From Acidobacteriota bacterium (GTDB lineage Bacteria; Acidobacteriota; UBA890; WLXD01): a stretch of 63,408 nucleotides of DNA. Under the pieces are notes generated by a model. The model saw nothing but the letters and a program-made list of their open reading frames with translations. It searched no databases and had not been told where the DNA came from. The translations under genes were made by a program, and so were the position numbers. Of the stretch, positions 1 to 63,408 are shown piece after piece; within the stretch, counting starts at the first letter, position 1, and each line of letters opens with the position of its first letter. Location: NCBI GenBank assembly GCA_012103255.1, contig WLXD01000003.1, positions 78,576 to 141,983 of the forward strand, given 5' to 3'.

Positions 1-86
1 CCGATCGATGGTCACCGCAGCGGGCTCCCGATCCAGAGCCGTCACGATGCGTTCGATGTCGCCGTGGAGATCAGGAAAGGCCGCCC
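1..86 (-). pseudogene. Frameshifted continuation of the alpha/beta-hydrolase domain of the upstream gene
   Basis: The main reading frame of the neighbouring minus-strand gene ends at a TGA at 71-73. Dropping one base from the CCC run at 84-86 (GGG on the coding strand) gives ECAAAFPDL followed by HGDIERIVTALDREPAAVTI and keeps the frame open to the window edge. This continuation has the texture of the TAP-like hydrolase C-terminal region. A one-base insertion, or a base-call error, is therefore the best explanation. The remaining C-terminal part lies outside the window. Confidence 0.55.
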
Positions 87-2461
87 GCACACTCGGACTG
101 CTCGGCGCAATCAGCCACAACCCGATTCCACGCCTCTTGCAGCGACTCTGAGAACGGCAGCGGCATGGCGTAGTCGATCGGCACGACACCATCGAGAACC
201 GCGGCCGCGACATGGTCTGGGTGCTCGCGAATGAAGGCGGCTGCGGTACGAGAGCCACCCGAACCGCCCCACAGCACTGCTTTGTCGTAGCCCAGCGCAT
301 CAACCGCTTCGGCGATATCGGCAACGTAGTCGGCTGTTGCGTACGCCGACAGATCCGACCGTTCCGCCTCGGCGGCAGCACAACCTCGAATCCGGTCGAC
401 ATCCCACAGTTGCCCGAAGGCCAACTCTGGCGATGCCGCTACGTCGTGATGGCACCTGAGGGGATGTGAGATCCCGGCTCCGCGTTGGCCTACCAGTACC
501 ACGTCCCGGTGATCCCGCACCTCGACATATCGCACCTGCGCGAGGTCGGCGAGATCGGTCGTAGCTTGTCCCGGCCCGCCCGGAAACAGCAGCAACGGCT
601 CGGCGGTCGCCGACTTGAGCGCCGGCAACACGGCTACGTGGATCTCGATGTTGCGGCCGTCCGCGACCGCCCGGTTCTCCGGCACCGTCAGCGTTGCGCA
701 GCGGGCATCCGCGCCAAGCCCACGCGCACAACTCACCGGCACGAAGCCGATGCGCTGCGCCATCGCCTCGATGCGCGAGTCTCCGGGCGCCACGCCCCGT
801 GCTTGCTCCAGAATCGCACGCGCGGCACTCGTGTCGCCCATCAAGTGGCGGGCCTCTGCCTCGCCAACGAAAGCGTCTATGGAATCTGGATGGAACTCGC
901 GGTTGAACAGAAAGATGTTGGCGGCGTAGAGCAATTCGTCCGATTCCAGAAGGAACCGCGCGAAGGCATTGCCGGCTGCCTCGTGGTCCAGATGGGCGGT
1001 CGCAGGATCAGTCCGATAGTGCGACCACATGATGAGGGCCGCGTTGATGCCGGCATCGCGATGAGCCTGAATCAACTGGCTCGTCACGTCACCGCCCACC
1101 TCATAGTCCAGCGCTGCCTCAAGAGCAGTATCAGTGCCGACGAGGTAGTCGTCGATGTCCGGCTTGACCGGCAAGCGGATCTCGACACTCTCCCTCCATT
1201 CACTGCCGGTCCAACCGACGAAATAGCCGGTAGAAACCCTGGCAACCAACTGCGAGTTGTCGAGCACCTCGCGATCCGAGCTGCTGTAGTGAGTCGGGCC
1301 ACTCCCAAGCCGTTCGCCGACGAAAGTCACCTGGGTCCATTCCTCTAGACGAGCCGACAGGTTTACCGCCGCCGAGAACGTCTCGGGGCCCACCAGAGCG
1401 AAAAGGCGGCCGGGGGCCTGCGACCCGTCCCAGCGGATCAAGGGAAGAACCAATGCCCGCGACAGAGACTGGTCACCACCATGGCAGTAGCGCAGATCCA
1501 GAACGACGCGCTCGGGGTCATGCTCTTCGATCGCTTCCGACACGCGACGCGCGAACTCGCCGATCGTCTCGGTAGGGCTGTCGTTCATCTGGTAGATGCG
1601 CACGATCAAGGCGTCGTCCCGATCCGTCTCGATCTCGAAGTAGGGCTCATCGGCCTCGCGAAAGACCCAGCGCTCGGGCTCGACCCAGCTGACCTCATCT
1701 TCGTAGGCCAGCGCCTCGAGCGTTACGGTTCGCTCCTTGCCTGCCCTGCTCACGAGAGTCACCACCGAAGCGGACGGCGATGAGTCGGTGCCCGCAAGCG
1801 CGACGAGTTCAGGAACCGCGAGAAGCTTGACTGCATGGAAGCGCTGGCCAGCGGGAACATCGCGCGCGACGAACGGCCCGAGACGGTCCACCACCTCCTC
1901 CACGGGATCGCCAGCGATGGCCACAATCCGGGCGCCAACCAAGTCGGCATGGTCCACAGTCGCTGAGGCTACGTGAACGCCTCCTTCGAAATCGGCGAAC
2001 CGGAGCGGCAAGGTATGGAAGCGCGGTGCGCCCGGTGCCGGGTCAGGATCCGGGTTGTGCCCCTGCCGGTAGCCGAGGTTCGTCGGATTCACCGGAATCG
2101 CCAGCCTGGTGTGGCCATCGCCCACCGACGCGAGCAACTTCGCGAGTTCACCGGTGATCTGGCTCCCACTGAGGCTTGGGAGCCTTTCCAGCAAAGCGTC
2201 GACGGCGACATCGAACTCGTCTGGCGCGATGCTGTGGAACGCATTTCGATGGTTCGAGCGGACGTGGTCGACCAACTCCATCAGGTCCGCCCGCCACTGC
2301 TCGACCGTGATCGAGCTTCCCTGCGCTGACGCTTCGTCGATCGCCTGTCCAAACGCCGGGACAGCGGCCAGCGTCATAAGAAGTACGACCAGAGTCGTCC
2401 ACGCGGGCACCGCATGGCGGCGCATTCGGCAAAAGGCACGGCGGTGGCTGATGATCTTCAA
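71..2461 (-). CDS. Secreted S41-like peptidase / TPR / alpha-beta hydrolase fusion, C-terminus frameshifted
   Basis: A signal peptide occupies residues 1-39 (hydrophobic core, then PAFGQA). Residues about 45-460 resemble the S41 tail-specific peptidase fold: an LDLRYCHGGD segment, then GPETFSAA, where the Ser could be the catalytic one. A short TPR-like region follows (about 465-570), with paired helices ending in an AMAQRIGF segment. From about 575 there is a TAP-like alpha/beta hydrolase: oxyanion region LLFPGGPGQ, and nucleophile elbow GGSGGS at 732-737. The frame stops at 796 before the acid and His would be expected, and a single-base correction near 84-86 restores it. The gene is divergent from the BlaI-type regulator, with a BlaI-type operator between them, so it may belong to that regulon. 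Substrate is unknown. Confidence 0.75.
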   Translation of the reverse strand: MKIISHRRAFCRMRRHAVPAWTTLVVLLMTLAAVPAFGQAIDEASAQGSSITVEQWRADLMELVDHVRSNHRNAFHSIAPDEFDVAVDALLERLPSLSGSQITGELAKLLASVGDGHTRLAIPVNPTNLGYRQGHNPDPDPAPGAPRFHTLPLRFADFEGGVHVASATVDHADLVGARIVAIAGDPVEEVVDRLGPFVARDVPAGQRFHAVKLLAVPELVALAGTDSSPSASVVTLVSRAGKERTVTLEALAYEDEVSWVEPERWVFREADEPYFEIETDRDDALIVRIYQMNDSPTETIGEFARRVSEAIEEHDPERVVLDLRYCHGGDQSLSRALVLPLIRWDGSQAPGRLFALVGPETFSAAVNLSARLEEWTQVTFVGERLGSGPTHYSSSDREVLDNSQLVARVSTGYFVGWTGSEWRESVEIRLPVKPDIDDYLVGTDTALEAALDYEVGGDVTSQLIQAHRDAGINAALIMWSHYRTDPATAHLDHEAAGNAFARFLLESDELLYAANIFLFNREFHPDSIDAFVGEAEARHLMGDTSAARAILEQARGVAPGDSRIEAMAQRIGFVPVSCARGLGADARCATLTVPENRAVADGRNIEIHVAVLPALKSATAEPLLLFPGGPGQATTDLADLAQVRYVEVRDHRDVVLVGQRGAGISHPLRCHHDVAASPELAFGQLWDVDRIRGCAAAEAERSDLSAYATADYVADIAEAVDALGYDKAVLWGGSGGSRTAAAFIREHPDHVAAAVLDGVVPIDYAMPLPFSESLQEAWNRVVADCAEQSECAGGLS

Positions 2462-2503
2462 TGGAACTCCCCCATTGGATTTTCGGGGATTGCGAATTAA
2501 CTT

Positions 2504-2515
2504 ATACAGCTGTAT
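2504..2515. promoter_or_regulatory. BlaI/MecI-type operator
   Basis: ATACAGCTGTAT is a perfect 12-bp palindrome containing TACA-N2-TGTA, the known core of BlaI/MecI operators. It lies between the divergent S41-like gene (start 2461) and the BlaI-type gene (start 2575), so autoregulation plus control of the divergent gene is the natural inference. Confidence 0.65.
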
Positions 2516-2574
2516 TAGACGATAGTATTCGAAGATGTTAGTGTCAACTCCTACCTCTTCACGGAGTTGTTCTC

Positions 2575-2961
2575 GTGTCGCAAACCTTGACCGACCTGCA
2601 ATTCGCGATCATGTCGGCGCTGTGGGAGAAACCTGGACTCACCATCGTCGAGATCCACGATCGCCTCGGGCACCGGCACCGGTGCCCGCAACCGACCATT
2701 GCCACTCTCCTGCGCCGGATGGCCGACAAAGGCCTCGTAGAGCGCGAAGCACGCGGGCGGGCATATGCCTACAGGGCGTCGGTGGATCGCGCGGAGTGCG
2801 AGCGGACCGTCGCTTCCGAAATGGTGGAACGGACATCGACCGTGTTTGGCGCAGGTCGCGCCGCGCTGGTTAGCTCGCTCCTCGGCGCCACCGAGATCAC
2901 GGAAGAGGATGTCCGACGCGCCCGTGAGGCGCTCGACTCTCTCGAGTCGGAAATCGAATGA
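2575..2961 (+). CDS. BlaI/MecI/CopY-family transcriptional repressor
   Basis: A 128-residue winged-helix repressor of the penicillinase-repressor family. The N-terminal half carries the helix-turn-helix, with TLTDLQFAIMSALWE, then a recognition helix around PQPTIATLLRRMADKGLV and a wing with EREARGRAYAYRA. The C-terminal half is the dimerisation region. The start is GTG. Its stop overlaps the ATG of the M56 gene (ATGA), so the two are translationally coupled, as in blaI-blaR1 pairs. The palindromic operator upstream fits autoregulation. No beta-lactamase gene is in the operon; the target is more likely cell-envelope stress or protein turnover, which is an inference. Confidence 0.88.
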   Translation: MSQTLTDLQFAIMSALWEKPGLTIVEIHDRLGHRHRCPQPTIATLLRRMADKGLVEREARGRAYAYRASVDRAECERTVASEMVERTSTVFGAGRAALVSSLLGATEITEEDVRRAREALDSLESEIE

Positions 2962-4703
2962 GCGTCGGCGGTTGGTTGGCCACCTACGCGCTGCACAGCA
3001 CACTGCTGCTCGCGGCCGGTCTGACTGTGAGCCGGTGGGTGCGGAATCCTGTGGCGGCGCGAAGGCTGCTGCTCGCAGCGGCGTTCGCGGCACCTTTCAC
3101 CGCGAGCATAGCCGTGCCCGCGTCGTCGCTATCAACTCCGGCCGCAATCAATCTTGCGGCCAGCGAAGACACCCGCGTCGAAACTGGCTCGCTAGGTGAG
3201 TCGGACGTCTCCAATAGACCGCTGATGCGTCCACCCGCGGGTCAAGTCTCTCGCAAGAGCGAACTGGTCGAATCGGACACAACGCCGGCTACATCGTCAG
3301 CGCTGCCGGCGCTGCGTGTTGGAGTGCCCACTCCAGACTGGGCGCGCTTCCTTCCGATGCTATGGATCGTCGGTGCGCTCATCGGAGCGGTCCACTTCAG
3401 TTTCACTGCGCGGCGATCATTCAGGACCCTCCGCGCGAATACCCAGCCGTTCCCAGCCGAGCTGTCACCGAGCCTGCACTACTACGTGACCAAACATCAC
3501 CCTGAGATTCGCCTCGCGACAACGAACGCGCTGGTAGCGCCCATGGCTGTGTTTCCTGACACGGTGGTGCTTCCTAGGTGGGCTCTAAGCGAACTCTCGG
3601 CCACTGAGCTCCGCGCGACCTTCGCGCATGAGCGGGCTCATCTGACACATCGCGATCCGCTTTGGCGCATGGTCCTTGCGCTGAGCGGCCGCATCTTCTT
3701 TTTCCAACCGCTCCACGCCATTGCCTTGCGACGATTCGATGAGCTGGCGGAGTCGGCCGCCGATCGCGCCGCGTGTCACGGCAACGGTGTACGACGTGCC
3801 CTCGCGAGCTCAATCGTTCTGGTCGCCGAGCGAACGACCAGGAGTCGCCTCGGGCCCGGCGTCTCGGCCCTCGTGCGGCAACCGAGTTCGCCCTTGCTCG
3901 CGCGAGTGGCGCAGCTCGTTGCCGAGCCCGCGGTGACGCGACCCAACCGTGTTGGGGCGGCCTCGTTGGCAGTCGCCATCGTTGCGATGACACTGACGCT
4001 GGTTACGATCGAGGCCGCCCAGCGCGTAGATCGGAACGCGGCGGCGGAACCCGGCGTCACAGGCGCGCAGCAGCGGTGGGCTCTCTGGAGCACCGAAGCC
4101 ACCCCCTGGGATGTGAACTCGTCGACACGCAATCTCCGCGATGTGGTCCCGCAACCTGTCCCCACATCAGGCCGTCTGTGGATGCTCACACGTTTCGCCG
4201 ACTCCGGCCTCGTCGATGGCGCGTGGTTCTCCACCGAAGGTCCGCCCATCGTTGCAGGCACTGACCTGCAGGACGACGCGCTCAGCAACGCCGACTCGTT
4301 GGCGCGCATCACGGACCTGCGGCTGCGCGTCTCAAACCCGACTGTCGCGAGCGAACTTGGCGCCGCGGCGGCCGCGCACCAGGATTGGCGTCTGGCCGCG
4401 GCTGCGGCCAGGTCGTTCCTGGTACCAACCGCCAACCCGCGCCTCGAGGAGCCCGAGGAGATCATCCAGTGGCTCGCCCGTCGACCACCGGCGTCTGCAG
4501 CCGAAGACGAAGCTCTCACCGAGTTTCTTGTTGACCTCGCCCTGAGCGATCGCCAACCCTCGGCACTCGAAGCCGTGGACAGCCTTGGTCAGCGACTCCG
4601 AGTCTCCGCGACCGCCCGGGCTGCATTGAGATCTGTGGCCGCAGACGCCGGTGACCCGGCGATCTCCGACGAAGCCCTGGAGTGGCTGGCACCCGCCCGG
4701 TAG
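2958..4703 (+). CDS. BlaR1-like M56 membrane metallopeptidase sensor
   Basis: N-terminal hydrophobic helices lie around residues 5-22 and 30-55, and another spans about 130-152. The gluzincin motif HERAH is at 224-228, followed by DELAESAADRAAC, which supplies the third zinc ligand (Glu). A further hydrophobic segment lies at about 333-353. The roughly 230-residue C-terminal part is predicted extracytoplasmic, has no penicillin-binding SxxK module that I can see, and is not recognised. In the family, the M56 domain cleaves the partner BlaI repressor after an external signal. It is coupled by a 4-bp overlap to the upstream BlaI gene. The ligand sensed is unknown. Confidence 0.82.
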   Translation: MSVGGWLATYALHSTLLLAAGLTVSRWVRNPVAARRLLLAAAFAAPFTASIAVPASSLSTPAAINLAASEDTRVETGSLGESDVSNRPLMRPPAGQVSRKSELVESDTTPATSSALPALRVGVPTPDWARFLPMLWIVGALIGAVHFSFTARRSFRTLRANTQPFPAELSPSLHYYVTKHHPEIRLATTNALVAPMAVFPDTVVLPRWALSELSATELRATFAHERAHLTHRDPLWRMVLALSGRIFFFQPLHAIALRRFDELAESAADRAACHGNGVRRALASSIVLVAERTTRSRLGPGVSALVRQPSSPLLARVAQLVAEPAVTRPNRVGAASLAVAIVAMTLTLVTIEAAQRVDRNAAAEPGVTGAQQRWALWSTEATPWDVNSSTRNLRDVVPQPVPTSGRLWMLTRFADSGLVDGAWFSTEGPPIVAGTDLQDDALSNADSLARITDLRLRVSNPTVASELGAAAAAHQDWRLAAAAARSFLVPTANPRLEEPEEIIQWLARRPPASAAEDEALTEFLVDLALSDRQPSALEAVDSLGQRLRVSATARAALRSVAADAGDPAISDEALEWLAPAR

Positions 4704-4716
4704 CGACCCGCTTGAC

Positions 4717-4733
4717 CCTCACGCCACGTGAGG
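4717..4733 (+). terminator. Possible hairpin after the M56 gene
   Basis: CCTCACG-CCA-CGTGAGG is a perfect 7-bp stem with a 3-nt loop, 14 bases after the M56 stop and 40 bases before the next start. There is no T-tract, so termination is uncertain. Confidence 0.3.
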
Positions 4734-4772
4734 CCGTAGCGTCCTGGTAAGTCCGAACACCGACACCAGGAG

Positions 4773-5732
4773 ATGACCATGCGTCGCGCGCTGCTCATCA
4801 CGCTCAGCGCTTGCTTGTGCCTCAGCCCAACCCCGTGCGCCGCTCAGGAGGATTCCGCCATGCCACCAAACGTCGTGATTCCGGAAACCGAGATCTTCGA
4901 TATCCACTCGACCCATGCCGAAGCAGATTTTCAATTGTGGGTGGCCGAACCGATCGCCGGGATGATGCCTTTCCCGCCCGGGCCCCGCGGCGTCGTCTAT
5001 GTACTCGACGCCAACATGTTCTTCGGCACCGCCGTCGAGATGACTCGAGTGATGAGCCAACTCTACGGGGAACTCCCGCCGCTTCTCATCGTAGGCATCG
5101 CCTACGACACGGCCTCGCCCGCGCTTCAGGCCGAGCTCCGTTCCCGCGATTTCACGCCGAGTACGGACGCCCGGCTTGCGAACATGGCGCAGGCGCCCCC
5201 CGGGGCGCCTGCGCCCACGCTGCCAGCGGAAGAACGGCTGGGTCGGGCCGACGAGTTCCTCAGATTTCTCACCGACGAGGCGCGCCCGTTCATCGAGGAG
5301 CGCTATGAAGTTGCCGAAAACAGCTCCACCCTCTTCGGCTCCTCACTCGGTGGCCTCCTGGCGATCCACGCGCTCGTAGAACGGCCGAGCGCGTTCGACG
5401 CCTACATCGCTGTCAGCCCGGCGTTGTGGTGGGACGAGCAACTCGTGATGCGCCGCGAGGCCGAGGCGGCAGCGGCGCGCAACGACCTGGACGTCAGTGT
5501 TTTCCTGACTGTCGGTGAGTTCGAGGAGCGTGCCGAGATCCCCGCCCTGGCGCCCTTCCGCATGGTCTCGAACGTTCGGGAATTCTCCGCTCAGCTGGAG
5601 TCTCGTAACTACAAGAGCCTCCGTCTCGCGACTCGCGTAGCGGAAGGCGAGTCGCACACCACGGTTGTGCCCGGGGCGCTCACCCGCGGCTTGAGATTCG
5701 TCTACGGAAGCGCCTCGCAAGCGCCTCGCTAG
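4773..5732 (+). CDS. Secreted alpha/beta-hydrolase of the esterase D / enterochelin-esterase type
   Basis: A signal peptide occupies residues 1-24 (core LITLSACLCLSPTPCAA). The mature part has the PF00756-like layout: a VVYVLDAN strand, then a nucleophile elbow FGSSLGG with Ser near residue 191, a partner region after VSPALWWDE, and a C-terminal GESHTT that supplies the His. The active-site set looks complete. The family hydrolyses short esters or siderophore-like esters; the substrate here is not known. It converges with the SnoaL-like gene, and the two stops overlap by 4 bases. Confidence 0.8.
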   Translation: MTMRRALLITLSACLCLSPTPCAAQEDSAMPPNVVIPETEIFDIHSTHAEADFQLWVAEPIAGMMPFPPGPRGVVYVLDANMFFGTAVEMTRVMSQLYGELPPLLIVGIAYDTASPALQAELRSRDFTPSTDARLANMAQAPPGAPAPTLPAEERLGRADEFLRFLTDEARPFIEERYEVAENSSTLFGSSLGGLLAIHALVERPSAFDAYIAVSPALWWDEQLVMRREAEAAAARNDLDVSVFLTVGEFEERAEIPALAPFRMVSNVREFSAQLESRNYKSLRLATRVAEGESHTTVVPGALTRGLRFVYGSASQAPR

Positions 5733-6235
5733 CGGGCCGCGTCCCACTCCGCGCGAGTCGCCGTGGCTTTCTGGTATTCCATCAGCCTCAGCCACTTGCC
5801 GTCGCGCTTCACCATGAGTGCTTTAGAATGGATGTACTGGGCACCCGGCTCACCGGCGGCCGTGTCCGGTGCGAAACGGAAAATTCCGGTCTCGTGCGCC
5901 GTGGTGTCATCATGCGACCGCTGCGTGAAGCGAAAGTCCACCGTGGGCTGGCTCTCGCCCGCGCGGGCGGCGACGAAGCCTGGCTCCCAGGCCTCGAGCG
6001 CTTCGCTGATCGGCGTGGTGTCTGTGAACGAAACCAGCACGGCGTCCGGGTGGTACACGGCGGAGTAGGCGTCGAAGTCGCCCTCGGCCACCGAGCGACT
6101 CACCTCGCTCCAGGTCGCGTCGAGTTCGGCCAAAGTGTTCGACTCGCTCTGGGCGCCCACGTCGAGGGGCCAGAACAAAGCAACCATGGCGGCTAGTAGC
6201 GACAGCGACCGGTGAGCGTTCGAGGTTCGTTTCAT
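5729..6235 (-). CDS. Secreted SnoaL/DUF4440-like protein (NTF2-like fold)
   Basis: 168 residues with an N-terminal signal peptide (SLSLLAAMVALFWPLDVGAQ). The mature part matches the NTF2-like pattern of DUF4440 proteins: LAELDATWSEVSRSVAEGDF, DAYSAVYHPDAVLVSF, and a C-terminal strand KRDGKWLRLMEYQKA. Such proteins are small cone-shaped folds used as isomerases, hydrolases or ligand carriers; no function can be assigned. It ends tail to tail with the esterase gene. Confidence 0.72.
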   Translation of the reverse strand: MKRTSNAHRSLSLLAAMVALFWPLDVGAQSESNTLAELDATWSEVSRSVAEGDFDAYSAVYHPDAVLVSFTDTTPISEALEAWEPGFVAARAGESQPTVDFRFTQRSHDDTTAHETGIFRFAPDTAAGEPGAQYIHSKALMVKRDGKWLRLMEYQKATATRAEWDAAR

Positions 6236-6494
6236 CGCAGTTCCAGCAGTGCCGAACGGCCTAATGCACGTCCGACGGTTCCGTGCACGAAGAGCGCCGT
6301 GCCCTGCCGACTCCCTAGGCTTGTCGACCGAGTGGCCGCCAGCTCGTGGTCATCCCCCACAGGCACCCAGGCACGCTCCTGACGGCCTAGCCCCAGCGCC
6401 AGGGCAGGCATCAGGGCAGCGACGCAGGCAGCTTCGATCTGTCTCATTGAGGCTCGCTCGGGGATTGCTTCGGCCCATTGTACAAGCGCATCTC

Positions 6495-6524
6495 TTGCTG
6501 GCGCGGACAGCGATTTGGTACAAT
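6495..6524 (+). promoter_or_regulatory. Candidate sigma70-type promoter
   Basis: TTGCTG at 6495-6500 and TACAAT at 6519-6524 are separated by 18 bases. The expected start near 6531 would give a transcript that meets a strong terminator about 60 bases later. Confidence 0.45.
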
Positions 6525-6530
6525 GGTGGC

Positions 6531-6590
6531 TGGGCCGGTCGGAGCGAACCGGTCATTTCTTTGCCCGCCGACCATGTGGTCGGTTTTTTT
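6531..6590 (+). ncRNA. Candidate short leader RNA or small RNA ending in an intrinsic terminator
   Basis: About 60 nt between a promoter-like element and a canonical terminator. It contains one hairpin with GCCGGT/ACCGGT arms (about 6533-6552) and then the terminator hairpin. It precedes the hydrolase gene at 6642 on the same strand, so it may be an independent small RNA or an attenuator or riboswitch-like leader. I do not recognise a known RNA family. Confidence 0.4.
6568..6590 (+). terminator. Rho-independent terminator
   Basis: CCGACC-ATGT-GGTCGG stem-loop followed by seven T (6584-6590). It lies 51 bases upstream of the hydrolase ATG, with no coding region directly before it. Confidence 0.7.
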
Positions 6591-6641
6591 GTGCGCGCCG
6601 AGCTCCCTTCCGGGGCCGGCGCGTTTGCCTTTGGGGGAACG

Positions 6642-7451
6642 ATGGACTCGACAACAGCCGGCCGCGCACGGACATTCACTTACGAGTCGGCGGGGCGCGA
6701 GCTGTTTGGCGCCGAGCGAGGCGAAGGATGGCCGGTCGTGCTGCTCCACGGCGGCCTCGCTGACCACCGCGCCATCAATCTCTACCTCCCGACTGCACCA
6801 GAGGGGGTCCGCCTGATCACTCCCGATGTTCGTGGGAGTGGGCGATCGATCGACCCGGGGCCTCTCTCGTGGTCGCAACTCGAAGACGATGTCGTCGCGC
6901 TGCTCGCACATCTCGAGATCGAGCGTGCCGTGATCGGCGGAACCTCGCTCGGCTCCGGCATCGCCGCGGCCTTCGCGCTCTCCCACCCTGAGCGCACCGC
7001 GGGCGCCATCTTCATTCAACCGATGTACGCCGGCCCGGAGCAATCGCCCAGCCCCGCGATGGCTGCGGGCTTCGCCGCCATGCACGCAGCCGCAACAGAG
7101 GCCGTTGAGCGCGGGATCGATGCCCTGGCACCACTCTACGAACGTCTCCCCGAACCGATACGGAAACGAGCGTGGGCGGTGGCAGGAGAATTCGACCCCG
7201 CCAGCTGCCTGGCCTCGACCTCGGTGTATGTGTCCCCGGATCAGCCGCTCTCCGAAGCCGCGGCACTTAGTCAGCTGCTGGCTCCCGCGGCTGTCGTCCC
7301 GGGCGTCGATGCGATGCACCCGGCGGACATCGCGGATCTCTATGCGACCGCACTACCCCACGCAGAAGTCGTGGCCGGCGACGCACCCCTGGATGAGGTT
7401 GTACTTCGGCTGTGTCGCCGTGCATTCGAGCACCCGGCCACTGCCGGGTAG
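6642..7451 (+). CDS. Alpha/beta hydrolase
   Basis: 269 residues from the ATG at 6642, chosen because a GGGGGA Shine-Dalgarno lies at 6633-6638; the frame is open further upstream but that part crosses the terminator and is not credible. Features: oxyanion strand VVLLHGGLADHR, then DVRGSGRS, and nucleophile elbow GGTSLGS in the middle. Late D (PGVDAMHP region) and H (MHPADI) residues could complete the triad. There is no signal peptide, so it is cytoplasmic. It resembles general epoxide-hydrolase or proline-iminopeptidase-like members; the substrate is unknown. A secreted hydrolase gene follows 41 bases later. Confidence 0.78.
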   Translation: MDSTTAGRARTFTYESAGRELFGAERGEGWPVVLLHGGLADHRAINLYLPTAPEGVRLITPDVRGSGRSIDPGPLSWSQLEDDVVALLAHLEIERAVIGGTSLGSGIAAAFALSHPERTAGAIFIQPMYAGPEQSPSPAMAAGFAAMHAAATEAVERGIDALAPLYERLPEPIRKRAWAVAGEFDPASCLASTSVYVSPDQPLSEAAALSQLLAPAAVVPGVDAMHPADIADLYATALPHAEVVAGDAPLDEVVLRLCRRAFEHPATAG

Positions 7452-7492
7452 CAGACCGACCCTGCCGCCGCCGGAATCGGTACACTGCGCTG

Positions 7493-8644
7493 ATGCTTCA
7501 AAGAACTACACGGCACGTGCTCGCTGGCCTTCCCCTTCTCACTCTGCTGGGTTTCCAGGAGGCCGGACCACCGGCAACCGACGGCGCGTGGGCTGGAGAC
7601 TTCGAATTCGGGCCGCACGCCGTTGGCTTCCAGACTCACTCGATCTCGCGGGAATCCCCTGCCGGACGGCGCGACCTCCTCCTCTCCGTCTGGTATCCCG
7701 CCGACGCATCGCGCACGGATCGACTGCGCCTGAGTGAGTACTTCCAGGTCGTCCTCAACGAGGAGCAACTGTCGGAACCCGTCGGCCTGGAAAGAGAGGC
7801 TGCGTTCTCGGCGGCGCTGACTGGGTCGGCCCATGCTCTCTCTAAGGCCCAAGCTCGGGCGGGGCTCGATATGGCCACGTTCGCCTCCGCCGAGGCGCCG
7901 CAGATCGACGGCGCGTTTCCGATCGCACTCTGGTCGAGCCGGCACGCGACTGTGCTCGCCCAAGTACCCCTGTCGGAACTGCTGGCAAGCCACGGCTTCG
8001 TGACGGCTTCGGTCTGGTCATCCGACCCGCCACTCGCGTTTCTCTGGGATGACCACGCTCCGCAAGACAAGATCGCCACCATCGAGAGTCACGCCGAAGA
8101 CCTCGAGCGCGGGCTCGAGTACTTGCGACAGCGGCCCGATGTCGATCCAGACCGTGTGGTCGTCCTTTCCTGGAGCTACGGCGGGCAGACCGCGGCCAGG
8201 CTTCAGGAAAGAGAGCCGGCGGTGCGTGGCGTCATCGCATTCGACGCCAACGTGGTTCCGTCACGTCCGGAGGAATCCTTGGACCTGAAGCAACCGTTGC
8301 TGTACCTCGTGGGAGAGAACACCGCGGGTCGCGGCTATGAAAGCCTGCAAGAGCTGGCGGGAACCTGGACCAGTGTGCGATTCCCGGGATTGGCTCACGG
8401 GAGCTTCAACGCACTCGAGGGATACCTCCCCGCACTCCTCGGAGCGGAAACCGTATTCTCCTGGTCGCAGACAGGACCGGTCGCGAGGAACGGCTACCGC
8501 GCGATCGCGCGCGTTGGCCTCGCTGCCGCGCAGACGTTCGTCGACGGCGTCCCTGTCGCCAGCGCTCCGCTTGCCTCTGTCGTGGCCCAGGCAGCTCAGG
8601 ACGTGCCCATCGAGATCATCTCGAGCGGGGAACGCACCCGGTAG
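7493..8644 (+). CDS. Secreted dienelactone-hydrolase-like alpha/beta hydrolase
   Basis: 383 residues from the ATG at 7493, which starts a signal peptide (MLQRTTRHVLAGLPLLTLLG). The mature protein resembles platelet-activating-factor acetylhydrolase / dienelactone hydrolase-like enzymes: HSISRESPAGRRDLLLSVWY near the start, nucleophile elbow VLSWSYGG (first Gly replaced by Ser, tolerated in the family) and a late LAHGSFN with the probable catalytic His. It follows another hydrolase on the same strand, so the two may be co-transcribed. Confidence 0.72.
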   Translation: MLQRTTRHVLAGLPLLTLLGFQEAGPPATDGAWAGDFEFGPHAVGFQTHSISRESPAGRRDLLLSVWYPADASRTDRLRLSEYFQVVLNEEQLSEPVGLEREAAFSAALTGSAHALSKAQARAGLDMATFASAEAPQIDGAFPIALWSSRHATVLAQVPLSELLASHGFVTASVWSSDPPLAFLWDDHAPQDKIATIESHAEDLERGLEYLRQRPDVDPDRVVVLSWSYGGQTAARLQEREPAVRGVIAFDANVVPSRPEESLDLKQPLLYLVGENTAGRGYESLQELAGTWTSVRFPGLAHGSFNALEGYLPALLGAETVFSWSQTGPVARNGYRAIARVGLAAAQTFVDGVPVASAPLASVVAQAAQDVPIEIISSGERTR

Positions 8645-8656
8645 CTGCCGAATCCT

Positions 8657-9217
8657 TCACGCGTCCCGGGTGTCCACCCGGTCGCTCCTGAGCACGGCAT
8701 AGACGGCGTGATCTCGGAAGGATCCACCGACGAGGTGTGACTGCCGACGCACGCCTTCAAGGATCCCACCCACGCCCTCAGCTACGCGTCGCGACGGCGC
8801 GTTTTCAACTCGACACTGAAATTCGATTCGGTTGACACCTCGACCGAACAGGTAGTCGACGACGCGCTGCGTGGCGCGTCGGGCCAGGCCGCGCCGGCGC
8901 GAATCCGGCGTCAACCAGTAGCCCAGTTCGGCCACGTGGTGCGCAGGGTCGATCGACCAGCACACCACCCCGCCGCAAAGCGCGTCGGCATCCCAAAGAC
9001 CGAGATGGAACCCCTCATCGAGGCGCTCTCTCCGGATGAACCCCTCGATGAACGCCTCGGCCTCTGATTCCGAAGTGATTGCCGCGGACCAGCGCAGCCA
9101 CGGATCCAGTGCCGCGCGGTGCTCGGATATCGCCGCGTAAAGAGCCGGGGCATCGTCGCTCCGCAACGCAACGAGATCGGTGTTGTCTGGCCCCGGCAAC
9201 TTCAGTGCTCGCTCCAA
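8657..9217 (-). CDS. GNAT N-acetyltransferase of the RimJ/RimL type
   Basis: 186 residues. The order matches ribosomal-protein-serine acetyltransferase-like GNATs: N-terminal ALYAAISEHRAALDPWLRW, a VCWSIDPAHHVAELGYWL strand, the acetyl-CoA loop RRRGLARRATQRVVDY, then RVENAPSRRVAEGVGG and a final strand with DHAVYAVL. The substrate cannot be told from sequence. It ends 13 bases from the convergent hydrolase and starts 4 bases after the stop of the large propeller-esterase gene on the same strand, so the two are likely an operon. Confidence 0.85.
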   Translation of the reverse strand: MERALKLPGPDNTDLVALRSDDAPALYAAISEHRAALDPWLRWSAAITSESEAEAFIEGFIRRERLDEGFHLGLWDADALCGGVVCWSIDPAHHVAELGYWLTPDSRRRGLARRATQRVVDYLFGRGVNRIEFQCRVENAPSRRVAEGVGGILEGVRRQSHLVGGSFRDHAVYAVLRSDRVDTRDA

Positions 9218-9220
9218 GCG

Positions 9221-11638
9221 CTACCGATCCGTGGGCAAGATCGCGCGGAGCATCACATCGGCGCGATTCCTCCAACTGACCCAGTCATGAGAGTCCGGAG
9301 CTGCGCCACCAGCAACATCGAACCCCTGTGCCAGGAACAGGTCGCGTAGAGCCGGCGTGATGTCGCGGAAATCCATCTGTTCATGCGGACTGTGCAGGTC
9401 GTAGATTCCCCAGTCGATGTATACACGCAGCGGACGCTCGCTGGCCGGGCGAAGGAACTGCTGCTCGATCATGTCGAGTGCATCTTCCAGGATGATCGGC
9501 GTGTGCAGGCCGAGACCCGATGTCATTTCGGGCCTTACGAACGCCGCCACGATAGCGATCATCCCACCTCGCCCCCCGCCAACGCCCACGCGACCTCGCG
9601 ACTCCGCGATCGTCCGATATTTCGCGTCAACGGCGGGAATGAGCTCGTCGGCCCACATGGCGATGTACGGTGCGCCTCCGCCCGGCGGCGTCGGAGTGAA
9701 TACCGCCATCACTGGCGCCATCCCATCGGCAATCAGATTGTCGAGGCTCAACGCCACGGCGCTAAACTCCTCTGGCGTCGACCCGTGGTAGTACACGACC
9801 GGATACCGCTCATTGGAATCGGCATATCCGGCCGGCAGATACACCCGGTAGGTCGCTTCACCCATCGCTGTCGTTTCAAAGGTCAGCGTCTCGACGCTGC
9901 CACGTGCCAGGCCCGGATCCGGGCCACGCAGATGCGGAGGCAATGTCCATCCGGGCATCCTGAGGTCCGACAAAGGAATGCCCGAGCCGTCACGACTCCA
10001 GTTGAAGACATCATTCAGAATCGTGGTGCGGGTCTGCAGCGGGTTGTGTGGATCGAGCATCGGCTCTGTGTCAGGCACGAATACGTAACCCACACGCGAC
10101 TCGGGATGAATCCGCGTTGAAAAGTAGAACATGTCGGTTTCGCCTATCCGCACCATCGGCGCTTCCTGGCGCATGCCGATGAAGTCGCCCGCAATCGCCG
10201 GAGCTTCGGCGTCCCCGCGGTAGACGAAGTGGACGAGGTCATCCCCCTCGACCAGCGGCAGGCTGGGAGCGTCAGCGAAGAAGGCGTCGACCAGTTCGAC
10301 AGGCGCATCCGAAGCCTCGATCGACCGCACGAGGCGACCGAAGGCCCCGTCGCCCGGATCGATACTCCGCGGCGCGACGTTGCTCATCTTGGCAGCCGGC
10401 GCACTGCCGCCACCGTGCAGATCCACCCGAACCACTTCATCGAGGCTGCGTACGAAGAGGTCGCCTTCCGCATAGCTCGGCGCGGTCCAAACGAGCTTGT
10501 CGAAGATCGGTGCGTTAGCCAGTTCCTGGTAGCCATCCGCGCTCGCACGAGCCAGGTGGAGAGTCCCTTCCTTGGTCAGAATCACCAGAGTGTCGCCAAC
10601 AACGGATATGAAGCCGTCGCCGGGCGCTCGCGACCGCCACACCCGCTCGCCAGTCGAGGCATTGACGCATGTGAAGATGCGGCTGTTGTAGCCGTACAAA
10701 TAGCCGTCGTGATACACGCTCGGCGAGTAGCTGCGCCGTAGCGTTCGGTCGAGCCAGATTTGCTCCACCCCCGTCCCGGTCGAACCCTCGTTCACACCGA
10801 GCATCTTGGACTCTTCCGACGTGTGGGTGATGAAGATACGTCCATCGCCTGCGCCCACCGGCACCAATGAGCTCTCCCCCATGATCCCGCCGCCCTCGTG
10901 GGCGTACTCCCAGATCACTTCGCCGCTGGCCGGATCGATGCCGAAGATGGTCTCATCGGCGGCCGCCACGACTGTTCGCGCTCCCGCCAGGGTCAGCACA
11001 ACCGGTACCTGGTACTCCACCAGTTCCGTGCCCACACGCCAGCGTTCGACACCCGTCGCGAGATCCAATCCCAGCACCGAACCGGCCTCGCCGCCGGCTT
11101 GAACGACCAGCGTTCCGTCGACGACGAGCGGCGACGTGGCGAAGCCGTAGAACGGGCGCTCGGCCCCGAAGTCGTCCACCAGGTTCACCGACCAGACCGG
11201 TTCTCCATCTCGCAGATCGAGGGCCACGAGATTGCCCCAGGCGCCCAATCCAACGACGAAGTTGCCGTGAACAACCGGTGTCGATATCGGACCAGTCCAT
11301 GATCCCTCGCGACCCGGATGGGTCGGCCCCACAGCCCGACGCCAGAGCTCGTCACCGGTTGCGGAATCGAGTCCCAGAAGGAACTGGGTCTCATCACTCT
11401 CGGCCATCGTCACGGCCACGCCGCCAACCACGGAGATCCCCGAATAGCCGCTACCCACCGGCATGCGCCACACAACGGTCAACTCGAGCGCGTCGGCATC
11501 GATCGTCGCCGCGGCCACGCCCGTCCCGGCCACTCCCCGGAAGCCAGGCCATTCGTCCTGTCCGGCGGCTGTGCTCGTCAACGACGCCGCCATGGCGAAC
11601 GTCGCCACTCGCAGCCCTACCCCGTAATACCGCTTCAT
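9221..11638 (-). CDS. Secreted PQQ-like beta-propeller fused to an esterase domain with a missing nucleophile
   Basis: 805 residues with a signal peptide (residues 1-26). Residues about 28-410 form a PQQ-type eight-blade repeat: repeated ATGDELWRR, DLRDGEPVWSV and PASGEVIWEYA units. From about 460 a CBM48-like linker leads to an enterochelin-esterase-like domain with a VYLPAGYADSNERYPVVYYHG strand. At the usual G-x-S-x-G-G elbow the protein has GGGRGG (687-692), so the nucleophile Ser is Gly689; the terminal SHDW His is kept. The domain is therefore probably non-catalytic, perhaps carbohydrate or ligand binding. It is the first gene of a probable operon with the GNAT. Confidence 0.75.
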   Translation of the reverse strand: MKRYYGVGLRVATFAMAASLTSTAAGQDEWPGFRGVAGTGVAAATIDADALELTVVWRMPVGSGYSGISVVGGVAVTMAESDETQFLLGLDSATGDELWRRAVGPTHPGREGSWTGPISTPVVHGNFVVGLGAWGNLVALDLRDGEPVWSVNLVDDFGAERPFYGFATSPLVVDGTLVVQAGGEAGSVLGLDLATGVERWRVGTELVEYQVPVVLTLAGARTVVAAADETIFGIDPASGEVIWEYAHEGGGIMGESSLVPVGAGDGRIFITHTSEESKMLGVNEGSTGTGVEQIWLDRTLRRSYSPSVYHDGYLYGYNSRIFTCVNASTGERVWRSRAPGDGFISVVGDTLVILTKEGTLHLARASADGYQELANAPIFDKLVWTAPSYAEGDLFVRSLDEVVRVDLHGGGSAPAAKMSNVAPRSIDPGDGAFGRLVRSIEASDAPVELVDAFFADAPSLPLVEGDDLVHFVYRGDAEAPAIAGDFIGMRQEAPMVRIGETDMFYFSTRIHPESRVGYVFVPDTEPMLDPHNPLQTRTTILNDVFNWSRDGSGIPLSDLRMPGWTLPPHLRGPDPGLARGSVETLTFETTAMGEATYRVYLPAGYADSNERYPVVYYHGSTPEEFSAVALSLDNLIADGMAPVMAVFTPTPPGGGAPYIAMWADELIPAVDAKYRTIAESRGRVGVGGGRGGMIAIVAAFVRPEMTSGLGLHTPIILEDALDMIEQQFLRPASERPLRVYIDWGIYDLHSPHEQMDFRDITPALRDLFLAQGFDVAGGAAPDSHDWVSWRNRADVMLRAILPTDR

Positions 11639-11697
11639 GAAGCTACCCCGTTGGAAAAGTGTCGCTGTTGTTTTCTAGGTGAGGAGAATCGACGGAC

Positions 11698-12120
11698 CTA
11701 AGACACCTCGCCGAACGCCTCGATCTCTCGCACATAGGCTGCGTCGAACTGCAGCGATTCCAGGAGTCTGGCCAGTTGCGCAGCGTAGGCCGGGTTCGTG
11801 CCGGCGAGACCAAGATCTCGAGGCAGGTTGTAGCAGTCGGCCTCGTAGGTCTCCCCAGTGTCGAGCACCTCTACCTGTACGGACTCCCGCACGTATTCGG
11901 AAACGCTGGGCTCGGCGTAGAGCGCATCTGCCTCGTCGTCGCTGAGCTCCATCACAACCCCAAAGGCCCGGCTAGAAGCCGACTGCAGCAGGGTCGCCCG
12001 CTCGCCAATATGGATCCGATAGTCGCGCAACACCGCTCGCGCGACGACGGTTGGGTGGAGCCCCTGATCGGTGAGCAGAGATCGATCCATGAAGAGACCG
12101 TAGAAGAAGATCTTGCGCAT
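11698..12120 (-). CDS. Gamma-glutamylcyclotransferase-like protein
   Basis: 140 residues. The N-terminal FFYGLFMD matches the YGS-type substrate-binding loop of the GGCT/AIG2-like fold, followed by VLRDYRIHIGERATLL and a strand FGVVMELSDDEADAL typical of the family. These small cytoplasmic enzymes act on gamma-glutamyl amines or peptides; several members have no known substrate. It is alone on the minus strand, 59 bases upstream of the propeller-esterase gene's start. Confidence 0.7.
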   Translation of the reverse strand: MRKIFFYGLFMDRSLLTDQGLHPTVVARAVLRDYRIHIGERATLLQSASSRAFGVVMELSDDEADALYAEPSVSEYVRESVQVEVLDTGETYEADCYNLPRDLGLAGTNPAYAAQLARLLESLQFDAAYVREIEAFGEVS

Positions 12121-12379
12121 AGTTCCCGAATTGTCGCCTCAGGGGGAATCGACGTGTCCGCCTCACCATCGTTGATGATCGAAGTGTGCGGCGCAACTAC
12201 TTGGCGCTGCCTATCGGGAGCCGCGGCTGTGGCGATGCTCGCAGGGGGCTACGCCTGTCGCTGGCGACCCCAGGCGGCCTGGTGTCATGCTCAACGAACT
12301 GTCCGAGTCAGCTGGAACGATGCGACATGACTCCCAGTCCGCAGCGTCCCGGTCGAACCCATCGCAGGAGAGCACGCTC

Positions 12380-13162
12380 GTGTCCAGACTATGCCTCAGC
12401 GCAGGGCTAGTCCTCTTCGTGCTGGCGTCGAGCGCTGCGCCACAGGCGCCTGGGGTTGTCGTCGACGTTGAGCACGACGGGCGCGACGTCACGGTGTGGG
12501 TGAACGGAGTTCCCGTCTCGCATTCGGCAGTCGGGATGAGTCCGCATCGGCTGGAGCTTCAGCCGTTTCTCATGAACGGCGCGAACGAAGTACGCATCGA
12601 GTGGCGTCGAATGCAGGAAGAAGCACGAGCGCTCTCTGCCGCAGTCCAGCTGATCGGCGTGGAGGGCGACGTCGAACTGGCGAGCATCTCGGGCATCAGC
12701 GACGACACGATCGGGGGCACCTACGGCCAGACGCTGCACTTCGCACAGGCGTTCGATCGCCCGTGGGCGTGGACGCGCGCACCGATCGTCGAACTCAACG
12801 ACGACGATCGTGAACAGATCGGTAGCGCCGTGCTCGCTTTCCACTCCGCGTACGAGTCAGGCGACGCCTCGCAGGCAGCAGAGTTGACGCGCCAGATGTG
12901 GACCGAACTTGCCGGCCATGATGAGACGGCGGCTGACCGCATGCGGCGCCGATACGAGGAGCACATGGCTTCGCCCGATTGGGACGTCGCTCCGCTCGCT
13001 CGTGAGGAGTTGCGCTTCGAATCGTTCGGCCGACTCGTGCGCGTGTGGAGAAACGGGCAGCTGATACGTGTCGCCGGAGAGAGCCGTCCCCGGCTGTCGC
13101 TGGACGGCCTCTACCTGGCGAAGATCGACGGCACCTGGACCATCGCGCGACCAGTTACCTGA
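12380..13162 (+). CDS. Secreted protein of unknown function
   Basis: 260 residues from a GTG at 12380, chosen because CAGGAG at 12365-12370 is correctly spaced and the product begins with a signal peptide (SRLCLSAGLVLFVLASSAA). The first third looks like a beta-sandwich (HDGRDVTVWVNGVPVSHS, FLMNGANEVRIEW). The middle has a helical stretch with SAYESGDASQAAELTRQM, and the end has LVRVWRNGQLIRVAGESRP followed by a TWTIARPVT strand. I recognise no family. It converges with the FAD monooxygenase gene. Confidence 0.6.
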   Translation: MSRLCLSAGLVLFVLASSAAPQAPGVVVDVEHDGRDVTVWVNGVPVSHSAVGMSPHRLELQPFLMNGANEVRIEWRRMQEEARALSAAVQLIGVEGDVELASISGISDDTIGGTYGQTLHFAQAFDRPWAWTRAPIVELNDDDREQIGSAVLAFHSAYESGDASQAAELTRQMWTELAGHDETAADRMRRRYEEHMASPDWDVAPLAREELRFESFGRLVRVWRNGQLIRVAGESRPRLSLDGLYLAKIDGTWTIARPVT

Positions 13163-13177
13163 GTCGCGTCGCTGCGA

Positions 13178-14401
13178 TCAAGCATCCTGGACGGATCCCC
13201 CACCGGCGACTCGCTCCGGTCGGAGTCCCCAGCCGATGATGCGTGCCGGAATGTCGCGCAGGACCGGAAGTGCGGTGAGAACGCGAACTGGGAGCGGCAA
13301 GCGGAACGGCCTGTCGTCGAGCGCGCGCTTCACCATCACGCGTTGAATCAACCCCTGGAACCGTTGAATCCAGCGCACTGGCAGTTCTCGGCGCGCCTGC
13401 ACGCGAGCCAGATCTGCCTCCGTCAGCGTTCCACCCAGGAGTGGGTCGGCAAGCAGGTTGGCAGTCGCCACCGCGTCCTGAATGGCGTAGTTGATCCCGA
13501 CGCCGCCAATAGGTGACATGACATGCGCGGCATCGCCGATCGCTAGGAAGCCATCCCGGTGCCATGTCGGAATACGGCTCGACTCGACAGACAAGTGGTG
13601 CGCCTGCTTCCAGTTCTGGATCGAGTCCACGCGATCCCCTAGTTCCGGGACCAGTAGCCGGATGGAATCACGCAGCACTTCGAGCCCCTGGTCGCGGACC
13701 GTACGAGCATCCCCCTTGAGAATCACGTAGCCGAGCTGCCACTCGTCCTGCCGCGCCAGCACCACGACGAGCCGACCAAGCCCGATTCTGAACCCGGCCT
13801 CGATCTCTTCGCCCTCGTCGCGCGGAAGGACAATCCACATCACGTCCATCGCCGCAGCGTTCTTGACGCGCTCGAACCCGGCGCGCTTCCGCATGCGAGA
13901 GCCGCGACCATCGGCCGCGACGGTCAGCGTCGCGCGAAGCTCCTCCCGTTCCCCATCACGCTCGTAGGCGACCCCGCACACGCGGCCTTCTTCGATCAGC
14001 AGCTCTTTGGCGCGGCAGCCGAGTCGCAGATCGAACGCCGGGTACTTGGCTGCTTCGTCCGCCAGAAGTTCGAGCAGGTGCACCTGCGGGATCATGGCGA
14101 TGTACGGGAACTTGACCCGAAGGCGGGAGAAGTCGGCGATCGCCGTCTCCTCACCACCGCTCTGCAACACCATGCGCTGCATCTTCGCGTGGTCGATTTC
14201 CAGACATGCCTGCGCAAGACCGAGATCGTCGAGCATCTCGAGTGTCGAGGGGTGCACAGTGTCGCCGCGAAACGCGCGGTCGAAGTCGTCGTGCGCCTCG
14301 AGCAGAGTGGTCGGGATTCCCCTGCGCGAAAGCAGGAGCCCCAACACCAGCCCCGCGGGTCCACCCCCGACAATGCAGCAGCGGCACTCGGACGAGGTCA
14401 T
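13178..14401 (-). CDS. FAD-dependent aromatic-type monooxygenase
   Basis: 407 residues. The Rossmann FAD motif VGGGPAGLVLGLLLSRRG is at about 10-27, the DG motif TVAADGRGSRMRKRAG at about 158-173, and the second FAD motif FLAIGDAAHVMSPIGGVG at about 285-302. This is the UbiH/PHBH class A flavoprotein layout. Such enzymes hydroxylate aromatic or polyketide substrates with NAD(P)H; the substrate is unknown. It lies 7 bases downstream of the VOC gene and may be co-transcribed with it and the small conserved gene before it. Confidence 0.85.
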   Translation of the reverse strand: MTSSECRCCIVGGGPAGLVLGLLLSRRGIPTTLLEAHDDFDRAFRGDTVHPSTLEMLDDLGLAQACLEIDHAKMQRMVLQSGGEETAIADFSRLRVKFPYIAMIPQVHLLELLADEAAKYPAFDLRLGCRAKELLIEEGRVCGVAYERDGEREELRATLTVAADGRGSRMRKRAGFERVKNAAAMDVMWIVLPRDEGEEIEAGFRIGLGRLVVVLARQDEWQLGYVILKGDARTVRDQGLEVLRDSIRLLVPELGDRVDSIQNWKQAHHLSVESSRIPTWHRDGFLAIGDAAHVMSPIGGVGINYAIQDAVATANLLADPLLGGTLTEADLARVQARRELPVRWIQRFQGLIQRVMVKRALDDRPFRLPLPVRVLTALPVLRDIPARIIGWGLRPERVAGGGSVQDA

Positions 14402-14408
14402 GGCTCAG

Positions 14409-14813
14409 CTAGTCGCTCTTGTTCTTGTCGTCCCAGAGCTTGGGCTCCCAGAGCTCCACCTTGTTGCCGTCCGGATCCATGATCCAGGCGAAATTCCCGT
14501 TCTCGTGCGACTCGGGACCGCGAATCGCCTCGACACCGCCGGCACTCAACTGCTCCAGGAACTCGGCCAGGTTGTCGACTCGGTAGTTGATCATGAACGA
14601 GGACGTACTGGGACTGAACCACTCGCTGTCCTTCTCGGCGACATGCCAGACGGTGAGTCCCTGATCCTCGGCCTTGTCCTGCTGCCATTCGAAGACGGCG
14701 CCGCCAAAGTCTTCCAGCTTGATACCAAGGTGCTTCTGGTACCACGCCGCCAGTGCGGCGCTGTCGCCTGTGCTCTTGAAGAACACTCCCCCTACTCCGG
14801 TGATCCGCGCCAT
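14409..14813 (-). CDS. VOC-family (glyoxalase/bleomycin-resistance fold) protein
   Basis: 134 residues with the paired beta-alpha-beta-beta-beta modules of VOC proteins: VGGVFFKSTGDSAALAAWYQ, a central NYRVDNLAEFLEQL, then FAWIMDPDGNKVELWEP, where the late Glu is the usual metal ligand. A metal-dependent lyase, dioxygenase or resistance role cannot be distinguished. Its start overlaps the preceding small gene by 22 bases and the monooxygenase gene follows 7 bases later, which suggests a three-gene operon. Confidence 0.85.
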   Translation of the reverse strand: MARITGVGGVFFKSTGDSAALAAWYQKHLGIKLEDFGGAVFEWQQDKAEDQGLTVWHVAEKDSEWFSPSTSSFMINYRVDNLAEFLEQLSAGGVEAIRGPESHENGNFAWIMDPDGNKVELWEPKLWDDKNKSD

Positions 14814-15157
14814 GGTTCTCCTCCCCTAGTTGTCCGCTCGAGGCGGGTGTGCTCACCGTTGTCGTCAGGCCAGACTCGTGCGTCGGCGTTGTCCAGCTTG
14901 AAGGGTGCCAATCCCCTGTGATCCGGGAGCCAGCCCTCGGCAAGACCGAGTTCGATCGCCCGGCGCACGACCGCCGGCGTGATCCGTCGGGGGGCGTCCG
15001 GATCGATTCCGTACGACACATACGCTTGGAGCCGCTGAGCCGGCTGGGCCTCGCCTTCGACGACGATCACCATGTAGCCGTCATCCGGAGAGACCACCCA
15101 TCGATAGGAATCGCCTCCGACCGCGATCCTCCTTGAGCCCTTCTTGGCCAGTGCCAT
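14792..15157 (-). CDS. Small conserved cytoplasmic protein of unknown function
   Basis: 121 residues from the ATG at 15157, which has a strong GGAGGAGGGG Shine-Dalgarno just upstream; longer starts in the frame lack this. The N-terminus KKGSRRIAVGGDSYRWVVSP forms a probable beta-hairpin, followed by VVRRAIELGLAEGW and a short C-terminal strand. I have seen similarly built short proteins in many genomes but know no function. It overlaps the VOC gene and is divergent from the tandem GNAT gene. Confidence 0.65.
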   Translation of the reverse strand: MALAKKGSRRIAVGGDSYRWVVSPDDGYMVIVVEGEAQPAQRLQAYVSYGIDPDAPRRITPAVVRRAIELGLAEGWLPDHRGLAPFKLDNADARVWPDDNGEHTRLERTTRGGEPWRGSPE

Positions 15158-15267
15158 GTCCCCTCCTCCGATAACGTTTGCGCATACTATCGTGCGTCCG
15201 GGGCCACCAGGATAATTGATTCTGGCCAATCGACGCCTTGCCACTTCTTTCTTCTGGAGACGCGCCA

Positions 15268-16077
15268 ATGGTGTCGATGCACCGCTGCTCCGACCTGTCG
15301 GAACTCGACGACCTGAAGACGGCGTACCTCCAGAGTCTCGTCGCACCCATGGACGGGATGTGGGAGGCAGGTTTCGTCCCTCAGGCCAAACACTGGAAAC
15401 TCAAAGTTCGCGATCAGCCAGCCGGATTCTGCGCGATCACCGATGAAGGCGCCCTACTCCAGTTCTTCCTGCTGCCTGCGTTCGAAGCGGACGGAGCCGC
15501 CGTTCTACAGCACATCGCTGCTCAGGATTCTGTGAACAAGGCCGTCGTATCGACGATCGATCCGTTCTTCCTGTCCCTTTGTCTCGACGCGCACAAGCAG
15601 GTGTCTACCCATACGTACATGTACGAGCTCGGCCCAGACACCGAGACGGGTAACACGCTGAGGACGGGCGCCGAGTTTTCTCAGGTCAGCGCCGCCCAGC
15701 TGGACCGAACCGTGAACTTCCAGCGATCATGCCTCGGCGGTGACGAGAGTCTCACCGAGTGGCTTCGAGGCTATTCTGGCAACCTCATCGAGAGAGCGGA
15801 ACTCTTCGTCCTCCATCGCGGGGATGAGTGGATCGGACTGGGAGAATGCCGCAAGAGCGACTCACAGGAAGGCGTGGCAGACGTCGGGATGATGGTCTCG
15901 CACGAACACCGCCGGGAGGGATGGGCCACCGAGATCCTCAGGCGCCTCAAGAGCCGCGCAATGGAAGCTGATCTGCGACCGATCTGCTCAACCACGGTCG
16001 ACAATCCGGCGGCACAGAAGGCAATCATCAGGGCGGGCTTCGCGAGCCACCACCGGATCATGGACGTGTCGCTCTAG
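15268..16077 (+). CDS. Tandem GNAT-fold acetyltransferase
   Basis: 269 residues from the ATG at 15268, which has GGAGA at 15256-15260. The N-terminal half looks like a degenerate GNAT module (GFCAITDEGALLQFFLLP). The C-terminal half carries a clearer acetyl-CoA site: VADVGMMVSHEHRREGWATE, then TTVDNPAAQKAIIRAGF. Two-module GNATs modify small molecules or proteins; the substrate is unknown. It is divergent from the small conserved gene. Confidence 0.72.
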   Translation: MVSMHRCSDLSELDDLKTAYLQSLVAPMDGMWEAGFVPQAKHWKLKVRDQPAGFCAITDEGALLQFFLLPAFEADGAAVLQHIAAQDSVNKAVVSTIDPFFLSLCLDAHKQVSTHTYMYELGPDTETGNTLRTGAEFSQVSAAQLDRTVNFQRSCLGGDESLTEWLRGYSGNLIERAELFVLHRGDEWIGLGECRKSDSQEGVADVGMMVSHEHRREGWATEILRRLKSRAMEADLRPICSTTVDNPAAQKAIIRAGFASHHRIMDVSL

Positions 16078-16110
16078 CCGGTCGCGGCGACCCTCATCAG
16101 GTGTTCCTAC

Positions 16111-16124
16111 GACATACGAATGTC
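16111..16124. promoter_or_regulatory. Dyad upstream of the retropepsin-like gene
   Basis: GACAT-ACGA-ATGTC, flanked by CTAC on the left and GTAG three bases beyond the right arm. It lies 56 bases before the ATG at 16180 and could be a repressor operator; no regulator is adjacent. Confidence 0.35.
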
Positions 16125-16179
16125 TTCGTAGTATCATTGCGACTCTTCCGCGTTCGCCCCGGCCCGCTTCGATCCCCTG

Positions 16180-17097
16180 ATGACCACCGCCATGACCAGC
16201 CCCAGGGGCACCGGGCTCATCGCTGCCTGCTCCCTTGTTCTCTTGGGTGCGCCGTCTCCGTCGATGATCCCGCAGGACCCGGTAACCGTGCCGGTCCGGC
16301 TGCAGCGCAATCAGATACTCGTTCAGGCGTATCTCGGCGAAAACGGGCCTTACTACTTCGCCCTCGACACGGCGATCTCACCCTCGGCTATCGACCTGAG
16401 CGTCGCGGATGAGTTGGGAATCGAGGTGCGGCGCGACCGACCCATCGCCGCCGCCGGCATCGGCAACGACCCCGTGCAGGTGTACCCGAGCTCGATCATC
16501 GACCTGGAGATCGGCGAGCAACGATTCGGATCAGTCGACGCCGTGGCGATGGACCTCGCGCCTCTAGCCGCGAGGCTCGGCTCGCCTCTTCACGGGATCC
16601 TCGGGCACAGCTTTCTCGCGTCGCGCTCCGTACGCATCGACTACCCCGGTCGACGTCTAACGATATGGGACGGTGCTGCGCAGCCACCCGAAGCCGAGGC
16701 GGCCGTCTCAATGCCGCTGGAGCTACGGGGCACAGGGGTGATGCTCGACCCGGTGTTTCTGAATGAGCGGCCGCTGCGCCTGGTGCTCGACACCGGCGGC
16801 AGCATGGCCATGACCGTGGATCCCGGGGCGATCGAACGGCTCTCTTTGGATTCGCTGCGCGGCGCGGCCGAACCGGGCCAGGTGCGCGGCGCGCGCGGCC
16901 TCGCGGAGATCCTGGTGGCACGGGCCGACTCGATACGTATCGGGTCTCTGGAGGTGCCTGGGCTGGAGATCGCCTTGACCGATTGGAGCCAGGCGGCCGA
17001 CGGCACTCTTGGCAACGCATTCTTGCGCCATTTCGTGCTTACCCTCGACTACGTGAAGCGCCGTCTCTACATCGAAACAGGTGCCACTGCCGAGTAG
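16180..17097 (+). CDS. Secreted retropepsin-like aspartyl protease with two half-domains
   Basis: 305 residues with a signal peptide (ends near PSPSM). The first half has YYFALDTAISPSAI, where the usual DTG is DTA. The second half has LRLVLDTGGSMAM with an intact DTG, and ends with GTLGNAFLRHFVLTLDY, the family's typical terminal strand. Two aspartates in one chain suit a pepsin-like arrangement, but DTA in the first half may lower activity. The protein is likely periplasmic. Its stop is 30 bases from the end of a convergent gene. Confidence 0.75.
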   Translation: MTTAMTSPRGTGLIAACSLVLLGAPSPSMIPQDPVTVPVRLQRNQILVQAYLGENGPYYFALDTAISPSAIDLSVADELGIEVRRDRPIAAAGIGNDPVQVYPSSIIDLEIGEQRFGSVDAVAMDLAPLAARLGSPLHGILGHSFLASRSVRIDYPGRRLTIWDGAAQPPEAEAAVSMPLELRGTGVMLDPVFLNERPLRLVLDTGGSMAMTVDPGAIERLSLDSLRGAAEPGQVRGARGLAEILVARADSIRIGSLEVPGLEIALTDWSQAADGTLGNAFLRHFVLTLDYVKRRLYIETGATAE

Positions 17098-17127
17098 GAG
17101 CGTCACGGAGATGCTGGTCGCTCTGGC

Positions 17128-17577
17128 TCAGCGACCAACGTCTGGTAACTGGATCCTCGTGACCTCGTAGAGGCTCAAAGCAGTCGCGAAGCTTCGAGGC
17201 GGCAAGCCCGACCCGTCGTTCACGGCCAGAGTGAGAACGCCCAGCTCGACTTTTGCGATGGCGTAGACCACCTCGCCGATATCGGTCGTGTCTTCAGCTG
17301 TGTCGGTGATCGTGGCGTGTAGCTCTTGAGGCACGCCGCCGGTGGGCAAAGTGAAGGTTGCCTCGTACCAGAAGTCCTCGCGCGCGTGGAGGCGAATCGA
17401 ATCGCCCTCGATGGTCACCCTAATTCTGCCGGGCGGCCCCTTTCCTTCCCACGAACCCTGGAGCTGCTCCTGGTCGAAGGTAGCAGCGAGCTGTTCAGCC
17501 TGACCCACTTGCGACGAGAGAAGCGTCACCAAAGCGAGCACGGAGAACGCCCTGAACCCGAAACTCTTGCAGAACAC
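17128..17577 (-). CDS. Small secreted protein of unknown function
   Basis: 149 residues with a signal peptide (FSVLALVTLLSSQVGQAEQ). The mature part reads as a small beta-barrel: LQGSWEGKGPPGRIRVTIEG, HAREDFWYEATFTL, and IAKVELGVLTLAVNDGSG. The lipocalin-like SWEG start suggests a ligand-binding barrel, but this is only a resemblance. It is convergent with the retropepsin-like gene. Confidence 0.55.
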   Translation of the reverse strand: MFCKSFGFRAFSVLALVTLLSSQVGQAEQLAATFDQEQLQGSWEGKGPPGRIRVTIEGDSIRLHAREDFWYEATFTLPTGGVPQELHATITDTAEDTTDIGEVVYAIAKVELGVLTLAVNDGSGLPPRSFATALSLYEVTRIQLPDVGR

Positions 17578-17825
17578 GCAAACCTCTCGCGTTGATCGCC
17601 CTCGGACAGAGAGTGCGCTGCGAGGCTACTACACGGTCCAAGGTCGACCGGGAAGCCGATACCTCCCAACCAAGGCCGCCCGTGGCCGAGAAGCATGCGT
17701 GGTCGACGACGTCCCCTTGCGAAGCTTGCTGCCTAGGGCCTACGGTCGAACCGACCTCTTTGCCGCATCGCGTGCTGGGTCCGCGCTGCAGCAGCGCCCA
17801 TTCCAGGCCTGGAAACGAGGTAGCC

Positions 17826-18323
17826 ATGCGCAAGTTCGCGATCGCGGCCGTAGCCCTGTCATTTGTTCTCGCAGCTGCCTATCCGGCGTACGCGATCCGC
17901 ATCTATGGGGCGACAAGCATCGGCAATCAAACGGGCAACGCGACAACGTTGATCGATCTCGGAGCCGACCTCGACAGCAATGACATCGGGGACACGCTCG
18001 AGTTCAACATCAAGAAGAAGACGACCGGGATCATCACCTTCAGCGCCGAGTGCTCCGTCGAGGGTAGCGAGGAGAGCTGGATCAGCGTGCAGATCCTCGT
18101 GAACGGCACGGCCGTGGGCCAGAGCAACCAAACGTCAGACGCGTTCTGCTCAGGGACCGCCACCGATACATCCGACGACTCCTGGGTGATGGCAAGCATG
18201 AACATCCCGTACAACTTCATGCCTGGCAACGTCGACCTGCAGGTACAGGTCTCGCTCCACGGCGGCGCCACCGGTTGGTGGCTCGGCGACACGGGAGTGT
18301 CCGTGGTCGTGACCAAGCGCTAG
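17826..18323 (+). CDS. Small secreted protein of unknown function
   Basis: 165 residues from the ATG at 17826, with an ACGAGG ribosome-binding site upstream. A clear signal peptide (RKFAIAAVALSFVLAAAYPAYA) precedes a beta-rich, Thr/Ser/Asn-rich mature part with two Cys (in FSAECSVEG and DAFCSG) that could form a disulfide. No family is recognised. It is followed by the HD-GYP regulator gene on the same strand. Confidence 0.62.
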   Translation: MRKFAIAAVALSFVLAAAYPAYAIRIYGATSIGNQTGNATTLIDLGADLDSNDIGDTLEFNIKKKTTGIITFSAECSVEGSEESWISVQILVNGTAVGQSNQTSDAFCSGTATDTSDDSWVMASMNIPYNFMPGNVDLQVQVSLHGGATGWWLGDTGVSVVVTKR

Positions 18324-18412
18324 CCCACCGGCGGGCCCCGGCCCACGAACCTACTCGGCGTCCGCAACTGGCTTGCTTGACTTGGCAACGGCCGGGCCTT
18401 ACAAGCTTGCGC

Positions 18413-19969
18413 ATGACCCAATCTGCGATCGAGCTATCCGAGATCCTCGGAGCAATTTCCGTGGCATCTGGCCTCGGAGCCGGAGCGCCGGCGGAAACAG
18501 GCATCGGAGCGGCTCTGTTCGCTGGGCGGCTCGGCAGACGTCTCGGGCTACCCGAGGACGAATGCGCCGAGCTCTTCTACTCGAGCTTGTTGCGCTTCAT
18601 CGGCTGCGCGGTGGGTGTGCCCGACGCGACTGGCCTTGCCATCGGAGATGTCGAGGGCTTTCAGCGCGGGCTGGCGATGAGCGATCTCACCGATGTCAAA
18701 GACGTCGTCGCTCGACTCGACGAGAACCTTGCCATCGACGCGCCAGCCGAAGATCGCCGCGCTGCCATAGCGACGATTGGCGAGGCTGCCGGCAGTGTCG
18801 AGGTACGCGACGCCCTGACGCAGCCGCATTGCGATCTGGGCGCGCAACTTGCTACAGACCTGGGTCTGCCCCCTGTGATCGCCGAAGCGATGAACCAGGT
18901 CTACGAGCGCTGGGACGGAGGAGGCTCCCCGACACGCATGTCCGGAGAGGCAATCTGCCTGGCGGCTCGGGTGATGCACATTACCGGCAGCTTCGAACTT
19001 GTCAGAAGGAGCGTCGGCGTGGAGAGCGCGTTCGGAATCGTTCGCGACCGAAAGGGAGGTCAATTCGATCCCCGACTCTGCGACGCGATCGATGGGTGTC
19101 GTAATGAACTCATGAGAGGCCTCGACTCTCCCGCGCTGCTCGATACGTTTCTCGAGGAGGCACCGGGAAACTGGCAAATGGAGACCGACAACCTGGTTTC
19201 CGCCGCCAAGGCGTGCGCCCACACCGTTGATCTCCGTTCCGTCTACACGCTCGGCCATTCTGTGGGCGTTGCCGAACTGGCGGCTAAGGCGGGAGAATGC
19301 GCCGGCCTCGAAGAGGATCTGTGTGACGAACTGCTGATCGCCGGCTATCTCCACGACCTGGGCCGAGTCGGCGTGCCCACTGCGATCTGGGACAAACCGA
19401 GTGAACTTACGCGGTCGGAGTGGGCCAAGGTCGAACAGCACCCCTTCCTGACCGACAACATCCTCAAGGCATCGCCGGCCCTGAGCAAGTACGCCAGGCT
19501 GGCGTCTTCGCATCACGAAAGGAATGACGGCTCCGGCTACCATCGAGGGATAGAGAATCCGGATCTGCAGTGTTCGATTCTCGCGGCCGCCGACTGCTAC
19601 CACGCAATGCTCGAAGACCGACCCTACCGGGGAGCGCTCGGCCCGGAGAAAGCCTCCGAAGAGCTGATCGCCATGGCCGACAACGGAAAGCTCAACCGTA
19701 TGGCGGTGCGCGCGGTGCTAGACGCCGTCGCCGGTCGACGCGCCGGCAGCAGAAGTTTGCCCGCAGGCCTCACGACGCGGGAAGCCGAAGTCATCTGCCT
19801 GATGGCGCAGGGCATGACCAACAAGGAGATCGCGGACAAGTTATGCATCTCCGCCAAGACAGTCGAACACCACGTGGGGCACATCTACGACAAGATCGGC
19901 TCTCGCACGCGGCCCAGTGCTGCCATGTTCGCGGTCGCGCACGGCCTCTGCACGAAGCTAGGGGCATAG
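18413..19969 (+). CDS. HD-GYP-type phosphohydrolase with C-terminal LuxR helix-turn-helix
   Basis: 518 residues from the ATG at 18413. The N-terminal part (1-250) is a degenerate HD-like region. The second HD domain (about 275-440) has the metal and signature residues: LHDLGRVGVP, EQHPFLTD, SHHERNDGSGYHRG. The C-terminus (about 447-510) is a LuxR/NarL helix-turn-helix: GLTTREAEVICLMAQGMTNK, EIADKL, SAKTVEHHVGHIYDKIG. This combines a possible cyclic-dinucleotide or nucleotide phosphodiesterase with DNA binding. A repeat-rich operator-like segment and an SRPBCC gene follow directly, which is a likely target. Confidence 0.82.
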   Translation: MTQSAIELSEILGAISVASGLGAGAPAETGIGAALFAGRLGRRLGLPEDECAELFYSSLLRFIGCAVGVPDATGLAIGDVEGFQRGLAMSDLTDVKDVVARLDENLAIDAPAEDRRAAIATIGEAAGSVEVRDALTQPHCDLGAQLATDLGLPPVIAEAMNQVYERWDGGGSPTRMSGEAICLAARVMHITGSFELVRRSVGVESAFGIVRDRKGGQFDPRLCDAIDGCRNELMRGLDSPALLDTFLEEAPGNWQMETDNLVSAAKACAHTVDLRSVYTLGHSVGVAELAAKAGECAGLEEDLCDELLIAGYLHDLGRVGVPTAIWDKPSELTRSEWAKVEQHPFLTDNILKASPALSKYARLASSHHERNDGSGYHRGIENPDLQCSILAAADCYHAMLEDRPYRGALGPEKASEELIAMADNGKLNRMAVRAVLDAVAGRRAGSRSLPAGLTTREAEVICLMAQGMTNKEIADKLCISAKTVEHHVGHIYDKIGSRTRPSAAMFAVAHGLCTKLGA

Positions 19970-20017
19970 GGGAAAGTCCCTATTTTCTCCGTATAGGGGA
20001 TCTCCCCGATGTAGGGA
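19967..20017. promoter_or_regulatory. Clustered TAGGG inverted and direct repeats
   Basis: TAGGG occurs at 19967, 19994 and 20012. The segment holds three overlapping dyads: TAGGG-N6-CCCTA (19967-19982), CCCTAT-N9-ATAGGG (19978-19998) and GGGGA-TC-TCCCC (19996-20007). It lies between the LuxR-type gene and the SRPBCC gene, and is a plausible binding array for that regulator. Confidence 0.5.
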
Positions 20018-20075
20018 TACGGGTTCCTCGGTAGCCTCCCGACCAACACTGATTCCACGGCTCAAGGAGGCCCCA

Positions 20076-20474
20076 ATGCACAGCGTCACCGTTTCCACAT
20101 TCCTCTCCGCGTCCCCCGACCAGGTCTGGAACACTATCGGCGATCCGGGCGGCATCAGCTCCTGGCACCCGGTCGTGGCCGAGAGCACCCTCGAGGACGG
20201 CATGCGCAAGTGCACGCTGGCCAACGGCGCAGTGCTCGCCGAACAGGTGGATGAGGTCGACCAGGCGAACCGCTCCTACACTTACCGGATCGTCGACGGT
20301 CCCCTGCCGGTCGAGGGATACACCTCCACCATCAAAGTACTGGACGCCGACGGCGGCTGCTGTGTTGAGTGGACCGCCAGCTTCGGCGTAACTGACGGGC
20401 CGGCGGAAGAAACCGTGGGAATGATCAAGGGCGTCTACGACGCCGGCATGGAAGCGTTGCGCGGCAGCTTCTAG
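20076..20474 (+). CDS. SRPBCC-family (START/Bet v 1-like) protein
   Basis: 132 residues starting at an ATG with a textbook AAGGAGG at 20064-20070. The N-terminus VSTFLSASPDQVWNTIGDPG matches the polyketide cyclase/dehydratase-type SRPBCC start, then GISSWHPVV, a strand YTSTIKVLDADGGCCVEWTA and a C-terminal helix GMIKGVYDAGMEALR. The fold makes a deep hydrophobic pocket for lipids or small aromatics. It probably answers to the adjacent LuxR-type regulator. Confidence 0.85.
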   Translation: MHSVTVSTFLSASPDQVWNTIGDPGGISSWHPVVAESTLEDGMRKCTLANGAVLAEQVDEVDQANRSYTYRIVDGPLPVEGYTSTIKVLDADGGCCVEWTASFGVTDGPAEETVGMIKGVYDAGMEALRGSF

Positions 20475-20533
20475 CGCCAACAAACAGGCGCCGGCGGCTC
20501 GCTGGCGCCCGGGTCACGTGCGCGCAACGCCAA

Positions 20534-21415
20534 CTAGCGTGCGCCGTCATCACCAACGGGTAAAGGCCCGAGCTCCGAACCATCGGGACGCATGCGGTAG
20601 AGCCTAAAAATCCCCGAGCGATTCGAGGTGAACAGGATCCATCCACCGTCGACCGTCCAGGTGGGGTCAAGTTCGCGACCCGGGTCGCTCGTCAGCCGAA
20701 CAGGCGTGCCGCCTGCTGCAGGGACGCTGTACAGGTCCCAGTCACCAGTTTGCCGCGACGGGTAGACCAGAGTTTGGCCGTCAGGTGACCAGGCACCTGA
20801 GCCGGCTCGGTCTGGGCCGGCGTCGAGCACGCGTTTGATCCCACCGTCCAGGTCCAGGATCGCAAGGTCCCAGTCGTCGCCTCGTTTTAGTCCCACCGAC
20901 AGCTCTTTGCCGGAGGGTGACAGCGTCGCACGGTTGTGGTGTTCCACCTCCACGCTCAACAACTCGTCTGCTCCACTGTCGAGGTGCAGGAGTCGGAGCT
21001 GATCGCCGTTCCGATTCGAGACGTAAAGCAGATCGTCCGCACTCAGCCAGCTCGGCATCAGGTCCATGGCGGCATCGTCGGTCCGACGTCGCAGCTCGGT
21101 GCCGTCCATTCGAACGGTGTAGATATCGAAGTTGCCGTCCCGGTTGGAATAGAAGGCGATCGATTCACCGTCGGGTGACCACGCCGGCCCTCCTTCGAGC
21201 GCGTCGGTCGAAGTAAGCAGGGCCAGGTCTCCGGTTTCGAAGTCATGAAGATAGAGGTTCGCGCGACCGCCTTCGATACCCTGGAACGCCAGGTAGCGCC
21301 CGTCCGGAGATATTGCCGGATCACGAGCCTGCAACTGTTGAGCCCAGAGCGGCGCCGCACTAGCGAGCACAAGCAATGCCGAACCAGTCAACCAGCAACT
21401 CGCGCGAATACTCAT
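20534..21415 (-). CDS. Secreted TolB-like WD40/PD40 beta-propeller
   Basis: 293 residues with a signal peptide (CWLTGSALLVLASAAPLWAQ). Six repeats follow the PD40 pattern, for example AISPDGRYLAFQG, AWSPDGESIAFYSNRDGNFD, TLSPSGKELSVG and AWSPDGQTLVYPSRQTGDWD. TolB itself binds Pal in the periplasm, but single PD40 propellers like this serve many roles and no partner is visible. It is divergent from the PadR gene region. Confidence 0.8.
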   Translation of the reverse strand: MSIRASCWLTGSALLVLASAAPLWAQQLQARDPAISPDGRYLAFQGIEGGRANLYLHDFETGDLALLTSTDALEGGPAWSPDGESIAFYSNRDGNFDIYTVRMDGTELRRRTDDAAMDLMPSWLSADDLLYVSNRNGDQLRLLHLDSGADELLSVEVEHHNRATLSPSGKELSVGLKRGDDWDLAILDLDGGIKRVLDAGPDRAGSGAWSPDGQTLVYPSRQTGDWDLYSVPAAGGTPVRLTSDPGRELDPTWTVDGGWILFTSNRSGIFRLYRMRPDGSELGPLPVGDDGAR

Positions 21416-21595
21416 GACCGAAGTCTAGGCGGCTGTCGCACTTCCCCGCCACGACCGACCGCTTCGTATCGTGACCTGCGGTTCGTTCATCGAGGCCGCC
21501 CTGGTTACCTCGCCCTGGTCACCTCATCGCGATCTGGCCGCGCTCGCTGCACGGAGGCGATCTGGAAGGCTGGCGGGTGCCACTTGCGTCGCTCA

Positions 21596-21645
21596 AACTC
21601 CACAATGTATAGTTCGAATTCAACCAAACCATACATTGTGGAGTT
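21596..21645. promoter_or_regulatory. PadR-type operator, perfect 15-bp inverted repeat
   Basis: AACTCCACAATGTAT at 21596-21610 and its exact complement ATACATTGTGGAGTT at 21631-21645, separated by 20 bases. Both arms hold ATGT/ACAT, the half-sites typical of PadR regulators. The right arm covers the GTGGAG ribosome-binding site of padR, so repressor binding (or RNA pairing) could block both transcription and translation. Confidence 0.65.
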
Positions 21646-21650
21646 CACGA

Positions 21651-21980
21651 ATGAGCGACTCTTACCTCGGTGAGTTCGAGCACATGCTCTTGCTCGTTGT
21701 GCTTGAGCTCGGTGACGACTCGTACGGCGCCCGTGTGCAGGCGCGACTCGAGGAAAGGGTAGGAAGAGAAGCCTCGGTGGGAGCGCTGTACACCACGCTG
21801 CGGCGACTCGAGGCGAAGGGACTACTCGAGGGGAGCTCGGGAGAAACGACGCCAGAGCGAAGCGGGCGGCCTCGTCGCTATCTCTCGGTCACGGCGGAGG
21901 GGATGGCCGCCCTGAAACGATCCCGAGCCGCGTTCCTCAAGCTCTGGGAGCCCGTTGCCGACACTCTGGAGAAAGCATGA
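21651..21980 (+). CDS. PadR-family transcriptional regulator
   Basis: 109 residues from the ATG at 21651, directly after the dyad and a GGAG site. The sequence is a compact PadR winged helix: HMLLLVVLELGDDSYGARVQ, EASVGALYTTLRRLEAKGLL, and wing SGRPRRYLSVTAEGMAALKR. The stop overlaps the ATG of the ABC permease gene by 4 bases. PadR-ADOP pairs are common in Acidobacteriota and relatives, so it likely represses its own operon in response to an unknown ligand. Confidence 0.9.
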   Translation: MSDSYLGEFEHMLLLVVLELGDDSYGARVQARLEERVGREASVGALYTTLRRLEAKGLLEGSSGETTPERSGRPRRYLSVTAEGMAALKRSRAAFLKLWEPVADTLEKA

Positions 21981-24649
21981 GCGCGATGGTGTCACTACTG
22001 GAACGGCTCGCACGAGTTCTGCTCCCTGACGATGGTTTCCGAGAAGCGATGCTCGGAGACTTGAGTGAGCGGCATGGAAGCGAGAGCGGGCATCTCGGCC
22101 GCTTCGCGGCCACTCGGCGTCACTGCGCTCGTCTTGTCTCGGTGGTCTTGGCGCTTTGGTTCCAGCGGCTGCGCCCGTCGAGGCAACCCGCTACCGGCCT
22201 TGGCTTCTCTCGCTCAGCTGCTTCCCGCCCGCCGCAGCGGCCAAGGGTGCGGAGACGGCGGCTGCTCCTCGACCAGTTCCTCCAGGACCTGAGCTTCGCT
22301 CGCCGGGCTTTCGCACGCCGCCCGGGAACCACGTTGCTGGCACTTGTCGTGCTCGCCCTCGGAATCGGGGCGGCCGTATCGATGTTCTCGGTGCTCGATG
22401 CCGTCATCCTACGCCCCCTTCCCTACCCCGACGCCGATCGGCTGGTATCGATTCACCCGACGATTCCCGACTGGCGCGGCAGGCCGTCCCTCGACTCGAT
22501 GTGGAACCGGGGTAAGTGGGAGTACGAGGAATTTGGCGAGTGGCTGAGCCGACAGTCGTCCTTCGAAAACGCCGCTCTCGTGGAGGACGTGTCCGCCACC
22601 TTCATCGGGCGCGGTCCGGCCGAGCGGATCCAGGTCGGCCTCGCAGGACGTGGCCTGTTTACGCTTCTCGGCGCCACGCCGCACCGGGGCCGCTTCTTCG
22701 CCCCGGATGACGAGCACCGGGAGCCGGTCGGGCAGAGGATCACTCTGGACGGCGAACCGCACAGCGTGATCGGCGTGCTGCCGCCGCGTTTTGAGGTTTC
22801 CGGCTTCGCAGGCGACGTGTGGATACCGGTGTTCGACAACCGCCCAGGCGGTCGCTTCCCCGGCAACGTCGGCGACAACCGGCACGTCTTCCGCGCCCTC
22901 GGCAAACTCGCACCCGGGGTGACGACGGCCATGGCCTCCGAGGAAACGGGGCGTCTTCTCCTTGCCATCGGTGGCTCCGATCACTTCACCAGCCACGGCG
23001 CGCAGGTGTTGCCCCGACTGCTGGACGAGACTCAGGACGTGCGCGCGCCGATGCTGCTGCTGATGGGCGCGGTACTGCTGTTGTTGCTCGTTGCGTGTGC
23101 CAACGTCGCCACGTTCCTACTTGGACAGGCGATCGAGCGCCGGCACGAGATCGCCGTGCGGTCGGCTATGGGTGCGAGCGGCGGTCGTATCGTCCGCCAA
23201 TTGCTCACAGAGGGCGCCGTTCTCGGCCTCGTGGGCGGCTTCGCAGGTCTGGCCGCCGCCCGGATCGGCGTCGCCGGGTTGCGCCTACTTGCCCCGGAGG
23301 GACTGCCGCGCCTTGACGCCGCGAGCCTCGATTTGCGGGCGGCAGCGTTCTCCGTCGGGGTGTCGCTGCTCGCAGGCCTTGTCTTCGGCCTGGCGCCGGC
23401 CCTTTCTTTGGGACGCTCGCGACCCGCGCGCACGCTCCGCGGCGTCCGTTCTGGAAGCGCTAGCAATCGGCTACAGGCAGGTATGGTGGTGGCAGAGATT
23501 GCCGTCGCCACCGTGCTGCTCGTCGGGGCCGGACTGCTGACGCGTAGCTTCCTCGCGCTAGAGTCAGTAGACACCGGCTTCCGCGCAGAAGGCGTGGTCG
23601 TACTTGAACTCGGCCTCGATTACGGCGCCTACGTGAACAACGAAGGCCGCTTCGATAGCGAGGCGATGCGCGCGCGTATCGGCGAGATTCTCGCGGCAGT
23701 GCAGACGCTACCTGTGGTGGAATCCGCGGCACTCAGCGAGGCCCTGCCCTTTGCGGGCTTCAGCCCCGCTAACAACATCGATCCCGAAGGCGTGGTGTCG
23801 ATCGAGGACGACACGCTTGTCGCCCATCGAAGACTCGTTACCCCCGGATATCTCGAGGTGATGGGCATTCCGCTACTCGAAGGCCGCGCACTGCGTCCCG
23901 CCGACAACCGGCCCGACGCCGCCCCCGTGGTGGTGGTGAACGAGACACTCGCATCGCGCCTGTGGCCAAACGAGAGCGCGCTCGGCAAGAGGCTGAGTTG
24001 GTGGGGCCAGGACTCGATCATCGTCGGAGTCGTCGCACCGGTGCTGCACTCCGGTCTCGACCAACAGCCGGAGATGAAGTACTACGCCCCGCAGGCCCGA
24101 GCGGACCAGGCAGGCGGCGCGATTCTTGCCCAAACGACAGGTCCGCCGGGAGAGGTTCTCCCCGCGATCAGGGCGCTGGCGCGCGTTGTGGCGCCTGAGC
24201 TGCCCATCACGCGACTGTCGCCGCTCTCCGAACTCGTATCCGGCAGCCTCGACGATGCTCGTTTCCGTACCCGCCTGATCTCAGGCTTCGCCATGCTCGC
24301 CGCCGTACTGTCAGCGATGGGTCTGTACGGCGTCACCAGCCGCGCGGTAGCCAACCGTGCTCGTGAAATCGGCATTCGGGTGGCGCTCGGCGCAGAGTCT
24401 TCGCGGGTCGTAGCGCTGGTCCTGCGAGATGGTCTCCGCTTCGCCCTGATAGGCGCGGCCGTAGGCGTTCCGTTGGCCGTGTTCGGGACTCGTCTCCTGC
24501 AGGGACTGCTCTACGAGGTCGAGCCCTCCGATCCGCTCACTCTGACACTCATTGTTGCCCTCGTGGCGGCAATCGGCACGCTCGCCACTCTGGTGCCGTC
24601 GCTGCGGGCAGCGCGAACGGACCCGGTCGAGGTGTTGAAGGCAGACTGA
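21977..24649 (+). CDS. ADOP-type (duplicated) FtsX/MacB-like ABC permease
   Basis: 890 residues. A cytoplasmic N-terminal part (1-95) with FREAMLGDLSERHGSESG is typical of ADOP proteins. Then come a transmembrane helix (about 105-128, LLALVVLALGIGAAVSMFSV), a MacB-type periplasmic core domain (about 135-345), three FtsX helices, a second core domain (about 490-690) and a terminal FtsX module (about 760-890). No ATPase gene is adjacent, which is usual for this family. The exported substrate is unknown. It is coupled to padR. Confidence 0.88.
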   Translation: MSAMVSLLERLARVLLPDDGFREAMLGDLSERHGSESGHLGRFAATRRHCARLVSVVLALWFQRLRPSRQPATGLGFSRSAASRPPQRPRVRRRRLLLDQFLQDLSFARRAFARRPGTTLLALVVLALGIGAAVSMFSVLDAVILRPLPYPDADRLVSIHPTIPDWRGRPSLDSMWNRGKWEYEEFGEWLSRQSSFENAALVEDVSATFIGRGPAERIQVGLAGRGLFTLLGATPHRGRFFAPDDEHREPVGQRITLDGEPHSVIGVLPPRFEVSGFAGDVWIPVFDNRPGGRFPGNVGDNRHVFRALGKLAPGVTTAMASEETGRLLLAIGGSDHFTSHGAQVLPRLLDETQDVRAPMLLLMGAVLLLLLVACANVATFLLGQAIERRHEIAVRSAMGASGGRIVRQLLTEGAVLGLVGGFAGLAAARIGVAGLRLLAPEGLPRLDAASLDLRAAAFSVGVSLLAGLVFGLAPALSLGRSRPARTLRGVRSGSASNRLQAGMVVAEIAVATVLLVGAGLLTRSFLALESVDTGFRAEGVVVLELGLDYGAYVNNEGRFDSEAMRARIGEILAAVQTLPVVESAALSEALPFAGFSPANNIDPEGVVSIEDDTLVAHRRLVTPGYLEVMGIPLLEGRALRPADNRPDAAPVVVVNETLASRLWPNESALGKRLSWWGQDSIIVGVVAPVLHSGLDQQPEMKYYAPQARADQAGGAILAQTTGPPGEVLPAIRALARVVAPELPITRLSPLSELVSGSLDDARFRTRLISGFAMLAAVLSAMGLYGVTSRAVANRAREIGIRVALGAESSRVVALVLRDGLRFALIGAAVGVPLAVFGTRLLQGLLYEVEPSDPLTLTLIVALVAAIGTLATLVPSLRAARTDPVEVLKAD

Positions 24650-24677
24650 CGAGTGGCGCCAACATGTGATCGGCGCG

Positions 24678-25751
24678 CTAGTCGACCACCGCGGCTAGCA
24701 CGCGCCTCAGCACGTCGAGCGAGCGTCGCTGTCCGTAGTTCGTGTTGTACGCCGCGCTCTGCGTAATCACGACCATCTGCTCGTCTGGGAACACGTAGAT
24801 CTTGTTCCCTCCGTTGCCCGAAGCGAAGAAGTAGCGGAAGGCTCGACCCTCGACCGAGATCGTGTGCGTGTACCACGAATAGCCGTAGCCGTCGTAGTTC
24901 TCCCATGGGACCTCGTATAACGCCTCAACCGACGATCGGACCCAGGCGTCGGGGATGATTTGCTGCCCGCGCCACCGCCCGCCGTCGAGGTAGAGCTGGC
25001 CGAGCTTCGCCATGTCCCTGGCGCGCATCGAGAGGTTCCCCTGGCCAACGGTCCGTCCTGTCGGCGTCGCAGCCCAACGATAGTGCTCGATGCCGAGTGG
25101 TCCGAACAGCCATTTCTCCGCGAACGCAGCCAGCGATTGGCCTGCTGCCTCCTCGACGGCCGCGCCTGCCAGGAACGCGCTGGCCGAGGAATATGTCCAC
25201 TCGGAACCCGGCGCATTCACCATCGGGAGATCGATCACGAGGCGCACCCAATCATCCGACTCCCACATCCTGTCCTCGTATCCAGCTGAGGACGGGTCAT
25301 CGGCGTCGGCGTCGAGACCCGAGGTCATGGTGAGGAGGTGCCGAATCGTGACCGCCTGCTTGGACGGTCCGTCGTGGGCGACGGGGGCGTACGAAGGGAA
25401 CAACGGCACGACCGGAGCATCCAACCCGGCGACAACCCCTTCGGCGATGGCTATCCCTACGAGCGCCGACGTCACGCTCTTGCCGGCCGACCGCATGTCT
25501 TGCAGGGCGTCCGGTCCATGCCCGTTGAAGTAGTGCTCCGCGACGAGCCGCCCGTTCCGAGCCACGACGAGGCTACGAAAGTCGTCGTGCGCGTCCTGTT
25601 CGATGAAGCTGACGGCCCCCGACAAGACCTCTGCATCCATGCCCTCGCCCCCCGGACGCGAAACGATCCAGCCGTCTGGCCCAGCCAAGCCACTCTGCTG
25701 TGCATGCGCCAAACCGAAACCGGAGAGCACCAGGAGAACGAGTAGTCGCAT
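24678..25751 (-). CDS. Secreted class C-like serine hydrolase (beta-lactamase fold)
   Basis: 357 residues with a signal peptide (LLVLLVLSGFGLAHAQ). The SxxK nucleophile motif is S88-A-G-K91 in DMRSAGKSVTSALVGI. A YSSAS segment in the middle can serve as the Y-x-N-type motif, and a C-terminal FFASGNGGNKIYV contains the third motif region. Members include esterases, D-aminopeptidases and lipid hydrolases; true beta-lactamase activity is not implied. It is convergent with the ABC permease gene. Confidence 0.82.
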   Translation of the reverse strand: MRLLVLLVLSGFGLAHAQQSGLAGPDGWIVSRPGGEGMDAEVLSGAVSFIEQDAHDDFRSLVVARNGRLVAEHYFNGHGPDALQDMRSAGKSVTSALVGIAIAEGVVAGLDAPVVPLFPSYAPVAHDGPSKQAVTIRHLLTMTSGLDADADDPSSAGYEDRMWESDDWVRLVIDLPMVNAPGSEWTYSSASAFLAGAAVEEAAGQSLAAFAEKWLFGPLGIEHYRWAATPTGRTVGQGNLSMRARDMAKLGQLYLDGGRWRGQQIIPDAWVRSSVEALYEVPWENYDGYGYSWYTHTISVEGRAFRYFFASGNGGNKIYVFPDEQMVVITQSAAYNTNYGQRRSLDVLRRVLAAVVD

Positions 25752-25823
25752 GAGTCCCCTGAATCAGTGTATGGGCCGCTCCGGAGGAGCCGGACCGATT
25801 CGAGCGTCGCGGGCTGTCAGATA

Positions 25824-26657
25824 CTAGCAACCGTTGGTGTCGATCGCGTCGCTGAGTCGCCAGAGCATCGACTGGAACTCGGTGTTGCGCCGGCCGGCTG
25901 ATGGGCGGTCTTCAAGCGCCGTGAAAACGAGCTCGAACGGCACTGGCGACTCGCCGACTCGGCCATAGTCGTCGGGGTTGGCTCGCCGCTTGGCGAGTTC
26001 GGCGTCGAGTCCGGCTTGCGCTTCGGTGAGCATCCGGCAAGCTCGCTCCGCCGCTCCGGCAGCGGCGAACTGTTCAAAGAACGTCGCCGGCAGCATGAAC
26101 GAGTCGTACGGGGCATTGTTCGGCAACGACTCGACCTCGTCGATGACGAGCTGCATGGCCTTGTCCGCGCCCGCGTTCCCGAAGTGATGCCCGGCGAGAT
26201 CGCGTACCGCGCCGCTCAGGTGAGCCCGGTCTTCAGGGTCGGCTTGGAAGTTCTGCCGGTACGCTGCGATCTGCGCCTCCACCTCATCAAACATCTGGAA
26301 GGCCGCGAAACGAACCCGTAGCATGCGTTGCCAGGCTGCGCGCCCGACGAAGTCGCGCTGATCCAGAAACGGCTCGAAGCCGTCACGCGCGCCGTTCGGG
26401 TCGATGGCAAGGAAGGCCAGCTCGGCCGCAGCGAGCCGCTCGATGTCAGAGTCGCCAGGCTCCTGCATGCGCTCGAGATACCCACGAACCGTCTCGCGCT
26501 GCGGTCGTTCCGGGAAGCGAGTCAGCGTGTCGCGGACGAGCACAAGCAACTCGGAGGGCGGCAAGGCGCTCTGCGGTATCGCACTCGCAAGCGCCCCGAA
26601 CGGCATGAACATAGCCAGAGTGACGAAGCCTGCGATGAAGCGGCCGCGGATCGACAT
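25824..26657 (-). CDS. Secreted helical protein of unknown function
   Basis: 277 residues with a signal peptide (FIAGFVTLAMFMPFGALASA). The mature part is mostly alpha-helical and TPR-like in spacing (IERLAAAELAFLAIDPNG, RMLRVRFAAFQMFDEVEAQI), then FFEQFAAAGAAERACRMLTE. The C-terminus ends in a Cys (DTNGC). No family is recognised. It lies between the serine hydrolase and the MarR gene, all on the minus strand. Confidence 0.55.
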   Translation of the reverse strand: MSIRGRFIAGFVTLAMFMPFGALASAIPQSALPPSELLVLVRDTLTRFPERPQRETVRGYLERMQEPGDSDIERLAAAELAFLAIDPNGARDGFEPFLDQRDFVGRAAWQRMLRVRFAAFQMFDEVEAQIAAYRQNFQADPEDRAHLSGAVRDLAGHHFGNAGADKAMQLVIDEVESLPNNAPYDSFMLPATFFEQFAAAGAAERACRMLTEAQAGLDAELAKRRANPDDYGRVGESPVPFELVFTALEDRPSAGRRNTEFQSMLWRLSDAIDTNGC

Positions 26658-26783
26658 GACAGAACTCCTGAAGTAGTTGGGCGAACTCCGGAGCAGACGG
26701 TAGTTGTGCGCGGAACTCGAACGACTACGGAAATGTCATGGAAGTACGACGAAACGGCGAATCCAAGCACCGCGAGGCTTGCG

Positions 26784-27305
26784 TCAGCGCCCCCGACCGG
26801 CTTCGCGCGTCTCAACGAGTTCCAAGGCTCGAGCCTCCACCCGCTCAAGCAGGCGGATCAAAGTTGCGAGTTCGGCCTCGCTCAGCGCGCTCCTCAGCAC
26901 CTCGTCGAGCATGCCAGCGGCGTGCGGCACGTAAGCGTCAATCGCTTCCACACCGCGGTCCGTGAGCATCACGCGGTGTGCTCTCCGGTCCTCTGGATCG
27001 GGCTGCCGCGCCAGCAGGTGGCCCTCCTCTGCGCGATCGATGAGCCTCGACACGTGGCTGGTGCTCTTGAGCATCTGCACGCTGATGTCCTTGGCTCGCA
27101 AGGCGCCGCCAGGTGCCAACCTCAAGCAGAGGAGAACGCGCAGGACGGACTCGTCGTATTCGCTGTTGTCCGCCGCGTCCAGGTCGAACGCTCGGCCGAG
27201 GCTCCGGTGCACAGCCTCCAGGGCGAAGGGCATCGCGAGGAGTTCCAGGAGCGCGGAGTAAGCGGGAGGCATCTGCGAGCCCCCCTCAGGGTCAGGTGTA
27301 TTCAT
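26784..27305 (-). CDS. MarR-family transcriptional regulator
   Basis: 173 residues. The winged helix is clear: LLCLRLAPGGALRAKDISVQ, recognition helix STSHVSRLIDRAEEGHLLAR, and wing DPEDRRAHRVMLTDRGVEAI. A long C-terminal helix completes the dimer interface. It is divergent from a membrane-protein gene, and the shared intergenic region carries near-perfect dyads, one of which overlaps a TTGACA box, so it probably represses itself and the divergent gene. Confidence 0.88.
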   Translation of the reverse strand: MNTPDPEGGSQMPPAYSALLELLAMPFALEAVHRSLGRAFDLDAADNSEYDESVLRVLLCLRLAPGGALRAKDISVQMLKSTSHVSRLIDRAEEGHLLARQPDPEDRRAHRVMLTDRGVEAIDAYVPHAAGMLDEVLRSALSEAELATLIRLLERVEARALELVETREAGRGR

Positions 27306-27320
27306 GGGGTCAACGATAGT

Positions 27321-27345
27321 CCCGTTGACAATAGTTGTCTACGGG
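27321..27345. promoter_or_regulatory. Probable MarR operator overlapping a -35 box
   Basis: CCCGTTGACAA-TAG-TTGTCTACGGG is an 11-bp dyad with one mismatch. TTGACA at 27325-27330 is a consensus -35 for the divergent plus-strand gene, with a weak TAACAT -10 at 27347. Repressor binding here would occlude RNA polymerase. Confidence 0.6.
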
Positions 27346-27350
27346 ATAAC

Positions 27351-27370
27351 ATAGTCCCTCATGGGACAAT
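27351..27370. promoter_or_regulatory. Second MarR-type dyad
   Basis: ATAGTCCC-TCAT-GGGACAAT pairs at 7 of 8 positions and repeats the GTCCC element of the first site. Two close sites suggest cooperative repression. Confidence 0.45.
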
Positions 27371-27464
27371 CCCTTAAGGGTCTTTACTGTTCAGACCCAT
27401 CCATCGAGCTTCGTCGCCGAGGCAACAGCGCCGCCGGAGCGCCACACAAACCAGGAACGAGAGC

Positions 27465-27866
27465 ATGGAAATCGCCAACTACATCATCCTGTTCGTCTCC
27501 GGCATGATCCTGACCGGTGCTGGGGCAATGAGAGTCGTCAAACCAGCCGGGTCCTACTGCCTCCAAAGCTACTTGGGGAAGCCGGGCGTCAAACTGGAAG
27601 ATGACGTCGATATGCTCAGTGAAATGAGAGGAGCAGGAGCTCTCACCCTCCTCACAGGACTGATCGCCCTGGCCGGCCTGGCATCTCCTCGAGTCATGCC
27701 GGCTTCGTTCGCGGCTGCCGGCTTGATCTTCCTCGGATTCGGACTCGGCAGGGTGATCTCCCTCGCGGTAGACGGACGGCCCAACCGGGATCTGATCAAC
27801 GGCACGATCGCCGAACTCGTCTTCGGCACGCTCAACATCGGCTGCCTGGCGATCCTATTGACGTAG
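27465..27866 (+). CDS. DUF4345-like integral membrane protein
   Basis: 133 residues with about four hydrophobic segments: IILFVSGMILTGAGAMRVVK, LTLLTGLIALAGLA, FAAAGLIFLGFGLGRVISLA and LVFGTLNIGCLAILL. The loop DMLSEMRGAGAL and the GRVISLAVDGRP segment fit the DUF4345 pattern. Function is unknown. It is divergent from marR and likely repressed by it. Confidence 0.65.
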   Translation: MEIANYIILFVSGMILTGAGAMRVVKPAGSYCLQSYLGKPGVKLEDDVDMLSEMRGAGALTLLTGLIALAGLASPRVMPASFAAAGLIFLGFGLGRVISLAVDGRPNRDLINGTIAELVFGTLNIGCLAILLT

Positions 27867-27911
27867 TCGGCCGCCGGTCATACCTCGCCCGCGGAACGTG
27901 GCCGTGGCGGA

Positions 27912-28727
27912 TCAGGGCTTCGGCGCCGCCACGGGGCGAAACTCCGTCTGGGCGAGAGCCTCCGTCAGAAGCCAGATGACGGCCGCACCGAATAACACTA
28001 CGGCCAAAGTCTCGAGACTCTCCTCGAGCAATCTTCCGTAGTGCATCAGCATGTCGAACGGCTGGTAGTCAAAGTGCCGCAGACTGAATTCGCGAAGATC
28101 GACAGCCCTCAGGAGCGCCGAGTATGGATGTCCGGCAGCATGCGCATCGAGCCCTTCGATGAAATCGATTCCGACCGCAACTACCCAGCAGAAGAAAGCA
28201 CCAACCGGTGCCCATCGAATCGGACGCGGCTCCAGTTGGATCCACAGAAAACGGGCAGCAACCACCGTCAGCAGGCCATAGATCGGGGCTACGACAACTT
28301 GCCACGCGTAGCTCGGGAACCACAGCGGCGCACCATCGCTCTCCACCCAGGTCCGGAAGATGGTCCCGATCCTCTCGTGAACGTGACCGGCATCATCAAC
28401 GGCCATTGCCGTGAGCAGCACCGCCACGCCGAGCCACCCTGCGCGACGACGTGGCGACGTCGTGCTGATGATGACCCCGATCCACGCAAGGACAGCGGCG
28501 ACCATCGTCAGCAGTATCCCGAACGCGCCGCCGAGACTGTCCTCGGCCCCCATGTTGAACATGGCCTGGACCGCACTCATCCCGTTGAAATTCGTGTGAT
28601 AGCCGAAGTGGTCGGCTAGCCCAAACAGCAGGATTCCCGCCAGCCCAGCGCGATACCAAGTTCTGGTGAATCGCTGTGGATCGAGATCGACCGAATCGAG
28701 CTTCTGGTCGCTGTCGCTGCTCAGCAA
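27912..28727 (-). CDS. Multi-pass membrane protein with DD..HERIG motif, family unknown
   Basis: 271 residues with about six hydrophobic helices. A loop after the third helix carries MAVDDAGHVHERIGTIF, a conserved acidic/His motif. The protein at 30218 has the counterpart TIDEVAQIHERIGSRI in the same place, so the two are distant paralogues. I know of similar uncharacterised membrane proteins but no function; buried D/E and H could bind metal. The start overlaps the end of the YVTN-propeller gene by 7 bases, making an operon. Confidence 0.62.
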   Translation of the reverse strand: MLSSDSDQKLDSVDLDPQRFTRTWYRAGLAGILLFGLADHFGYHTNFNGMSAVQAMFNMGAEDSLGGAFGILLTMVAAVLAWIGVIISTTSPRRRAGWLGVAVLLTAMAVDDAGHVHERIGTIFRTWVESDGAPLWFPSYAWQVVVAPIYGLLTVVAARFLWIQLEPRPIRWAPVGAFFCWVVAVGIDFIEGLDAHAAGHPYSALLRAVDLREFSLRHFDYQPFDMLMHYGRLLEESLETLAVVLFGAAVIWLLTEALAQTEFRPVAAPKP

Positions 28728-29956
28728 CTCGGGCCGAACGGCACCGGAATCATGGAGCCATCCTGGATCCCCTCGGCGCCCTTCACAGTGATCTGCTTGA
28801 CCTTGGCCAGAATCTTCGCAGGGTCACAGCCTGGGCCACAAACGGGATGCGCCCAGATCTTGTCGCCGCCACCGCCGATGAGCGGCTCGAAGGGTGTGCC
28901 TGCGCCGAATTTCATTACCAGGTCGCCGAATCGCCACAGCCACGATTCGTCATCGCTCAGATCGAACGGCGTGCCGGGGGGGCTGAACCCCGCGGTGATC
29001 ACGTTCGACCTGCAAGCCCCGCCTTCCAGGAACGTAGGCGATCGCGTCATTCCCACGGCCGCCATGTCCGTTGGGGCGCCAGGAATGAAGAACGGCGTGC
29101 CGCCGGTGTCGGCACGATGCGTCGGCACGGGCCCGCGACGACGGGCCGCGTGGCGGGATTCCTCGTCGGACGAACTCGAGTCACTCTCGTTACCAGGTCC
29201 TCCCAGCACCCGATCGGCCGGCACGACCGACGCCGACACTGCGCGCGCCCCACATGCCCAGTTCATGAAGTGGAACGGAGGGGCGGCAGCATTGAAGTGG
29301 GCCGTGCCGATCCCACCCACAACGTCACAGTCGGTCTTGGGACGCGTTTCGATCGTCGTCGCTTTCAGTGCCTGGCGGCGAACCGCCGCGTCCAGGTGGA
29401 TCGTCGAGATAGTGTCGGAGTCGACGTTGGTGACCCAGGCTTTGGCGCCGTTGGCCGCCACTGCGATTCGCAGCGGGCCCTTGCCCAGTTCGTGCGTGCC
29501 AGCTACCTGATCGGTACGCGTGTCGACGATCGTCACCGTGTTGTCGCCATTGTTGACCACGTAGGCGAAGTCGCCGCTGGGATTGATTCCCACATCCGTC
29601 GGCCCTTTGCCGACGTCGATACGGGCCTTTACCTTGCCCTTCTTGTAGTCAAGCTTGACCAGTTCGTTGGTGACGTTGTCGGTCACCAGGATGAACTTCT
29701 TGTTCGGGTCGACAGCGACGCCCCACGGGTTCTTCACCTTGTTGAACGTCTTCTTGACCTTCACCTTCGGCTTACTGGAGAACTTGATCTGAGCCTTGTA
29801 GACGTTGCCCGCCGGCAGGTCGGTAAAGAAGGCGTCACGCTTGACCGCCTTGAGGCGGACGTTCTCCTGGCTCGCTCCAGCTTCGCCTACCGGACCTGCG
29901 ATCGCCAGACTCAGAATTCCGATCAGAGCAACCGAAGACAAGCGGTGGAATCGCAT
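28721..29956 (-). CDS. Secreted YVTN (YncE-like) beta-propeller
   Basis: 411 residues from the ATG at 29956, which begins a signal peptide (RFHRLSSVALIGILSLAIA); an in-frame ATG at 30013 is possible but extends before the signal core. Repeats in the first half follow the YVTN pattern: NPWGVAVDPNKKFILVTDN, GPTDVGINPSGDFAYVVNN and GPLRIAVAANGAKAWVTN. The C-terminal half is Cys-containing and less regular (HPVCGPGCDP), like di-haem peroxidase-associated propellers, but no CxxCH haem motif is present. It is co-transcribed with the DD/HERIG membrane protein. Confidence 0.72.
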   Translation of the reverse strand: MRFHRLSSVALIGILSLAIAGPVGEAGASQENVRLKAVKRDAFFTDLPAGNVYKAQIKFSSKPKVKVKKTFNKVKNPWGVAVDPNKKFILVTDNVTNELVKLDYKKGKVKARIDVGKGPTDVGINPSGDFAYVVNNGDNTVTIVDTRTDQVAGTHELGKGPLRIAVAANGAKAWVTNVDSDTISTIHLDAAVRRQALKATTIETRPKTDCDVVGGIGTAHFNAAAPPFHFMNWACGARAVSASVVPADRVLGGPGNESDSSSSDEESRHAARRRGPVPTHRADTGGTPFFIPGAPTDMAAVGMTRSPTFLEGGACRSNVITAGFSPPGTPFDLSDDESWLWRFGDLVMKFGAGTPFEPLIGGGGDKIWAHPVCGPGCDPAKILAKVKQITVKGAEGIQDGSMIPVPFGPSC

Positions 29957-30200
29957 CAGATACCGTACCCATGCTGAGGGAAAAGACGCAAATCGTGTTG
30001 GCAACACTCGCATGCGGCACCGCTATCTGACAAGGGTTTGGGCCTTTTCGTCGACAGGCAAGATCAGACAACGTGGATCCTCCCCTAGAGCCGTTCGCAA
30101 CGGGTGGGCACAGCCCGTGCGGACCACAACAAAGGTCAAAGCCCGATTCAGAGGCGGGACTGCTACTCTCCGTCTCAGGGCCCTTTCGCCGGAGCAGATC

Positions 30201-30232
30201 GATGTTGGCTGCCTACGATGTTGGCTGCCTAC
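30201..30232 (+). repeat. 16-bp perfect tandem duplication at a start codon
   Basis: GATGTTGGCTGCCTAC occurs twice in tandem (30201-30216 and 30217-30232). Each copy has an ATG (30202 and 30218). Because 16 is not a multiple of 3, only the second ATG is in frame with the membrane-protein gene, while the GGAG at 30191 now serves the first, out-of-frame ATG. Confidence 0.85.
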
Positions 30233-30913
30233 AAAGGTCAGATTCGCCGCGCGATGGAGCAAAGATGGCAACCGGCGCCGCATATCAACCGGATCATTGC
30301 GACGGGAATCGGCTGCACACTCGTTTACATCGCATTGGCTATTTGGCTTCGCCCGGGCGACCGCCCCGTGGAGTACAACTTCGTGAGCGAGAACGGCGCA
30401 GTGACTGCAGCGTCGGCGCTCGCCCTGGCTGCCGCAGGCGCCTTCGCCTTGACGACCGCGGCGGCGGTGTTGCGTTCCGGTATGGGTGCGATCTGGCCCT
30501 GGACGCTGATCGCGGCCGGTATGAGTTTCCTGACGATCGATGAGGTTGCTCAGATTCACGAGCGCATCGGTTCCCGAATCCCGCTCGGTACGGACGACAC
30601 TGCGTTCAGGAACTGGAACGATGCCGTCGTAATTGGCTACGGCTTCGTCGCCCTGGCCATCGCCGCCCTGATCCTGCCCAACCTCCTGCGCTTCCCCCGT
30701 GTTGTCGAACTGTTCGCCGCGGCCATGGCCTTCTATCTCATCCACACCATCGTGGACTCGACGCAGTCGCCGCCAACTCCGGTCTCCATCATCGTTGAGG
30801 AATCGGCCAAGCTCCTCACAGGAGCCACGTTGGCCACCGCAACTTTCGTGGCCTCCTGGACCGCGCTCTGCGGCCTCGTGCCCGCCGGCCGAGGCGCGCC
30901 GCCACAGCGATAA
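30218..30913 (+). CDS. Multi-pass membrane protein with DE..HERIG motif, family unknown
   Basis: 231 residues from the ATG at 30218 (an ATG at 30254 is an alternative). About six hydrophobic segments are present, such as IIATGIGCTLVYIALAIWL and WPWTLIAAGMSFLTID. The motif FLTIDEVAQIHERIGSRIPL matches the paralogue at 27912. The in-frame start has lost its ribosome-binding site to the 16-bp duplication, so expression may be reduced or may depend on 30254. Function is unknown. Confidence 0.6.
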   Translation: MLAAYKGQIRRAMEQRWQPAPHINRIIATGIGCTLVYIALAIWLRPGDRPVEYNFVSENGAVTAASALALAAAGAFALTTAAAVLRSGMGAIWPWTLIAAGMSFLTIDEVAQIHERIGSRIPLGTDDTAFRNWNDAVVIGYGFVALAIAALILPNLLRFPRVVELFAAAMAFYLIHTIVDSTQSPPTPVSIIVEESAKLLTGATLATATFVASWTALCGLVPAGRGAPPQR

Positions 30914-30920
30914 GCGCCAC

Positions 30921-32147
30921 CTACTCCGGGACGATCCGGTAGCTAACGACTCGCTGGACCCCGGTCGCGTCGGTTTCGGTGCCCCAGATCTGATCGCCGC
31001 GCGTCTCGCGAACAACCACGCCGTCCGGGAATCGGAGCGTCCCCAGGAATGTCCCCTCGGGCTCCCAAACGTCGTACACGGTCGGCTCAAGCCAGCGCCG
31101 CACGGGTGGCTGATCCGGCGCGTTGTCCGGAACGTCCGCTCGGAAGACCGCTTCCGCGTAGCGTCGCAGCCAGATCTTGCCGTCGCGACCCACGTCGATC
31201 GCCTGGAAGTACGGTTTCGTCGCCGGAATCGGATCCGCGCCGATCTCCCGGCCCATCGTCGCGAACCGCGCCTGAAGCCAGTCAATCTGCTGCGCGATTT
31301 CCGCACGTTCCGCTTCGCCGATTGCGCTCGGATCGATGCCGCGCTGCAGGACCAGTGGAGTGTCCGGACGATCCACGATGACGTGATAGCCGTCGTTCTG
31401 CCCGCTGATTAGATACCCGCGCGGACTCCACGCTTGAAGCAAACCGGTCTCGAAGCTGGCGACCTCTGAACGAATCATGTCAAGAGTCATATAGCCCGGA
31501 GCGGCCGGTTCGGCAGTCGGGAGGTCAATCTCACCGTCTTCCTCGCCCGCGGACGTGTAACGACGCATGAAGTACCGGCGAGTCGTGTCGTCGACCTGTC
31601 CTTCGGAAGCGGCGAGATGAACTGCCCCCTCGTCGTCCACCGTGAGTCCGTCCAGCATGAAGGTACTCGCCGCCCGAGTGCTCCAAGCAACGGTCCCATC
31701 GTCGTTGAAGGCCGTCAGGCGCTGATTGCCGTGATCCCAGACCACGACACCTTGGTCGGGTCGCGCCGCAAGACCCGCGATGCGTGCGTACTCCCCGGGC
31801 CCCTCGCCTTCCCGCCCGAGGTCGCCGAGATACTCGCCCTCCGATGAATATCGGCGGATTACCAACGGTGCGCTGTCCGCCACGTAGATCGTGCCGTCGG
31901 GGGACGTCGCGAGAGCGGTCACGCCTCCGAACATCAGTTCCGCCTGACCTTCGGCGACACCGATGTTCACGTCGCGCTGCAGTTCGGCGCCTTCCCACGG
32001 CGCTGGCTGCAGCTCGGCCTGCTCGGCAGCGCTGCATCCGGCCATGATCGCCAGCAACATAGGAACGCACGCTAGCGCGAAGAAGCGTGCTGGCGTGCGC
32101 GGTCGTCTGGCGACTGGCCGCTCTACCTCCGACGCCCTATGACTCAT
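30921..32147 (-). CDS. 6-bladed beta-propeller lipoprotein
   Basis: 408 residues from the ATG at 32147, which overlaps the end of the upstream propeller gene by 11 bases. Lipobox IMAGC lies in CVPMLLAIMAGCSAAEQ. Blades are repeated, with the family hallmark YLGDLGREGEGPGEYARIAG after IRRYSSEGE. The C-terminal blade has VYDVWEPEGTFLGTLRFPDG. Such lipoproteins are frequent in Gemmatimonadota and Bacteroidota-type genomes; function is unknown, probably outer envelope. It is co-transcribed with its paralogue. Confidence 0.78.
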   Translation of the reverse strand: MSHRASEVERPVARRPRTPARFFALACVPMLLAIMAGCSAAEQAELQPAPWEGAELQRDVNIGVAEGQAELMFGGVTALATSPDGTIYVADSAPLVIRRYSSEGEYLGDLGREGEGPGEYARIAGLAARPDQGVVVWDHGNQRLTAFNDDGTVAWSTRAASTFMLDGLTVDDEGAVHLAASEGQVDDTTRRYFMRRYTSAGEEDGEIDLPTAEPAAPGYMTLDMIRSEVASFETGLLQAWSPRGYLISGQNDGYHVIVDRPDTPLVLQRGIDPSAIGEAERAEIAQQIDWLQARFATMGREIGADPIPATKPYFQAIDVGRDGKIWLRRYAEAVFRADVPDNAPDQPPVRRWLEPTVYDVWEPEGTFLGTLRFPDGVVVRETRGDQIWGTETDATGVQRVVSYRIVPE

Positions 32148-33423
32148 CCCGCGCCACGAATCGAACCCTGACGACGGACGTGACCCCGTCATCGCCGGCC
32201 CGCGTACCCCACGCGGCGTCCAGATCGACGTGATGCAAGTTGATCGAATGATCCGCGATCACCTCGCCCAAGTACGTCCCGTCGCGCTCGAAAACATCGA
32301 AGACTTTGGCCTCCTCGAACGGAAAAGCCGGAGGGCGCCCCTCGACGGGCTCAGGTAGATCGGTACGTGCTTCGACGGGCCCGTAGCGATAAACCCAGAT
32401 GCGCCCTTCCGCCCCGGTGTAGAGAGCCCGGTAGAAAGGCTTCACCCGCGGCGTCTCTGTCATTTCGGCGCTCATGAACTGACCTTGGTTCTCATTCAAC
32501 CAGGCGCGCATATCCTCGTACGCCGCGTGTTCGTCGTCGGATACCTGCGCTTGCTCCACCACTCGTTGAACACGCAACGTTGCCCCATCCGTCGAACGAA
32601 CTTCGAACTCGTAGCGTGCGTTGGACCCCACGAGCCAGGCGTCGTCTGCAGTACGATTCCAGACAATCGTTGGCTTCAGCCTGTAGTTCCCCGGCGGCGG
32701 CGGGTCATGGACGGTTGGCGCGGAGAGACTCTCCAGCTGCTCACCATCCGGCGCGTAGTGCAGAAGGCCAATCTTCCAGTCCTCGCCCGGCTGGGGAGGC
32801 GCCTCAAGGTGTCTCACGTAGGTGTGATCGGCCGCGCTGAGCATCATCGCGTTGGCAGTGAATAGTCCGCTGCCGACGCTCCACTGCTCGGAGAACGACC
32901 CGTCCGCGGCGTAGACAGTGATCCGACCGTTACGCGGGTCCCAAACCTGCAAGCGGCCATCCGCTCGCACCTGCATGCCGAGCAGCGCGTCCTGATACTC
33001 ACCCGGCCCTTCGCCGCGGCCCCCGACCTGCCCCAGGTAGTTCCCTTGCCCGTCAAAGTTCCGGATCGCCGGCACCTGCCCATCGAAGAGGAATACGCCG
33101 CCACTGCCGTCTGGCGCGATCTGGCCGATTCGCCCGAACATCGTCTCGTCGGGCCCCTCGAGAGTGCCGATCCGAAGTTCCTCGACCGCGTACTTGGGCT
33201 GTTCCCACACCGAGCCCGAGACGTTCCGAACGACCTCAATCCCGTCGACCGTCTCACGTTCAATGACGGGGCCGCTGACCTCCTCAACAGAGTCGCCGGG
33301 CGCACAGGAGAGCCCGACGAGAAGAGCGCATGCGACCGCCGTCGCCCCGCATCGAACGGCAGGCGGACCACCGAGCGTCGCCGCATGTGCTCCGACGACG
33401 TCGCGGTGCCTCCGAGTCTGCAT
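32137..33423 (-). CDS. 6-bladed beta-propeller lipoprotein, paralogue of the downstream gene
   Basis: 428 residues from the ATG at 33423, which has GGAGGG just upstream. Lipobox GLSC lies in ACALLVGLSCAPGD. The same layout as the next gene is seen: NFDGQGNYLGQVGGRGEGPG, WDPRNGRITVYAADGSFSEQ, and a final VFDVFERDGTYLGEVIADH blade. The two genes overlap and likely arose by duplication. It probably sits in the outer envelope; the ligand is unknown. Confidence 0.78.
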   Translation of the reverse strand: MQTRRHRDVVGAHAATLGGPPAVRCGATAVACALLVGLSCAPGDSVEEVSGPVIERETVDGIEVVRNVSGSVWEQPKYAVEELRIGTLEGPDETMFGRIGQIAPDGSGGVFLFDGQVPAIRNFDGQGNYLGQVGGRGEGPGEYQDALLGMQVRADGRLQVWDPRNGRITVYAADGSFSEQWSVGSGLFTANAMMLSAADHTYVRHLEAPPQPGEDWKIGLLHYAPDGEQLESLSAPTVHDPPPPGNYRLKPTIVWNRTADDAWLVGSNARYEFEVRSTDGATLRVQRVVEQAQVSDDEHAAYEDMRAWLNENQGQFMSAEMTETPRVKPFYRALYTGAEGRIWVYRYGPVEARTDLPEPVEGRPPAFPFEEAKVFDVFERDGTYLGEVIADHSINLHHVDLDAAWGTRAGDDGVTSVVRVRFVARDES

Positions 33424-33604
33424 ATGCCCTCCGGTCCTGAGTGGACTGCCTAGATGTAGAACCCACAGCGTAACGATCTTACGAAAGGGCCCACTCGGGC
33501 CAGGGGACAACCGAGGAACGACGCGAAGATCGCGCAGATGGGGGAAGCAGGCGCCGGCACGTTGCCGGAGTCCCAGTCGTGGATAGACCGGTGCGGTCGC
33601 TCGG

Positions 33605-34000
33605 CTACTTGAAGGACTGCGTCTTTAGAAGCTCGCCCGCTTCGTCATAGACCTTCCAAGTTCCCCTCTTCTTGCCGTGTTCGAAGCGACCTTCGTCCCA
33701 GAGTTGACCATTGGAATGGAATCGCTTCCACAAACCGTGCTTTTGCTCTTCGTCGTCGAAGCCGCCAGTGCCTCGCGGTTCACCTGTCTTGAAGAACCAC
33801 TTCCAACGACCCACGATCTTTCCGTCCTTGAACCTGCCGGAAGACTGCATCTGGCCATTGTTCAAGAAGTACTTCCACCTTCCTGACTTCCTACCGTTTT
33901 CGAACTCGCCTTCACAAGAGACAAGTCCGTTCTTGAAGTACAGCTTGAAAGGGCCATTCTTGGGCTTGCCGTCTTCATCGATTCCCGGGATGTCTTTCAT
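33605..34000 (-). CDS. MORN/YwqK-like repeat protein, possibly a separate gene inside a long frame
   Basis: 131 residues from an internal ATG at 34000 preceded by AGGAATGGGA. The repeats have the form NGPFKLYFKNGLVSCEGEF, KSGRWKYFLNNGQMQSSGRF, VGRWKWFFKTGEPRGTGGF and KHGLWKRFHSNGQLWDEGRF. This is the toxin-antitoxin YwqK-type antitoxin/MORN variant fold. Its codon use is less GC-biased than its neighbours'. It may be an independent gene that the upstream metallo-beta-lactamase frame runs into; see the long CDS. Confidence 0.45.
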   Translation of the reverse strand: MKDIPGIDEDGKPKNGPFKLYFKNGLVSCEGEFENGRKSGRWKYFLNNGQMQSSGRFKDGKIVGRWKWFFKTGEPRGTGGFDDEEQKHGLWKRFHSNGQLWDEGRFEHGKKRGTWKVYDEAGELLKTQSFK

Positions 34001-35374
34001 TGGATCCCATTCCTGATTGGTACATCTGTAGGACTGGAAAGGCGTACTGATGGTGGCGTCGGCTGGAACCGCGCTCCGGCCTGCTCGCCCGAAACCGATC
34101 GCCCAGCCATAGAAGGAGGTTGTCCGCTTAGACGATTGTTTAGAACTTCCGCCTCCGACGCAATGAACCGGCGGCGTGATCCTCAGACACTTCGAAGACC
34201 GCGAGTTGGCGACGGGCGGCTCGTGCCGACGCGGCGAAGCAGACGCTGCACGAACAGGTCGGAGCCGCACAGCGCGAACGGCCGCCGAGGACGCCGCCTT
34301 CACTGACCGCGAGCTGACGTACGGAGAGGGCATCCGGCCGTCGGGTGTCGCCTCCGGGTATCGCTCCTGGACTCCGTCCCGCGGCGCTGGCTGAAGCTCC
34401 CACACGCGCTCGATGTTGGACGGGTGGAATCGTTCGAACTGGCGCAGATGCCGAAACGCCGGGAGCAGGATCGCAGCCTTCGCCTGTTGAAGGGTCGCGC
34501 CTTGCGCCCGCTGGTCGAGCACGGCGTCGCGGAGCGCTACCAGGTAACCGAGACGGTCGCGAATCAGCTCGGGTCCACCAGGGGCGCGATGCCCGCTCAC
34601 CACCGTCGTCCCCTCTCCCGTGAGCGACAGGAGTTGTCGATGGATTTCGATAAGCGGCTCCACCGCACCGGCCTCGGTTCCCGAAATGAAAGGCAACTGC
34701 CCTCCAAACACCAGGTCACCCGTCACGAGGAGGTCCGCACCGGGCACGTGGACCGCGACGTCGCCAGCGGTGTGGCCGATCGGAAATAGGAGGACGATCG
34801 CCGTATGACGACCGAGGTCGATCCGCTCGTTCCCTTGCACGATGTCGTGAGGCAACGTTGCGCCGATGTCGACACGAGACATGATGTCCAGGTCCTGCAC
34901 GACCACCGCCCGCCTCGCCTCGAGCCGGGTGCTCTCCTCGTGGTCGCGCGTATCCTCGAGCCGGGCCTCGATGCTTTCGAGTTGCTCCCGCTGAGTGGCG
35001 CTCCACGAACGCAGGTCGTCGGGAATCATTCGAGCCGTTGCCCCCGACGCCATGCGCCGAGCTGCGGAGAACGACTGTGCCCCCCACACATGATCCCCGT
35101 GGCCATGAGTCAGTATGAGGAACCGCACCGGTTCGTCAGACCAACTCTCGAGGAGTGCCTGCGCGGACTCTCCGGCTTCCGGCGACGAGAGCGCATCGAC
35201 CACGATCAGTCCCTCGCCTGTGCGAATCGCCGTCAGGGTCGCATCCGCCACCCGCGCGTCGAACACGACCGCAACATCGGGCGACAACTCCGTCAACCGC
35301 ACGTTCGGCTGGACGGACGCCCCGGTCGAAGCAACCAGTACAAGAGGCCCCAAGAGGGCCAGCATTGACGACAT
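33605..35374 (-). CDS. Secreted metallo-beta-lactamase-fold hydrolase, frame continuous with C-terminal MORN repeats
   Basis: 589 codons from an ATG with CAGGAG at the right distance. Signal peptide: MLALLGPLVLVASTGASV. The metallo-beta-lactamase domain spans about 20-330: LTHGHGDHVWG metal motif, FPIGHTAGDVAVHV, and VTGDLVFGG, then VSGHRAPGG. Residues about 345-455 (RSVKAASSAAVRAVRLRPVR and on) look like non-coding DNA read through. MORN repeats follow. Loss of the original stop is one explanation. The gene is divergent from BlaI/M56 module 2, with one dyad between them. Confidence 0.6.
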   Translation of the reverse strand: MSSMLALLGPLVLVASTGASVQPNVRLTELSPDVAVVFDARVADATLTAIRTGEGLIVVDALSSPEAGESAQALLESWSDEPVRFLILTHGHGDHVWGAQSFSAARRMASGATARMIPDDLRSWSATQREQLESIEARLEDTRDHEESTRLEARRAVVVQDLDIMSRVDIGATLPHDIVQGNERIDLGRHTAIVLLFPIGHTAGDVAVHVPGADLLVTGDLVFGGQLPFISGTEAGAVEPLIEIHRQLLSLTGEGTTVVSGHRAPGGPELIRDRLGYLVALRDAVLDQRAQGATLQQAKAAILLPAFRHLRQFERFHPSNIERVWELQPAPRDGVQERYPEATPDGRMPSPYVSSRSVKAASSAAVRAVRLRPVRAASASPRRHEPPVANSRSSKCLRITPPVHCVGGGSSKQSSKRTTSFYGWAIGFGRAGRSAVPADATISTPFQSYRCTNQEWDPMKDIPGIDEDGKPKNGPFKLYFKNGLVSCEGEFENGRKSGRWKYFLNNGQMQSSGRFKDGKIVGRWKWFFKTGEPRGTGGFDDEEQKHGLWKRFHSNGQLWDEGRFEHGKKRGTWKVYDEAGELLKTQSFK

Positions 35375-35437
35375 ACGAACTCCTGGGAGCGTTCTCGGGG
35401 ATGTGCGAACCGGCGCTCGCCTGTCTTCGCGGCACCA

Positions 35438-35459
35438 ATGTGTTACAAACGTAACACAT
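35438..35459. promoter_or_regulatory. BlaI-type operator between the metallo-beta-lactamase and BlaI genes
   Basis: ATGTGTTAC-AAAC-GTAACACAT is a perfect 9-bp dyad. It sits 64 bases from the metallo-beta-lactamase start and 48 bases before the BlaI start, so it can control both. Confidence 0.65.
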
Positions 35460-35506
35460 CGTATCCAAAACTCGCGGACGCCCCCTGGATGGGCAGAGGT
35501 GATCCC

Positions 35507-35881
35507 GTGGATGAACCGACGAGGCGGGAACGCGACGTTCTCGACATTCTCTACCGTGCCGAGGAAGCCACTGCGGAGGGCGTGCGGAAGGCGCTTCGGA
35601 TCAGCAACTCCGCGACGCGCACGCTTCTCGCGCGGCTCGAGGAGAAGGGACGCGTCGAACGTGTCCGCGAGGGCCGCCGCTTCATCTACCGGGCGGTTCC
35701 GCGAGTGGACACCGCCGCCCGGGACGAGGCGGACCGACTCCTTGAGGTCTTCTTCCGCCGGTCACCGCGAGCCGCGGTGCTCACCATGATGGACGCCGCA
35801 AGGGACCGCATGAGCGAGACCGAGTGGGCGTCGCTCCTCGACGAGGTCCGGCAGGCGCGGGCCGAGAAGAAAGAATCATGA
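35507..35881 (+). CDS. BlaI/MecI-family transcriptional repressor (second copy)
   Basis: 124 residues from the GTG at 35507, chosen for the GAGGTGA site 5 bases upstream. The winged helix has TRRERDVLDILYRAEEATAE, GVRKALRISNSATRTLLARL and the wing EGRRFIYRAVPRVDTAARDE. The C-terminal helix pair gives dimerisation. The stop overlaps the M56-fusion ATG (ATGA). It is a diverged paralogue of the regulator at 2575 with its own, different dyad. Confidence 0.86.
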   Translation: MDEPTRRERDVLDILYRAEEATAEGVRKALRISNSATRTLLARLEEKGRVERVREGRRFIYRAVPRVDTAARDEADRLLEVFFRRSPRAAVLTMMDAARDRMSETEWASLLDEVRQARAEKKES

Positions 35882-37782
35882 GTTTCCTTTCAACGCACTC
35901 GATGGCCGTGGTCGCTGCGCTCTTGAACACTTCGGTCAAGTTGGCGGCGATCGTCCTCGTCGCGTTCCTGGCGGCGCGCTTCGTCGCGCGCCGGGCACGC
36001 CGGCTGGAACCCTTCGTGTGGGTGACCGCTGCAACTGTTTCCCTGGTCACGCTCGTGGTCTCCGGGGCCCTCCCCGGCTGTCATCACTCGACCGCCTATC
36101 TGACCGGCAACGATGTGCATCCCCTGGAGGCGTGGTCGCTGTTGGCACACCTGTGGGCGGCCGTCGGCGTGGTGTTCGCCAGCGCGGTTGTCTTCCAGAT
36201 TGTGAGCCTCGAGTGGCGCTTCCTCCGAGCAGCCAGACCAGGAAACAGGATCGCCGCGTGCGTTGCCCGAATCCTGGCCTCCCGGAACGGCCTCCGACGA
36301 GTCGAAGTGCGGATGTCCGAGGAGATCTCGACGCCATGCACGTGGGGCGTCCTTCGCCCGCGGGTCCTGATCCCGGTCGACGCCCGACATTGGCCGCCGG
36401 AAGTCCTGGAATCGGCCGTGCGACACGAAGTCGCCCACATCGACCGAAACGACTGGCTAGCTGCGCTCTCACTCCGATTCGCCGTGGTCGCGCTGTGGTT
36501 CAACCCGTTTGTGTGGTGGCTCGAGAGGGTGGCGCGCGCCGCGCTCGAGCGCGGGGCCGATGACCGGGTGCTGCGCTCCGGAATCGGCAACGTGGACTAC
36601 GCAGAGCATCTGCTCTGGTTGCGAGCCCGCCTGGACGGGCGGCCGGCGATTGCCGCGGGACTCGCTCTACCCCTCTGGTCGGAGACTCGGTTCGCGGGGC
36701 GCGTCCGGGCGCTCCTGGCGCACCGGCCTCCTGCGCCTGTCGACGGCCGCATTGTAGGAACCCTGACCTTGGCCTTCGTCGCGTTCACCGCAGTCGTCGC
36801 GTCCCCCCCGTGGGTGGAAGCTCGCCAGTTCGCCGGCGAACGTGTGGCGAGTCGTGCCCAGGAGCGCGAGACCATCCTCGTCACCAACCGGAACAGCGAT
36901 TCGGTAACCCTTATCGACGGGGCGACCTTCGAAGTACTCACCACACTCGATGTCGGGCAGGGTCCACATGAAGTGGTGGTGCACCCGACCGGTCGTTTCG
37001 CGTACGTCTCATCCTACGACCGTCCGGAGGCGGGCGAAGATTCCATTTCGGTGAGCGTGGTCGATGTTGCGTCGCGGTCGATACGCGAGCACTTCTACGT
37101 GCCGGGACGCCGGGGGCTGCACGGCATTGCGATCTCGCGCGACGGCGACCGGTTGTGGCTGAGCGCGGAGAACGAACGCGCCGTGCTCGAACTCGATACC
37201 GCGACCGGTGCCGTGACGGCCGAGTATTCGACCGGCGGACAATGGACCCACGTCGTGGTCGCCTCGTCCGACGACGAGACCCTCTATGCGGCTGACATGG
37301 CGCGAGGCGAGGTGGCGTTCGTCGATCGGCGCACCTCCGCGGTGCGCGTCGTGTTGTCGGGAGAGGGCGCGGAGGGCATGGCTGTCTCACCGGACGGTGC
37401 GACTCTCTGGGTGGCGAATCGTGCGGAGAACACTATTGCCGTGCTCGACGCTGCGACGGGCGCACTCATCGCGAAGATCCCAACTCAGGGCGACTTCCCG
37501 GTGAAGTTGCGGTTCGCACCCGACGGCTCCGAAGTCTGGGTGGCGAACAATCGCACCAACTCCCTCGCCGTGATCTCGCCGGAGACAATGGAGGTGCTCC
37601 GGGTTGTTGGAATCCCCACCCAGCCCTTGGGGATCGGGTTCTCCACCGACGGCCGCTGGGTCCTCGTATCCGTACCCCGTCTCGATGAACTCCTCGTCGT
37701 CGATCGCGCTTCGGGCCGCCTGGAGCACCGGGTCCAGGTCGGCGCCAGCCCCGACGGAATCGCCGCCTTGAGGATCCGCTGA
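35878..37782 (+). CDS. M56 membrane metallopeptidase fused to a YVTN beta-propeller sensor
   Basis: 634 residues from the ATG at 35878. N-terminal helices include MAVVAALLNTSVKLAAIVLV and a second near 60. The zinc motif HEVAH is at 183-187, followed by ALERGADDRVL, which supplies the next ligand. A last helix (about 292-310, GTLTLAFVAFTAVVASP) leads to an extracytoplasmic YVTN propeller from about 330: ILVTNRNSDSVTLIDGATFE, GPHEVVVHPTGRFAYVSSYD, and EGMAVSPDGATLWVANR. In BlaR1 the sensor is a penicillin-binding domain; here a propeller replaces it. It is coupled to the BlaI gene. Confidence 0.82.
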   Translation: MSFLSTHSMAVVAALLNTSVKLAAIVLVAFLAARFVARRARRLEPFVWVTAATVSLVTLVVSGALPGCHHSTAYLTGNDVHPLEAWSLLAHLWAAVGVVFASAVVFQIVSLEWRFLRAARPGNRIAACVARILASRNGLRRVEVRMSEEISTPCTWGVLRPRVLIPVDARHWPPEVLESAVRHEVAHIDRNDWLAALSLRFAVVALWFNPFVWWLERVARAALERGADDRVLRSGIGNVDYAEHLLWLRARLDGRPAIAAGLALPLWSETRFAGRVRALLAHRPPAPVDGRIVGTLTLAFVAFTAVVASPPWVEARQFAGERVASRAQERETILVTNRNSDSVTLIDGATFEVLTTLDVGQGPHEVVVHPTGRFAYVSSYDRPEAGEDSISVSVVDVASRSIREHFYVPGRRGLHGIAISRDGDRLWLSAENERAVLELDTATGAVTAEYSTGGQWTHVVVASSDDETLYAADMARGEVAFVDRRTSAVRVVLSGEGAEGMAVSPDGATLWVANRAENTIAVLDAATGALIAKIPTQGDFPVKLRFAPDGSEVWVANNRTNSLAVISPETMEVLRVVGIPTQPLGIGFSTDGRWVLVSVPRLDELLVVDRASGRLEHRVQVGASPDGIAALRIR

Positions 37783-37830
37783 TCGGACTCGACCGCCTCG
37801 CGCTCCACGCAAAACTCCTCACGTCCGAAG

Positions 37831-37848
37831 GTGCTACAAATGTCACAG
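37831..37848. promoter_or_regulatory. Third site resembling the BlaI dyad
   Basis: GTGCTACAAATGTCACAG agrees with the operator core GTGTTACAAACGTAACAC at 14 of 18 positions and lies across the TPR gene's start codons. It suggests that the TPR gene belongs to the same regulon. Confidence 0.4.
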
Positions 37849-39384
37849 CTTGCTCGCCTCAGCCTGATCGTCGTAGCAACGCTCGGACTGCTGACCCCGG
37901 CGCCGGGCACCGCACAAGCTCCCGCGCGATCGCTCGGTGTCGTCACACTCGATCCCGGCCATGCCCCGGCGGCCGCCGTCGCATCGTTTCACCTTGGCAT
38001 GGCGGCGCTGTACGACTTTGCCTTCGTTGAGGCTCGCTCAGCGTTCGCCGACGCCCAGCAACAGGCGCCAGGCTTCTGGCCACCCCTGTGGGGCGAGGCC
38101 ATGACGTACTTCGATCCGCTGCTCGGCTCAACGCAGCCTTCCTTGGCTCGACCGCTGCTCGATCGCGCCGCGCAGCTGCGCGAGAGCGCTGCCCCGAACT
38201 CGGTCATGGAGGCGCTCCTCGGCGCAGCACTCGCTCTATTCCCCGACTCGGGCACCACCAACTCCGACGCCTTCCACGACGCGGTCGCACTGGGCTTGGA
38301 GGACTGGCCGAACGATCCGGATCTCACCGCGTTTCGCTCACTGGTCCTACTTGCGGAGGCCTCGGAGCTGCAAGGTTCGGAGTCGGATCGTGCCAGGATG
38401 CGCGCGGCGGCTGCGATCGAAGAGTCCCTGGCCGCGGCGCCGGCACACCCCGGACTGCTGCACTTTCTCCTGCACAGCTACGACGACCCGGTGCACGCGC
38501 CCCTGGGCCTCCGCGCCGCGCGCGCCTATGCCCAGGTCGCACCCGGGTCCTCACACGCGCTCCATATGCCGACGCATATCTACGTCCAGACTGGCGACTG
38601 GGCGGAGGCGAGTCGCCTGAACCGTGAAGCCTGGAACCTCTCCGTCGCATCGGCAGAGCAGTTCGGCAGGGAGGTGCTGGACTTCCATGCGCTGTACTGG
38701 CTCCTCTACGCCGACCTCCAGCGCGACGATCGGGTATCGGGCCAACAATGGATGGAGACTATCCGGCAGCACCGCGACCCCGCCGTGGTCGACAACGGCC
38801 ATGTGCACTGGCTCCTGATGACGGCCCGTTGGGTTGTGGACGGAGATCAGTGGGACGAACGCCCCCTTCTCACCGAGTCGACGTCGGTCGCTCACGACCT
38901 CCTGCAATCCACCGCGCTGGTGGCTCAGGGAGTGGGTGCCGCCCGCCTCGGCGAGTTCGCGGAGGTTGCCGCGGTCGCCGACGTCCTTCGCAGTCTCACA
39001 GAGAAGAACCGCCGCGACGGGAACGCGGCTTGGGCCGACATCCTCTCCGTCTCGCTCGGGGTAGTCGAGGGAGCAGGAGCCCTCACCAACGGGCGCGTCG
39101 AGGAGGCCGTCACCAAACTCTCTGTGGCAGCGGAGCACGAGAGTCGGCTCCCGCTACCCAACGGACCGCCCACTCCGGCCCAGCCAGCCATGGAACTCCT
39201 CGCCGAGGCCTTGCTCGTGGCAAACCGCCCCGCCGAGGCCATCGAATGGCTGGAGCGGAGTCTCCTTCGAACACCGGGCCGCCGCCGAGCCGCCACCCTC
39301 CTCGCCACGGCCCACCGCCTCGATGCATCCTCGAGGAGGCCTGACGCCGGAGATGGCGTTGCGCCGTCACGGCAGCGTCTCTGA
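37840..39384 (+). CDS. Secreted TPR-repeat protein
   Basis: 514 residues from the ATG at 37840, which has GAAGGTG upstream; a GTG at 37831 is an in-frame alternative. Signal peptide: LARLSLIVVATLGLLTPAPG. TPR-like helical pairs follow, with the characteristic segment SSHALHMPTHIYVQTGDWAE near residues 236-255 and AIEWLERSLLRTPGR near the end. It is probably periplasmic and acts as a protein-interaction scaffold. It is the last gene before the island and may answer to the BlaI/M56 pair. Confidence 0.72.
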   Translation: MSQLARLSLIVVATLGLLTPAPGTAQAPARSLGVVTLDPGHAPAAAVASFHLGMAALYDFAFVEARSAFADAQQQAPGFWPPLWGEAMTYFDPLLGSTQPSLARPLLDRAAQLRESAAPNSVMEALLGAALALFPDSGTTNSDAFHDAVALGLEDWPNDPDLTAFRSLVLLAEASELQGSESDRARMRAAAAIEESLAAAPAHPGLLHFLLHSYDDPVHAPLGLRAARAYAQVAPGSSHALHMPTHIYVQTGDWAEASRLNREAWNLSVASAEQFGREVLDFHALYWLLYADLQRDDRVSGQQWMETIRQHRDPAVVDNGHVHWLLMTARWVVDGDQWDERPLLTESTSVAHDLLQSTALVAQGVGAARLGEFAEVAAVADVLRSLTEKNRRDGNAAWADILSVSLGVVEGAGALTNGRVEEAVTKLSVAAEHESRLPLPNGPPTPAQPAMELLAEALLVANRPAEAIEWLERSLLRTPGRRRAATLLATAHRLDASSRRPDAGDGVAPSRQRL

Positions 39385-39412
39385 GCTTCGCGCCATATGG
39401 CGGAGGGAAAAG

Positions 39413-39463
39413 TGGCGGGCCCGACGGGATTTGAACCCGCGATCTCCGGCTTGACAGGCCGGC
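39413..39463 (-). repeat. attL-like tRNA-Asp 3' fragment
   Basis: 51 bases with 50 identical to the 3' part of the intact tRNA-Asp at 52134-52211 (from encoded CCA through the anticodon loop). The one difference (C for G at 39420) lies in the acceptor stem and would give a mismatch with the intact 5' strand. The 5' half of the gene is absent here, so this is a detached fragment left by site-specific integration. Confidence 0.85.
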
Positions 39464-39520
39464 TCTTGCAAGATTCTTAAGTGCCTATGAAGTAGCCATT
39501 TTTTGGCGGTCGCGAAATCC

Positions 39521-39552
39521 CGTGTAGCCGCCGTGTAGCCGCCGTGTAGCCG
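39521..39552. repeat. 11-bp tandem repeat next to attL
   Basis: CGTGTAGCCGC is repeated about 2.9 times, 58 bases inside the left att repeat. Short repeats in this position can be arm-type integrase binding sites; each unit also puts TAG stops in successive frames. Confidence 0.55.
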
Positions 39553-39659
39553 AAGACGATAGCCCTGTCGGCCAGGCTCGGTCCACTCGATACCTCGCAA
39601 AAGCTCCCGTCGAGGTGTTCTTGCAGCAGGGTGGGCTAGCCACGGTAAGGAGCACGTCG

Positions 39660-40241
39660 ATGGCAGAGCAGAACGATCGTCTCACTGATGAACTGGAGTA
39701 CGAATATCCGTTAGAGGCGCCCTACTCCCTGGAGGGCATCCCGGTCGAGGAAGTCGAGGGCGACGAACTGGACGTCGAAGAAGTAGTCGCCGACCTCAAC
39801 ACGTTCGTATCTGAGGCAGACGTCGGGCGAGGCGAGGGGGCTGATGCAGAGAGCCTAGTCGGTGTCGCAAGGGCAGGTGAGAACGCCCACGGCACGTGGG
39901 GCACGATCTGGGTCTGGAACGGTTCGAAGTGGGTTCGGAGGGGATTCACTTTGGAACCGCGGTCCAGTGTCGGCAAAGGACCCATTCCGCTAGGCGTCTA
40001 TCGCTTCCGGCGCTGGGTATCGAAGAAACTAGGGAAGACACTCAGATTGGCCAACGTCCCGGGCTTCACGGACATCCTGGTACACGTTGGCAACGTCCAA
40101 TCCGAGACGGCTGGCTGTATCTTGGCCGCCAAGAAAGTCGATAGCACCAAGAACCCGCGCCGGCTCATCGACAGCCGCTCGCTGACCGACTGGCTGTACG
40201 ACAACTGCCCTGCCGGCCGGATCAAGATCATCAACGTGTAG
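39660..40241 (+). CDS. DUF5675-like protein
   Basis: 193 residues from an ATG with TAAGGAG upstream. The N-terminal third is acidic and low complexity (LEYEYPLEAPYSLEGIPVEE). The C-terminal part fits DUF5675: PIPLGVYRFRRWVSKKLGKT, LRLANVPGFTDILVHVGN, and SETAGCILAAKK. The conserved His and Cys in HVGN...GCIL recall L,D-transpeptidase- or peptidoglycan-active phage proteins, which is only a family resemblance. It is the first island gene after attL and is followed by a large inverted repeat. Confidence 0.7.
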   Translation: MAEQNDRLTDELEYEYPLEAPYSLEGIPVEEVEGDELDVEEVVADLNTFVSEADVGRGEGADAESLVGVARAGENAHGTWGTIWVWNGSKWVRRGFTLEPRSSVGKGPIPLGVYRFRRWVSKKLGKTLRLANVPGFTDILVHVGNVQSETAGCILAAKKVDSTKNPRRLIDSRSLTDWLYDNCPAGRIKIINV

Positions 40242-40250
40242 GTCGGGTCG

Positions 40251-40299
40251 CCGATCAACGAGCCCGCCGCTAAAAGCCGCGGGCGGGCGCGTTGATCGG
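40251..40299 (+). terminator. Large inverted repeat after the DUF5675 gene
   Basis: CCGATCAACG (40251-40260) pairs with CGTTGATCGG (40290-40299), and the inner GC-rich arms also pair in part. It begins 10 bases after the stop. No clear T-tract follows, so it may be a terminator or simply an RNA-stabilising hairpin. Confidence 0.45.
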
Positions 40300-40764
40300 A
40301 GCCCAGGGCGAGGTTCGCACGCTGCCGCTAGCCCCCGTCACGCCACACCCCGACAGGCGGATCGAACCGTGCAGACCGACAAGATTGGGATCGCGTGAGC
40401 TACATGGCCGCGACACTGCGTTCGAAGTCACCGGCTAGAGCGCTTCAGTCGTCGGCAGTTAGCCATCCGGCGCGCCCGCGGGTAATCAGGACGTCGGGCG
40501 AACTCTGCCACCTGTCAGTATCAGGACGTCGTTGATGCAGTCAACAACGCGACGGGGAAGTCGGTCTGCAAGAAACATTGGCGGGCATAAGAAACACATC
40601 CACCAGGACACCCACTAGTCACACGCGTGACCGTGGACGGCGCTGGTGGGCGTTCGAGTTCTTGGCGTGGATTCGGTCCGTGCGACGCGCGCGAGGCAAA
40701 GCCACGGAGCGCCGGGCAAAGACCTTGAGACAAGGCGCCAGAGCTAGGGACGCACGGCGGACGT
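40300..40764. other. Intergenic region without a convincing gene
   Basis: About 465 bases between the DUF5675 hairpin and the end of the JAMM gene. Short frames exist on both strands but have no ribosome-binding site, no recognisable domain and mixed codon use. I see no repeat or RNA in it. Confidence 0.5.
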
Positions 40765-41229
40765 CTACCTGGACTCCGCGCCGATCTCGACGGTGACCTC
40801 GACGAGGTCATCAAGCGGGTCTCGTTCGTACGCTCGCACTTGGACGCCACCAGACAGCCCAACGACAAGGTGCACGCAGTCCCATCGGGACGAGAAGTGC
40901 TTGTCAATCTCCGAGAAGCCGGCGTCTCCGTTGGGATGAGAATGATAGATGGCGACGATGTATTCCCCGGCTGCTGCGATCTCCTGTTCTGCGACGAATT
41001 GCGCATGCGGGTCCGCCAGGAACCGGCAGGTTGCGTCTGTGGCGACGTTCGGCAAGGGATGGCAGCGCGTCGCGATCCGCAACTCCTGCCCAGAAAGCAG
41101 ACCCACGGTTTCTAGCGGAGCCGCAGCCCGCGCCTCGCGTACGACCTCAAGTGCCGTCGCAGCTTCGATGCGGAGCCTACGCAGGGAGGTACACCATGTG
41201 GGCCGGCTCTGGCCGAAAATGGCTGTCAC
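40765..41229 (-). CDS. JAMM/MPN-domain (Mov34/PAD-1) metallopeptidase
   Basis: 154 residues from a GTG. The full JAMM signature is present: Glu40 in LETVGLLSG, then H96-S-H98, seven residues, S106, two residues, D109. Bacterial JAMM proteins cleave isopeptide-like bonds on ubiquitin-like (ThiS/MoaD/CysO-type) proteins or adducts, often in defence islands. Here no E1/E2 or ubiquitin-like gene is adjacent. The start lies 53 bases inside the upstream carotenoid-oxygenase-like gene, so translation is likely coupled. It is the last gene of the operon. Confidence 0.85.
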   Translation of the reverse strand: MTAIFGQSRPTWCTSLRRLRIEAATALEVVREARAAAPLETVGLLSGQELRIATRCHPLPNVATDATCRFLADPHAQFVAEQEIAAAGEYIVAIYHSHPNGDAGFSEIDKHFSSRWDCVHLVVGLSGGVQVRAYERDPLDDLVEVTVEIGAESR

Positions 41230-42709
41230 CCCAGGTCAGGAGTTCGGCGGACACCGCATGCGCGACCATGCGCGTGAGGTCATCGGCTCGATATAGCCGC
41301 AGCCCTATCTCTGGCGAGAAGGTGGCGACATGGTCGCGACCCTTCTCACCGGCGATCATCGAGAATGCCATGGGCTCCGAGTAGCTGATGTGGGATCGTG
41401 CGGCGTCATAGTCCACCTTGAGGTCCCGCGAGTCGAACCGGATCAACGCGGACGGCACGTAGCGGATCTGCGAGTAGTCCGGAGTGATCCGCTCGTACGC
41501 CGCTGCGATGTGCCGTGGAAGTAGGCGCGGCTCGAATCCGGCGAACGAGCCGAACAGGCGCTCGCCGGTTGAATCCAACCCGAGGTTGATTGGAAGCCAC
41601 GAATGTCCAAGCGAAGCGTTTCCGTAGTCGTACGAGCGAGAGAACGTCTTCAGACTCGAGGTTCCCCCGCGTCGCTCGTAGCGGATCACGGTGCCGAAGT
41701 TCAGCGGTTGCGTTATGGCGCCGGAGTAGTGCTCCGCGACCTCCTGGGGACTCTCTGAGTAGACATTCGGACCGTGAGTCTCCTCGGAGACGTCGGCTTG
41801 CTTGTAGTTCGCAAACAGCACGAAACCATCGCCCGAACTGTTGCTCACCTCCAGATGGGACAGCGCTATCCCTTCAAGAGCATCGAGACCGGGTAAGAGC
41901 TCGGCTTGCAGTGAATTCTGACTCTCGTCGATACGAACTGTCCAGATAGATGAGAAAGGCATCGGAAGCACGGAGTGCTCCTCGTCACTATCGTGCGCGT
42001 CGAGTGACTCGAGCACCGCGCCCGTCCTGAGGAGACCCACGTAGCGGGCGCCGTTCTCTTCGAAATAGAACGCGGAGTGGAAGTTTGCGCTGCATCGCTC
42101 GCTATCCTCAGGCGGTGGTTGCAACTTCCACGAGCGCACGTCTCCCGACTTGGTGTCCAATCCAAGCAGCCTCAGGTCGTCTGCTTCGACGGGCCGGCCT
42201 GCTTGTTCTCTGCGTAGCAGCGACTGATGGAAGTAGGCGCAGCGGTGGTCCAGATCCCAGGCGAAGTGAGACGTAGAACTGATCTGCGGCGCCCCCGGTT
42301 CGGGGACGCAGGACGCAATCACCCTCGAGGCGCGGAACTCCTCCAGGTCGATCTCTAGCGGCGCTCCGAACAAGAGATTTGTCGTCCAGACATGGGAACC
42401 TGCGACGTTGATCCCGTGGTTCGGCTGAGTGATATACCTGGAATAGGAGCCGTGGGCGAGATCGATGTCTGCCGGCCACAGGTAGCCGACGTCTCTTCCA
42501 GAGGGATCGACGTCGAGGAACGTGGCCCGGACTCGGCCCGGGCGACCAGGGCGAAGTTCGATACGCAATAACTCTGCCTGAGAGTCGTGCCATCGCCGGA
42601 AGACGCTACGGGCTTTCGCCCTTCGGGACGTTGCGACCAGTAGCGATCCCGCTGCGTCCTCCGGGATTTCTCCTCGAACGAACAGCTCAACTTGTTGGTG
42701 CGCTGTCAC
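41177..42709 (-). CDS. Divergent carotenoid-oxygenase (RPE65/CCD) superfamily-like protein
   Basis: 510 residues from the GTG at 42709, with TAGGG upstream and 10 bases after the preceding stop. The N-terminus VELFVRGEIPEDAAGSLLVA mirrors the family's V-x-G-x-IP-x-x-L-x-G start; QPNHGINVAGSHVW and LEIDLEEF recall the PNTNVV and PYELDP segments. Four His stand at family-like spacing: H148 (TSHFAWD), H211 (NFHSAF), H285 (LSHLEV) and H504 (EPAHMVY), which could bind Fe(II). Substrate and reaction are unknown. Linkage to a JAMM peptidase is unusual. Confidence 0.55.
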   Translation of the reverse strand: MTAHQQVELFVRGEIPEDAAGSLLVATSRRAKARSVFRRWHDSQAELLRIELRPGRPGRVRATFLDVDPSGRDVGYLWPADIDLAHGSYSRYITQPNHGINVAGSHVWTTNLLFGAPLEIDLEEFRASRVIASCVPEPGAPQISSTSHFAWDLDHRCAYFHQSLLRREQAGRPVEADDLRLLGLDTKSGDVRSWKLQPPPEDSERCSANFHSAFYFEENGARYVGLLRTGAVLESLDAHDSDEEHSVLPMPFSSIWTVRIDESQNSLQAELLPGLDALEGIALSHLEVSNSSGDGFVLFANYKQADVSEETHGPNVYSESPQEVAEHYSGAITQPLNFGTVIRYERRGGTSSLKTFSRSYDYGNASLGHSWLPINLGLDSTGERLFGSFAGFEPRLLPRHIAAAYERITPDYSQIRYVPSALIRFDSRDLKVDYDAARSHISYSEPMAFSMIAGEKGRDHVATFSPEIGLRLYRADDLTRMVAHAVSAELLTWGDSHFRPEPAHMVYLPA

Positions 42710-42719
42710 ACTGCGCGCC

Positions 42720-43550
42720 CTAGCTAGCCTTTTCCTCGTCCACGCCAGGCCCCCGGACTGCCTGCTTCTGTGCGACACCCGCAAACCTACGCATGTAGTA
42801 GTGCTGCCCGAACAAGAACAACTCGCCCTCCGCTTGGAGGTCCAAGTAGGGATGCGACACCGTCGTCGGGGTGGTCGTCAGCAGCGTTTCCACGTGGATC
42901 GTGTCCTTCCGGAGCCCTCCGTAGAGAGGCTTGTCCATCCATTCGATGGCCGTCGTGGGGAAGCTCAGGCTCATGCAGCGAGCTTGCATGACGGCCGGTC
43001 GAGCCAGGTCCTTCGATGGGAAGGTAGGGGCGTAGCTGTAGTTCTGGACGATATTGCCCGCAGCGAAGTTCCGGACCATGTGCTCCAGCGTCGTTGGAAA
43101 GCATCCAGCGTCGTGCACGAGTAGCCATTCGACCATCTGGCGCAGCGTATAAAACACCCCATAGTTGAAGAACTCGACCCTCTGAATCGGGTCCAACTTC
43201 TCAAACTCGACCAGATCGTACAGCCCTTTCGAGCCGAGCTGGTTATGTACCTCGTCAATGACGGTCGAATCCGTGATCTGGATCCGAGAGTCGGATGGGA
43301 TTGGCCCCATGAGATTGAACTGATTGCCCACCCCAGCCATGACCAGCCTTCCCAGGCGGGTCATACGTTTCCCATCGAAGATGTGCACCAAGTCCTTGGC
43401 AACGACATCGGCGGCGTTGTCCTTGGCAAACACCTCTGGCAGGGCGCTAAAGTCCCAACTCTTGCTCTCCAGATGTTCGACTTTCTCGGTGACGTCTTTG
43501 AGGATCGACGCGAATTCTGGCCCTCCAACGGAGGCCCGGCGAATCGCCAT
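42720..43550 (-). CDS. Unknown cytoplasmic protein, first gene of the JAMM/oxygenase-like operon
   Basis: 276 residues, no signal peptide and no transmembrane segment. Features seen: an N-terminal helical part with DVTEKVEHLESKSWDFSALP, a strand-rich middle with NQFNLMGPIPSDSRIQITDS, and a C-terminal HPYLDLQAEGELFLFGQHYY. I recognise no domain. Only 10 bases separate it from the oxygenase-like gene, so co-function with that protein and the JAMM peptidase is inferred from the operon only. Confidence 0.65.
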   Translation of the reverse strand: MAIRRASVGGPEFASILKDVTEKVEHLESKSWDFSALPEVFAKDNAADVVAKDLVHIFDGKRMTRLGRLVMAGVGNQFNLMGPIPSDSRIQITDSTVIDEVHNQLGSKGLYDLVEFEKLDPIQRVEFFNYGVFYTLRQMVEWLLVHDAGCFPTTLEHMVRNFAAGNIVQNYSYAPTFPSKDLARPAVMQARCMSLSFPTTAIEWMDKPLYGGLRKDTIHVETLLTTTPTTVSHPYLDLQAEGELFLFGQHYYMRRFAGVAQKQAVRGPGVDEEKAS

Positions 43551-44190
43551 TCAATATTGCCAGCCCCCTGCGATCGGGCGGTACTCAGATCTCAGCCAGT
43601 CTCGATACGCGGTCATCCTTCAACCTCCGGCCATACGGTTCCATGTGCTTACTTAAGGAAACCGTCCAAAGCTGGTTTTTCGAGGGGCACTCGAGAAAAA
43701 CCGAGACCTTCTGTCAGTGACCGCCGCCAGAACGCTGGTGAGCGAGAGGTTTCCGACGCGATTCAGCGGCACATCGGACGAACACACGGAGGCGGCACGG
43801 CGGCTACACAGCTCCTCCTGGACCTCAGCATTCACCGTGTTCATCGAGAATCGCGGTCTTGTGGCGTACGGCTGCGTAGGCCGGAATTCGCGTACCTCTG
43901 CACCAGGTGAGTGCGCTACAGCTACGCTCGTTCCTTCCGGCCTGTGGCGTGTCGATACCTAGCTAGATTCCACGAACAGCGATTTCTAGCTTCGCGACCT
44001 CTTCTAGCCCATAGCCCGGAGGCCACAGCTTCAAATCCTGTCCCCTCTACTCCGAAGGCCCCGTCGTGCCGCGCTTCCCGCGGCAGCGGCGGGCGCTATT
44101 CGCGTCCGTACGCTGAGGCTCCGGGCGCGGGCCACGACTAGCTCGAGGCGAGCGGCCGCGCTACGGGCCGCCAAGGACGTCTCTGAGGCT
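43551..44190. other. Long intergenic region in the island
   Basis: About 640 bases upstream of the three-gene operon. The promoter of that operon must lie here. Short frames on both strands look random. The only structured element is a tRNA-3'-like fragment near 44014-44054. Confidence 0.5.
44014..44054 (+). other. Possible decayed tRNA 3' end
   Basis: GCCCGGAGGCCACAG-CTTCAAATC-CTGTCCCCTCTACTCC resembles a variable loop, T-arm and acceptor 3' strand, but the T-stem has a C-C mismatch and there is no 5' half. It may be an older att remnant, suggesting a composite island. Confidence 0.25.
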
Positions 44191-44979
44191 CTAGAGGATA
44201 TCGATCTTGATGTTCGTACCGTTTGTAAGGTCGGTCGGTGTGATCTTCCCGTTCTCGATCAGCGCCTTGAGGACATCCGGCGTGACGTGCACACCGTGTT
44301 CCCTAAGCTGTTCGAGCGCCAACTCGGAGGCTTCCAGCGCCTGTTCCTTCAGCTTGACGTCCATCTTGGAGTGTTCGACATAGTTCCTGGTCCACTGCCC
44401 AAGGATCGTGAGCGCGTAGAGAGCCGCGACACCGCCCCAAAAGGCCAACGTTAGCGAGACCGGTGACGCTTGCTGGAGTTCGTCCACGTAGACTCCAGAT
44501 CCTGAGAGCCCAATGCGTGGACGCCGGCGTGCAGTCGTCCCAGTTCTCGCGACGTTGACGAAGACTTGCCTCAGCTCGCCGTACCCGAGGGCCGTCGGCG
44601 AAACAGCGGCAGTAATCACCCCGTGAGCCAACTCGGTGAGGGAATCTCTGTGTCGCATCACGAGGTCGCGCCGGTAGTCGACCTCGTGGCTCCCGAAGGT
44701 CCACTGATGCTTAGGAACTCTTTGCTCCGGCTCGTAGAGTACCTCGGCCCGCCCAGCGCTCAGTTGAGATCGAAGCCAATCGAACCTCGCCGAGTTGATT
44801 TCGGCGGACACGAAGCCCCGCACGAAGAGCCCATCGAGCTCGCGAGCGCTGAGATCTGACACCAGGCTGACGGCCTGGTCACGAGCCAGATTGGCTTGAT
44901 AGAGCCAGAGTCCGTTCAGAAACGCGAGCATATTCAAGGTCCCTAGCACCATGTCCGCGTCGCGCTCGGCGAAGGTCAT
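44191..44979 (-). CDS. Single-pass membrane protein of unknown function
   Basis: 262 residues. A short hydrophobic stretch lies near the start (MLAFLNGLWLYQANLA) and a clear helix near 185-205 (SLTLAFWGGVAALYALTILG), followed by a cytoplasmic helical tail with KLKEQALEASELALEQLREH. The C-terminus ends in a strand NGTNIKIDIL. No family is recognised. It lies in the island between the JAMM operon and the DUF4238 gene. Confidence 0.6.
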   Translation of the reverse strand: MTFAERDADMVLGTLNMLAFLNGLWLYQANLARDQAVSLVSDLSARELDGLFVRGFVSAEINSARFDWLRSQLSAGRAEVLYEPEQRVPKHQWTFGSHEVDYRRDLVMRHRDSLTELAHGVITAAVSPTALGYGELRQVFVNVARTGTTARRRPRIGLSGSGVYVDELQQASPVSLTLAFWGGVAALYALTILGQWTRNYVEHSKMDVKLKEQALEASELALEQLREHGVHVTPDVLKALIENGKITPTDLTNGTNIKIDIL

Positions 44980-44997
44980 GCGAAGTTCGAACGGCAG

Positions 44998-45060
44998 TTA
45001 CCGAAAGACCTTCCGGTGCTCGAGCTCCGGAGGGCCTTTGTCGTCGTAGTAGGTCGTCAT
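44998..45060 (-). CDS. Possible 20-residue leader peptide
   Basis: An ATG at 45060 opens a 20-codon frame (MTTYYDDKGPPELEHRKVFR) that stops 18 bases before the start of the membrane-protein gene. It has a GAGAG upstream. It could be a leader, a small protein or chance. Confidence 0.25.
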   Translation of the reverse strand: MTTYYDDKGPPELEHRKVFR

Positions 45061-45404
45061 CAGATACTCTCGTTCGCCGCGCGGCTTTTCGGCCAGCGAT
45101 CAATGGTCCGGTCGTGCCGATGGTCGGCCGCAGCCGGCTACCGGAAACAACCATGATTGGGTCGGAATTGCGACCCGGGAGCGCTACCGCGAATGCAGCC
45201 GTGTCGGATGTGGACCCAGCCACCCGAGCAGGTCGGTCTCACCAGCCCGTACGCCTGGACACGGGTTTAGAGACCCGAGCGTGCCCGCAGCTGGAGGACG
45301 GGCCCTACCTTGGGAGACTCGCAATGGGCTACGTGGCCGCCGCCTCGGCTGACAATGACGATTGTCGAATGCTGGCTCGCTAACACCGCATTCGATCGGC
45401 TAGC
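44998..45404. other. Intergenic region upstream of the membrane-protein gene
   Basis: About 400 bases with no convincing long gene. Besides the short frame at 44998-45060, frames on both strands lack domains and ribosome-binding sites. Confidence 0.45.
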
Positions 45405-45875
45405 CTACGTCTCGAAACAGGGGCTGCCGTTCACTATGAGGCCGGGGTCGCCTGAAACTAGCAACGCCTCCTTCGCCCGGCAGCTGAGGGGCGAGCCGTC
45501 TAGAAACGTAGCGCGAGGTAAGAGATTGAACGTGAACATCCCGCGAGCAGCCGGAGTTCGGACGAGTAGCGTGGCGATGAAGGCCCTAAGTTCGTGACCC
45601 TCGCGTGCGGTGATGACTTCTCCGCGCCGCGCTCGTGCAATCACCGGTGCTGCGGCGGACTCGATGGCTCCAAGTACAAGTTCAGCACCTTCAGGGTGAT
45701 CCCCGCCTTCGACATCCGCGTCTATGGCGTAGAAGTCGCGGCGCACGGCGGCGTTGCGCGGGCTGACCTGGAACGTACCGCCCGTCTCCAAGTCGTGTGC
45801 CCACAAGGCTCCGTCGTGTCGAAAGCCATCCAGATAGAAGGAAGGCAAGACATGATGCCGTCGTGCGGTGGCCAT
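45405..45875 (-). CDS. DUF4238-like protein, shorter than usual
   Basis: 156 residues from the ATG at 45875; upstream codons in the frame have no homology texture. The N-terminus RRHHVLPSFYLDGFRHDG is the HH-x3-FYL-x-GF start of DUF4238, followed by LWAHDLETGGTFQVSPRNAA and AFIATLLVRTPAARGMF. The family is usually 250-350 residues, so the C-terminal part appears missing. DUF4238 proteins occur in defence-rich islands; function is unknown. Confidence 0.7.
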   Translation of the reverse strand: MATARRHHVLPSFYLDGFRHDGALWAHDLETGGTFQVSPRNAAVRRDFYAIDADVEGGDHPEGAELVLGAIESAAAPVIARARRGEVITAREGHELRAFIATLLVRTPAARGMFTFNLLPRATFLDGSPLSCRAKEALLVSGDPGLIVNGSPCFET

Positions 45876-45985
45876 GGATTCGAGTCTACATGCCTCGTAG
45901 CGGGGATGAGCCGCTCGTGCGAATTGCTGCGGCGGACCTTCAAGCACAACGTTCTGAGGTAGTCGAACTCTCACCGGGGTCGGTG

Positions 45986-46011
45986 ATAAGCCCTTTGTTC
46001 ATCGGGCTTAT
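45986..46011. repeat. 8-bp inverted repeat
   Basis: ATAAGCCC (45986-45993) and GGGCTTAT (46004-46011) flank a 10-base loop, in the gap between the DUF4238 gene and the 369-residue membrane protein. No T-tract; a weak terminator or operator. Confidence 0.4.
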
Positions 46012-46216
46012 GTGACTTGGTGTTTTGTGTTGATTCGGACAACATCAGTCTGGACCGGTCGTTTTGAGGGCAGGTTGGTACCGTTTTGGTACCTATTGAA
46101 GGTCCCAAGTGACGCGGGTCCGAGGTAGCGGCGGAGTGCCCTGGGACTCGGCTCGGTTAGGCCTATGCACCGCATTCCTGGCGTGCCTCGGTTCACTCCA
46201 CCACGAGCCTAGCCTG

Positions 46217-47326
46217 TCACGTCTTGCTGTAACTCGATGTCCGCAACCGCCAGGGCAATCTCAGCCATGGCTGAGCCCTAAAGAGGATATGAAACTCGAC
46301 GGCGTACGCGCCAGGCGGGAGATCGAGAGGCGCCGTCAATCCGAACCTGCCCTGGACACCTGAACTCCCAACTGCGTTGTATTCGTGAACGGAATCGGCC
46401 ACCGTCAAGCCCGGCGCACTCACGCTGAGTGTTACGTCCAGGGCGACCGAATCACCGTTGTGGAGGAGCCCGTAGGCGACCTCTGCGTGAGTGCCACGAT
46501 TCAATACGAGCGGCTCGGGGAGGTCGAGCTTCATTCGGGTGGCTACTAGCATGCTGTCGGCTGTTGGGGCGAAGCTAACCAACATAGCGGTAAGCATCAA
46601 AGGTAGCTGAAGCACTACGATGCTCTTAATGGATGTGTGCTTCCATCGCGTGCGGAACCACTTCACGGCTCGGCTCTGGGTGAAGAAATCGAAACGAATC
46701 AGGAAATACGCGGAGCCCGCCGCCGCGAGGGCGAGCGCGAGGATGGAGTAGTTCTGCGTCGTGGATAGGCGGTCGCTAACCCACAGCCCGATGATGATCG
46801 GCAGCGACCAAAAGACGATGCGCAGCGGAACGCGGACCCGAGCGCTGCCTTCATCAAGGTTCAGTCGTTCTGTGATCTCGCCAAGCTCGGCTATGAGCAC
46901 CCGCAGTTCCCCCGTGGCGCCAGGTCCATCCATGGACTCGCCTTCGGGCACAGACGCCCGGATCCGCTGAATGGCTGCAAGGTGCGGAGCGCGTTCGCCA
47001 AACCAGAACGGCCCGCTGACCCTCCGCTCAAGTTGTTGCGTTGCCACCTGCACCGCTTCGTGCAACAGCCCCCGCCTTGTTTGGCGTAGCTCCTCGGAGA
47101 GCGCGCCGAGGCGCTTCCTGCTTGCCTCTCCGGGCTCAATCGCGAGGCTTTTGAGTCGCTCCATGTAGCGCGCTGCGAGGCGTTCGGTGCGCTCTCTGAG
47201 AAGTCCATCAAGCTGGGGAGCGAGTGCGAGGATGTTCGAACTGTCTTCGCGCAGGCCGTCGAAGGCATCGTTCACTTGTTGTACTAGTAGGGCAGTCTTC
47301 GGAAGAGCTTCTTCGGTCGTTCCCAC
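46217..47326 (-). CDS. Membrane protein with coiled-coil N-terminus and extracytoplasmic tail
   Basis: 369 residues from the GTG at 47326, chosen for a perfect AGGAGG six bases upstream. The N-terminal 170 residues are helical (LLVQQVNDAFDGLREDSSNI, LSEELRQTRRGLLHEAVQVA). Three hydrophobic helices follow (IVFWSLPIIIGLWV, SILALALAAAGSAYFL and VVLQLPLMLTAMLVSF), and then a beta-rich domain of about 100 residues with EVAYGLLHNGDSVALDVTLS. The family is unknown. It is divergent from the TrlF-like ATPase gene. Confidence 0.6.
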   Translation of the reverse strand: MGTTEEALPKTALLVQQVNDAFDGLREDSSNILALAPQLDGLLRERTERLAARYMERLKSLAIEPGEASRKRLGALSEELRQTRRGLLHEAVQVATQQLERRVSGPFWFGERAPHLAAIQRIRASVPEGESMDGPGATGELRVLIAELGEITERLNLDEGSARVRVPLRIVFWSLPIIIGLWVSDRLSTTQNYSILALALAAAGSAYFLIRFDFFTQSRAVKWFRTRWKHTSIKSIVVLQLPLMLTAMLVSFAPTADSMLVATRMKLDLPEPLVLNRGTHAEVAYGLLHNGDSVALDVTLSVSAPGLTVADSVHEYNAVGSSGVQGRFGLTAPLDLPPGAYAVEFHILFRAQPWLRLPWRLRTSSYSKT

Positions 47327-48008
47327 AGCGATCCTCCTGACGGATGATACCGGTCCGCACCTTAACCGACTTGACCGCGCCAATGCGATCCCCCGCCGAG
47401 GGAAGTAGCCGCGCACCGTCGATGCCGTGGCATGGGCAGGTCACGCGTCGACGGACTGCTAGTAGAGACGGGGGAGCCTCCCCTCAGCCAGCAAAGCTGC
47501 TAGCTCAAACGCCCCCAACCCCCTTGCTAGCAACGTTGCTAGCTGGAACGGCCCAAAATCCCCGTGGAAACTCTTGCGTAGATGCCGACACGGATTGGTG
47601 GGTCTTTTCTGGTCATTTGAACGGTGTCCGAAAAGGGTAGTGAAAAAGCGCCCCGTTTGAGCGCGCAAACATTGACTCTTGGGTTGGCGTTTCGAGTGTC
47701 TTTTTAGGATTACCTTTATGGACAATCACCGAGCGCGCTTGGCGCGGTTCCGCCCCCTGCCTCTCCACTGCAGGCCGGATTCGTGCTCGACAATCATCAG
47801 GACTTCCGCGGCCATCGTGCCGTGGTCCACGCCGGTCTGCATCGAGCAATTTCGGAATCCGGTCGGTCTCGAGGTTCTCCTCCGTGGAGTGCTCGGACGA
47901 CCATCCCACAACCTAGTTGCCGGATCGTGACCTGAAACGACACTCGGGGGCCCGTCGGGCGGGTGTGGCAGTCTCTCCGAAACAAGGGGACCAACGCGAG
48001 GAGTCGGA
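47327..48008. other. Long divergent intergenic region with GCTAGC repeats
   Basis: About 680 bases between the membrane protein and the TrlF-like gene. It must hold both promoters. GCTAGC palindromes occur at 47499, 47526 and 47538, the last two within a TTGCTAGC-AACG-TTGCTAGC direct repeat. No convincing gene is seen. Confidence 0.5.
47499..47543. repeat. Three GCTAGC palindromes
   Basis: GCTAGC at 47499-47504, 47526-47531 and 47538-47543, with extended TTGCTAGC identity between the last two. Possible regulator binding cluster. Confidence 0.45.
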
Positions 48009-50993
48009 ATGACAAAGAGCCTCAAGCTGGGCTCGATATGGCATCGATGGGATCCGCACCTTCATGGGCCAGGCACGCTCATGAACGACCAGTTCAGGGG
48101 CGATGACCCGTGGGGCGAGTACTTCGACGCGATCGAAGCCGCCGACCCGCCGATCAAAGCGCTTGGGATCACGGACTACTACCTCACCGACGCGTATGAG
48201 CACGTGGTCAAGGCGACCAAGGCAGGGAGGCTCAGCGGGGTCGAGTTGGTATTCCCCAACGTCGAATGTCGTCTCGACGTAGGGACCGGTAAAGGAAAGT
48301 GGGTCAACGTCCATCTCCTGGTCAGCCCTGAACAGCACGATCACCTCCTCGAACTAGGTCGGTTCATGGCACGCCTTAGCTTCCGGGCGCATGACGACGA
48401 GTTTGCCTGCAAGCCAGAGGAACTGATTAGGCTTGGTAAGGCGGCCGATAGCTCCATCACGGATGATCGTGTTGCACTGCGGCACGGTGCCGGCCAATTC
48501 AAAGTGAGTTTCGATCAGCTGCGAGAGGAATTCGACAAGTCCGGTTGGGCGCGCCGAAACCTGATAGTTGCAGTGGCGGGGAGCAGCACGGATGGAACGT
48601 CCGGAGTGCGGTCTCCCGCCGACACGACGATCCGTGAAGAAGTTGAGAAGTTTGCCTCGGTCATTTTCGCAAGCAGCCGAGCACAGCGAGACTTCTGGTT
48701 GGGACGTGGCAACGTCAGCATCGAACAGCTATGGCAGCGCTACGATGGTCCGAAGCCGTGCTTGCATGGCTGTGACTGCCACCGTCAGCCCAGTGTCGCC
48801 GCTCCAGATGACTCGCGGTACTGCTGGGTAAAGGGTAGGGTCGACTTCGACTCGCTTCGACAGGCCTGCATCGATCCGGAGAATCGTGCCTTCGTCGATG
48901 CGAACCCGCCTGGCGCCGGTCTCCCGTCCCAGTCCATCGCCGCGGTCACGATTGCGCGTGCAGACTGGGTCGTAACGCCCGCCCTGGCCCTAAATCCGGG
49001 CCTCGTCGCCGTGATCGGACCACGTGGCTCGGGCAAGACCGCGCTGGCCGACATCATTGCGATGGGAGCCGACGCGATTCGAGAGCGTCCTGCCGCTAGC
49101 ACGACATATCCGAGTTCGTCCTTTCTCGCTCGAGCAGGAACGCTCGTAGGAGATGCGGAAGTCACTCTGGAATGGCGGTCGGGCGAGGTATCCGAACGCG
49201 CTTTGGACGGCACGAAGACACCAGAGGTCGCGTATCCGCGGGTGAGGTACTTATCCCAACAGTTTGTAGAGGAGTTGTGTTCCGCGACCGGTGTTACAGA
49301 TGAACTACTGCGCGAAATCGAACGCGTGGTGTTCGAATCACATCCCGTCGGCGAACAGGGTGGCGCGCTGGACTTCGGCGAACTCCTTGAACTGCGGGCT
49401 TCCCGGCACCGAGCTTCCCGACAGCGCGACGAGCAAGCAATTGCGACGCTCTCCGAACGGATCGGAACCGAACTCGAGAGAGATCGGGAGCTGCCCGGTC
49501 TTGAGCGCGCCGTGGTCCAGAAGAGCAAACAAATCGAGAGGTTGGACAAAGACCGGGCCAAGTTGGTGTCGAAAGGGGCCGAAGCGCGAGCCAGTCGGCT
49601 CACGGAGGTGGCAACGGCGGCAGAAAAGGTGCGAGGCCATGTCCGGAGACTCTCGAATCAAGAACAAGCGTTGCTCGCTCTACAGGATGAGGTCCGAGAT
49701 CTGCGGCAGAACACTGCCCCGGAGATGTTGCGTGAGTCCAAGGAACGCCACGCAGCGAGTCAGATGAACCCTCAGGAATGGGAAACGTTCAAGATCGACT
49801 ACACCGGGGATGTCGACGCACAAATCAGCCTGCTCCTCGACAAGTCGCGCGAATTGGCCCAGGCCAGGAAAGGCGTCGCGCCGCCTTCGGACTCCCCCGA
49901 GAAACCCCTCGATGAGATGGGGGAAGAGCTCACGAAGATCCCTCTGGCGCGCCTAGAAACAGAGATCAACCAACTTCAGCTGCAAATCAACGCGGACTCG
50001 GCAGCACAGCGGCAGTTTGCCGCGCTGACAAAGAGGATCGCTGCAGACTCCGCGGCGCTTCAGCAACTCGAAGCGAAGCGCGAGGAAGCCAAGGGAGCCA
50101 AGGAGCGTGCCAAGCAACTCCAGGTGGAGCGTGAGCGAGCGTACCAACGCGTGTTCGAGGCGATCGTGGCGGAAGAGCAGGTTCTCAAAGACCTGTACGC
50201 GCCCGTAGTCCAACGCGTACAGGAGGCCTCGGGAACGCTAGGGAAGCTGACCTTCACAGTCTCGCGCACAGCGGACGTAAGCGGCTGGTCACGTGTTGCG
50301 GAGCAGGAACTTTTGGACTTGCGGCGCCAGGGACCCTTCAAAGGATCGGGGCAGTTCGAGGCCCTGGCCGAGGCAGCGCTCAAGCAAGCCTGGGAACAAG
50401 GAGACGCATCTCAGGTGGCAGAGGCCATGCGGGTTTTCAGGAACAGCTACCAAGGAGACTTACTGGAGCACGCGAACGTGCATCCGAGCGGTCAGCCCGA
50501 GTACCGCGCTTGGTTGAAGAGCTTCGCTGGCTGGTTGTTTTCGACGTCGCACATCGAGCTGGCATACGGCATCAGCTACGAGGGAGTGGATATTCGGAAG
50601 CTGTCACCGGGCACTCGCGGCATCGTCTTGTTGCTGCTCTATCTCGCCCTGGACGATACCGACGACCGGCCGTTGATCATCGATCAGCCTGAGGAGAACC
50701 TCGATCCCAAGTCTGTCTTCGACGAGTTGGTGGGACTCTTCATTGCCGTCAAGGCCAGGCGGCAGGTCATCATCGTGACGCACAACGCCAACCTAGTCGT
50801 AAACACCGACGCGGACCAGATAATCGTAGCGAGCTGCGGTCCGCACGCCGCCGGAGAACTACCTCCCATCTCGTACGACGTAGGAGGAATCGAGGAGAGC
50901 GCGATTCGAACCGCAGTCTGCGACGTCCTGGAGGGCGGCGAGCACGCGTTTAGGGAGCGCGCGCGCCGACTCCGAGTCCACCTGCGCCGCTAG
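48009..50993 (+). CDS. TrlF-like protein: PHP-type N-terminus plus SMC-like AAA/ABC ATPase
   Basis: 994 residues. The N-terminus has PHP-phosphoesterase-like elements: WDPHLHGPGT, ALGITDYYLTDAY and VNVHLLVSP. The ATPase follows: Walker A GPRGSGKT at 337-344, a long coiled coil (about 460-720), then KLSPGTRGIVLLLLYLALDD as the signature region, Walker B PLIIDQPEENLD near 885-897 and the switch VTHNANLVV. This is the OLD/SMC-like arrangement used by many anti-phage ATPases, here with a possible nuclease or phosphoesterase head. It probably forms a pair with the next gene. Confidence 0.85.
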   Translation: MTKSLKLGSIWHRWDPHLHGPGTLMNDQFRGDDPWGEYFDAIEAADPPIKALGITDYYLTDAYEHVVKATKAGRLSGVELVFPNVECRLDVGTGKGKWVNVHLLVSPEQHDHLLELGRFMARLSFRAHDDEFACKPEELIRLGKAADSSITDDRVALRHGAGQFKVSFDQLREEFDKSGWARRNLIVAVAGSSTDGTSGVRSPADTTIREEVEKFASVIFASSRAQRDFWLGRGNVSIEQLWQRYDGPKPCLHGCDCHRQPSVAAPDDSRYCWVKGRVDFDSLRQACIDPENRAFVDANPPGAGLPSQSIAAVTIARADWVVTPALALNPGLVAVIGPRGSGKTALADIIAMGADAIRERPAASTTYPSSSFLARAGTLVGDAEVTLEWRSGEVSERALDGTKTPEVAYPRVRYLSQQFVEELCSATGVTDELLREIERVVFESHPVGEQGGALDFGELLELRASRHRASRQRDEQAIATLSERIGTELERDRELPGLERAVVQKSKQIERLDKDRAKLVSKGAEARASRLTEVATAAEKVRGHVRRLSNQEQALLALQDEVRDLRQNTAPEMLRESKERHAASQMNPQEWETFKIDYTGDVDAQISLLLDKSRELAQARKGVAPPSDSPEKPLDEMGEELTKIPLARLETEINQLQLQINADSAAQRQFAALTKRIAADSAALQQLEAKREEAKGAKERAKQLQVERERAYQRVFEAIVAEEQVLKDLYAPVVQRVQEASGTLGKLTFTVSRTADVSGWSRVAEQELLDLRRQGPFKGSGQFEALAEAALKQAWEQGDASQVAEAMRVFRNSYQGDLLEHANVHPSGQPEYRAWLKSFAGWLFSTSHIELAYGISYEGVDIRKLSPGTRGIVLLLLYLALDDTDDRPLIIDQPEENLDPKSVFDELVGLFIAVKARRQVIIVTHNANLVVNTDADQIIVASCGPHAAGELPPISYDVGGIEESAIRTAVCDVLEGGEHAFRERARRLRVHLRR

Positions 50994-51112
50994 GAACAGT
51001 CTTGGACGCGGGTTCCAGACAAGCGCCTGGGGCGGATCCGCTTCAGCGCGGTTCCGGTTTCTCGCAGACTGGGTCCAGTGCGCTACCACCTCACGGACAA
51101 TCGCTTCACAAG

Positions 51113-52201
51113 ATGACAAAACCCGCGTCGGAGTCAGAGGTCTACCTTCAGAGGATCGCTCGGGACTCGTTCTTGACGCTGTGGGGCTACCCGAACCTAT
51201 TCCGCGATCAGGGCATCGCGGCGCGGAGAGAGGGAAAGGAGCTAGTTGACCTCGCAGTCGTGTTCGGGAACATAGTCATCTTGTTCTCAGACAAGAGCTG
51301 CGCTTTTCCCGGCTCCGGCGACCTCGACCGAGACTGGGCTCGTTGGTATCGGAGAGCAATCAAGAAGTCGGCTGAGCAGCTCTGGGGAGCCGAGCGCTGG
51401 ATCCGTGACCATTCCGATCGCGTCTTCGTGGCCCCCCGCTGCGAAACCCGAATTCCAATCCGCCTTCCGGCAGCAGATGCCGTTGCGTTCCACCGCGTCG
51501 TAGTTGCGCGTGATGCGACAGGCCTGCGCGCGAGAGCAACAGGTGGAAGCGGCAGCCTGGTCATCCGTCCGTCGATCGAGGGCGATGAGCACGTAAGACC
51601 GAGGTCCGAAGGTGGTGAGCGGTTCGCCGTAGGCCAGGTGGACTCGTCGCGAGGACTGATTCATGTCCTGGACGAGGTGTCGCTGGATCTTGTCCTGCGC
51701 ACGCTCGACACAGTTACCGACTTCTGTGCGTACTTGGCGCGCAAGGAGAACTTCATTGTCTCCGGAAGGTTGCACGGGTCGGCGGGCGAGGAAGACCTGC
51801 TTGGGTACTATTTTCGGGGTCTCGGGCCTGATGGCCACCACGACTTCACCCTTCCCGACGGAGCCGACCAACTGTGGGTTCAGGAAGGAAACTGGGAACG
51901 CTACGCAGAGAGCCCGGAACGGGAAGCGCAAGTCGCGGCCGATCAAGTCAGCTATGTGTGGGACGACATCATTGAGCGATTCACCGTCCATAAGATCCGA
52001 GGCACACACGATTTCGACAGCGGCCAAGGCCTCGCTGAAACGGAGGTGGTGTTCCGCCTCCTCGCGCGCGAATCACGTGCGGACGCAAAAACGCCGGAAA
52101 CCCAAAGCTTTGAAGGGTTTCCGGCGGATTTAATGGCGGGGCCGACGGGATTTGAACCCGCGATCTCCGGCTTGACAGGCCGGCGTCGTAACCAGGCTTG
52201 A
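51113..52201 (+). CDS. Nuclease-like protein, 3' end cut off at the island border
   Basis: The frame is 362 codons from the ATG at 51113. The N-terminus LTLWGYPNLFRDQGIAARRE, GKELVDLAVVFGNIVILFSD is a pattern I associate with restriction-endonuclease-like proteins of defence islands; a PD-(D/E)xK site is inferred, not proven. After RLLARESR (about 52,080) the frame crosses the tRNA terminator hairpin and the antisense of tRNA-Asp, so the last 40 residues are not native. The gene is probably truncated. It follows the TrlF-like gene by 119 bases. Confidence 0.6.
   Translation: MTKPASESEVYLQRIARDSFLTLWGYPNLFRDQGIAARREGKELVDLAVVFGNIVILFSDKSCAFPGSGDLDRDWARWYRRAIKKSAEQLWGAERWIRDHSDRVFVAPRCETRIPIRLPAADAVAFHRVVVARDATGLRARATGGSGSLVIRPSIEGDEHVRPRSEGGERFAVGQVDSSRGLIHVLDEVSLDLVLRTLDTVTDFCAYLARKENFIVSGRLHGSAGEEDLLGYYFRGLGPDGHHDFTLPDGADQLWVQEGNWERYAESPEREAQVAADQVSYVWDDIIERFTVHKIRGTHDFDSGQGLAETEVVFRLLARESRADAKTPETQSFEGFPADLMAGPTGFEPAISGLTGRRRNQA
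52087..52126 (-). terminator. Strong terminator of the tRNA-Val/tRNA-Asp transcript
   Basis: A perfect 12-bp stem (CGCCGGAAACCC / GGGTTTCCGGCG) with an 11-base loop, followed on the minus strand by TTTTT. It is 8 bases beyond the tRNA-Asp CCA. Confidence 0.85.
52134..52184 (-). repeat. attR-like repeat within tRNA-Asp
   Basis: The 3' 51 bases of tRNA-Asp, repeated at 39413-39463 with one mismatch. The identity runs from the CCA through the anticodon loop into the 5' anticodon stem. Confidence 0.85.
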
Positions 52202-52211
52202 CCACGGCCCC
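52134..52211 (-). tRNA. tRNA-Asp (GTC)
   Basis: Reads as a full cloverleaf: acceptor GGGGCCG/CGGCCCC with discriminator G and encoded CCA, anticodon arm GCCGG-CCTGTCAAG-CCGG with anticodon GTC, and T-loop TTCAAAT. It serves as the integration site of the island. Confidence 0.93.
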
Positions 52212-52256
52212 GCACTAAACTTTTTCGCGCAGGTGTCGCTCGAAGGCGACGAATAA

Positions 52257-52332
52257 TGGTGGGCGGTACAGGGCTCGAACCTGTGACCCCCTGCTTGTAA
52301 GGCAGGTGCTCTCCCAGCTGAGCTAACCGCCC
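52257..52332 (-). tRNA. tRNA-Val (TAC)
   Basis: Cloverleaf with acceptor GGGCGGT/ACCGCCC, discriminator A and encoded CCA, anticodon loop CTTACAA between CCTGC and GCAGG (anticodon TAC), and T-loop TTCGAGC. It lies between pdxJ and tRNA-Asp, probably in one transcript. Confidence 0.95.
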
Positions 52333-52354
52333 GTACAGAGGCTGGATTTTAGCA

Positions 52355-53089
52355 CTATCGATCGAGGAGTGCCTTCATCTCCCGTACGGCGAGTTCCATG
52401 CCGACGAGCGTGGCTCGCGCGACGATGTTGTGTCCGATATTCAGTTCAACGATCTCTTCGATGGCGACGATCGGGCCGACGTTTCGGTACGTCAGACCGT
52501 GGCCGGCGGCGACGCGCAGCCCCTGTTCGGCAGCTTCGGCCGCTGCAGCGGCAACACGCGCCAACTCTTGCTCGATGAGCTCAATATCGCGCTGCTCGGT
52601 GGCTTCGGCGTAGGCGGCTGTGTTGATCTCGATCTGATCGGCGTCGACCGAGGCGGCGGCCTCGACCTGCGGCACATCGGGGTCGATGAAGAGCGTCACG
52701 TCGATGTCAGAGTCCTGCAGCGCCTGCACGTGCTCGCCGAGATCCTCGGGGTCGGCCGCGACGTCGAGACCGCCTTCCGTGGTGACTTCGTCGGGGCGCT
52801 CGGGCACCAGGCAAACCGCATGCGGAGTGAGCGCGAGTGCGATCTGCAACATCTCGTCGGTGGCCGCCATCTCGACGTTGAGATGAGTCTTCACCATCTG
52901 CGCGAGCAGCTCGACGTCGCGATCCTGGATGTGGCGGCGATCGCTGCGCAGATGCACGGTGATGCCGTCTGCTCCACCCAGCTCGGCTAGTACGGCAGCG
53001 TGAATCGGATCGGGCTCGGGCGCGGGGCGCGCCTGACGCACGGTCGCGACGTGATCGATATTCACACCAAGGAGCACAGGTTCGGCCAT
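52355..53089 (-). CDS. pdxJ: Pyridoxine 5'-phosphate synthase PdxJ
   Basis: 244 residues, the usual length. PdxJ condenses 1-deoxyxylulose 5-phosphate with 3-amino-2-oxopropyl phosphate to form pyridoxine 5'-phosphate, the last ring-closing step of the DXP-dependent vitamin B6 route. Signatures seen: [15 protein letters not shown] at the start, [36 protein letters not shown], and [12 protein letters not shown] near the end. It follows glmM by 38 bases on the same strand, an order common in Deltaproteobacteria- and Acidobacteriota-like genomes. Confidence 0.95.
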
Positions 53090-53127
53090 CGGATACCTCG
53101 CGGGGTGGTGAAACGAAGGCTCGCCGC

Positions 53128-54501
53128 TTAGCCCGCCGCCTCGAAGGCGCTGACGATATCACGGGCCAGCGACTCGATTTGGGCAGTACTTTCGCCCTCC
53201 ACCATCACCCGTGCGAGCGGCTGCGTGCCCGAATAGCGCACCAGTACGCGGCCGCGATCGCCGAGTGTGGATTCGGCATCTTTGATGGCTGCGCCCACAT
53301 CCGGGAGCTCGTCGATAGGCCGGCGATCCTTGATCTCGACGTTGACGAGCGTCTGCGGCAACGGCGTCATGATCGACGCGAGATCGGCCAACGAGCGGCC
53401 GGTATCGGTTACGACACGAAGTACCTGTAGGGCCGTGACGAGACCGTCGCCGGTTGTGTTGTAGTCGAGGAAGATCGTGTGACCTGATTGCTCGCCGCCA
53501 AGCGAGAATCCGTCGCGACGCATGCGCTCAACGACGTGGCGATCGCCAACGTCGGTGCGGGCAACGTCGACATCGATTTCGCGCATCGCAAGATCGAGTC
53601 CCAGGTTACTCATCACGGTGGCCACGACCGTGCTACCCGGAAGGTCGCCGCGGGCTTGTCGCTCGCGGCCGCAGATCGCAAGCACGTGGTCGCCGTCGAT
53701 CACGTTGCCGTCCCCATCGATAAGAACGCACCGGTCCGCATCGCCGTCCAGACACACGCCGACATCGGCGCCGTGTTCACGAACGACGGCGGCAGCAACT
53801 TCCGGATGGGTGGAGCCGACGCCGTCATTGATGTTGGTGCCGTCGGGCTCCACACCAATCGTGATCACTTCGGCGCCCAGCTCTTCGAACACCGCGGGGC
53901 CCACCCGGTAGGCCGCACCGTTGGCGCCATCCACAACCACGCGCATACCCTCAAGATTGAAGCCGCGCGGCAGGGTGCCCTTGAGGAACTCAACGTAGCG
54001 GCCGGTCACATCGTCGATGCGGAACGCCTTGCCAACCGCGCCGGCGGTGGGGCGCATGTCGTCGATCCGACCCGTGAAGGTGAGGTCCTCGATCTCCTCT
54101 TCGATCGCGTCGGGCAGTTTGAACCCGTCGCTGCTGAAGAACTTGATCCCGTTGTCCATGTACGGGTTGTGCGAGGCCGAGATCACAACGCCGGCATCGG
54201 CGCGGAGAGCGCGGGTTGCGAAAGCGATGCCCGGCGTGGGCAGCGGGCCGACCACGATCACATCGACACCCATCGAGCAGATGCCCGCCACCAGTGCATT
54301 CTCGATCATGTAGCCGGAGAGTCGCGTGTCCTTCCCGATCAGGATGCGATGGCGATGCTCGCCGCGACGAAACACATGGCCGGCCGAGCGTCCCAGTCGG
54401 ACGGCGGTCTCGACGGTCATCGGCTCGACGTTCGCGACGCCGCGAACGCCGTCGGTGCCGAACAGGCGCTGGCGCTTGGATTTGCTGCTAAAACCCTGCA
54501 T
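53128..54501 (-). CDS. glmM: Phosphoglucosamine mutase GlmM
   Basis: 457 residues from the ATG at 54501; a GTG at 54525 would start inside a tandem repeat and is less likely. GlmM converts glucosamine-6-phosphate to glucosamine-1-phosphate for UDP-GlcNAc and peptidoglycan. Signatures: [12 protein letters not shown], catalytic Ser in [17 protein letters not shown], metal loop [11 protein letters not shown], sugar loop [10 protein letters not shown] and phosphate loop [12 protein letters not shown]. It is downstream of cdaA and the YbbR gene, the conserved c-di-AMP locus. Confidence 0.96.
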
Positions 54502-54513
54502 GGAGACCCCAGG

Positions 54514-54544
54514 CTGCCGGCGCACTGCCGGCGCACTGCCGGCG
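54514..54544. repeat. 11-bp tandem repeat upstream of glmM
   Basis: CTGCCGGCGCA is repeated about 2.8 times (54514-54544), just upstream of the glmM ATG. Copy-number change would alter leader spacing and an in-frame GTG at 54525. Confidence 0.6.
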
Positions 54545-54612
54545 TAATTCCACTAGCAGAAAGGTACGTTACGTCCGGCGCGCGGCCAAACCGTTTTCCG
54601 CCTCAGCTCGCG

Positions 54613-55569
54613 TTAACGCGAATCCTGAAAAACGTGGACATCCAGGCGAGTTTGCGGCGTGATCGCGACCACTTCGACTCGACTCTCGAGCCCCAGCGGC
54701 GCCAACGTGATCACCGGTTCGAGGCGATAGTCCTCCGCCTGAGGATCCAGACCCGTGACGTCGATCGTGGCGGTGAAGTTCTCGGGCGTCAGCTGATTCA
54801 ACACCGAGGGCGGTCCGCGCAACACCACGCCGATCACCGTCGGGTTCACCACCGTCCGATAGGTGTCGTTGATGATCGTCACCTCGACCCCCTGCAGCTG
54901 GAAGTTCGTCGGCTGCTCCCCGACTTCCACGGTGACACTCACCTCGCTCCGGCCCTCGATGGTCAGGCGCGGATCTTCAGCGAGAACTCGCACGGAGCGC
55001 GTGAGCGACTCCTGCAGTCCACTCACGCCGATCTTCTCTGTGGCGATCGCGTCCAGTTGGGCCATGTGCGACGCCGGGCCACTCACCAGCACGGTCGGTG
55101 GATCGACCACTTGGCCGCAGAACTGATAGCCATCGCCCGGACTGCCCTCGACGATCACGCTCACCGGAACTTCTCGACGGACCCTCCGTTCGAACGCCAC
55201 CGTGATCTGTGGCGGGTCGACACTCGCCACGGTGACCCCGTGGGGCACCGGAATCATGTCTGGCGTGATCACGACCGTGTTGTCGCCCTCGAACATGCCA
55301 AACATGTCGAGACGCGGCGCGAGTTCGCCCGGACTCAGAGTGCGGGTACGGAGCGCCGAGCCGCGCAGGTTCACGTCGAGAGTGACGTTGACTGCTTCGG
55401 CTAGCGCCAGCTCCGGCGGCACGTTGTCCAGTTGCACGGGAACACCGGGCACGAGGTAGAGCACGCTCGGGTCCGGGACAACCGTCCACAGCGCAAGTGC
55501 AAGAACCAGGGCAAAGCCCTTGAGCGGCAGATTATCGAAGAGGCCCGCGAACATGCCACGATCGCTCAT
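54613..55569 (-). CDS. YbbR/CdaR-like regulator of diadenylate cyclase
   Basis: 318 residues. An N-terminal membrane helix (LPLKGFALVLALALWTVVPD) precedes three YbbR repeats exposed outside the membrane: VPVQLDNVPPELALAEAVNV, TVASVDPPQITVAFERRV and DPRLTIEGRSEVSVTVEVG. CdaR-type proteins bind CdaA and tune c-di-AMP production. The start overlaps the cdaA stop by 4 bases. Confidence 0.88.
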   Translation of the reverse strand: MSDRGMFAGLFDNLPLKGFALVLALALWTVVPDPSVLYLVPGVPVQLDNVPPELALAEAVNVTLDVNLRGSALRTRTLSPGELAPRLDMFGMFEGDNTVVITPDMIPVPHGVTVASVDPPQITVAFERRVRREVPVSVIVEGSPGDGYQFCGQVVDPPTVLVSGPASHMAQLDAIATEKIGVSGLQESLTRSVRVLAEDPRLTIEGRSEVSVTVEVGEQPTNFQLQGVEVTIINDTYRTVVNPTVIGVVLRGPPSVLNQLTPENFTATIDVTGLDPQAEDYRLEPVITLAPLGLESRVEVVAITPQTRLDVHVFQDSR

Positions 55570-56387
55570 TCGTCCTCCTCGGAAGAGTCAGCGCCGGGCG
55601 TACCGGTGCCGGTGCTCTGGCCGGAGGCTGCTTCGTCTTCAACGACAAGCAACTCGGTGAGGCGCTTACGCAGGGTCGCAGCGTCCAGGCGCCGGGTGAT
55701 CTTGCCGTCGACGGCCAGCGAGATCCCGCCAGTTTCCTCGGAGACAACGAGAGCCAGGGCGTCCGTCTCTTCGGTGATGCCGATCGCGGCGCGATGCCGC
55801 GAGCCCAGATCGCGCGACAGTCGCGGATTCGTGGTCAGAGGGACGAAGCACGAGCCGGCCGCGAGTCGGTTGCCCTGCACTATCACGGCGCCATCGTGGA
55901 GAGCGGAGTGGGTGTGGAACAGGGAGAACAGCAGGTCGTAGGTAATCACCGCATCGAGAGGGATACCCTGGTCGATGTAGTTCTTCAGACCCACGCCGCG
56001 CTCGAACACGATCAACGCGCCGCGACGCTCCGCGGCCATGGCGGTTGCGGCACTGATGATGTCGTCGAACGGTTCCTTGGTTACGGCTGGAGAAAGGCCG
56101 CCAAAGAATGGCGTCCGCCCAAGACTCGCAAGCGCCTTGCGAAACTCCTGCTGAAAGAGGATCAGCAGCGCGAAAATGAAGTAAGTGAAAACGTTCGACA
56201 GAACCCAGTCGAGCGTCCGCAGCTCAAGCTGGCGGGCCACGATGTAGGCCACGAACATCAGCAGGAGGCCGACAGCCATACGCACGGCGCGCGTGCCGCG
56301 GATCAGCAGCATCACGCGATACAGCACGTACGCGACAATCAGTACGTCGAAGACGTCGCGCAGCGCGAACTGGCCTAGCGAATCCAT
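55566..56387 (-). CDS. cdaA: Diadenylate cyclase CdaA
   Basis: 273 residues. CdaA joins two ATP to give cyclic di-AMP, a regulator of osmolytes and cell wall. Three N-terminal transmembrane helices (VFDVLIVAYVLYRVMLLIRG, then TRAVRMAVGLLLMFVAYIVA, WVLSNVFTYFIFALLILF) lead to the DAC domain with the catalytic DGAVIVQ and RHRAAIGI motifs. The tail after the DAC domain is acidic (GADSSEEDE). Its start overlaps the folP end by 13 bases; the YbbR partner follows. Confidence 0.95.
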   Translation of the reverse strand: MDSLGQFALRDVFDVLIVAYVLYRVMLLIRGTRAVRMAVGLLLMFVAYIVARQLELRTLDWVLSNVFTYFIFALLILFQQEFRKALASLGRTPFFGGLSPAVTKEPFDDIISAATAMAAERRGALIVFERGVGLKNYIDQGIPLDAVITYDLLFSLFHTHSALHDGAVIVQGNRLAAGSCFVPLTTNPRLSRDLGSRHRAAIGITEETDALALVVSEETGGISLAVDGKITRRLDAATLRKRLTELLVVEDEAASGQSTGTGTPGADSSEEDE

Positions 56388-57606
56388 CCCGCACCCTCAT
56401 CACGGATCGCCGCCGCAACCTGTGCGACTCGCCGCATCGGACCGACGTCATGCACCCGCAGGATGTGCGCTCCGCCCGCTACCGCTGCCGCTACGGCGGC
56501 CCCCGTTCCCTCGAGCCTTTCCTCTGCGGGCAAATCTAACACGGCACCGATAAACGACTTTCGCGACGGGCCGATCAACAACGGCCGGCCGAGCGAGCGA
56601 AATGCAGCTGTATGACGCAGCGCCACAAGACTGTGCTCGGCGCGCTTCGCGAAGCCGATCCCGGGATCTACTACGATGCGCTCGAGCTCCACGCCGGCAT
56701 CGGTGGCGCGGGCGACGGCATGCCGGAGTTCTCCGGCAACCTCACCCACCACATCGACGTACTCGGCACCGTCGTACATATCCGCGGAACTGCCGCGCAT
56801 GTGCATGAGCACTACCGCCACGCCATGGTCGGCAGCGATCCGGCCCAGCTCGGCGTCGTAGAGCAGGCCGCTGATGTCGTTCACCATGCGAGCGCCGGCT
56901 TCGATCGCAGCGGCCGCCACGGCTGCCTTGGTCGTATCCACGGAAATCGGTATATTGACCCGTTCGCGAAGCCCGCGAATCACCGGAACGATGCGCGCCG
57001 CTTCGGTCTCGGCATCAATCTCGTCACTACCTGGCCGAGTCGACTCGCCACCGACGTCGATGATCGCAGCCCCCTCCTGCACCATGGCAACGCCCCGAGC
57101 GATGGCGTCGTCGCCGTGGATCCGGCTCCCGTCGTAGAAGGAGTCTGGCGTGCAGTTGAGGATGCCCATGATCTGCGGCGACGCGCCCAGGCTCACCACC
57201 TGTCCGCCGCAATCGAGATCAAACGTACGTTGCAGGAACGCGCGAACGGCCGCCGCCGACTCCTCGACAATCCGACCCTGCGCCGCAGGTGCCGCCAGGA
57301 ACTGCGAGCGCAGCGCTTCGATCTGCTGACTCGTTGCAGCCAGAACGACCACGTTGTCCAGCCGCTCATCAACGTGGGCTCGCCCGCCCACCATTCCGGC
57401 GGCGCGAAAGAGAGCTTCGCGGGCCGTCTCGTCAACGTTCTCCAGCCGAACCAGGTAGTCCCCGTAGTGTGCGGCCAGGCGGCCGACGGCAGGGCTTCCC
57501 GGGCTCAGGTCGGCTTCAGGCTCGGGACCTCGCAGCACAACAGGGTTGTGCCGCAACTGAACCGTGGCGACGGGGGGCCGGGTAGAAGTCTCCCCGGCCA
57601 CCGAAC

Positions 57607-57610
<4 letters not shown>
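56375..57610 (-). CDS. folP: Dihydropteroate synthase FolP with N-terminal extension
   Basis: 411 codons from TTG at 57610 (GTG at 57601 is an alternative). DHPS joins p-aminobenzoate with dihydropterin pyrophosphate in folate synthesis. The core begins near residue 147: [19 protein letters not shown], then [48 protein letters not shown] and [14 protein letters not shown]. The first 140 residues form an extra domain seen in some lineages. The TTG overlaps the ftsH stop by 4 bases. Confidence 0.94.
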
Positions 57611-59535
<1,925 letters not shown>

Positions 59536-59571
59536 GATCCAACCAGAATACAACAGGGGTTCAGAGGTCAG

Positions 59572-60612
59572 CTAGCTCGCCTCTTGCCCCCGAGAAGGCG
59601 CCACGCGCCGGTTTTGTAATCGTTGCAACAGCAAAGTGTCGTTCTCGAGCCGCACGCGGACGCCTGGAAGATCAAGCGCCGCAGGCTCCCCGTCGAGAAC
59701 ACCGTCGAGAACTCCGTCAAAATGCCGCTTCCCGAAGCCCTTCAGATCGCCATGCACGGCGACGATCGCACGTCTCAGAACTGCTACGGCCAGGGGACGC
59801 TGGAGTTCCCTTAGTCCGGGCACGTGAAGCAACAAGCTTCCATCCGCCTGCGACTCCGCCAGCCCCGACCACATCCGATTCACTTCGTGCTCGATGAAAT
59901 CCACGTGCTCGCTAGCGATCGCCGCGAGGCGCGCGATATTCGACGTCGCGCCCGGTGCCACCGTCTCCAACTGCGGCAGCACCGCTGCACGGACGCGATT
60001 GCGGCCGAACTCGAGATCGTCGTTGGAGGGGTCGCGCCGCCACTCCAACCCACGTAGTCGGGCGTACCGCCGCAGGGTTGAACGACGTGTGCCCAGCAGC
60101 GGGCGGACGATCGTCATCCCGTCATGCTCGACGTAGCTACGCATCCCGGCGAGACCGTCGACGCCGGTTCCTCGCGCGAGATTCAGCAATACTGTTTCCG
60201 CCTGATCGTCGAGCGTGTGCCCCACGGCCACCACGTCAGCGCCGGTCGCCTCCAGCACTTCTCGAAACGCGGCGCGTCGTTGTTTGCGCCAGCGTGCCTC
60301 CCGCGAGCCCGAAGCCGTCGGCGAAAGAGGATCGAAGCGGACGACACGGCACTCGAGATCGCTCTCGGAGGCAAGCAATTGCACGAACTCGACGTCGGAC
60401 GCCGACTCGGGACGCGCGCGATGGTCGCAATGCACCAGAGTGAGGCGCAGCGCGGGACGCAGTTCGCACAGTATTCCAACGAGCGCAACGGAATCCCCGC
60501 CGCCCGAGCAGCCGACCACAGCGTGGCTCACGCCGTCGAGCAGGCCGTCGTCACGCACCAACGCATCAATCGCGGTCAGACCGGCTGCCACTGCGTCGGA
60601 TGGACTCGGCAT
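59572..60612 (-). CDS. tilS: tRNA(Ile)-lysidine synthetase TilS
   Basis: 346 residues from the ATG at 60612; the longer frame would start inside tRNA-Met and is rejected. TilS adds lysine to C34 of tRNA-Ile(CAU) so that it reads AUA. The N-terminal PP-loop is VVGCSGGGDSVALVGIL, followed by VHCDHRARPESASDVEF, AVGHTLDDQAETVLLNLARG and RPLLGTRRSTLRRYA. It lies 37 bases upstream of ftsH, with tRNA-Met 53 bases upstream of it. Confidence 0.92.
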   Translation of the reverse strand: MPSPSDAVAAGLTAIDALVRDDGLLDGVSHAVVGCSGGGDSVALVGILCELRPALRLTLVHCDHRARPESASDVEFVQLLASESDLECRVVRFDPLSPTASGSREARWRKQRRAAFREVLEATGADVVAVGHTLDDQAETVLLNLARGTGVDGLAGMRSYVEHDGMTIVRPLLGTRRSTLRRYARLRGLEWRRDPSNDDLEFGRNRVRAAVLPQLETVAPGATSNIARLAAIASEHVDFIEHEVNRMWSGLAESQADGSLLLHVPGLRELQRPLAVAVLRRAIVAVHGDLKGFGKRHFDGVLDGVLDGEPAALDLPGVRVRLENDTLLLQRLQNRRVAPSRGQEAS

Positions 60613-60664
60613 CGTCGGGTCCTCGGCCCCAGTCTGACGACTGCGACTCCCGGGGAGGGAAAGG

Positions 60665-60737
60665 TGGCGGTGGAGGGACTTGAACCCCCGACTCGGCGGA
60701 TATGAGCCGCCCGCTCTGCCGACTGAGCTACACCGCC
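60665..60737 (-). tRNA. tRNA-Met (CAT)
   Basis: Cloverleaf: acceptor GGCGGTG/CACCGCC with discriminator A, anticodon loop CTCATAT between GGCGG and CCGCC (anticodon CAT), and T-loop TTCAAGT. The 3' CCA is not encoded (CCT follows). An elongator tRNA-Met is most likely; tRNA-Ile2, the TilS substrate, has the same anticodon and cannot be excluded by eye. Confidence 0.85.
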
Positions 60738-61057
60738 CGGAGAGACTCGCTGCTACGAAAAACGGCACCCATGAGGTGCGCCTGCACATGGTGCCGGCCG
60801 GCGAGTCCAAGGAGGATGGTAGGAGCCGAACGGCTCCAAGTCAAAGCGCCAAATGCACTGGATCGACGGTGTTCGGGCGCCCTGCGCCGGCGACTCCCCG
60901 GCCCGACGGGCGGGCTCTGCGACGGTCCGGCCGCTCCTGTCCCCCCGGCCTTCGATTCGGATTGCCTGGGCGTCTCGCACCCTGCCAAACTCGGCCATGT
61001 CTCCCCCCCGGGCACACCAACGCAAGCGGCTACTGAAAGAACCGCCGAGGAGAATCT
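60738..61057. other. Intergenic region without a visible gene
   Basis: About 320 bases between tRNA-Met and the DUF4382-like lipoprotein gene. It should hold promoters for both directions. Short frames are GC-driven and lack ribosome-binding sites. Confidence 0.5.
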
Positions 61058-61567
61058 ATGCGCAAGCTGACGCTATGTCTGATCGGCCTGTTCGCCGTGA
61101 GCGCGCTCGGGTGCGTTGACCACGAAGGTCAACTCGCGATCTTGATGACCAGCACCACTTCGACCACGGTCTCCGCCTCTCAAGTAAACCTCGAGATCAC
61201 CTCGGTGGAACTCTGGGACGCAGGAAGCAACACCTGGGTCACCGTCTCTGGCGGCAGCCAGGTGCACGAGCTTGTCGGACTGAACGGCCGGCTGACGCCA
61301 ATCGCACTGGTCGACGCCATCGACGAGGGCACCTACAGCCGCGTCCGCATCACGTTCAACGAAGCACGCAGCGGCGTGGTTCTGAGTTCCGGACGTCGCG
61401 AACCGCTGCGTGTCGAACCCACCGCGATCACGGTGCAGACGATCGCGCCCGTGGTCGAAGACCAGGCGTTCAACCTGACCCTGGAACTCGACCTCGATGC
61501 CAGTCTTGCCGAGCGCCCGAGCGGGTCCTGGTTGATTCGTCCTGTGGTGCGACAGGTGGGCGGCTAG
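61058..61567 (+). CDS. DUF4382-like lipoprotein
   Basis: 169 residues with a lipoprotein signal (LCLIGLFAVSALGC, lipobox ALGC). The mature part fits the DUF4382 pattern: ILMTSTTSTTVSASQVNLEI near the start, VHELVGLNGRLTPIALVDAI, then GTYSRVRITFNEARSGVVL and a terminal FNLTLELDLDASL strand. Function is unknown; related proteins are outer-envelope lipoproteins. It is convergent with the symporter gene, the stops overlapping by 4 bases. Confidence 0.7.
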   Translation: MRKLTLCLIGLFAVSALGCVDHEGQLAILMTSTTSTTVSASQVNLEITSVELWDAGSNTWVTVSGGSQVHELVGLNGRLTPIALVDAIDEGTYSRVRITFNEARSGVVLSSGRREPLRVEPTAITVQTIAPVVEDQAFNLTLELDLDASLAERPSGSWLIRPVVRQVGG

Positions 61568-62826
61568 GCCGCCTCGGACTCGACCGGCTCGCTGTCGAGT
61601 TGCCCCTCGGCAGCGGCCACGATTACCGCGGCTGACGCATCGCCGGTGACGTTCGTTACCGTGCGGATCATGTCGAGAATACGATCCACGCCGAGAATCA
61701 GTGCGATTCCCTCGAGCGGCAAACCGATCTGCTCGAGCACCATCGCCAGCGTGATGATCCCGACACCGGGCACGGCTGCCGTGCCGATCGAAGCCAACGT
61801 AGCCATCAGCACGATCGTCAGCTGACCGCCGAGGCCAATCTCGATTCCGTATACCTGCGCGATGAACACGGCGGCGACGCCCTGGTAGAGCGCCGTGCCG
61901 TCCATATTGATGGTGGCGCCCAGCGGCAGCACGAAAGATGACACCTGCTCTGGAACACCGAGCTTGGTGCGCGCGCGATCCATGGTCACGGGCAACGTCG
62001 CGCCACTAGACGACGTGGAGAAGGCCACGATCTGAGCCGGCCGGATCCCCGCGAAGAACCGCGCCGGGGACATGCCCGCGATGAGCTTCACAGCGGTGGT
62101 ATAGACAAGCGTCATGTGGATCAACAGGCCGACGACGACACACGCGGCGTACAGCAACAGCACCCGCAGCACGTCAAGGCCGAATTGGCCCACTGCAGCC
62201 GCCATCAGCGCGAACACGCCGATCGGCGCGATGAGCATCACGATATGGACCAGCTGGATCATCGCGTCGCTGACGCCTTCGAAGAAGCTCAACACGGCCG
62301 TTTTGTGCGCTTCCTTCGCAACGAACGTGAGAGCGACGCCGAACATCAACGCGAAGAAGATGATCTGCAGCATGTTGGCGTTGGCGAGCGAGGACATCGG
62401 GTTCTCGGGAACGATGTCCAGAAGCGCATCCGAAACACTGGGCCGCGTCCGCATGCGGTCCACCGAGGCATCCGCTCCGTCGCCGAAGTCAGCCAACAGC
62501 TGCTGCTGCACCGTCGGGTCCATGCCCGCGCCCGGCTGCACCACGTTCGCGATCAACAGCCCGAGCGAGATCGCGATCGCCGTGGTGCACAGGTAGTAGG
62601 CCAGCGTCCGCCCGCCAATCCTGCCGAGCTTCTTGGGATCGCCCACGGTGGCCGTGCCAACGAGCAATGAAGCAAACACCAGCGGCACCACGACCATTCG
62701 GATGAGGCGCAGGAAGAGGTCACCCAGCGGCTTGATCACGACGATGCTCTCGCCAACGATCGCGCCCAGGATGACGCCCAGCACCATGCCGATGGCGATC
62801 TGTGTGGGGAGCGACGGTTTCTTCAT
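61564..62826 (-). CDS. Sodium/proton:dicarboxylate (glutamate-type) symporter
   Basis: 420 residues from the ATG at 62826. The DAACS fold is clear: N-terminal TQIAIGMVLGVILGAIVGES, PLGDLFLRLIRMVVVPLVFA, the serine-rich re-entrant loop AFSTSSSGATLPVTM, the NMDGTALYQGVAAVFIAQVY helix, and a C-terminal VDRILDMIRTVTNVTGDASA that carries substrate-contact residues. It imports C4-dicarboxylates or glutamate/aspartate with Na+ or H+; exact specificity is open. Confidence 0.93.
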   Translation of the reverse strand: MKKPSLPTQIAIGMVLGVILGAIVGESIVVIKPLGDLFLRLIRMVVVPLVFASLLVGTATVGDPKKLGRIGGRTLAYYLCTTAIAISLGLLIANVVQPGAGMDPTVQQQLLADFGDGADASVDRMRTRPSVSDALLDIVPENPMSSLANANMLQIIFFALMFGVALTFVAKEAHKTAVLSFFEGVSDAMIQLVHIVMLIAPIGVFALMAAAVGQFGLDVLRVLLLYAACVVVGLLIHMTLVYTTAVKLIAGMSPARFFAGIRPAQIVAFSTSSSGATLPVTMDRARTKLGVPEQVSSFVLPLGATINMDGTALYQGVAAVFIAQVYGIEIGLGGQLTIVLMATLASIGTAAVPGVGIITLAMVLEQIGLPLEGIALILGVDRILDMIRTVTNVTGDASAAVIVAAAEGQLDSEPVESEAA

Positions 62827-62918
62827 GCGTGCCTCTGAGTTGGTTCGCGAACGCTGCGCCGGCACAGCTTAGACCAAAGGGGTACCGGGAGTTCAGAACG
62901 GGGCCGTGAGCCGGCCCA

Positions 62919-62950
62919 CAAAAGAAAAGGCCCCGGGTTACCCCGAGGCC
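62919..62950 (-). terminator. Terminator of the carD transcript
   Basis: On the minus strand GGCCTCGGG-GTAA-CCCGGGGCC forms a 9-bp stem (one T-G pair) followed by TTTTCTTTT. It lies 33 bases past the carD stop. Confidence 0.88.
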
Positions 62951-62982
62951 CTAACTCTGTGTCGTTTGTTCCGCTGACGCGC

Positions 62983-63408
62983 CTAGCTCGCCTTCTTGCG
63001 ACGGCCGCGCGTTGCCTTGCGGGTCTCAATGCACTCGTCGAGCGCGGTCTCGATCTGGCCGAGAACCACATCGTCCTCGCGGCCCTGAACCATCGCGACC
63101 TCGGAAACGATCAACTGCTTGGCCTTCTCGTACATCCGCTTCTCGCGGTACGAGAGTGCCTTGCGCTGCGAAAGGTGCTGTAGGTTCTTGAGAACATCCG
63201 CCATGTCGAACAGATGGCCCGAACGCATCTTCTCTGCGTTTTCCTTGTAGCGGCCCTTCCAGTTGTTCTGCGTCTCGAAATCCGCATCGCGGAGATGGGC
63301 GAACAACTTGCGGATCTGCGTCTTGCCGAAGATCTTGCGCAGACCCACCGACTTGGAGTTCCCGACCGGCACCATCACGGTGCTCTCATTGGCCAGGATG
63401 CGCAGATG
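62983..63408 (-). CDS. carD: CarD-family RNA polymerase-binding regulator, 5' end outside the window
   Basis: At least 141 codons are visible; the frame is open to the window edge (HLRILANESTVMVPVGNSKS), so the RNA-polymerase-interacting N-terminal domain lies beyond it. The visible helical C-terminal domain has VGLRKIFGKTQIRKLFAHLR, KENAEKMRSGHLFDMADVLK and NLQHLSQRKALSYREKRMYE, the DNA-minor-groove-binding part that stabilises open promoter complexes. The basic tail ATRGRRKKAS is also seen in relatives. Confidence 0.9.
   Translation of the reverse strand, partial: HLRILANESTVMVPVGNSKSVGLRKIFGKTQIRKLFAHLRDADFETQNNWKGRYKENAEKMRSGHLFDMADVLKNLQHLSQRKALSYREKRMYEKAKQLIVSEVAMVQGREDDVVLGQIETALDECIETRKATRGRRKKAS

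Follow-up and report, generated by a model that had tools for sequence, protein, structure and literature searches.

A recombinase-free 12,721-bp island between tRNA-Asp and its displaced 3′ half, probably the remnant of a tyrosine-integrase insertion

The window, a 63,408-nucleotide stretch of the genome of an Acidobacteriota bacterium, carries an intact tRNA-Asp(GTC) gene at 52134–52211 and a tRNA-Val gene at 52257–52332, both on the minus strand (ARAGORN). The 3′ 51 nucleotides of the tRNA-Asp gene, 52134–52184, recur on the same strand at 39413–39463, downstream of the tRNA, with one mismatch (C at 39420 versus G at 52141). Nine genes lie between the two copies and encode, in order, a DUF5675 protein, a Prok-JAB metallopeptidase, proteins of 535, 276 and 262 amino acids, a DUF4238 protein, a 399-amino-acid protein, a TrlF-family ATPase and a phrog_18195-family protein. 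No recombinase, relaxase or transfer gene was seen among the profile matches in this interval.

The gene nearest the far repeat encodes the DUF5675 protein (208 amino acids, 39615–40241, plus strand; PF18925, 5e-18; phrog_1501, 4e-11). The 262-amino-acid (44191–44979) and 399-amino-acid (46217–47416) proteins, both encoded on the minus strand, match no family and, judged by eye, are probably membrane-bound. Between them lies the gene for the DUF4238 protein (45405–45974, minus strand; PF14022, 3e-17), which appears to be shortened, because it covers only positions 1–111 of the 281-position profile. The TrlF-family AAA-like ATPase, by contrast, is full length (994 amino acids, 48009–50993, plus strand; NF045780, 5.6e-198), with residues 8–988 aligning to positions 2–943 of the 944-position profile. 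It is followed by the phrog_18195-family gene (51002–52133, plus strand; phrog_18195, 2e-52), which is truncated at its C-terminal end. A PHROG scan of the island returned only DUF5675 (phrog_1501), matches of the JAB protein to tail-protein profiles, DUF4238, weak ATPase matches and phrog_18195.

Among the matches listed, relatives of the TrlF-family protein share at most 59% identity with it and are scattered over many phyla, which fits horizontally moving cargo, and related ATPases are present in defence collections. TrlF was described in an operon of Photorhabdus that has been linked to temperature restriction, with no demonstrated role for TrlF itself (PMC7554251). The Photorhabdus locus and the island both encode a full-length TrlF-family protein; they differ in that TrlF is accompanied in the island by a phrog_18195-family gene. 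We considered TrlF and phrog_18195 as a conserved pair and rejected this, as a phrog_18195 homologue was absent from 80 other TrlF loci; the gene upstream of a Xanthomonas phrog_18195 homologue likewise gave no TrlF match.

Three overlapping genes on the minus strand, spanning 40765–43550, look like an operon: a 276-amino-acid orphan comes first (42720–43550, no family match), then a 535-amino-acid orphan (41177–42784, no Pfam, NCBIfam or PDB match) and last the Prok-JAB metallopeptidase (154 amino acids, 40765–41229; PF14464, 7e-18). No relative of either orphan turned up among 395 further genomes from the phylum; in addition, none was found for the 276-amino-acid protein in GTDB contigs (pattern scan) or plasmids, or for the 535-amino-acid protein among viral contigs. 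Structure models of the two orphans were useless (mean pLDDT 32 and 33). Spaced histidines and a C-terminal stretch in the 535-amino-acid protein hint that it may be a very divergent carotenoid oxygenase, a resemblance supported by no profile.

A sequence-only reading of this DNA had proposed that the 51-nucleotide repeat marks tRNA-directed integration. The repeat and its single mismatch were confirmed by blastn (E 4e-21 in the window), with two copies only in the genome. The second-best match to it in the window extends over just 20 bp, and its 40-nucleotide core occurs at only two sites in the whole 4.8-Mb genome with up to three mismatches allowed; a chance origin of the repeat is excluded. 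Rfam scored 39423–39476 as a partial tRNA (32.7 bits versus a gathering score of 29). Partial tRNA copies also occur in genomes without islands, and the region to the left varies among congeners anyway, so that the far copy could be viewed as a stray tRNA pseudogene or duplication with no island inserted. What makes this very unlikely is, in part, the form of the copy: it comprises nucleotides 28–78 of the tRNA, from the 5′ side of the anticodon stem through CCA, and thus has the exact 3′ end, begins at the anticodon stem and lies on the correct side and strand. The sequences on either side of the copy, described below, also argue against it.

Because the repeat begins at the anticodon stem, its core is shaped like an anticodon-loop tyrosine-integrase site. 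In this core, CCGGC-CTGTCAA-GCCGG, a 7-nucleotide spacer separates the two halves of a 5-bp inverted repeat, and the anticodon loop is one recognised crossover site in tRNA genes (PMC4383910). The loop of the near core lies at 52172–52178, within tRNA-Asp on the minus strand, and that of the far core at 39451–39457; equivalent positions are separated by 12,721 bp, and the core sites at both island ends are intact and identical. The only mismatch between the copies sits in the acceptor stem of the displaced one. Since the restored tRNA-Asp with its flanking bases is identical across 82 nucleotides to that of a congener (G002), the mismatch arose in the displaced copy, as expected if the displaced half is not under selection. 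Just inside the far end, 57–89 bp from the core, are three exact tandem copies of the 11-mer CCGTGTAGCCG (39520–39552), the only such triple in the window and one not seen among 395 further genomes from the phylum; a search for arm-type repeats elsewhere found none. Their likeness to arm-type sites in a lambda-like attP makes these 11-mers possible integrase arm sites.

Comparison with relatives indicates which flank is native. In G002 and in G008, a genome of the same order and another family, a T-run follows the intact tRNA-Asp, and a conserved motif lies about 50 nucleotides beyond it. In the window, this motif was found at a nearly equal offset outside the far repeat, at 39325–39412, where the local alignment score was 40 against the G002 flank (reached by 0 of 2,000 random windows) and 27 against the G008 flank (rank p 0.0055). 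Sequence immediately within the near repeat scored only 14 and 16 against the same two flanks (p 0.98 and 0.74). The original 3′ flank of tRNA-Asp thus appears to have been displaced to the far end, directly beyond the far copy, and what adjoins the tRNA today would be foreign DNA. The homologous native flank is only about 90 bp long. In both relatives, gene order beyond it is unlike that of the window, and the tRNA-Asp flanks of three further genomes (G003, G004 and G005) match neither side of the island. The motif could be a member of a small family of dispersed or terminator-like sequences; the 39325–39375 segment recurs with 90% identity over 51 bp at one other place in G002, on contig 38 (1910–1960).

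A terminator-like hairpin with a U-run (52087–52131, minus strand; z −3.98) now follows tRNA-Asp. It was absent after tRNA-Asp in all five relatives compared, and with the native flank located at the far repeat we rejected it as the native tRNA terminator and regard it as island-borne. To the right, the DNA is syntenic with congeners, at 74% identity across 8–10 kb. The 3′ side of tRNA-Asp borders a variable region: the roughly 20 kb left of the island (19500–39412) is host-like in composition and is not syntenic with either of two genomes from the same genus. With no shared gene order in congeners to the left of 39.4 kb, placement of the left boundary depends on the repeat, the short flank and composition.

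Composition changes between the repeats. In 1-kb blocks, GC content was 60.9% in the island versus 64.0% in host DNA (Mann–Whitney p 1e-6), and at 3-kb resolution the reduced GC was roughly limited to the island interval. The tetranucleotide distance to host reference contigs was 0.186 for the island, whereas nine left-flank pieces of equal length gave 0.095–0.115 and the right flank gave 0.105. The tetranucleotide profile was noisy when resolved at 3 kb. This foreign composition and the native flank directly beyond the far copy both stand against a stray pseudogene. Taken together, the geometry, the empty-site-type flank in two relatives and the composition back the proposal of tRNA-directed integration.

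The absence of a recombinase from the island, also part of that earlier reading, held in profile and open-reading-frame scans. PF00589 has four matches in the whole genome and none within the island: two look like XerC/D, one is a short fragment on contig 6 and one is a 449-amino-acid integrase in a separate island on contig 1, the only tyrosine integrase in the genome that is clearly of mobile type. The latter lies near dnaX (locus L034, about 575–590 kb on contig 1, 4745–6094 within the locus), adjoined by a gene for a helix-turn-helix protein. No tRNA-Asp-type core was found near it. PF00239 has no match anywhere in the genome, and Pfam detected no recombinase domain in the island's predicted proteins or in ten further candidate open reading frames.

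Reading the gaps by eye in six frames gave one qualification, the only recombinase-like trace in the island: an 18-codon stub, MTRKDPPIRVGIYARVST, at 47560–47613 on the minus strand, with unrelated sequence directly after it. It reads like the typical beginning of a serine recombinase and is probably what is left of such a gene. The exact string YARVST was met a single time in 1.44 Mb of other loci, within a recombinase-like frame, and for this reason the stub is probably real. It could not be scored by hmmscan, which gave no match; tblastn of the stub against plasmids returned nothing, and DNA searches with its surroundings gave only two weak matches, in DNA without a recombinase motif. Directly after the stub, at 47425–47560, is a repeated palindromic stretch containing GCTAGC (CTAGCAACGTTGCTAG and similar).

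As the sole recombinase-like trace, the stub raises the idea that a serine recombinase inserted the island, which we regard as highly improbable. The stub sits mid-island, about 4.5 kb from the tRNA, and, to our knowledge, a 51-nucleotide block of tRNA identity is not the form taken by a serine attB/attP pair, which also counts against such an insertion. Moreover, the use of tRNA genes as targets is known only for integrases of the tyrosine family (PMC4383910), so the stub does not explain an insertion at tRNA-Asp.

The description of the element as degraded is supported by the stub, the shortened DUF4238 protein and the truncated phrog_18195 gene. The last of these aligns with homologues of 463–539 amino acids up to about residue 361. 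Its homology ends near 52084, some 50 bp from tRNA-Asp, and the homologues run about 130–175 residues further. The missing C terminus, with the hairpin directly after it, suggests a deletion at the tRNA end. Integrase genes usually adjoin an att site, and we therefore infer that the integrase was lost in this deletion, together with the C terminus of the phrog_18195 protein. The truncation of phrog_18195 could, however, be older than the integration, and no relative was found to carry the island, either with an integrase or lacking one.

Given the repeat geometry, the native flank outside the far copy and the composition shift between the repeats, we consider it probable that the interval is a 12,721-bp tDNA island that was inserted at tRNA-Asp by a tyrosine integrase and later lost its recombination genes, leaving a remnant like a cis-mobilizable element (CIME). 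In this model, a mobile island with a tyrosine integrase would have recombined into the anticodon loop of tRNA-Asp; its attP would have brought the 3′ 51 nucleotides that restored the tRNA at 52134–52211, and the host's own 3′ half would have been pushed 12,721 bp away, to 39413–39463. The island would afterwards have lost its recombination genes, most likely through the deletion beside the tRNA that also took the end of phrog_18195, and what remains would be a block of cargo genes that has no recombinase and is bordered on either side by an intact core site. Such a remnant would move only if a compatible integrase were supplied in trans or if another element integrated next to it. Mobilization in trans is possible because the cores are intact; no compatible integrase is visible in this genome.

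A related possibility is that the element was non-autonomous from the outset, never having had its own integrase, and was moved in trans by the tyrosine integrase of another element. The intact, identical core sites and the persistence of candidate arm-type repeats at one end are consistent with this, and the sequence-only reading had entertained it. We consider it unlikely, as the only clear mobile-type integrase of the genome belongs to the contig 1 island, and the core is found nowhere else in the genome, so that there is no tRNA-Asp-type att site beyond these two. Searches turned up neither another copy nor a relative of the island, and its interior shows signs of decay. The same reading's suggestion of a satellite-like element found no support: phage satellites of the PICI kind have their own integrase and packaging, replication or capsid-interference genes, and none of these was seen here.

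The reading that we favour, a decayed tyrosine-integrase island, places it close to two described classes. Islander-type tDNA islands combine an intact tRNA and a displaced 3′ fragment in one replicon, and the Islander configuration and orientation filters place that fragment downstream of the tRNA in the same orientation (PMC4383910). The island described here is alike in side and orientation, shares the anticodon-loop crossover site and, at 12,721 bp, falls within the Islander length range of 2 to 200 kb. It is only a decayed relative of this class, because Islander requires an integrase inside or overlapping the interval (PMC4383910). The TIGER/Islander resource demands one likewise (PMC12424338), and thus neither would list the island. 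CIMEs, by comparison, have lost their integration and transfer genes and kept attL and attR (PMC5704250), both of which are also true here. CIMEs derive from an ICE or IME and move by accretion with another element; the island resembles them in its ends and gene content, and no neighbouring active element was seen beside it. It is best read as a degraded element that has kept both putative att sites, like known CIMEs.

The island is of a known kind, a familiar worn-down mobile island that is real and well bounded. It offers a case, with exact boundaries, of an island whose ends persist although its integration machinery is gone, a type that finders relying on integrases are built to discard, and it records the use of tRNA-Asp as an integration site in a lineage that has been little sampled. 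It also isolates a compact set of cargo genes, several of whose proteins belong to no known family. That the orphan operon forms an undescribed defensive or metabolic system, on a recombinase-free island still movable by a foreign tyrosine integrase, is a speculative and rather doubtful proposal. This cargo operon, comprising the 276- and 535-amino-acid orphans and the JAB peptidase, is the novel remainder of the island, and it is here that the remaining interest lies.

Follow-up and report, generated by a model that had tools for sequence, protein, structure and literature searches.

How should one read three adjacent acidobacterial genes that encode, in turn, a protein of no known family, a predicted relative of carotenoid cleavage oxygenases (CCDs), and a JAMM metallopeptidase: as a chance arrangement, or as a functional unit, and in the latter case, of what kind? 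The genes are located in the window analyzed here, i.e., the whole stretch of 63,408 nucleotides of contig WLXD01000003.1, and were compared with curated protein families, predicted structures, and other bacterial genomes.

Organization, distribution, and genomic location of the trio

All three genes lie on the minus strand with intact reading frames. Gene 1 (42720..43550) encodes an orphan protein of 276 amino acids (aa), gene 2 (41177..42709) a predicted divergent CCD-like beta-propeller protein of 510 aa, and gene 3 (40765..41229) a Prok-JAB/JAMM (M67-like) metallopeptidase of 154 aa; genes 2 and 3 use GTG start codons. The tight spacing noted in an earlier, sequence-only reading of this DNA agrees with the open reading frame (ORF) coordinates, with a gap of 10 bases (42719-42710) between genes 1 and 2 and an overlap of 53 bases (41177-41229) between genes 2 and 3. 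The mechanically defined ORF of gene 2 opens at TTG 42784; GTG 42709 was taken as the start, which is supported by a homolog from a member of the Pyrinomonadaceae, since that protein begins at the same point.

This homolog was the only relative returned when short peptide patterns of protein 2 were sought across 84,980 species genomes (metagenome-assembled genome, contig JACMLC010000007.1). The scan reaches close relatives only, and more distant copies may therefore exist in other phyla. The Pyrinomonadaceae genome belongs to the same phylum as the window genome (Acidobacteriota) and to a different family. Its contig starts 444 bases upstream of the gene 1 homolog (L027:445-1284), which encodes a 279-aa protein and is followed, after a gap of 17 bases, by a gene encoding a 516-aa protein and, immediately downstream, by a gene encoding a 153-aa JAMM protein. 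Identity between the two loci amounts to 57% for protein 1, 57% for protein 2, and 34% for the JAMM protein. The earlier reading would have been undermined had the three genes never co-occurred elsewhere; instead, an independent genome of another family carries all of them in the same order and orientation, which argues that the operon is more than a chance arrangement. The trio is thus probably one real unit, a co-inherited accessory cassette that is rare and mobile.

No third locus with genes 1 and 2 was found in the other Acidobacteriota genomes searched, including congeners and members of the same family, and the distribution of the trio, known from two loci only, is therefore rare and sporadic. 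Three weak Acidobacteriota matches (E about 0.004-0.01) were rejected, as they cover 50-90 residues and contain an internal stop. Searches of IMG/VR viral contigs, plasmids, and phages returned no close relatives.

In the window genome, the trio sits on an inserted, putative tRNA-Asp-integrated genomic island (39413..52184), identified by a copy of the tRNA-Asp 3' end and a drop in GC content. The intact tRNA-Asp(gtc) gene occupies 52134..52211 on the minus strand, and its 3'-terminal 51 nt (52134-52184) constitute the right repeat, which is 98% identical to the 51-nt direct repeat at 39413..39463, the putative left end of the island. A direct repeat of a tRNA 3' end bounding an insert is a classical signature of integration at the 3' end of a tRNA gene. 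The island encompasses 12.7 kb, and its GC content is about 0.60-0.62 compared to 0.64-0.67 in the flanks. Pfam scans of the island ORFs revealed no integrase, and a single search for the island flanks in relatives gave no syntenic match.

The first gene inside the island (39615-40241, plus strand) encodes a DUF5675 protein (PF18925, 5.1e-18). Other recognized genes encode a DUF4238 protein (45405..45974, minus strand; Pfam 2.9e-17, PADLOC DUF4238-Pers 2.5e-7) and a TrlF-family AAA-like ATPase (48009..50993, plus strand; NF045780, 5.6e-198, above the cut-off), the latter being a possible defense gene; the island also contains three unrecognized ORFs. Among the island proteins scanned, no E1 (ThiF-like), E2, or ubiquitin-like protein was detected, nor was a CD-NTase gene found on the island. 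At the island end, an ORF with a RDSFLTLWGYPNLFRDQ...GKELVDL...FSDK stretch (51002-52201) runs into the tRNA-Asp gene; it looks nuclease-like by eye, and searches of Pfam, NCBIfam, and PADLOC gave no match. Just inside the left end, three tandem GTGTAGCCGCC-like units are present (39520-39555), and their inverted partner lies upstream of gene 1 (43784-43812). Outside the island, at 35824-37782, a part resembling M56/BlaR1 metallopeptidases (HEVAHIDRNDW) appears by eye to be fused to a YVTN-type beta-propeller. In the Pyrinomonadaceae genome, a PIN/VapC-like protein (L044:4285-4704; weak TIGR00028 match, E 0.028) is encoded downstream of the trio, together with a large protein that reads as a secreted protease.

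Characteristics of the three proteins

The gene 3 product matches PF14464 (Prok-JAB) with E 6.7e-18 and 65.1 bits against a cut-off of 25. The complete E...HxH-x7-S-x2-D site described earlier is borne out, as none of its residues (E40, H96-S-H98, S106, and D109) is missing and the Pyrinomonadaceae homolog retains them all. By profile comparison, the protein also resembles PDB 2kks and Pyrococcus JAMM1; the score for the desampylase family NF041370 (65.1 bits) was below the NCBIfam cut-off of 130, and JAB matches in PADLOC were only marginal. In a tree of 21 Acidobacteriota JAMM proteins, the two trio proteins are sisters with moderate support (92/74), a placement that is not firm because one of the branches is long. 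Neither gene 1 nor gene 2 was found within the 1.5-kb flanks of the other Acidobacteriota JAMM genes, and the neighbors of one JAMM gene near the trio clade (L026) are unrelated. Bacterial JAMM proteins hydrolyze ubiquitin-like fusions or conjugates, such as the MoaD-MoaE fusion in Deinococcus (PMC8832034).

Protein 1 contains the conserved blocks LLxHDxGCFPxTLEHM, IEWMDKPL, and IHVETLL. It showed no significant match in Pfam, NCBIfam, PADLOC, or PDB sequences, its best PHROGs match was at chance level (E 0.34), and its AlphaFold model, built from a shallow alignment, matched no PDB fold below E = 2. The description of this protein as unrecognized thus extends to all the resources searched, and by sequence it represents an orphan, previously undescribed family.

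As judged from a predicted structure, protein 2 probably belongs to the carotenoid cleavage oxygenase superfamily as a remote member with a CCD-type fold. Its AlphaFold model, built from two sequences, is poor (mean pLDDT 40, pTM 0.45). A Foldseek search with this model nevertheless yielded only CCDs, RPE65, or stilbene/aromatic oxygenases among the 50 listed PDB matches (50/50; E 3.3e-7 to about 1e-4, probability 0.99-1.00, 300-590 alignment columns), with TM-scores of only 0.22-0.37. These structural neighbors include lignostilbene, resveratrol, and apocarotenoid oxygenases, and other propeller families are absent among the 50. The equally shallow model of protein 1, which matches nothing, serves as an internal negative control for these fold matches.

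At the sequence level, the support for a CCD assignment is weak. Using a reference alignment of 13 genuine CCDs, hhalign placed the N-terminus of protein 2 in register with the CCD N-terminus (E 9e-4, probability 23%), with a score of 35.6 that none of 300 column shuffles equaled (0/300; highest 29.3) and that compares with 14.5 for the reversed profile. Protein 2 did not match Pfam PF03055 (RPE65) even at E = 10, gave no significant match in NCBIfam, PADLOC, or PDB sequences, and reached 7.5 bits in hmmsearch with our own 13-CCD profile, no better than one unrelated ORF. Of the earlier description as a divergent CCD-like protein, the fold is likely, whereas a match to the Pfam family is absent; a non-CCD fold, which would have spoken against it, is not what the shallow, low-confidence model suggests.

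CCDs hold Fe(II) by four histidines and three second-sphere glutamates within a seven-bladed propeller (PMC4879150). Protein 2 is probably also a seven-bladed propeller, and a site that holds Fe(II) by four histidines is plausible in it. The four family-spaced histidines proposed earlier, H148, H211, H285, and H504, are present and kept in the Pyrinomonadaceae homolog, and their spacing of 63/74/219 is of the same order as that in the 13 CCDs (47-55/62-106/169-191). However, they belong to 16 histidines conserved between the two sequences, and in a motif-context test this quartet came only 59th of 1820 ordered quartets (zero-based rank 58), with negative scores around all four residues, which makes spacing alone weak evidence; we rejected it as proof of CCD identity. 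Alignments place some of the residues in register: H148 pairs with CCD His1 in a forced global profile alignment and in two of three MAFFT modes, whereas H504 with CCD His4 and E445 (SEPMAF) with the third CCD glutamate (EPxFVP motif) pair in the global profile alignment and in all MAFFT modes. H211 and H285 were not recovered as His2 and His3 by profile or MAFFT alignments and fit by eye and spacing; the fourth candidate ligand may be H504 or H497, both conserved. The position of the first second-shell glutamate is occupied by L113, and the second such glutamate, inspected by eye, is probably replaced as well.

Possible function of the cassette

The explanation that we favor combines these assignments. 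Protein 2 would cleave or isomerize a C=C bond in a small hydrophobic or aromatic substrate, and protein 1 may act in the same step or complex, being placed with protein 2 because the two are equally strongly conserved (57% each). The bond hydrolyzed by the JAMM protein would be of the peptide, isopeptide, or amide type and would be located on the substrate, its product, or a carrier protein. Together, they would make, release, or remove a modified molecule, and the cassette would spread by horizontal transfer. The steps beyond the CCD-type fold and the JAMM site are those that we infer, and the explanation as a whole, comprising this mechanism and the three genes of fixed order in two Acidobacteriota as one co-inherited accessory cassette, has in our estimate an even chance of being correct. 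The more ambitious version, in which a mobile system of a CCD-fold iron enzyme, the protein 1 family, and a JAMM protease attaches, matures, or removes an oxidized small-molecule or protein modification, possibly in phage defense, appears improbable to us.

The alternative that survives best, and that deserves serious weight while falling short of an even chance, assigns the trio to accessory catabolism or biosynthesis by cleavage of the lignostilbene or apocarotenoid kind. The JAMM protein would then serve as an amidase or peptidase for a conjugated substrate, and neither protein modification nor defense would be involved. Soil Acidobacteriota handle aromatic compounds, and the lignostilbene, resveratrol, and apocarotenoid oxygenases among the structural neighbors of protein 2 are consistent with such chemistry; however, the recognized neighbors of the trio include no transporter, dehydrogenase, or further gene of a pathway at either locus, and the context of the candidate ligands is unlike that in known CCDs.

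Anti-phage defense is an unlikely alternative in which an infection signal would prompt the CCD-like enzyme to produce or degrade a small molecule, while the JAMM protein would activate or deactivate protein 1 by proteolysis. The sporadic distribution and the location on a tRNA-Asp-bounded island with the TrlF-family ATPase and the DUF4238 protein argue for it, and JAB proteins are present in CBASS type II (PMC10097602). The neighboring genes make a defense role possible, but this context is not repeated at the second locus, where no defense gene was clearly recognized and only the PIN-like protein is nearby. In addition, proteins 1 and 2 matched nothing in PADLOC, where the JAB matches of gene 3 were only marginal, and the searches of plasmids, phages, and viral contigs yielded no homologs. 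The lack of E1, E2, and ubiquitin-like genes on the island disfavors a self-contained conjugation system, and a plain E1-E2-JAB system was rejected on this ground. Thus, of the new modification or defense pathway suggested by the sequence-only reading, a defense or protein-modification role of the trio is possible, whereas the partners of a conjugation pathway were not detected among the island proteins scanned.

It seems about equally unlikely that protein 2 belongs to a different class of beta-propeller and is a scaffold that lacks the CCD iron site and resembles CCDs only in generic propeller features. The low confidence of its model, the missing Pfam match, and the negative motif-context scores at all four histidines are compatible with this possibility; against it are the absence of other propeller families among the 50 listed PDB matches and the in-register N-terminal CCD signature, which outscored all 300 shuffles. 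Least likely of all is that function resides in genes 1 and 2 as a pair, with the JAMM gene only loosely attached to them: its 34% identity is far below the 57% of its partners, but it is adjacent or overlapping at both loci, and the JAMM proteins of the two loci group as sisters with moderate support.

Under the favored explanation, this finding represents a new, rare, and mobile gene set in which an orphan family is combined with a very divergent family of CCD-like proteins. Curated families match neither protein 1 nor protein 2, yet the gene order is conserved and the DNA is mobile. In agreement with the earlier statement that no described system with these three genes is known, none is named in PADLOC or in the literature searched, and no paper that connects carotenoid oxygenases to JAMM/JAB domains came up in the literature search. 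Should protein 2 prove to be an active enzyme with a CCD fold, the superfamily would reach well beyond what Pfam captures, and the protein would provide the first link, within the scope searched, between a CCD and a JAMM hydrolase and offer a testable entry into a new pathway.

Comparison with known systems

With CBASS type II and other E1-E2-JAB systems, the trio shares a JAB/JAMM gene on a possible defense island, but the E1, E2, ubiquitin-like, and CD-NTase components of those systems were not found here. Similarly, the gene 3 product resembles Prok-JAB/M67 proteins (desampylase, Mec-like, DRJAMM) in its PF14464 match and complete JAMM site, whereas the ECCG cysteine pair common in its relatives is missing and no MoaD/ThiS-type partner is encoded nearby. 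Protein 2 differs from the CCD/RPE65 superfamily (PF03055) in its missing Pfam match, in the apparent replacement of the first and second second-shell glutamates, in His2 and His3, which lack alignment confirmation, and in operon partners unlike those of CCDs. Nonetheless, it shares with this superfamily the Foldseek matches, an N-terminal GxIPxxxxGSL segment, a histidine spacing of the same order, and H148, E445, and H504 in register.
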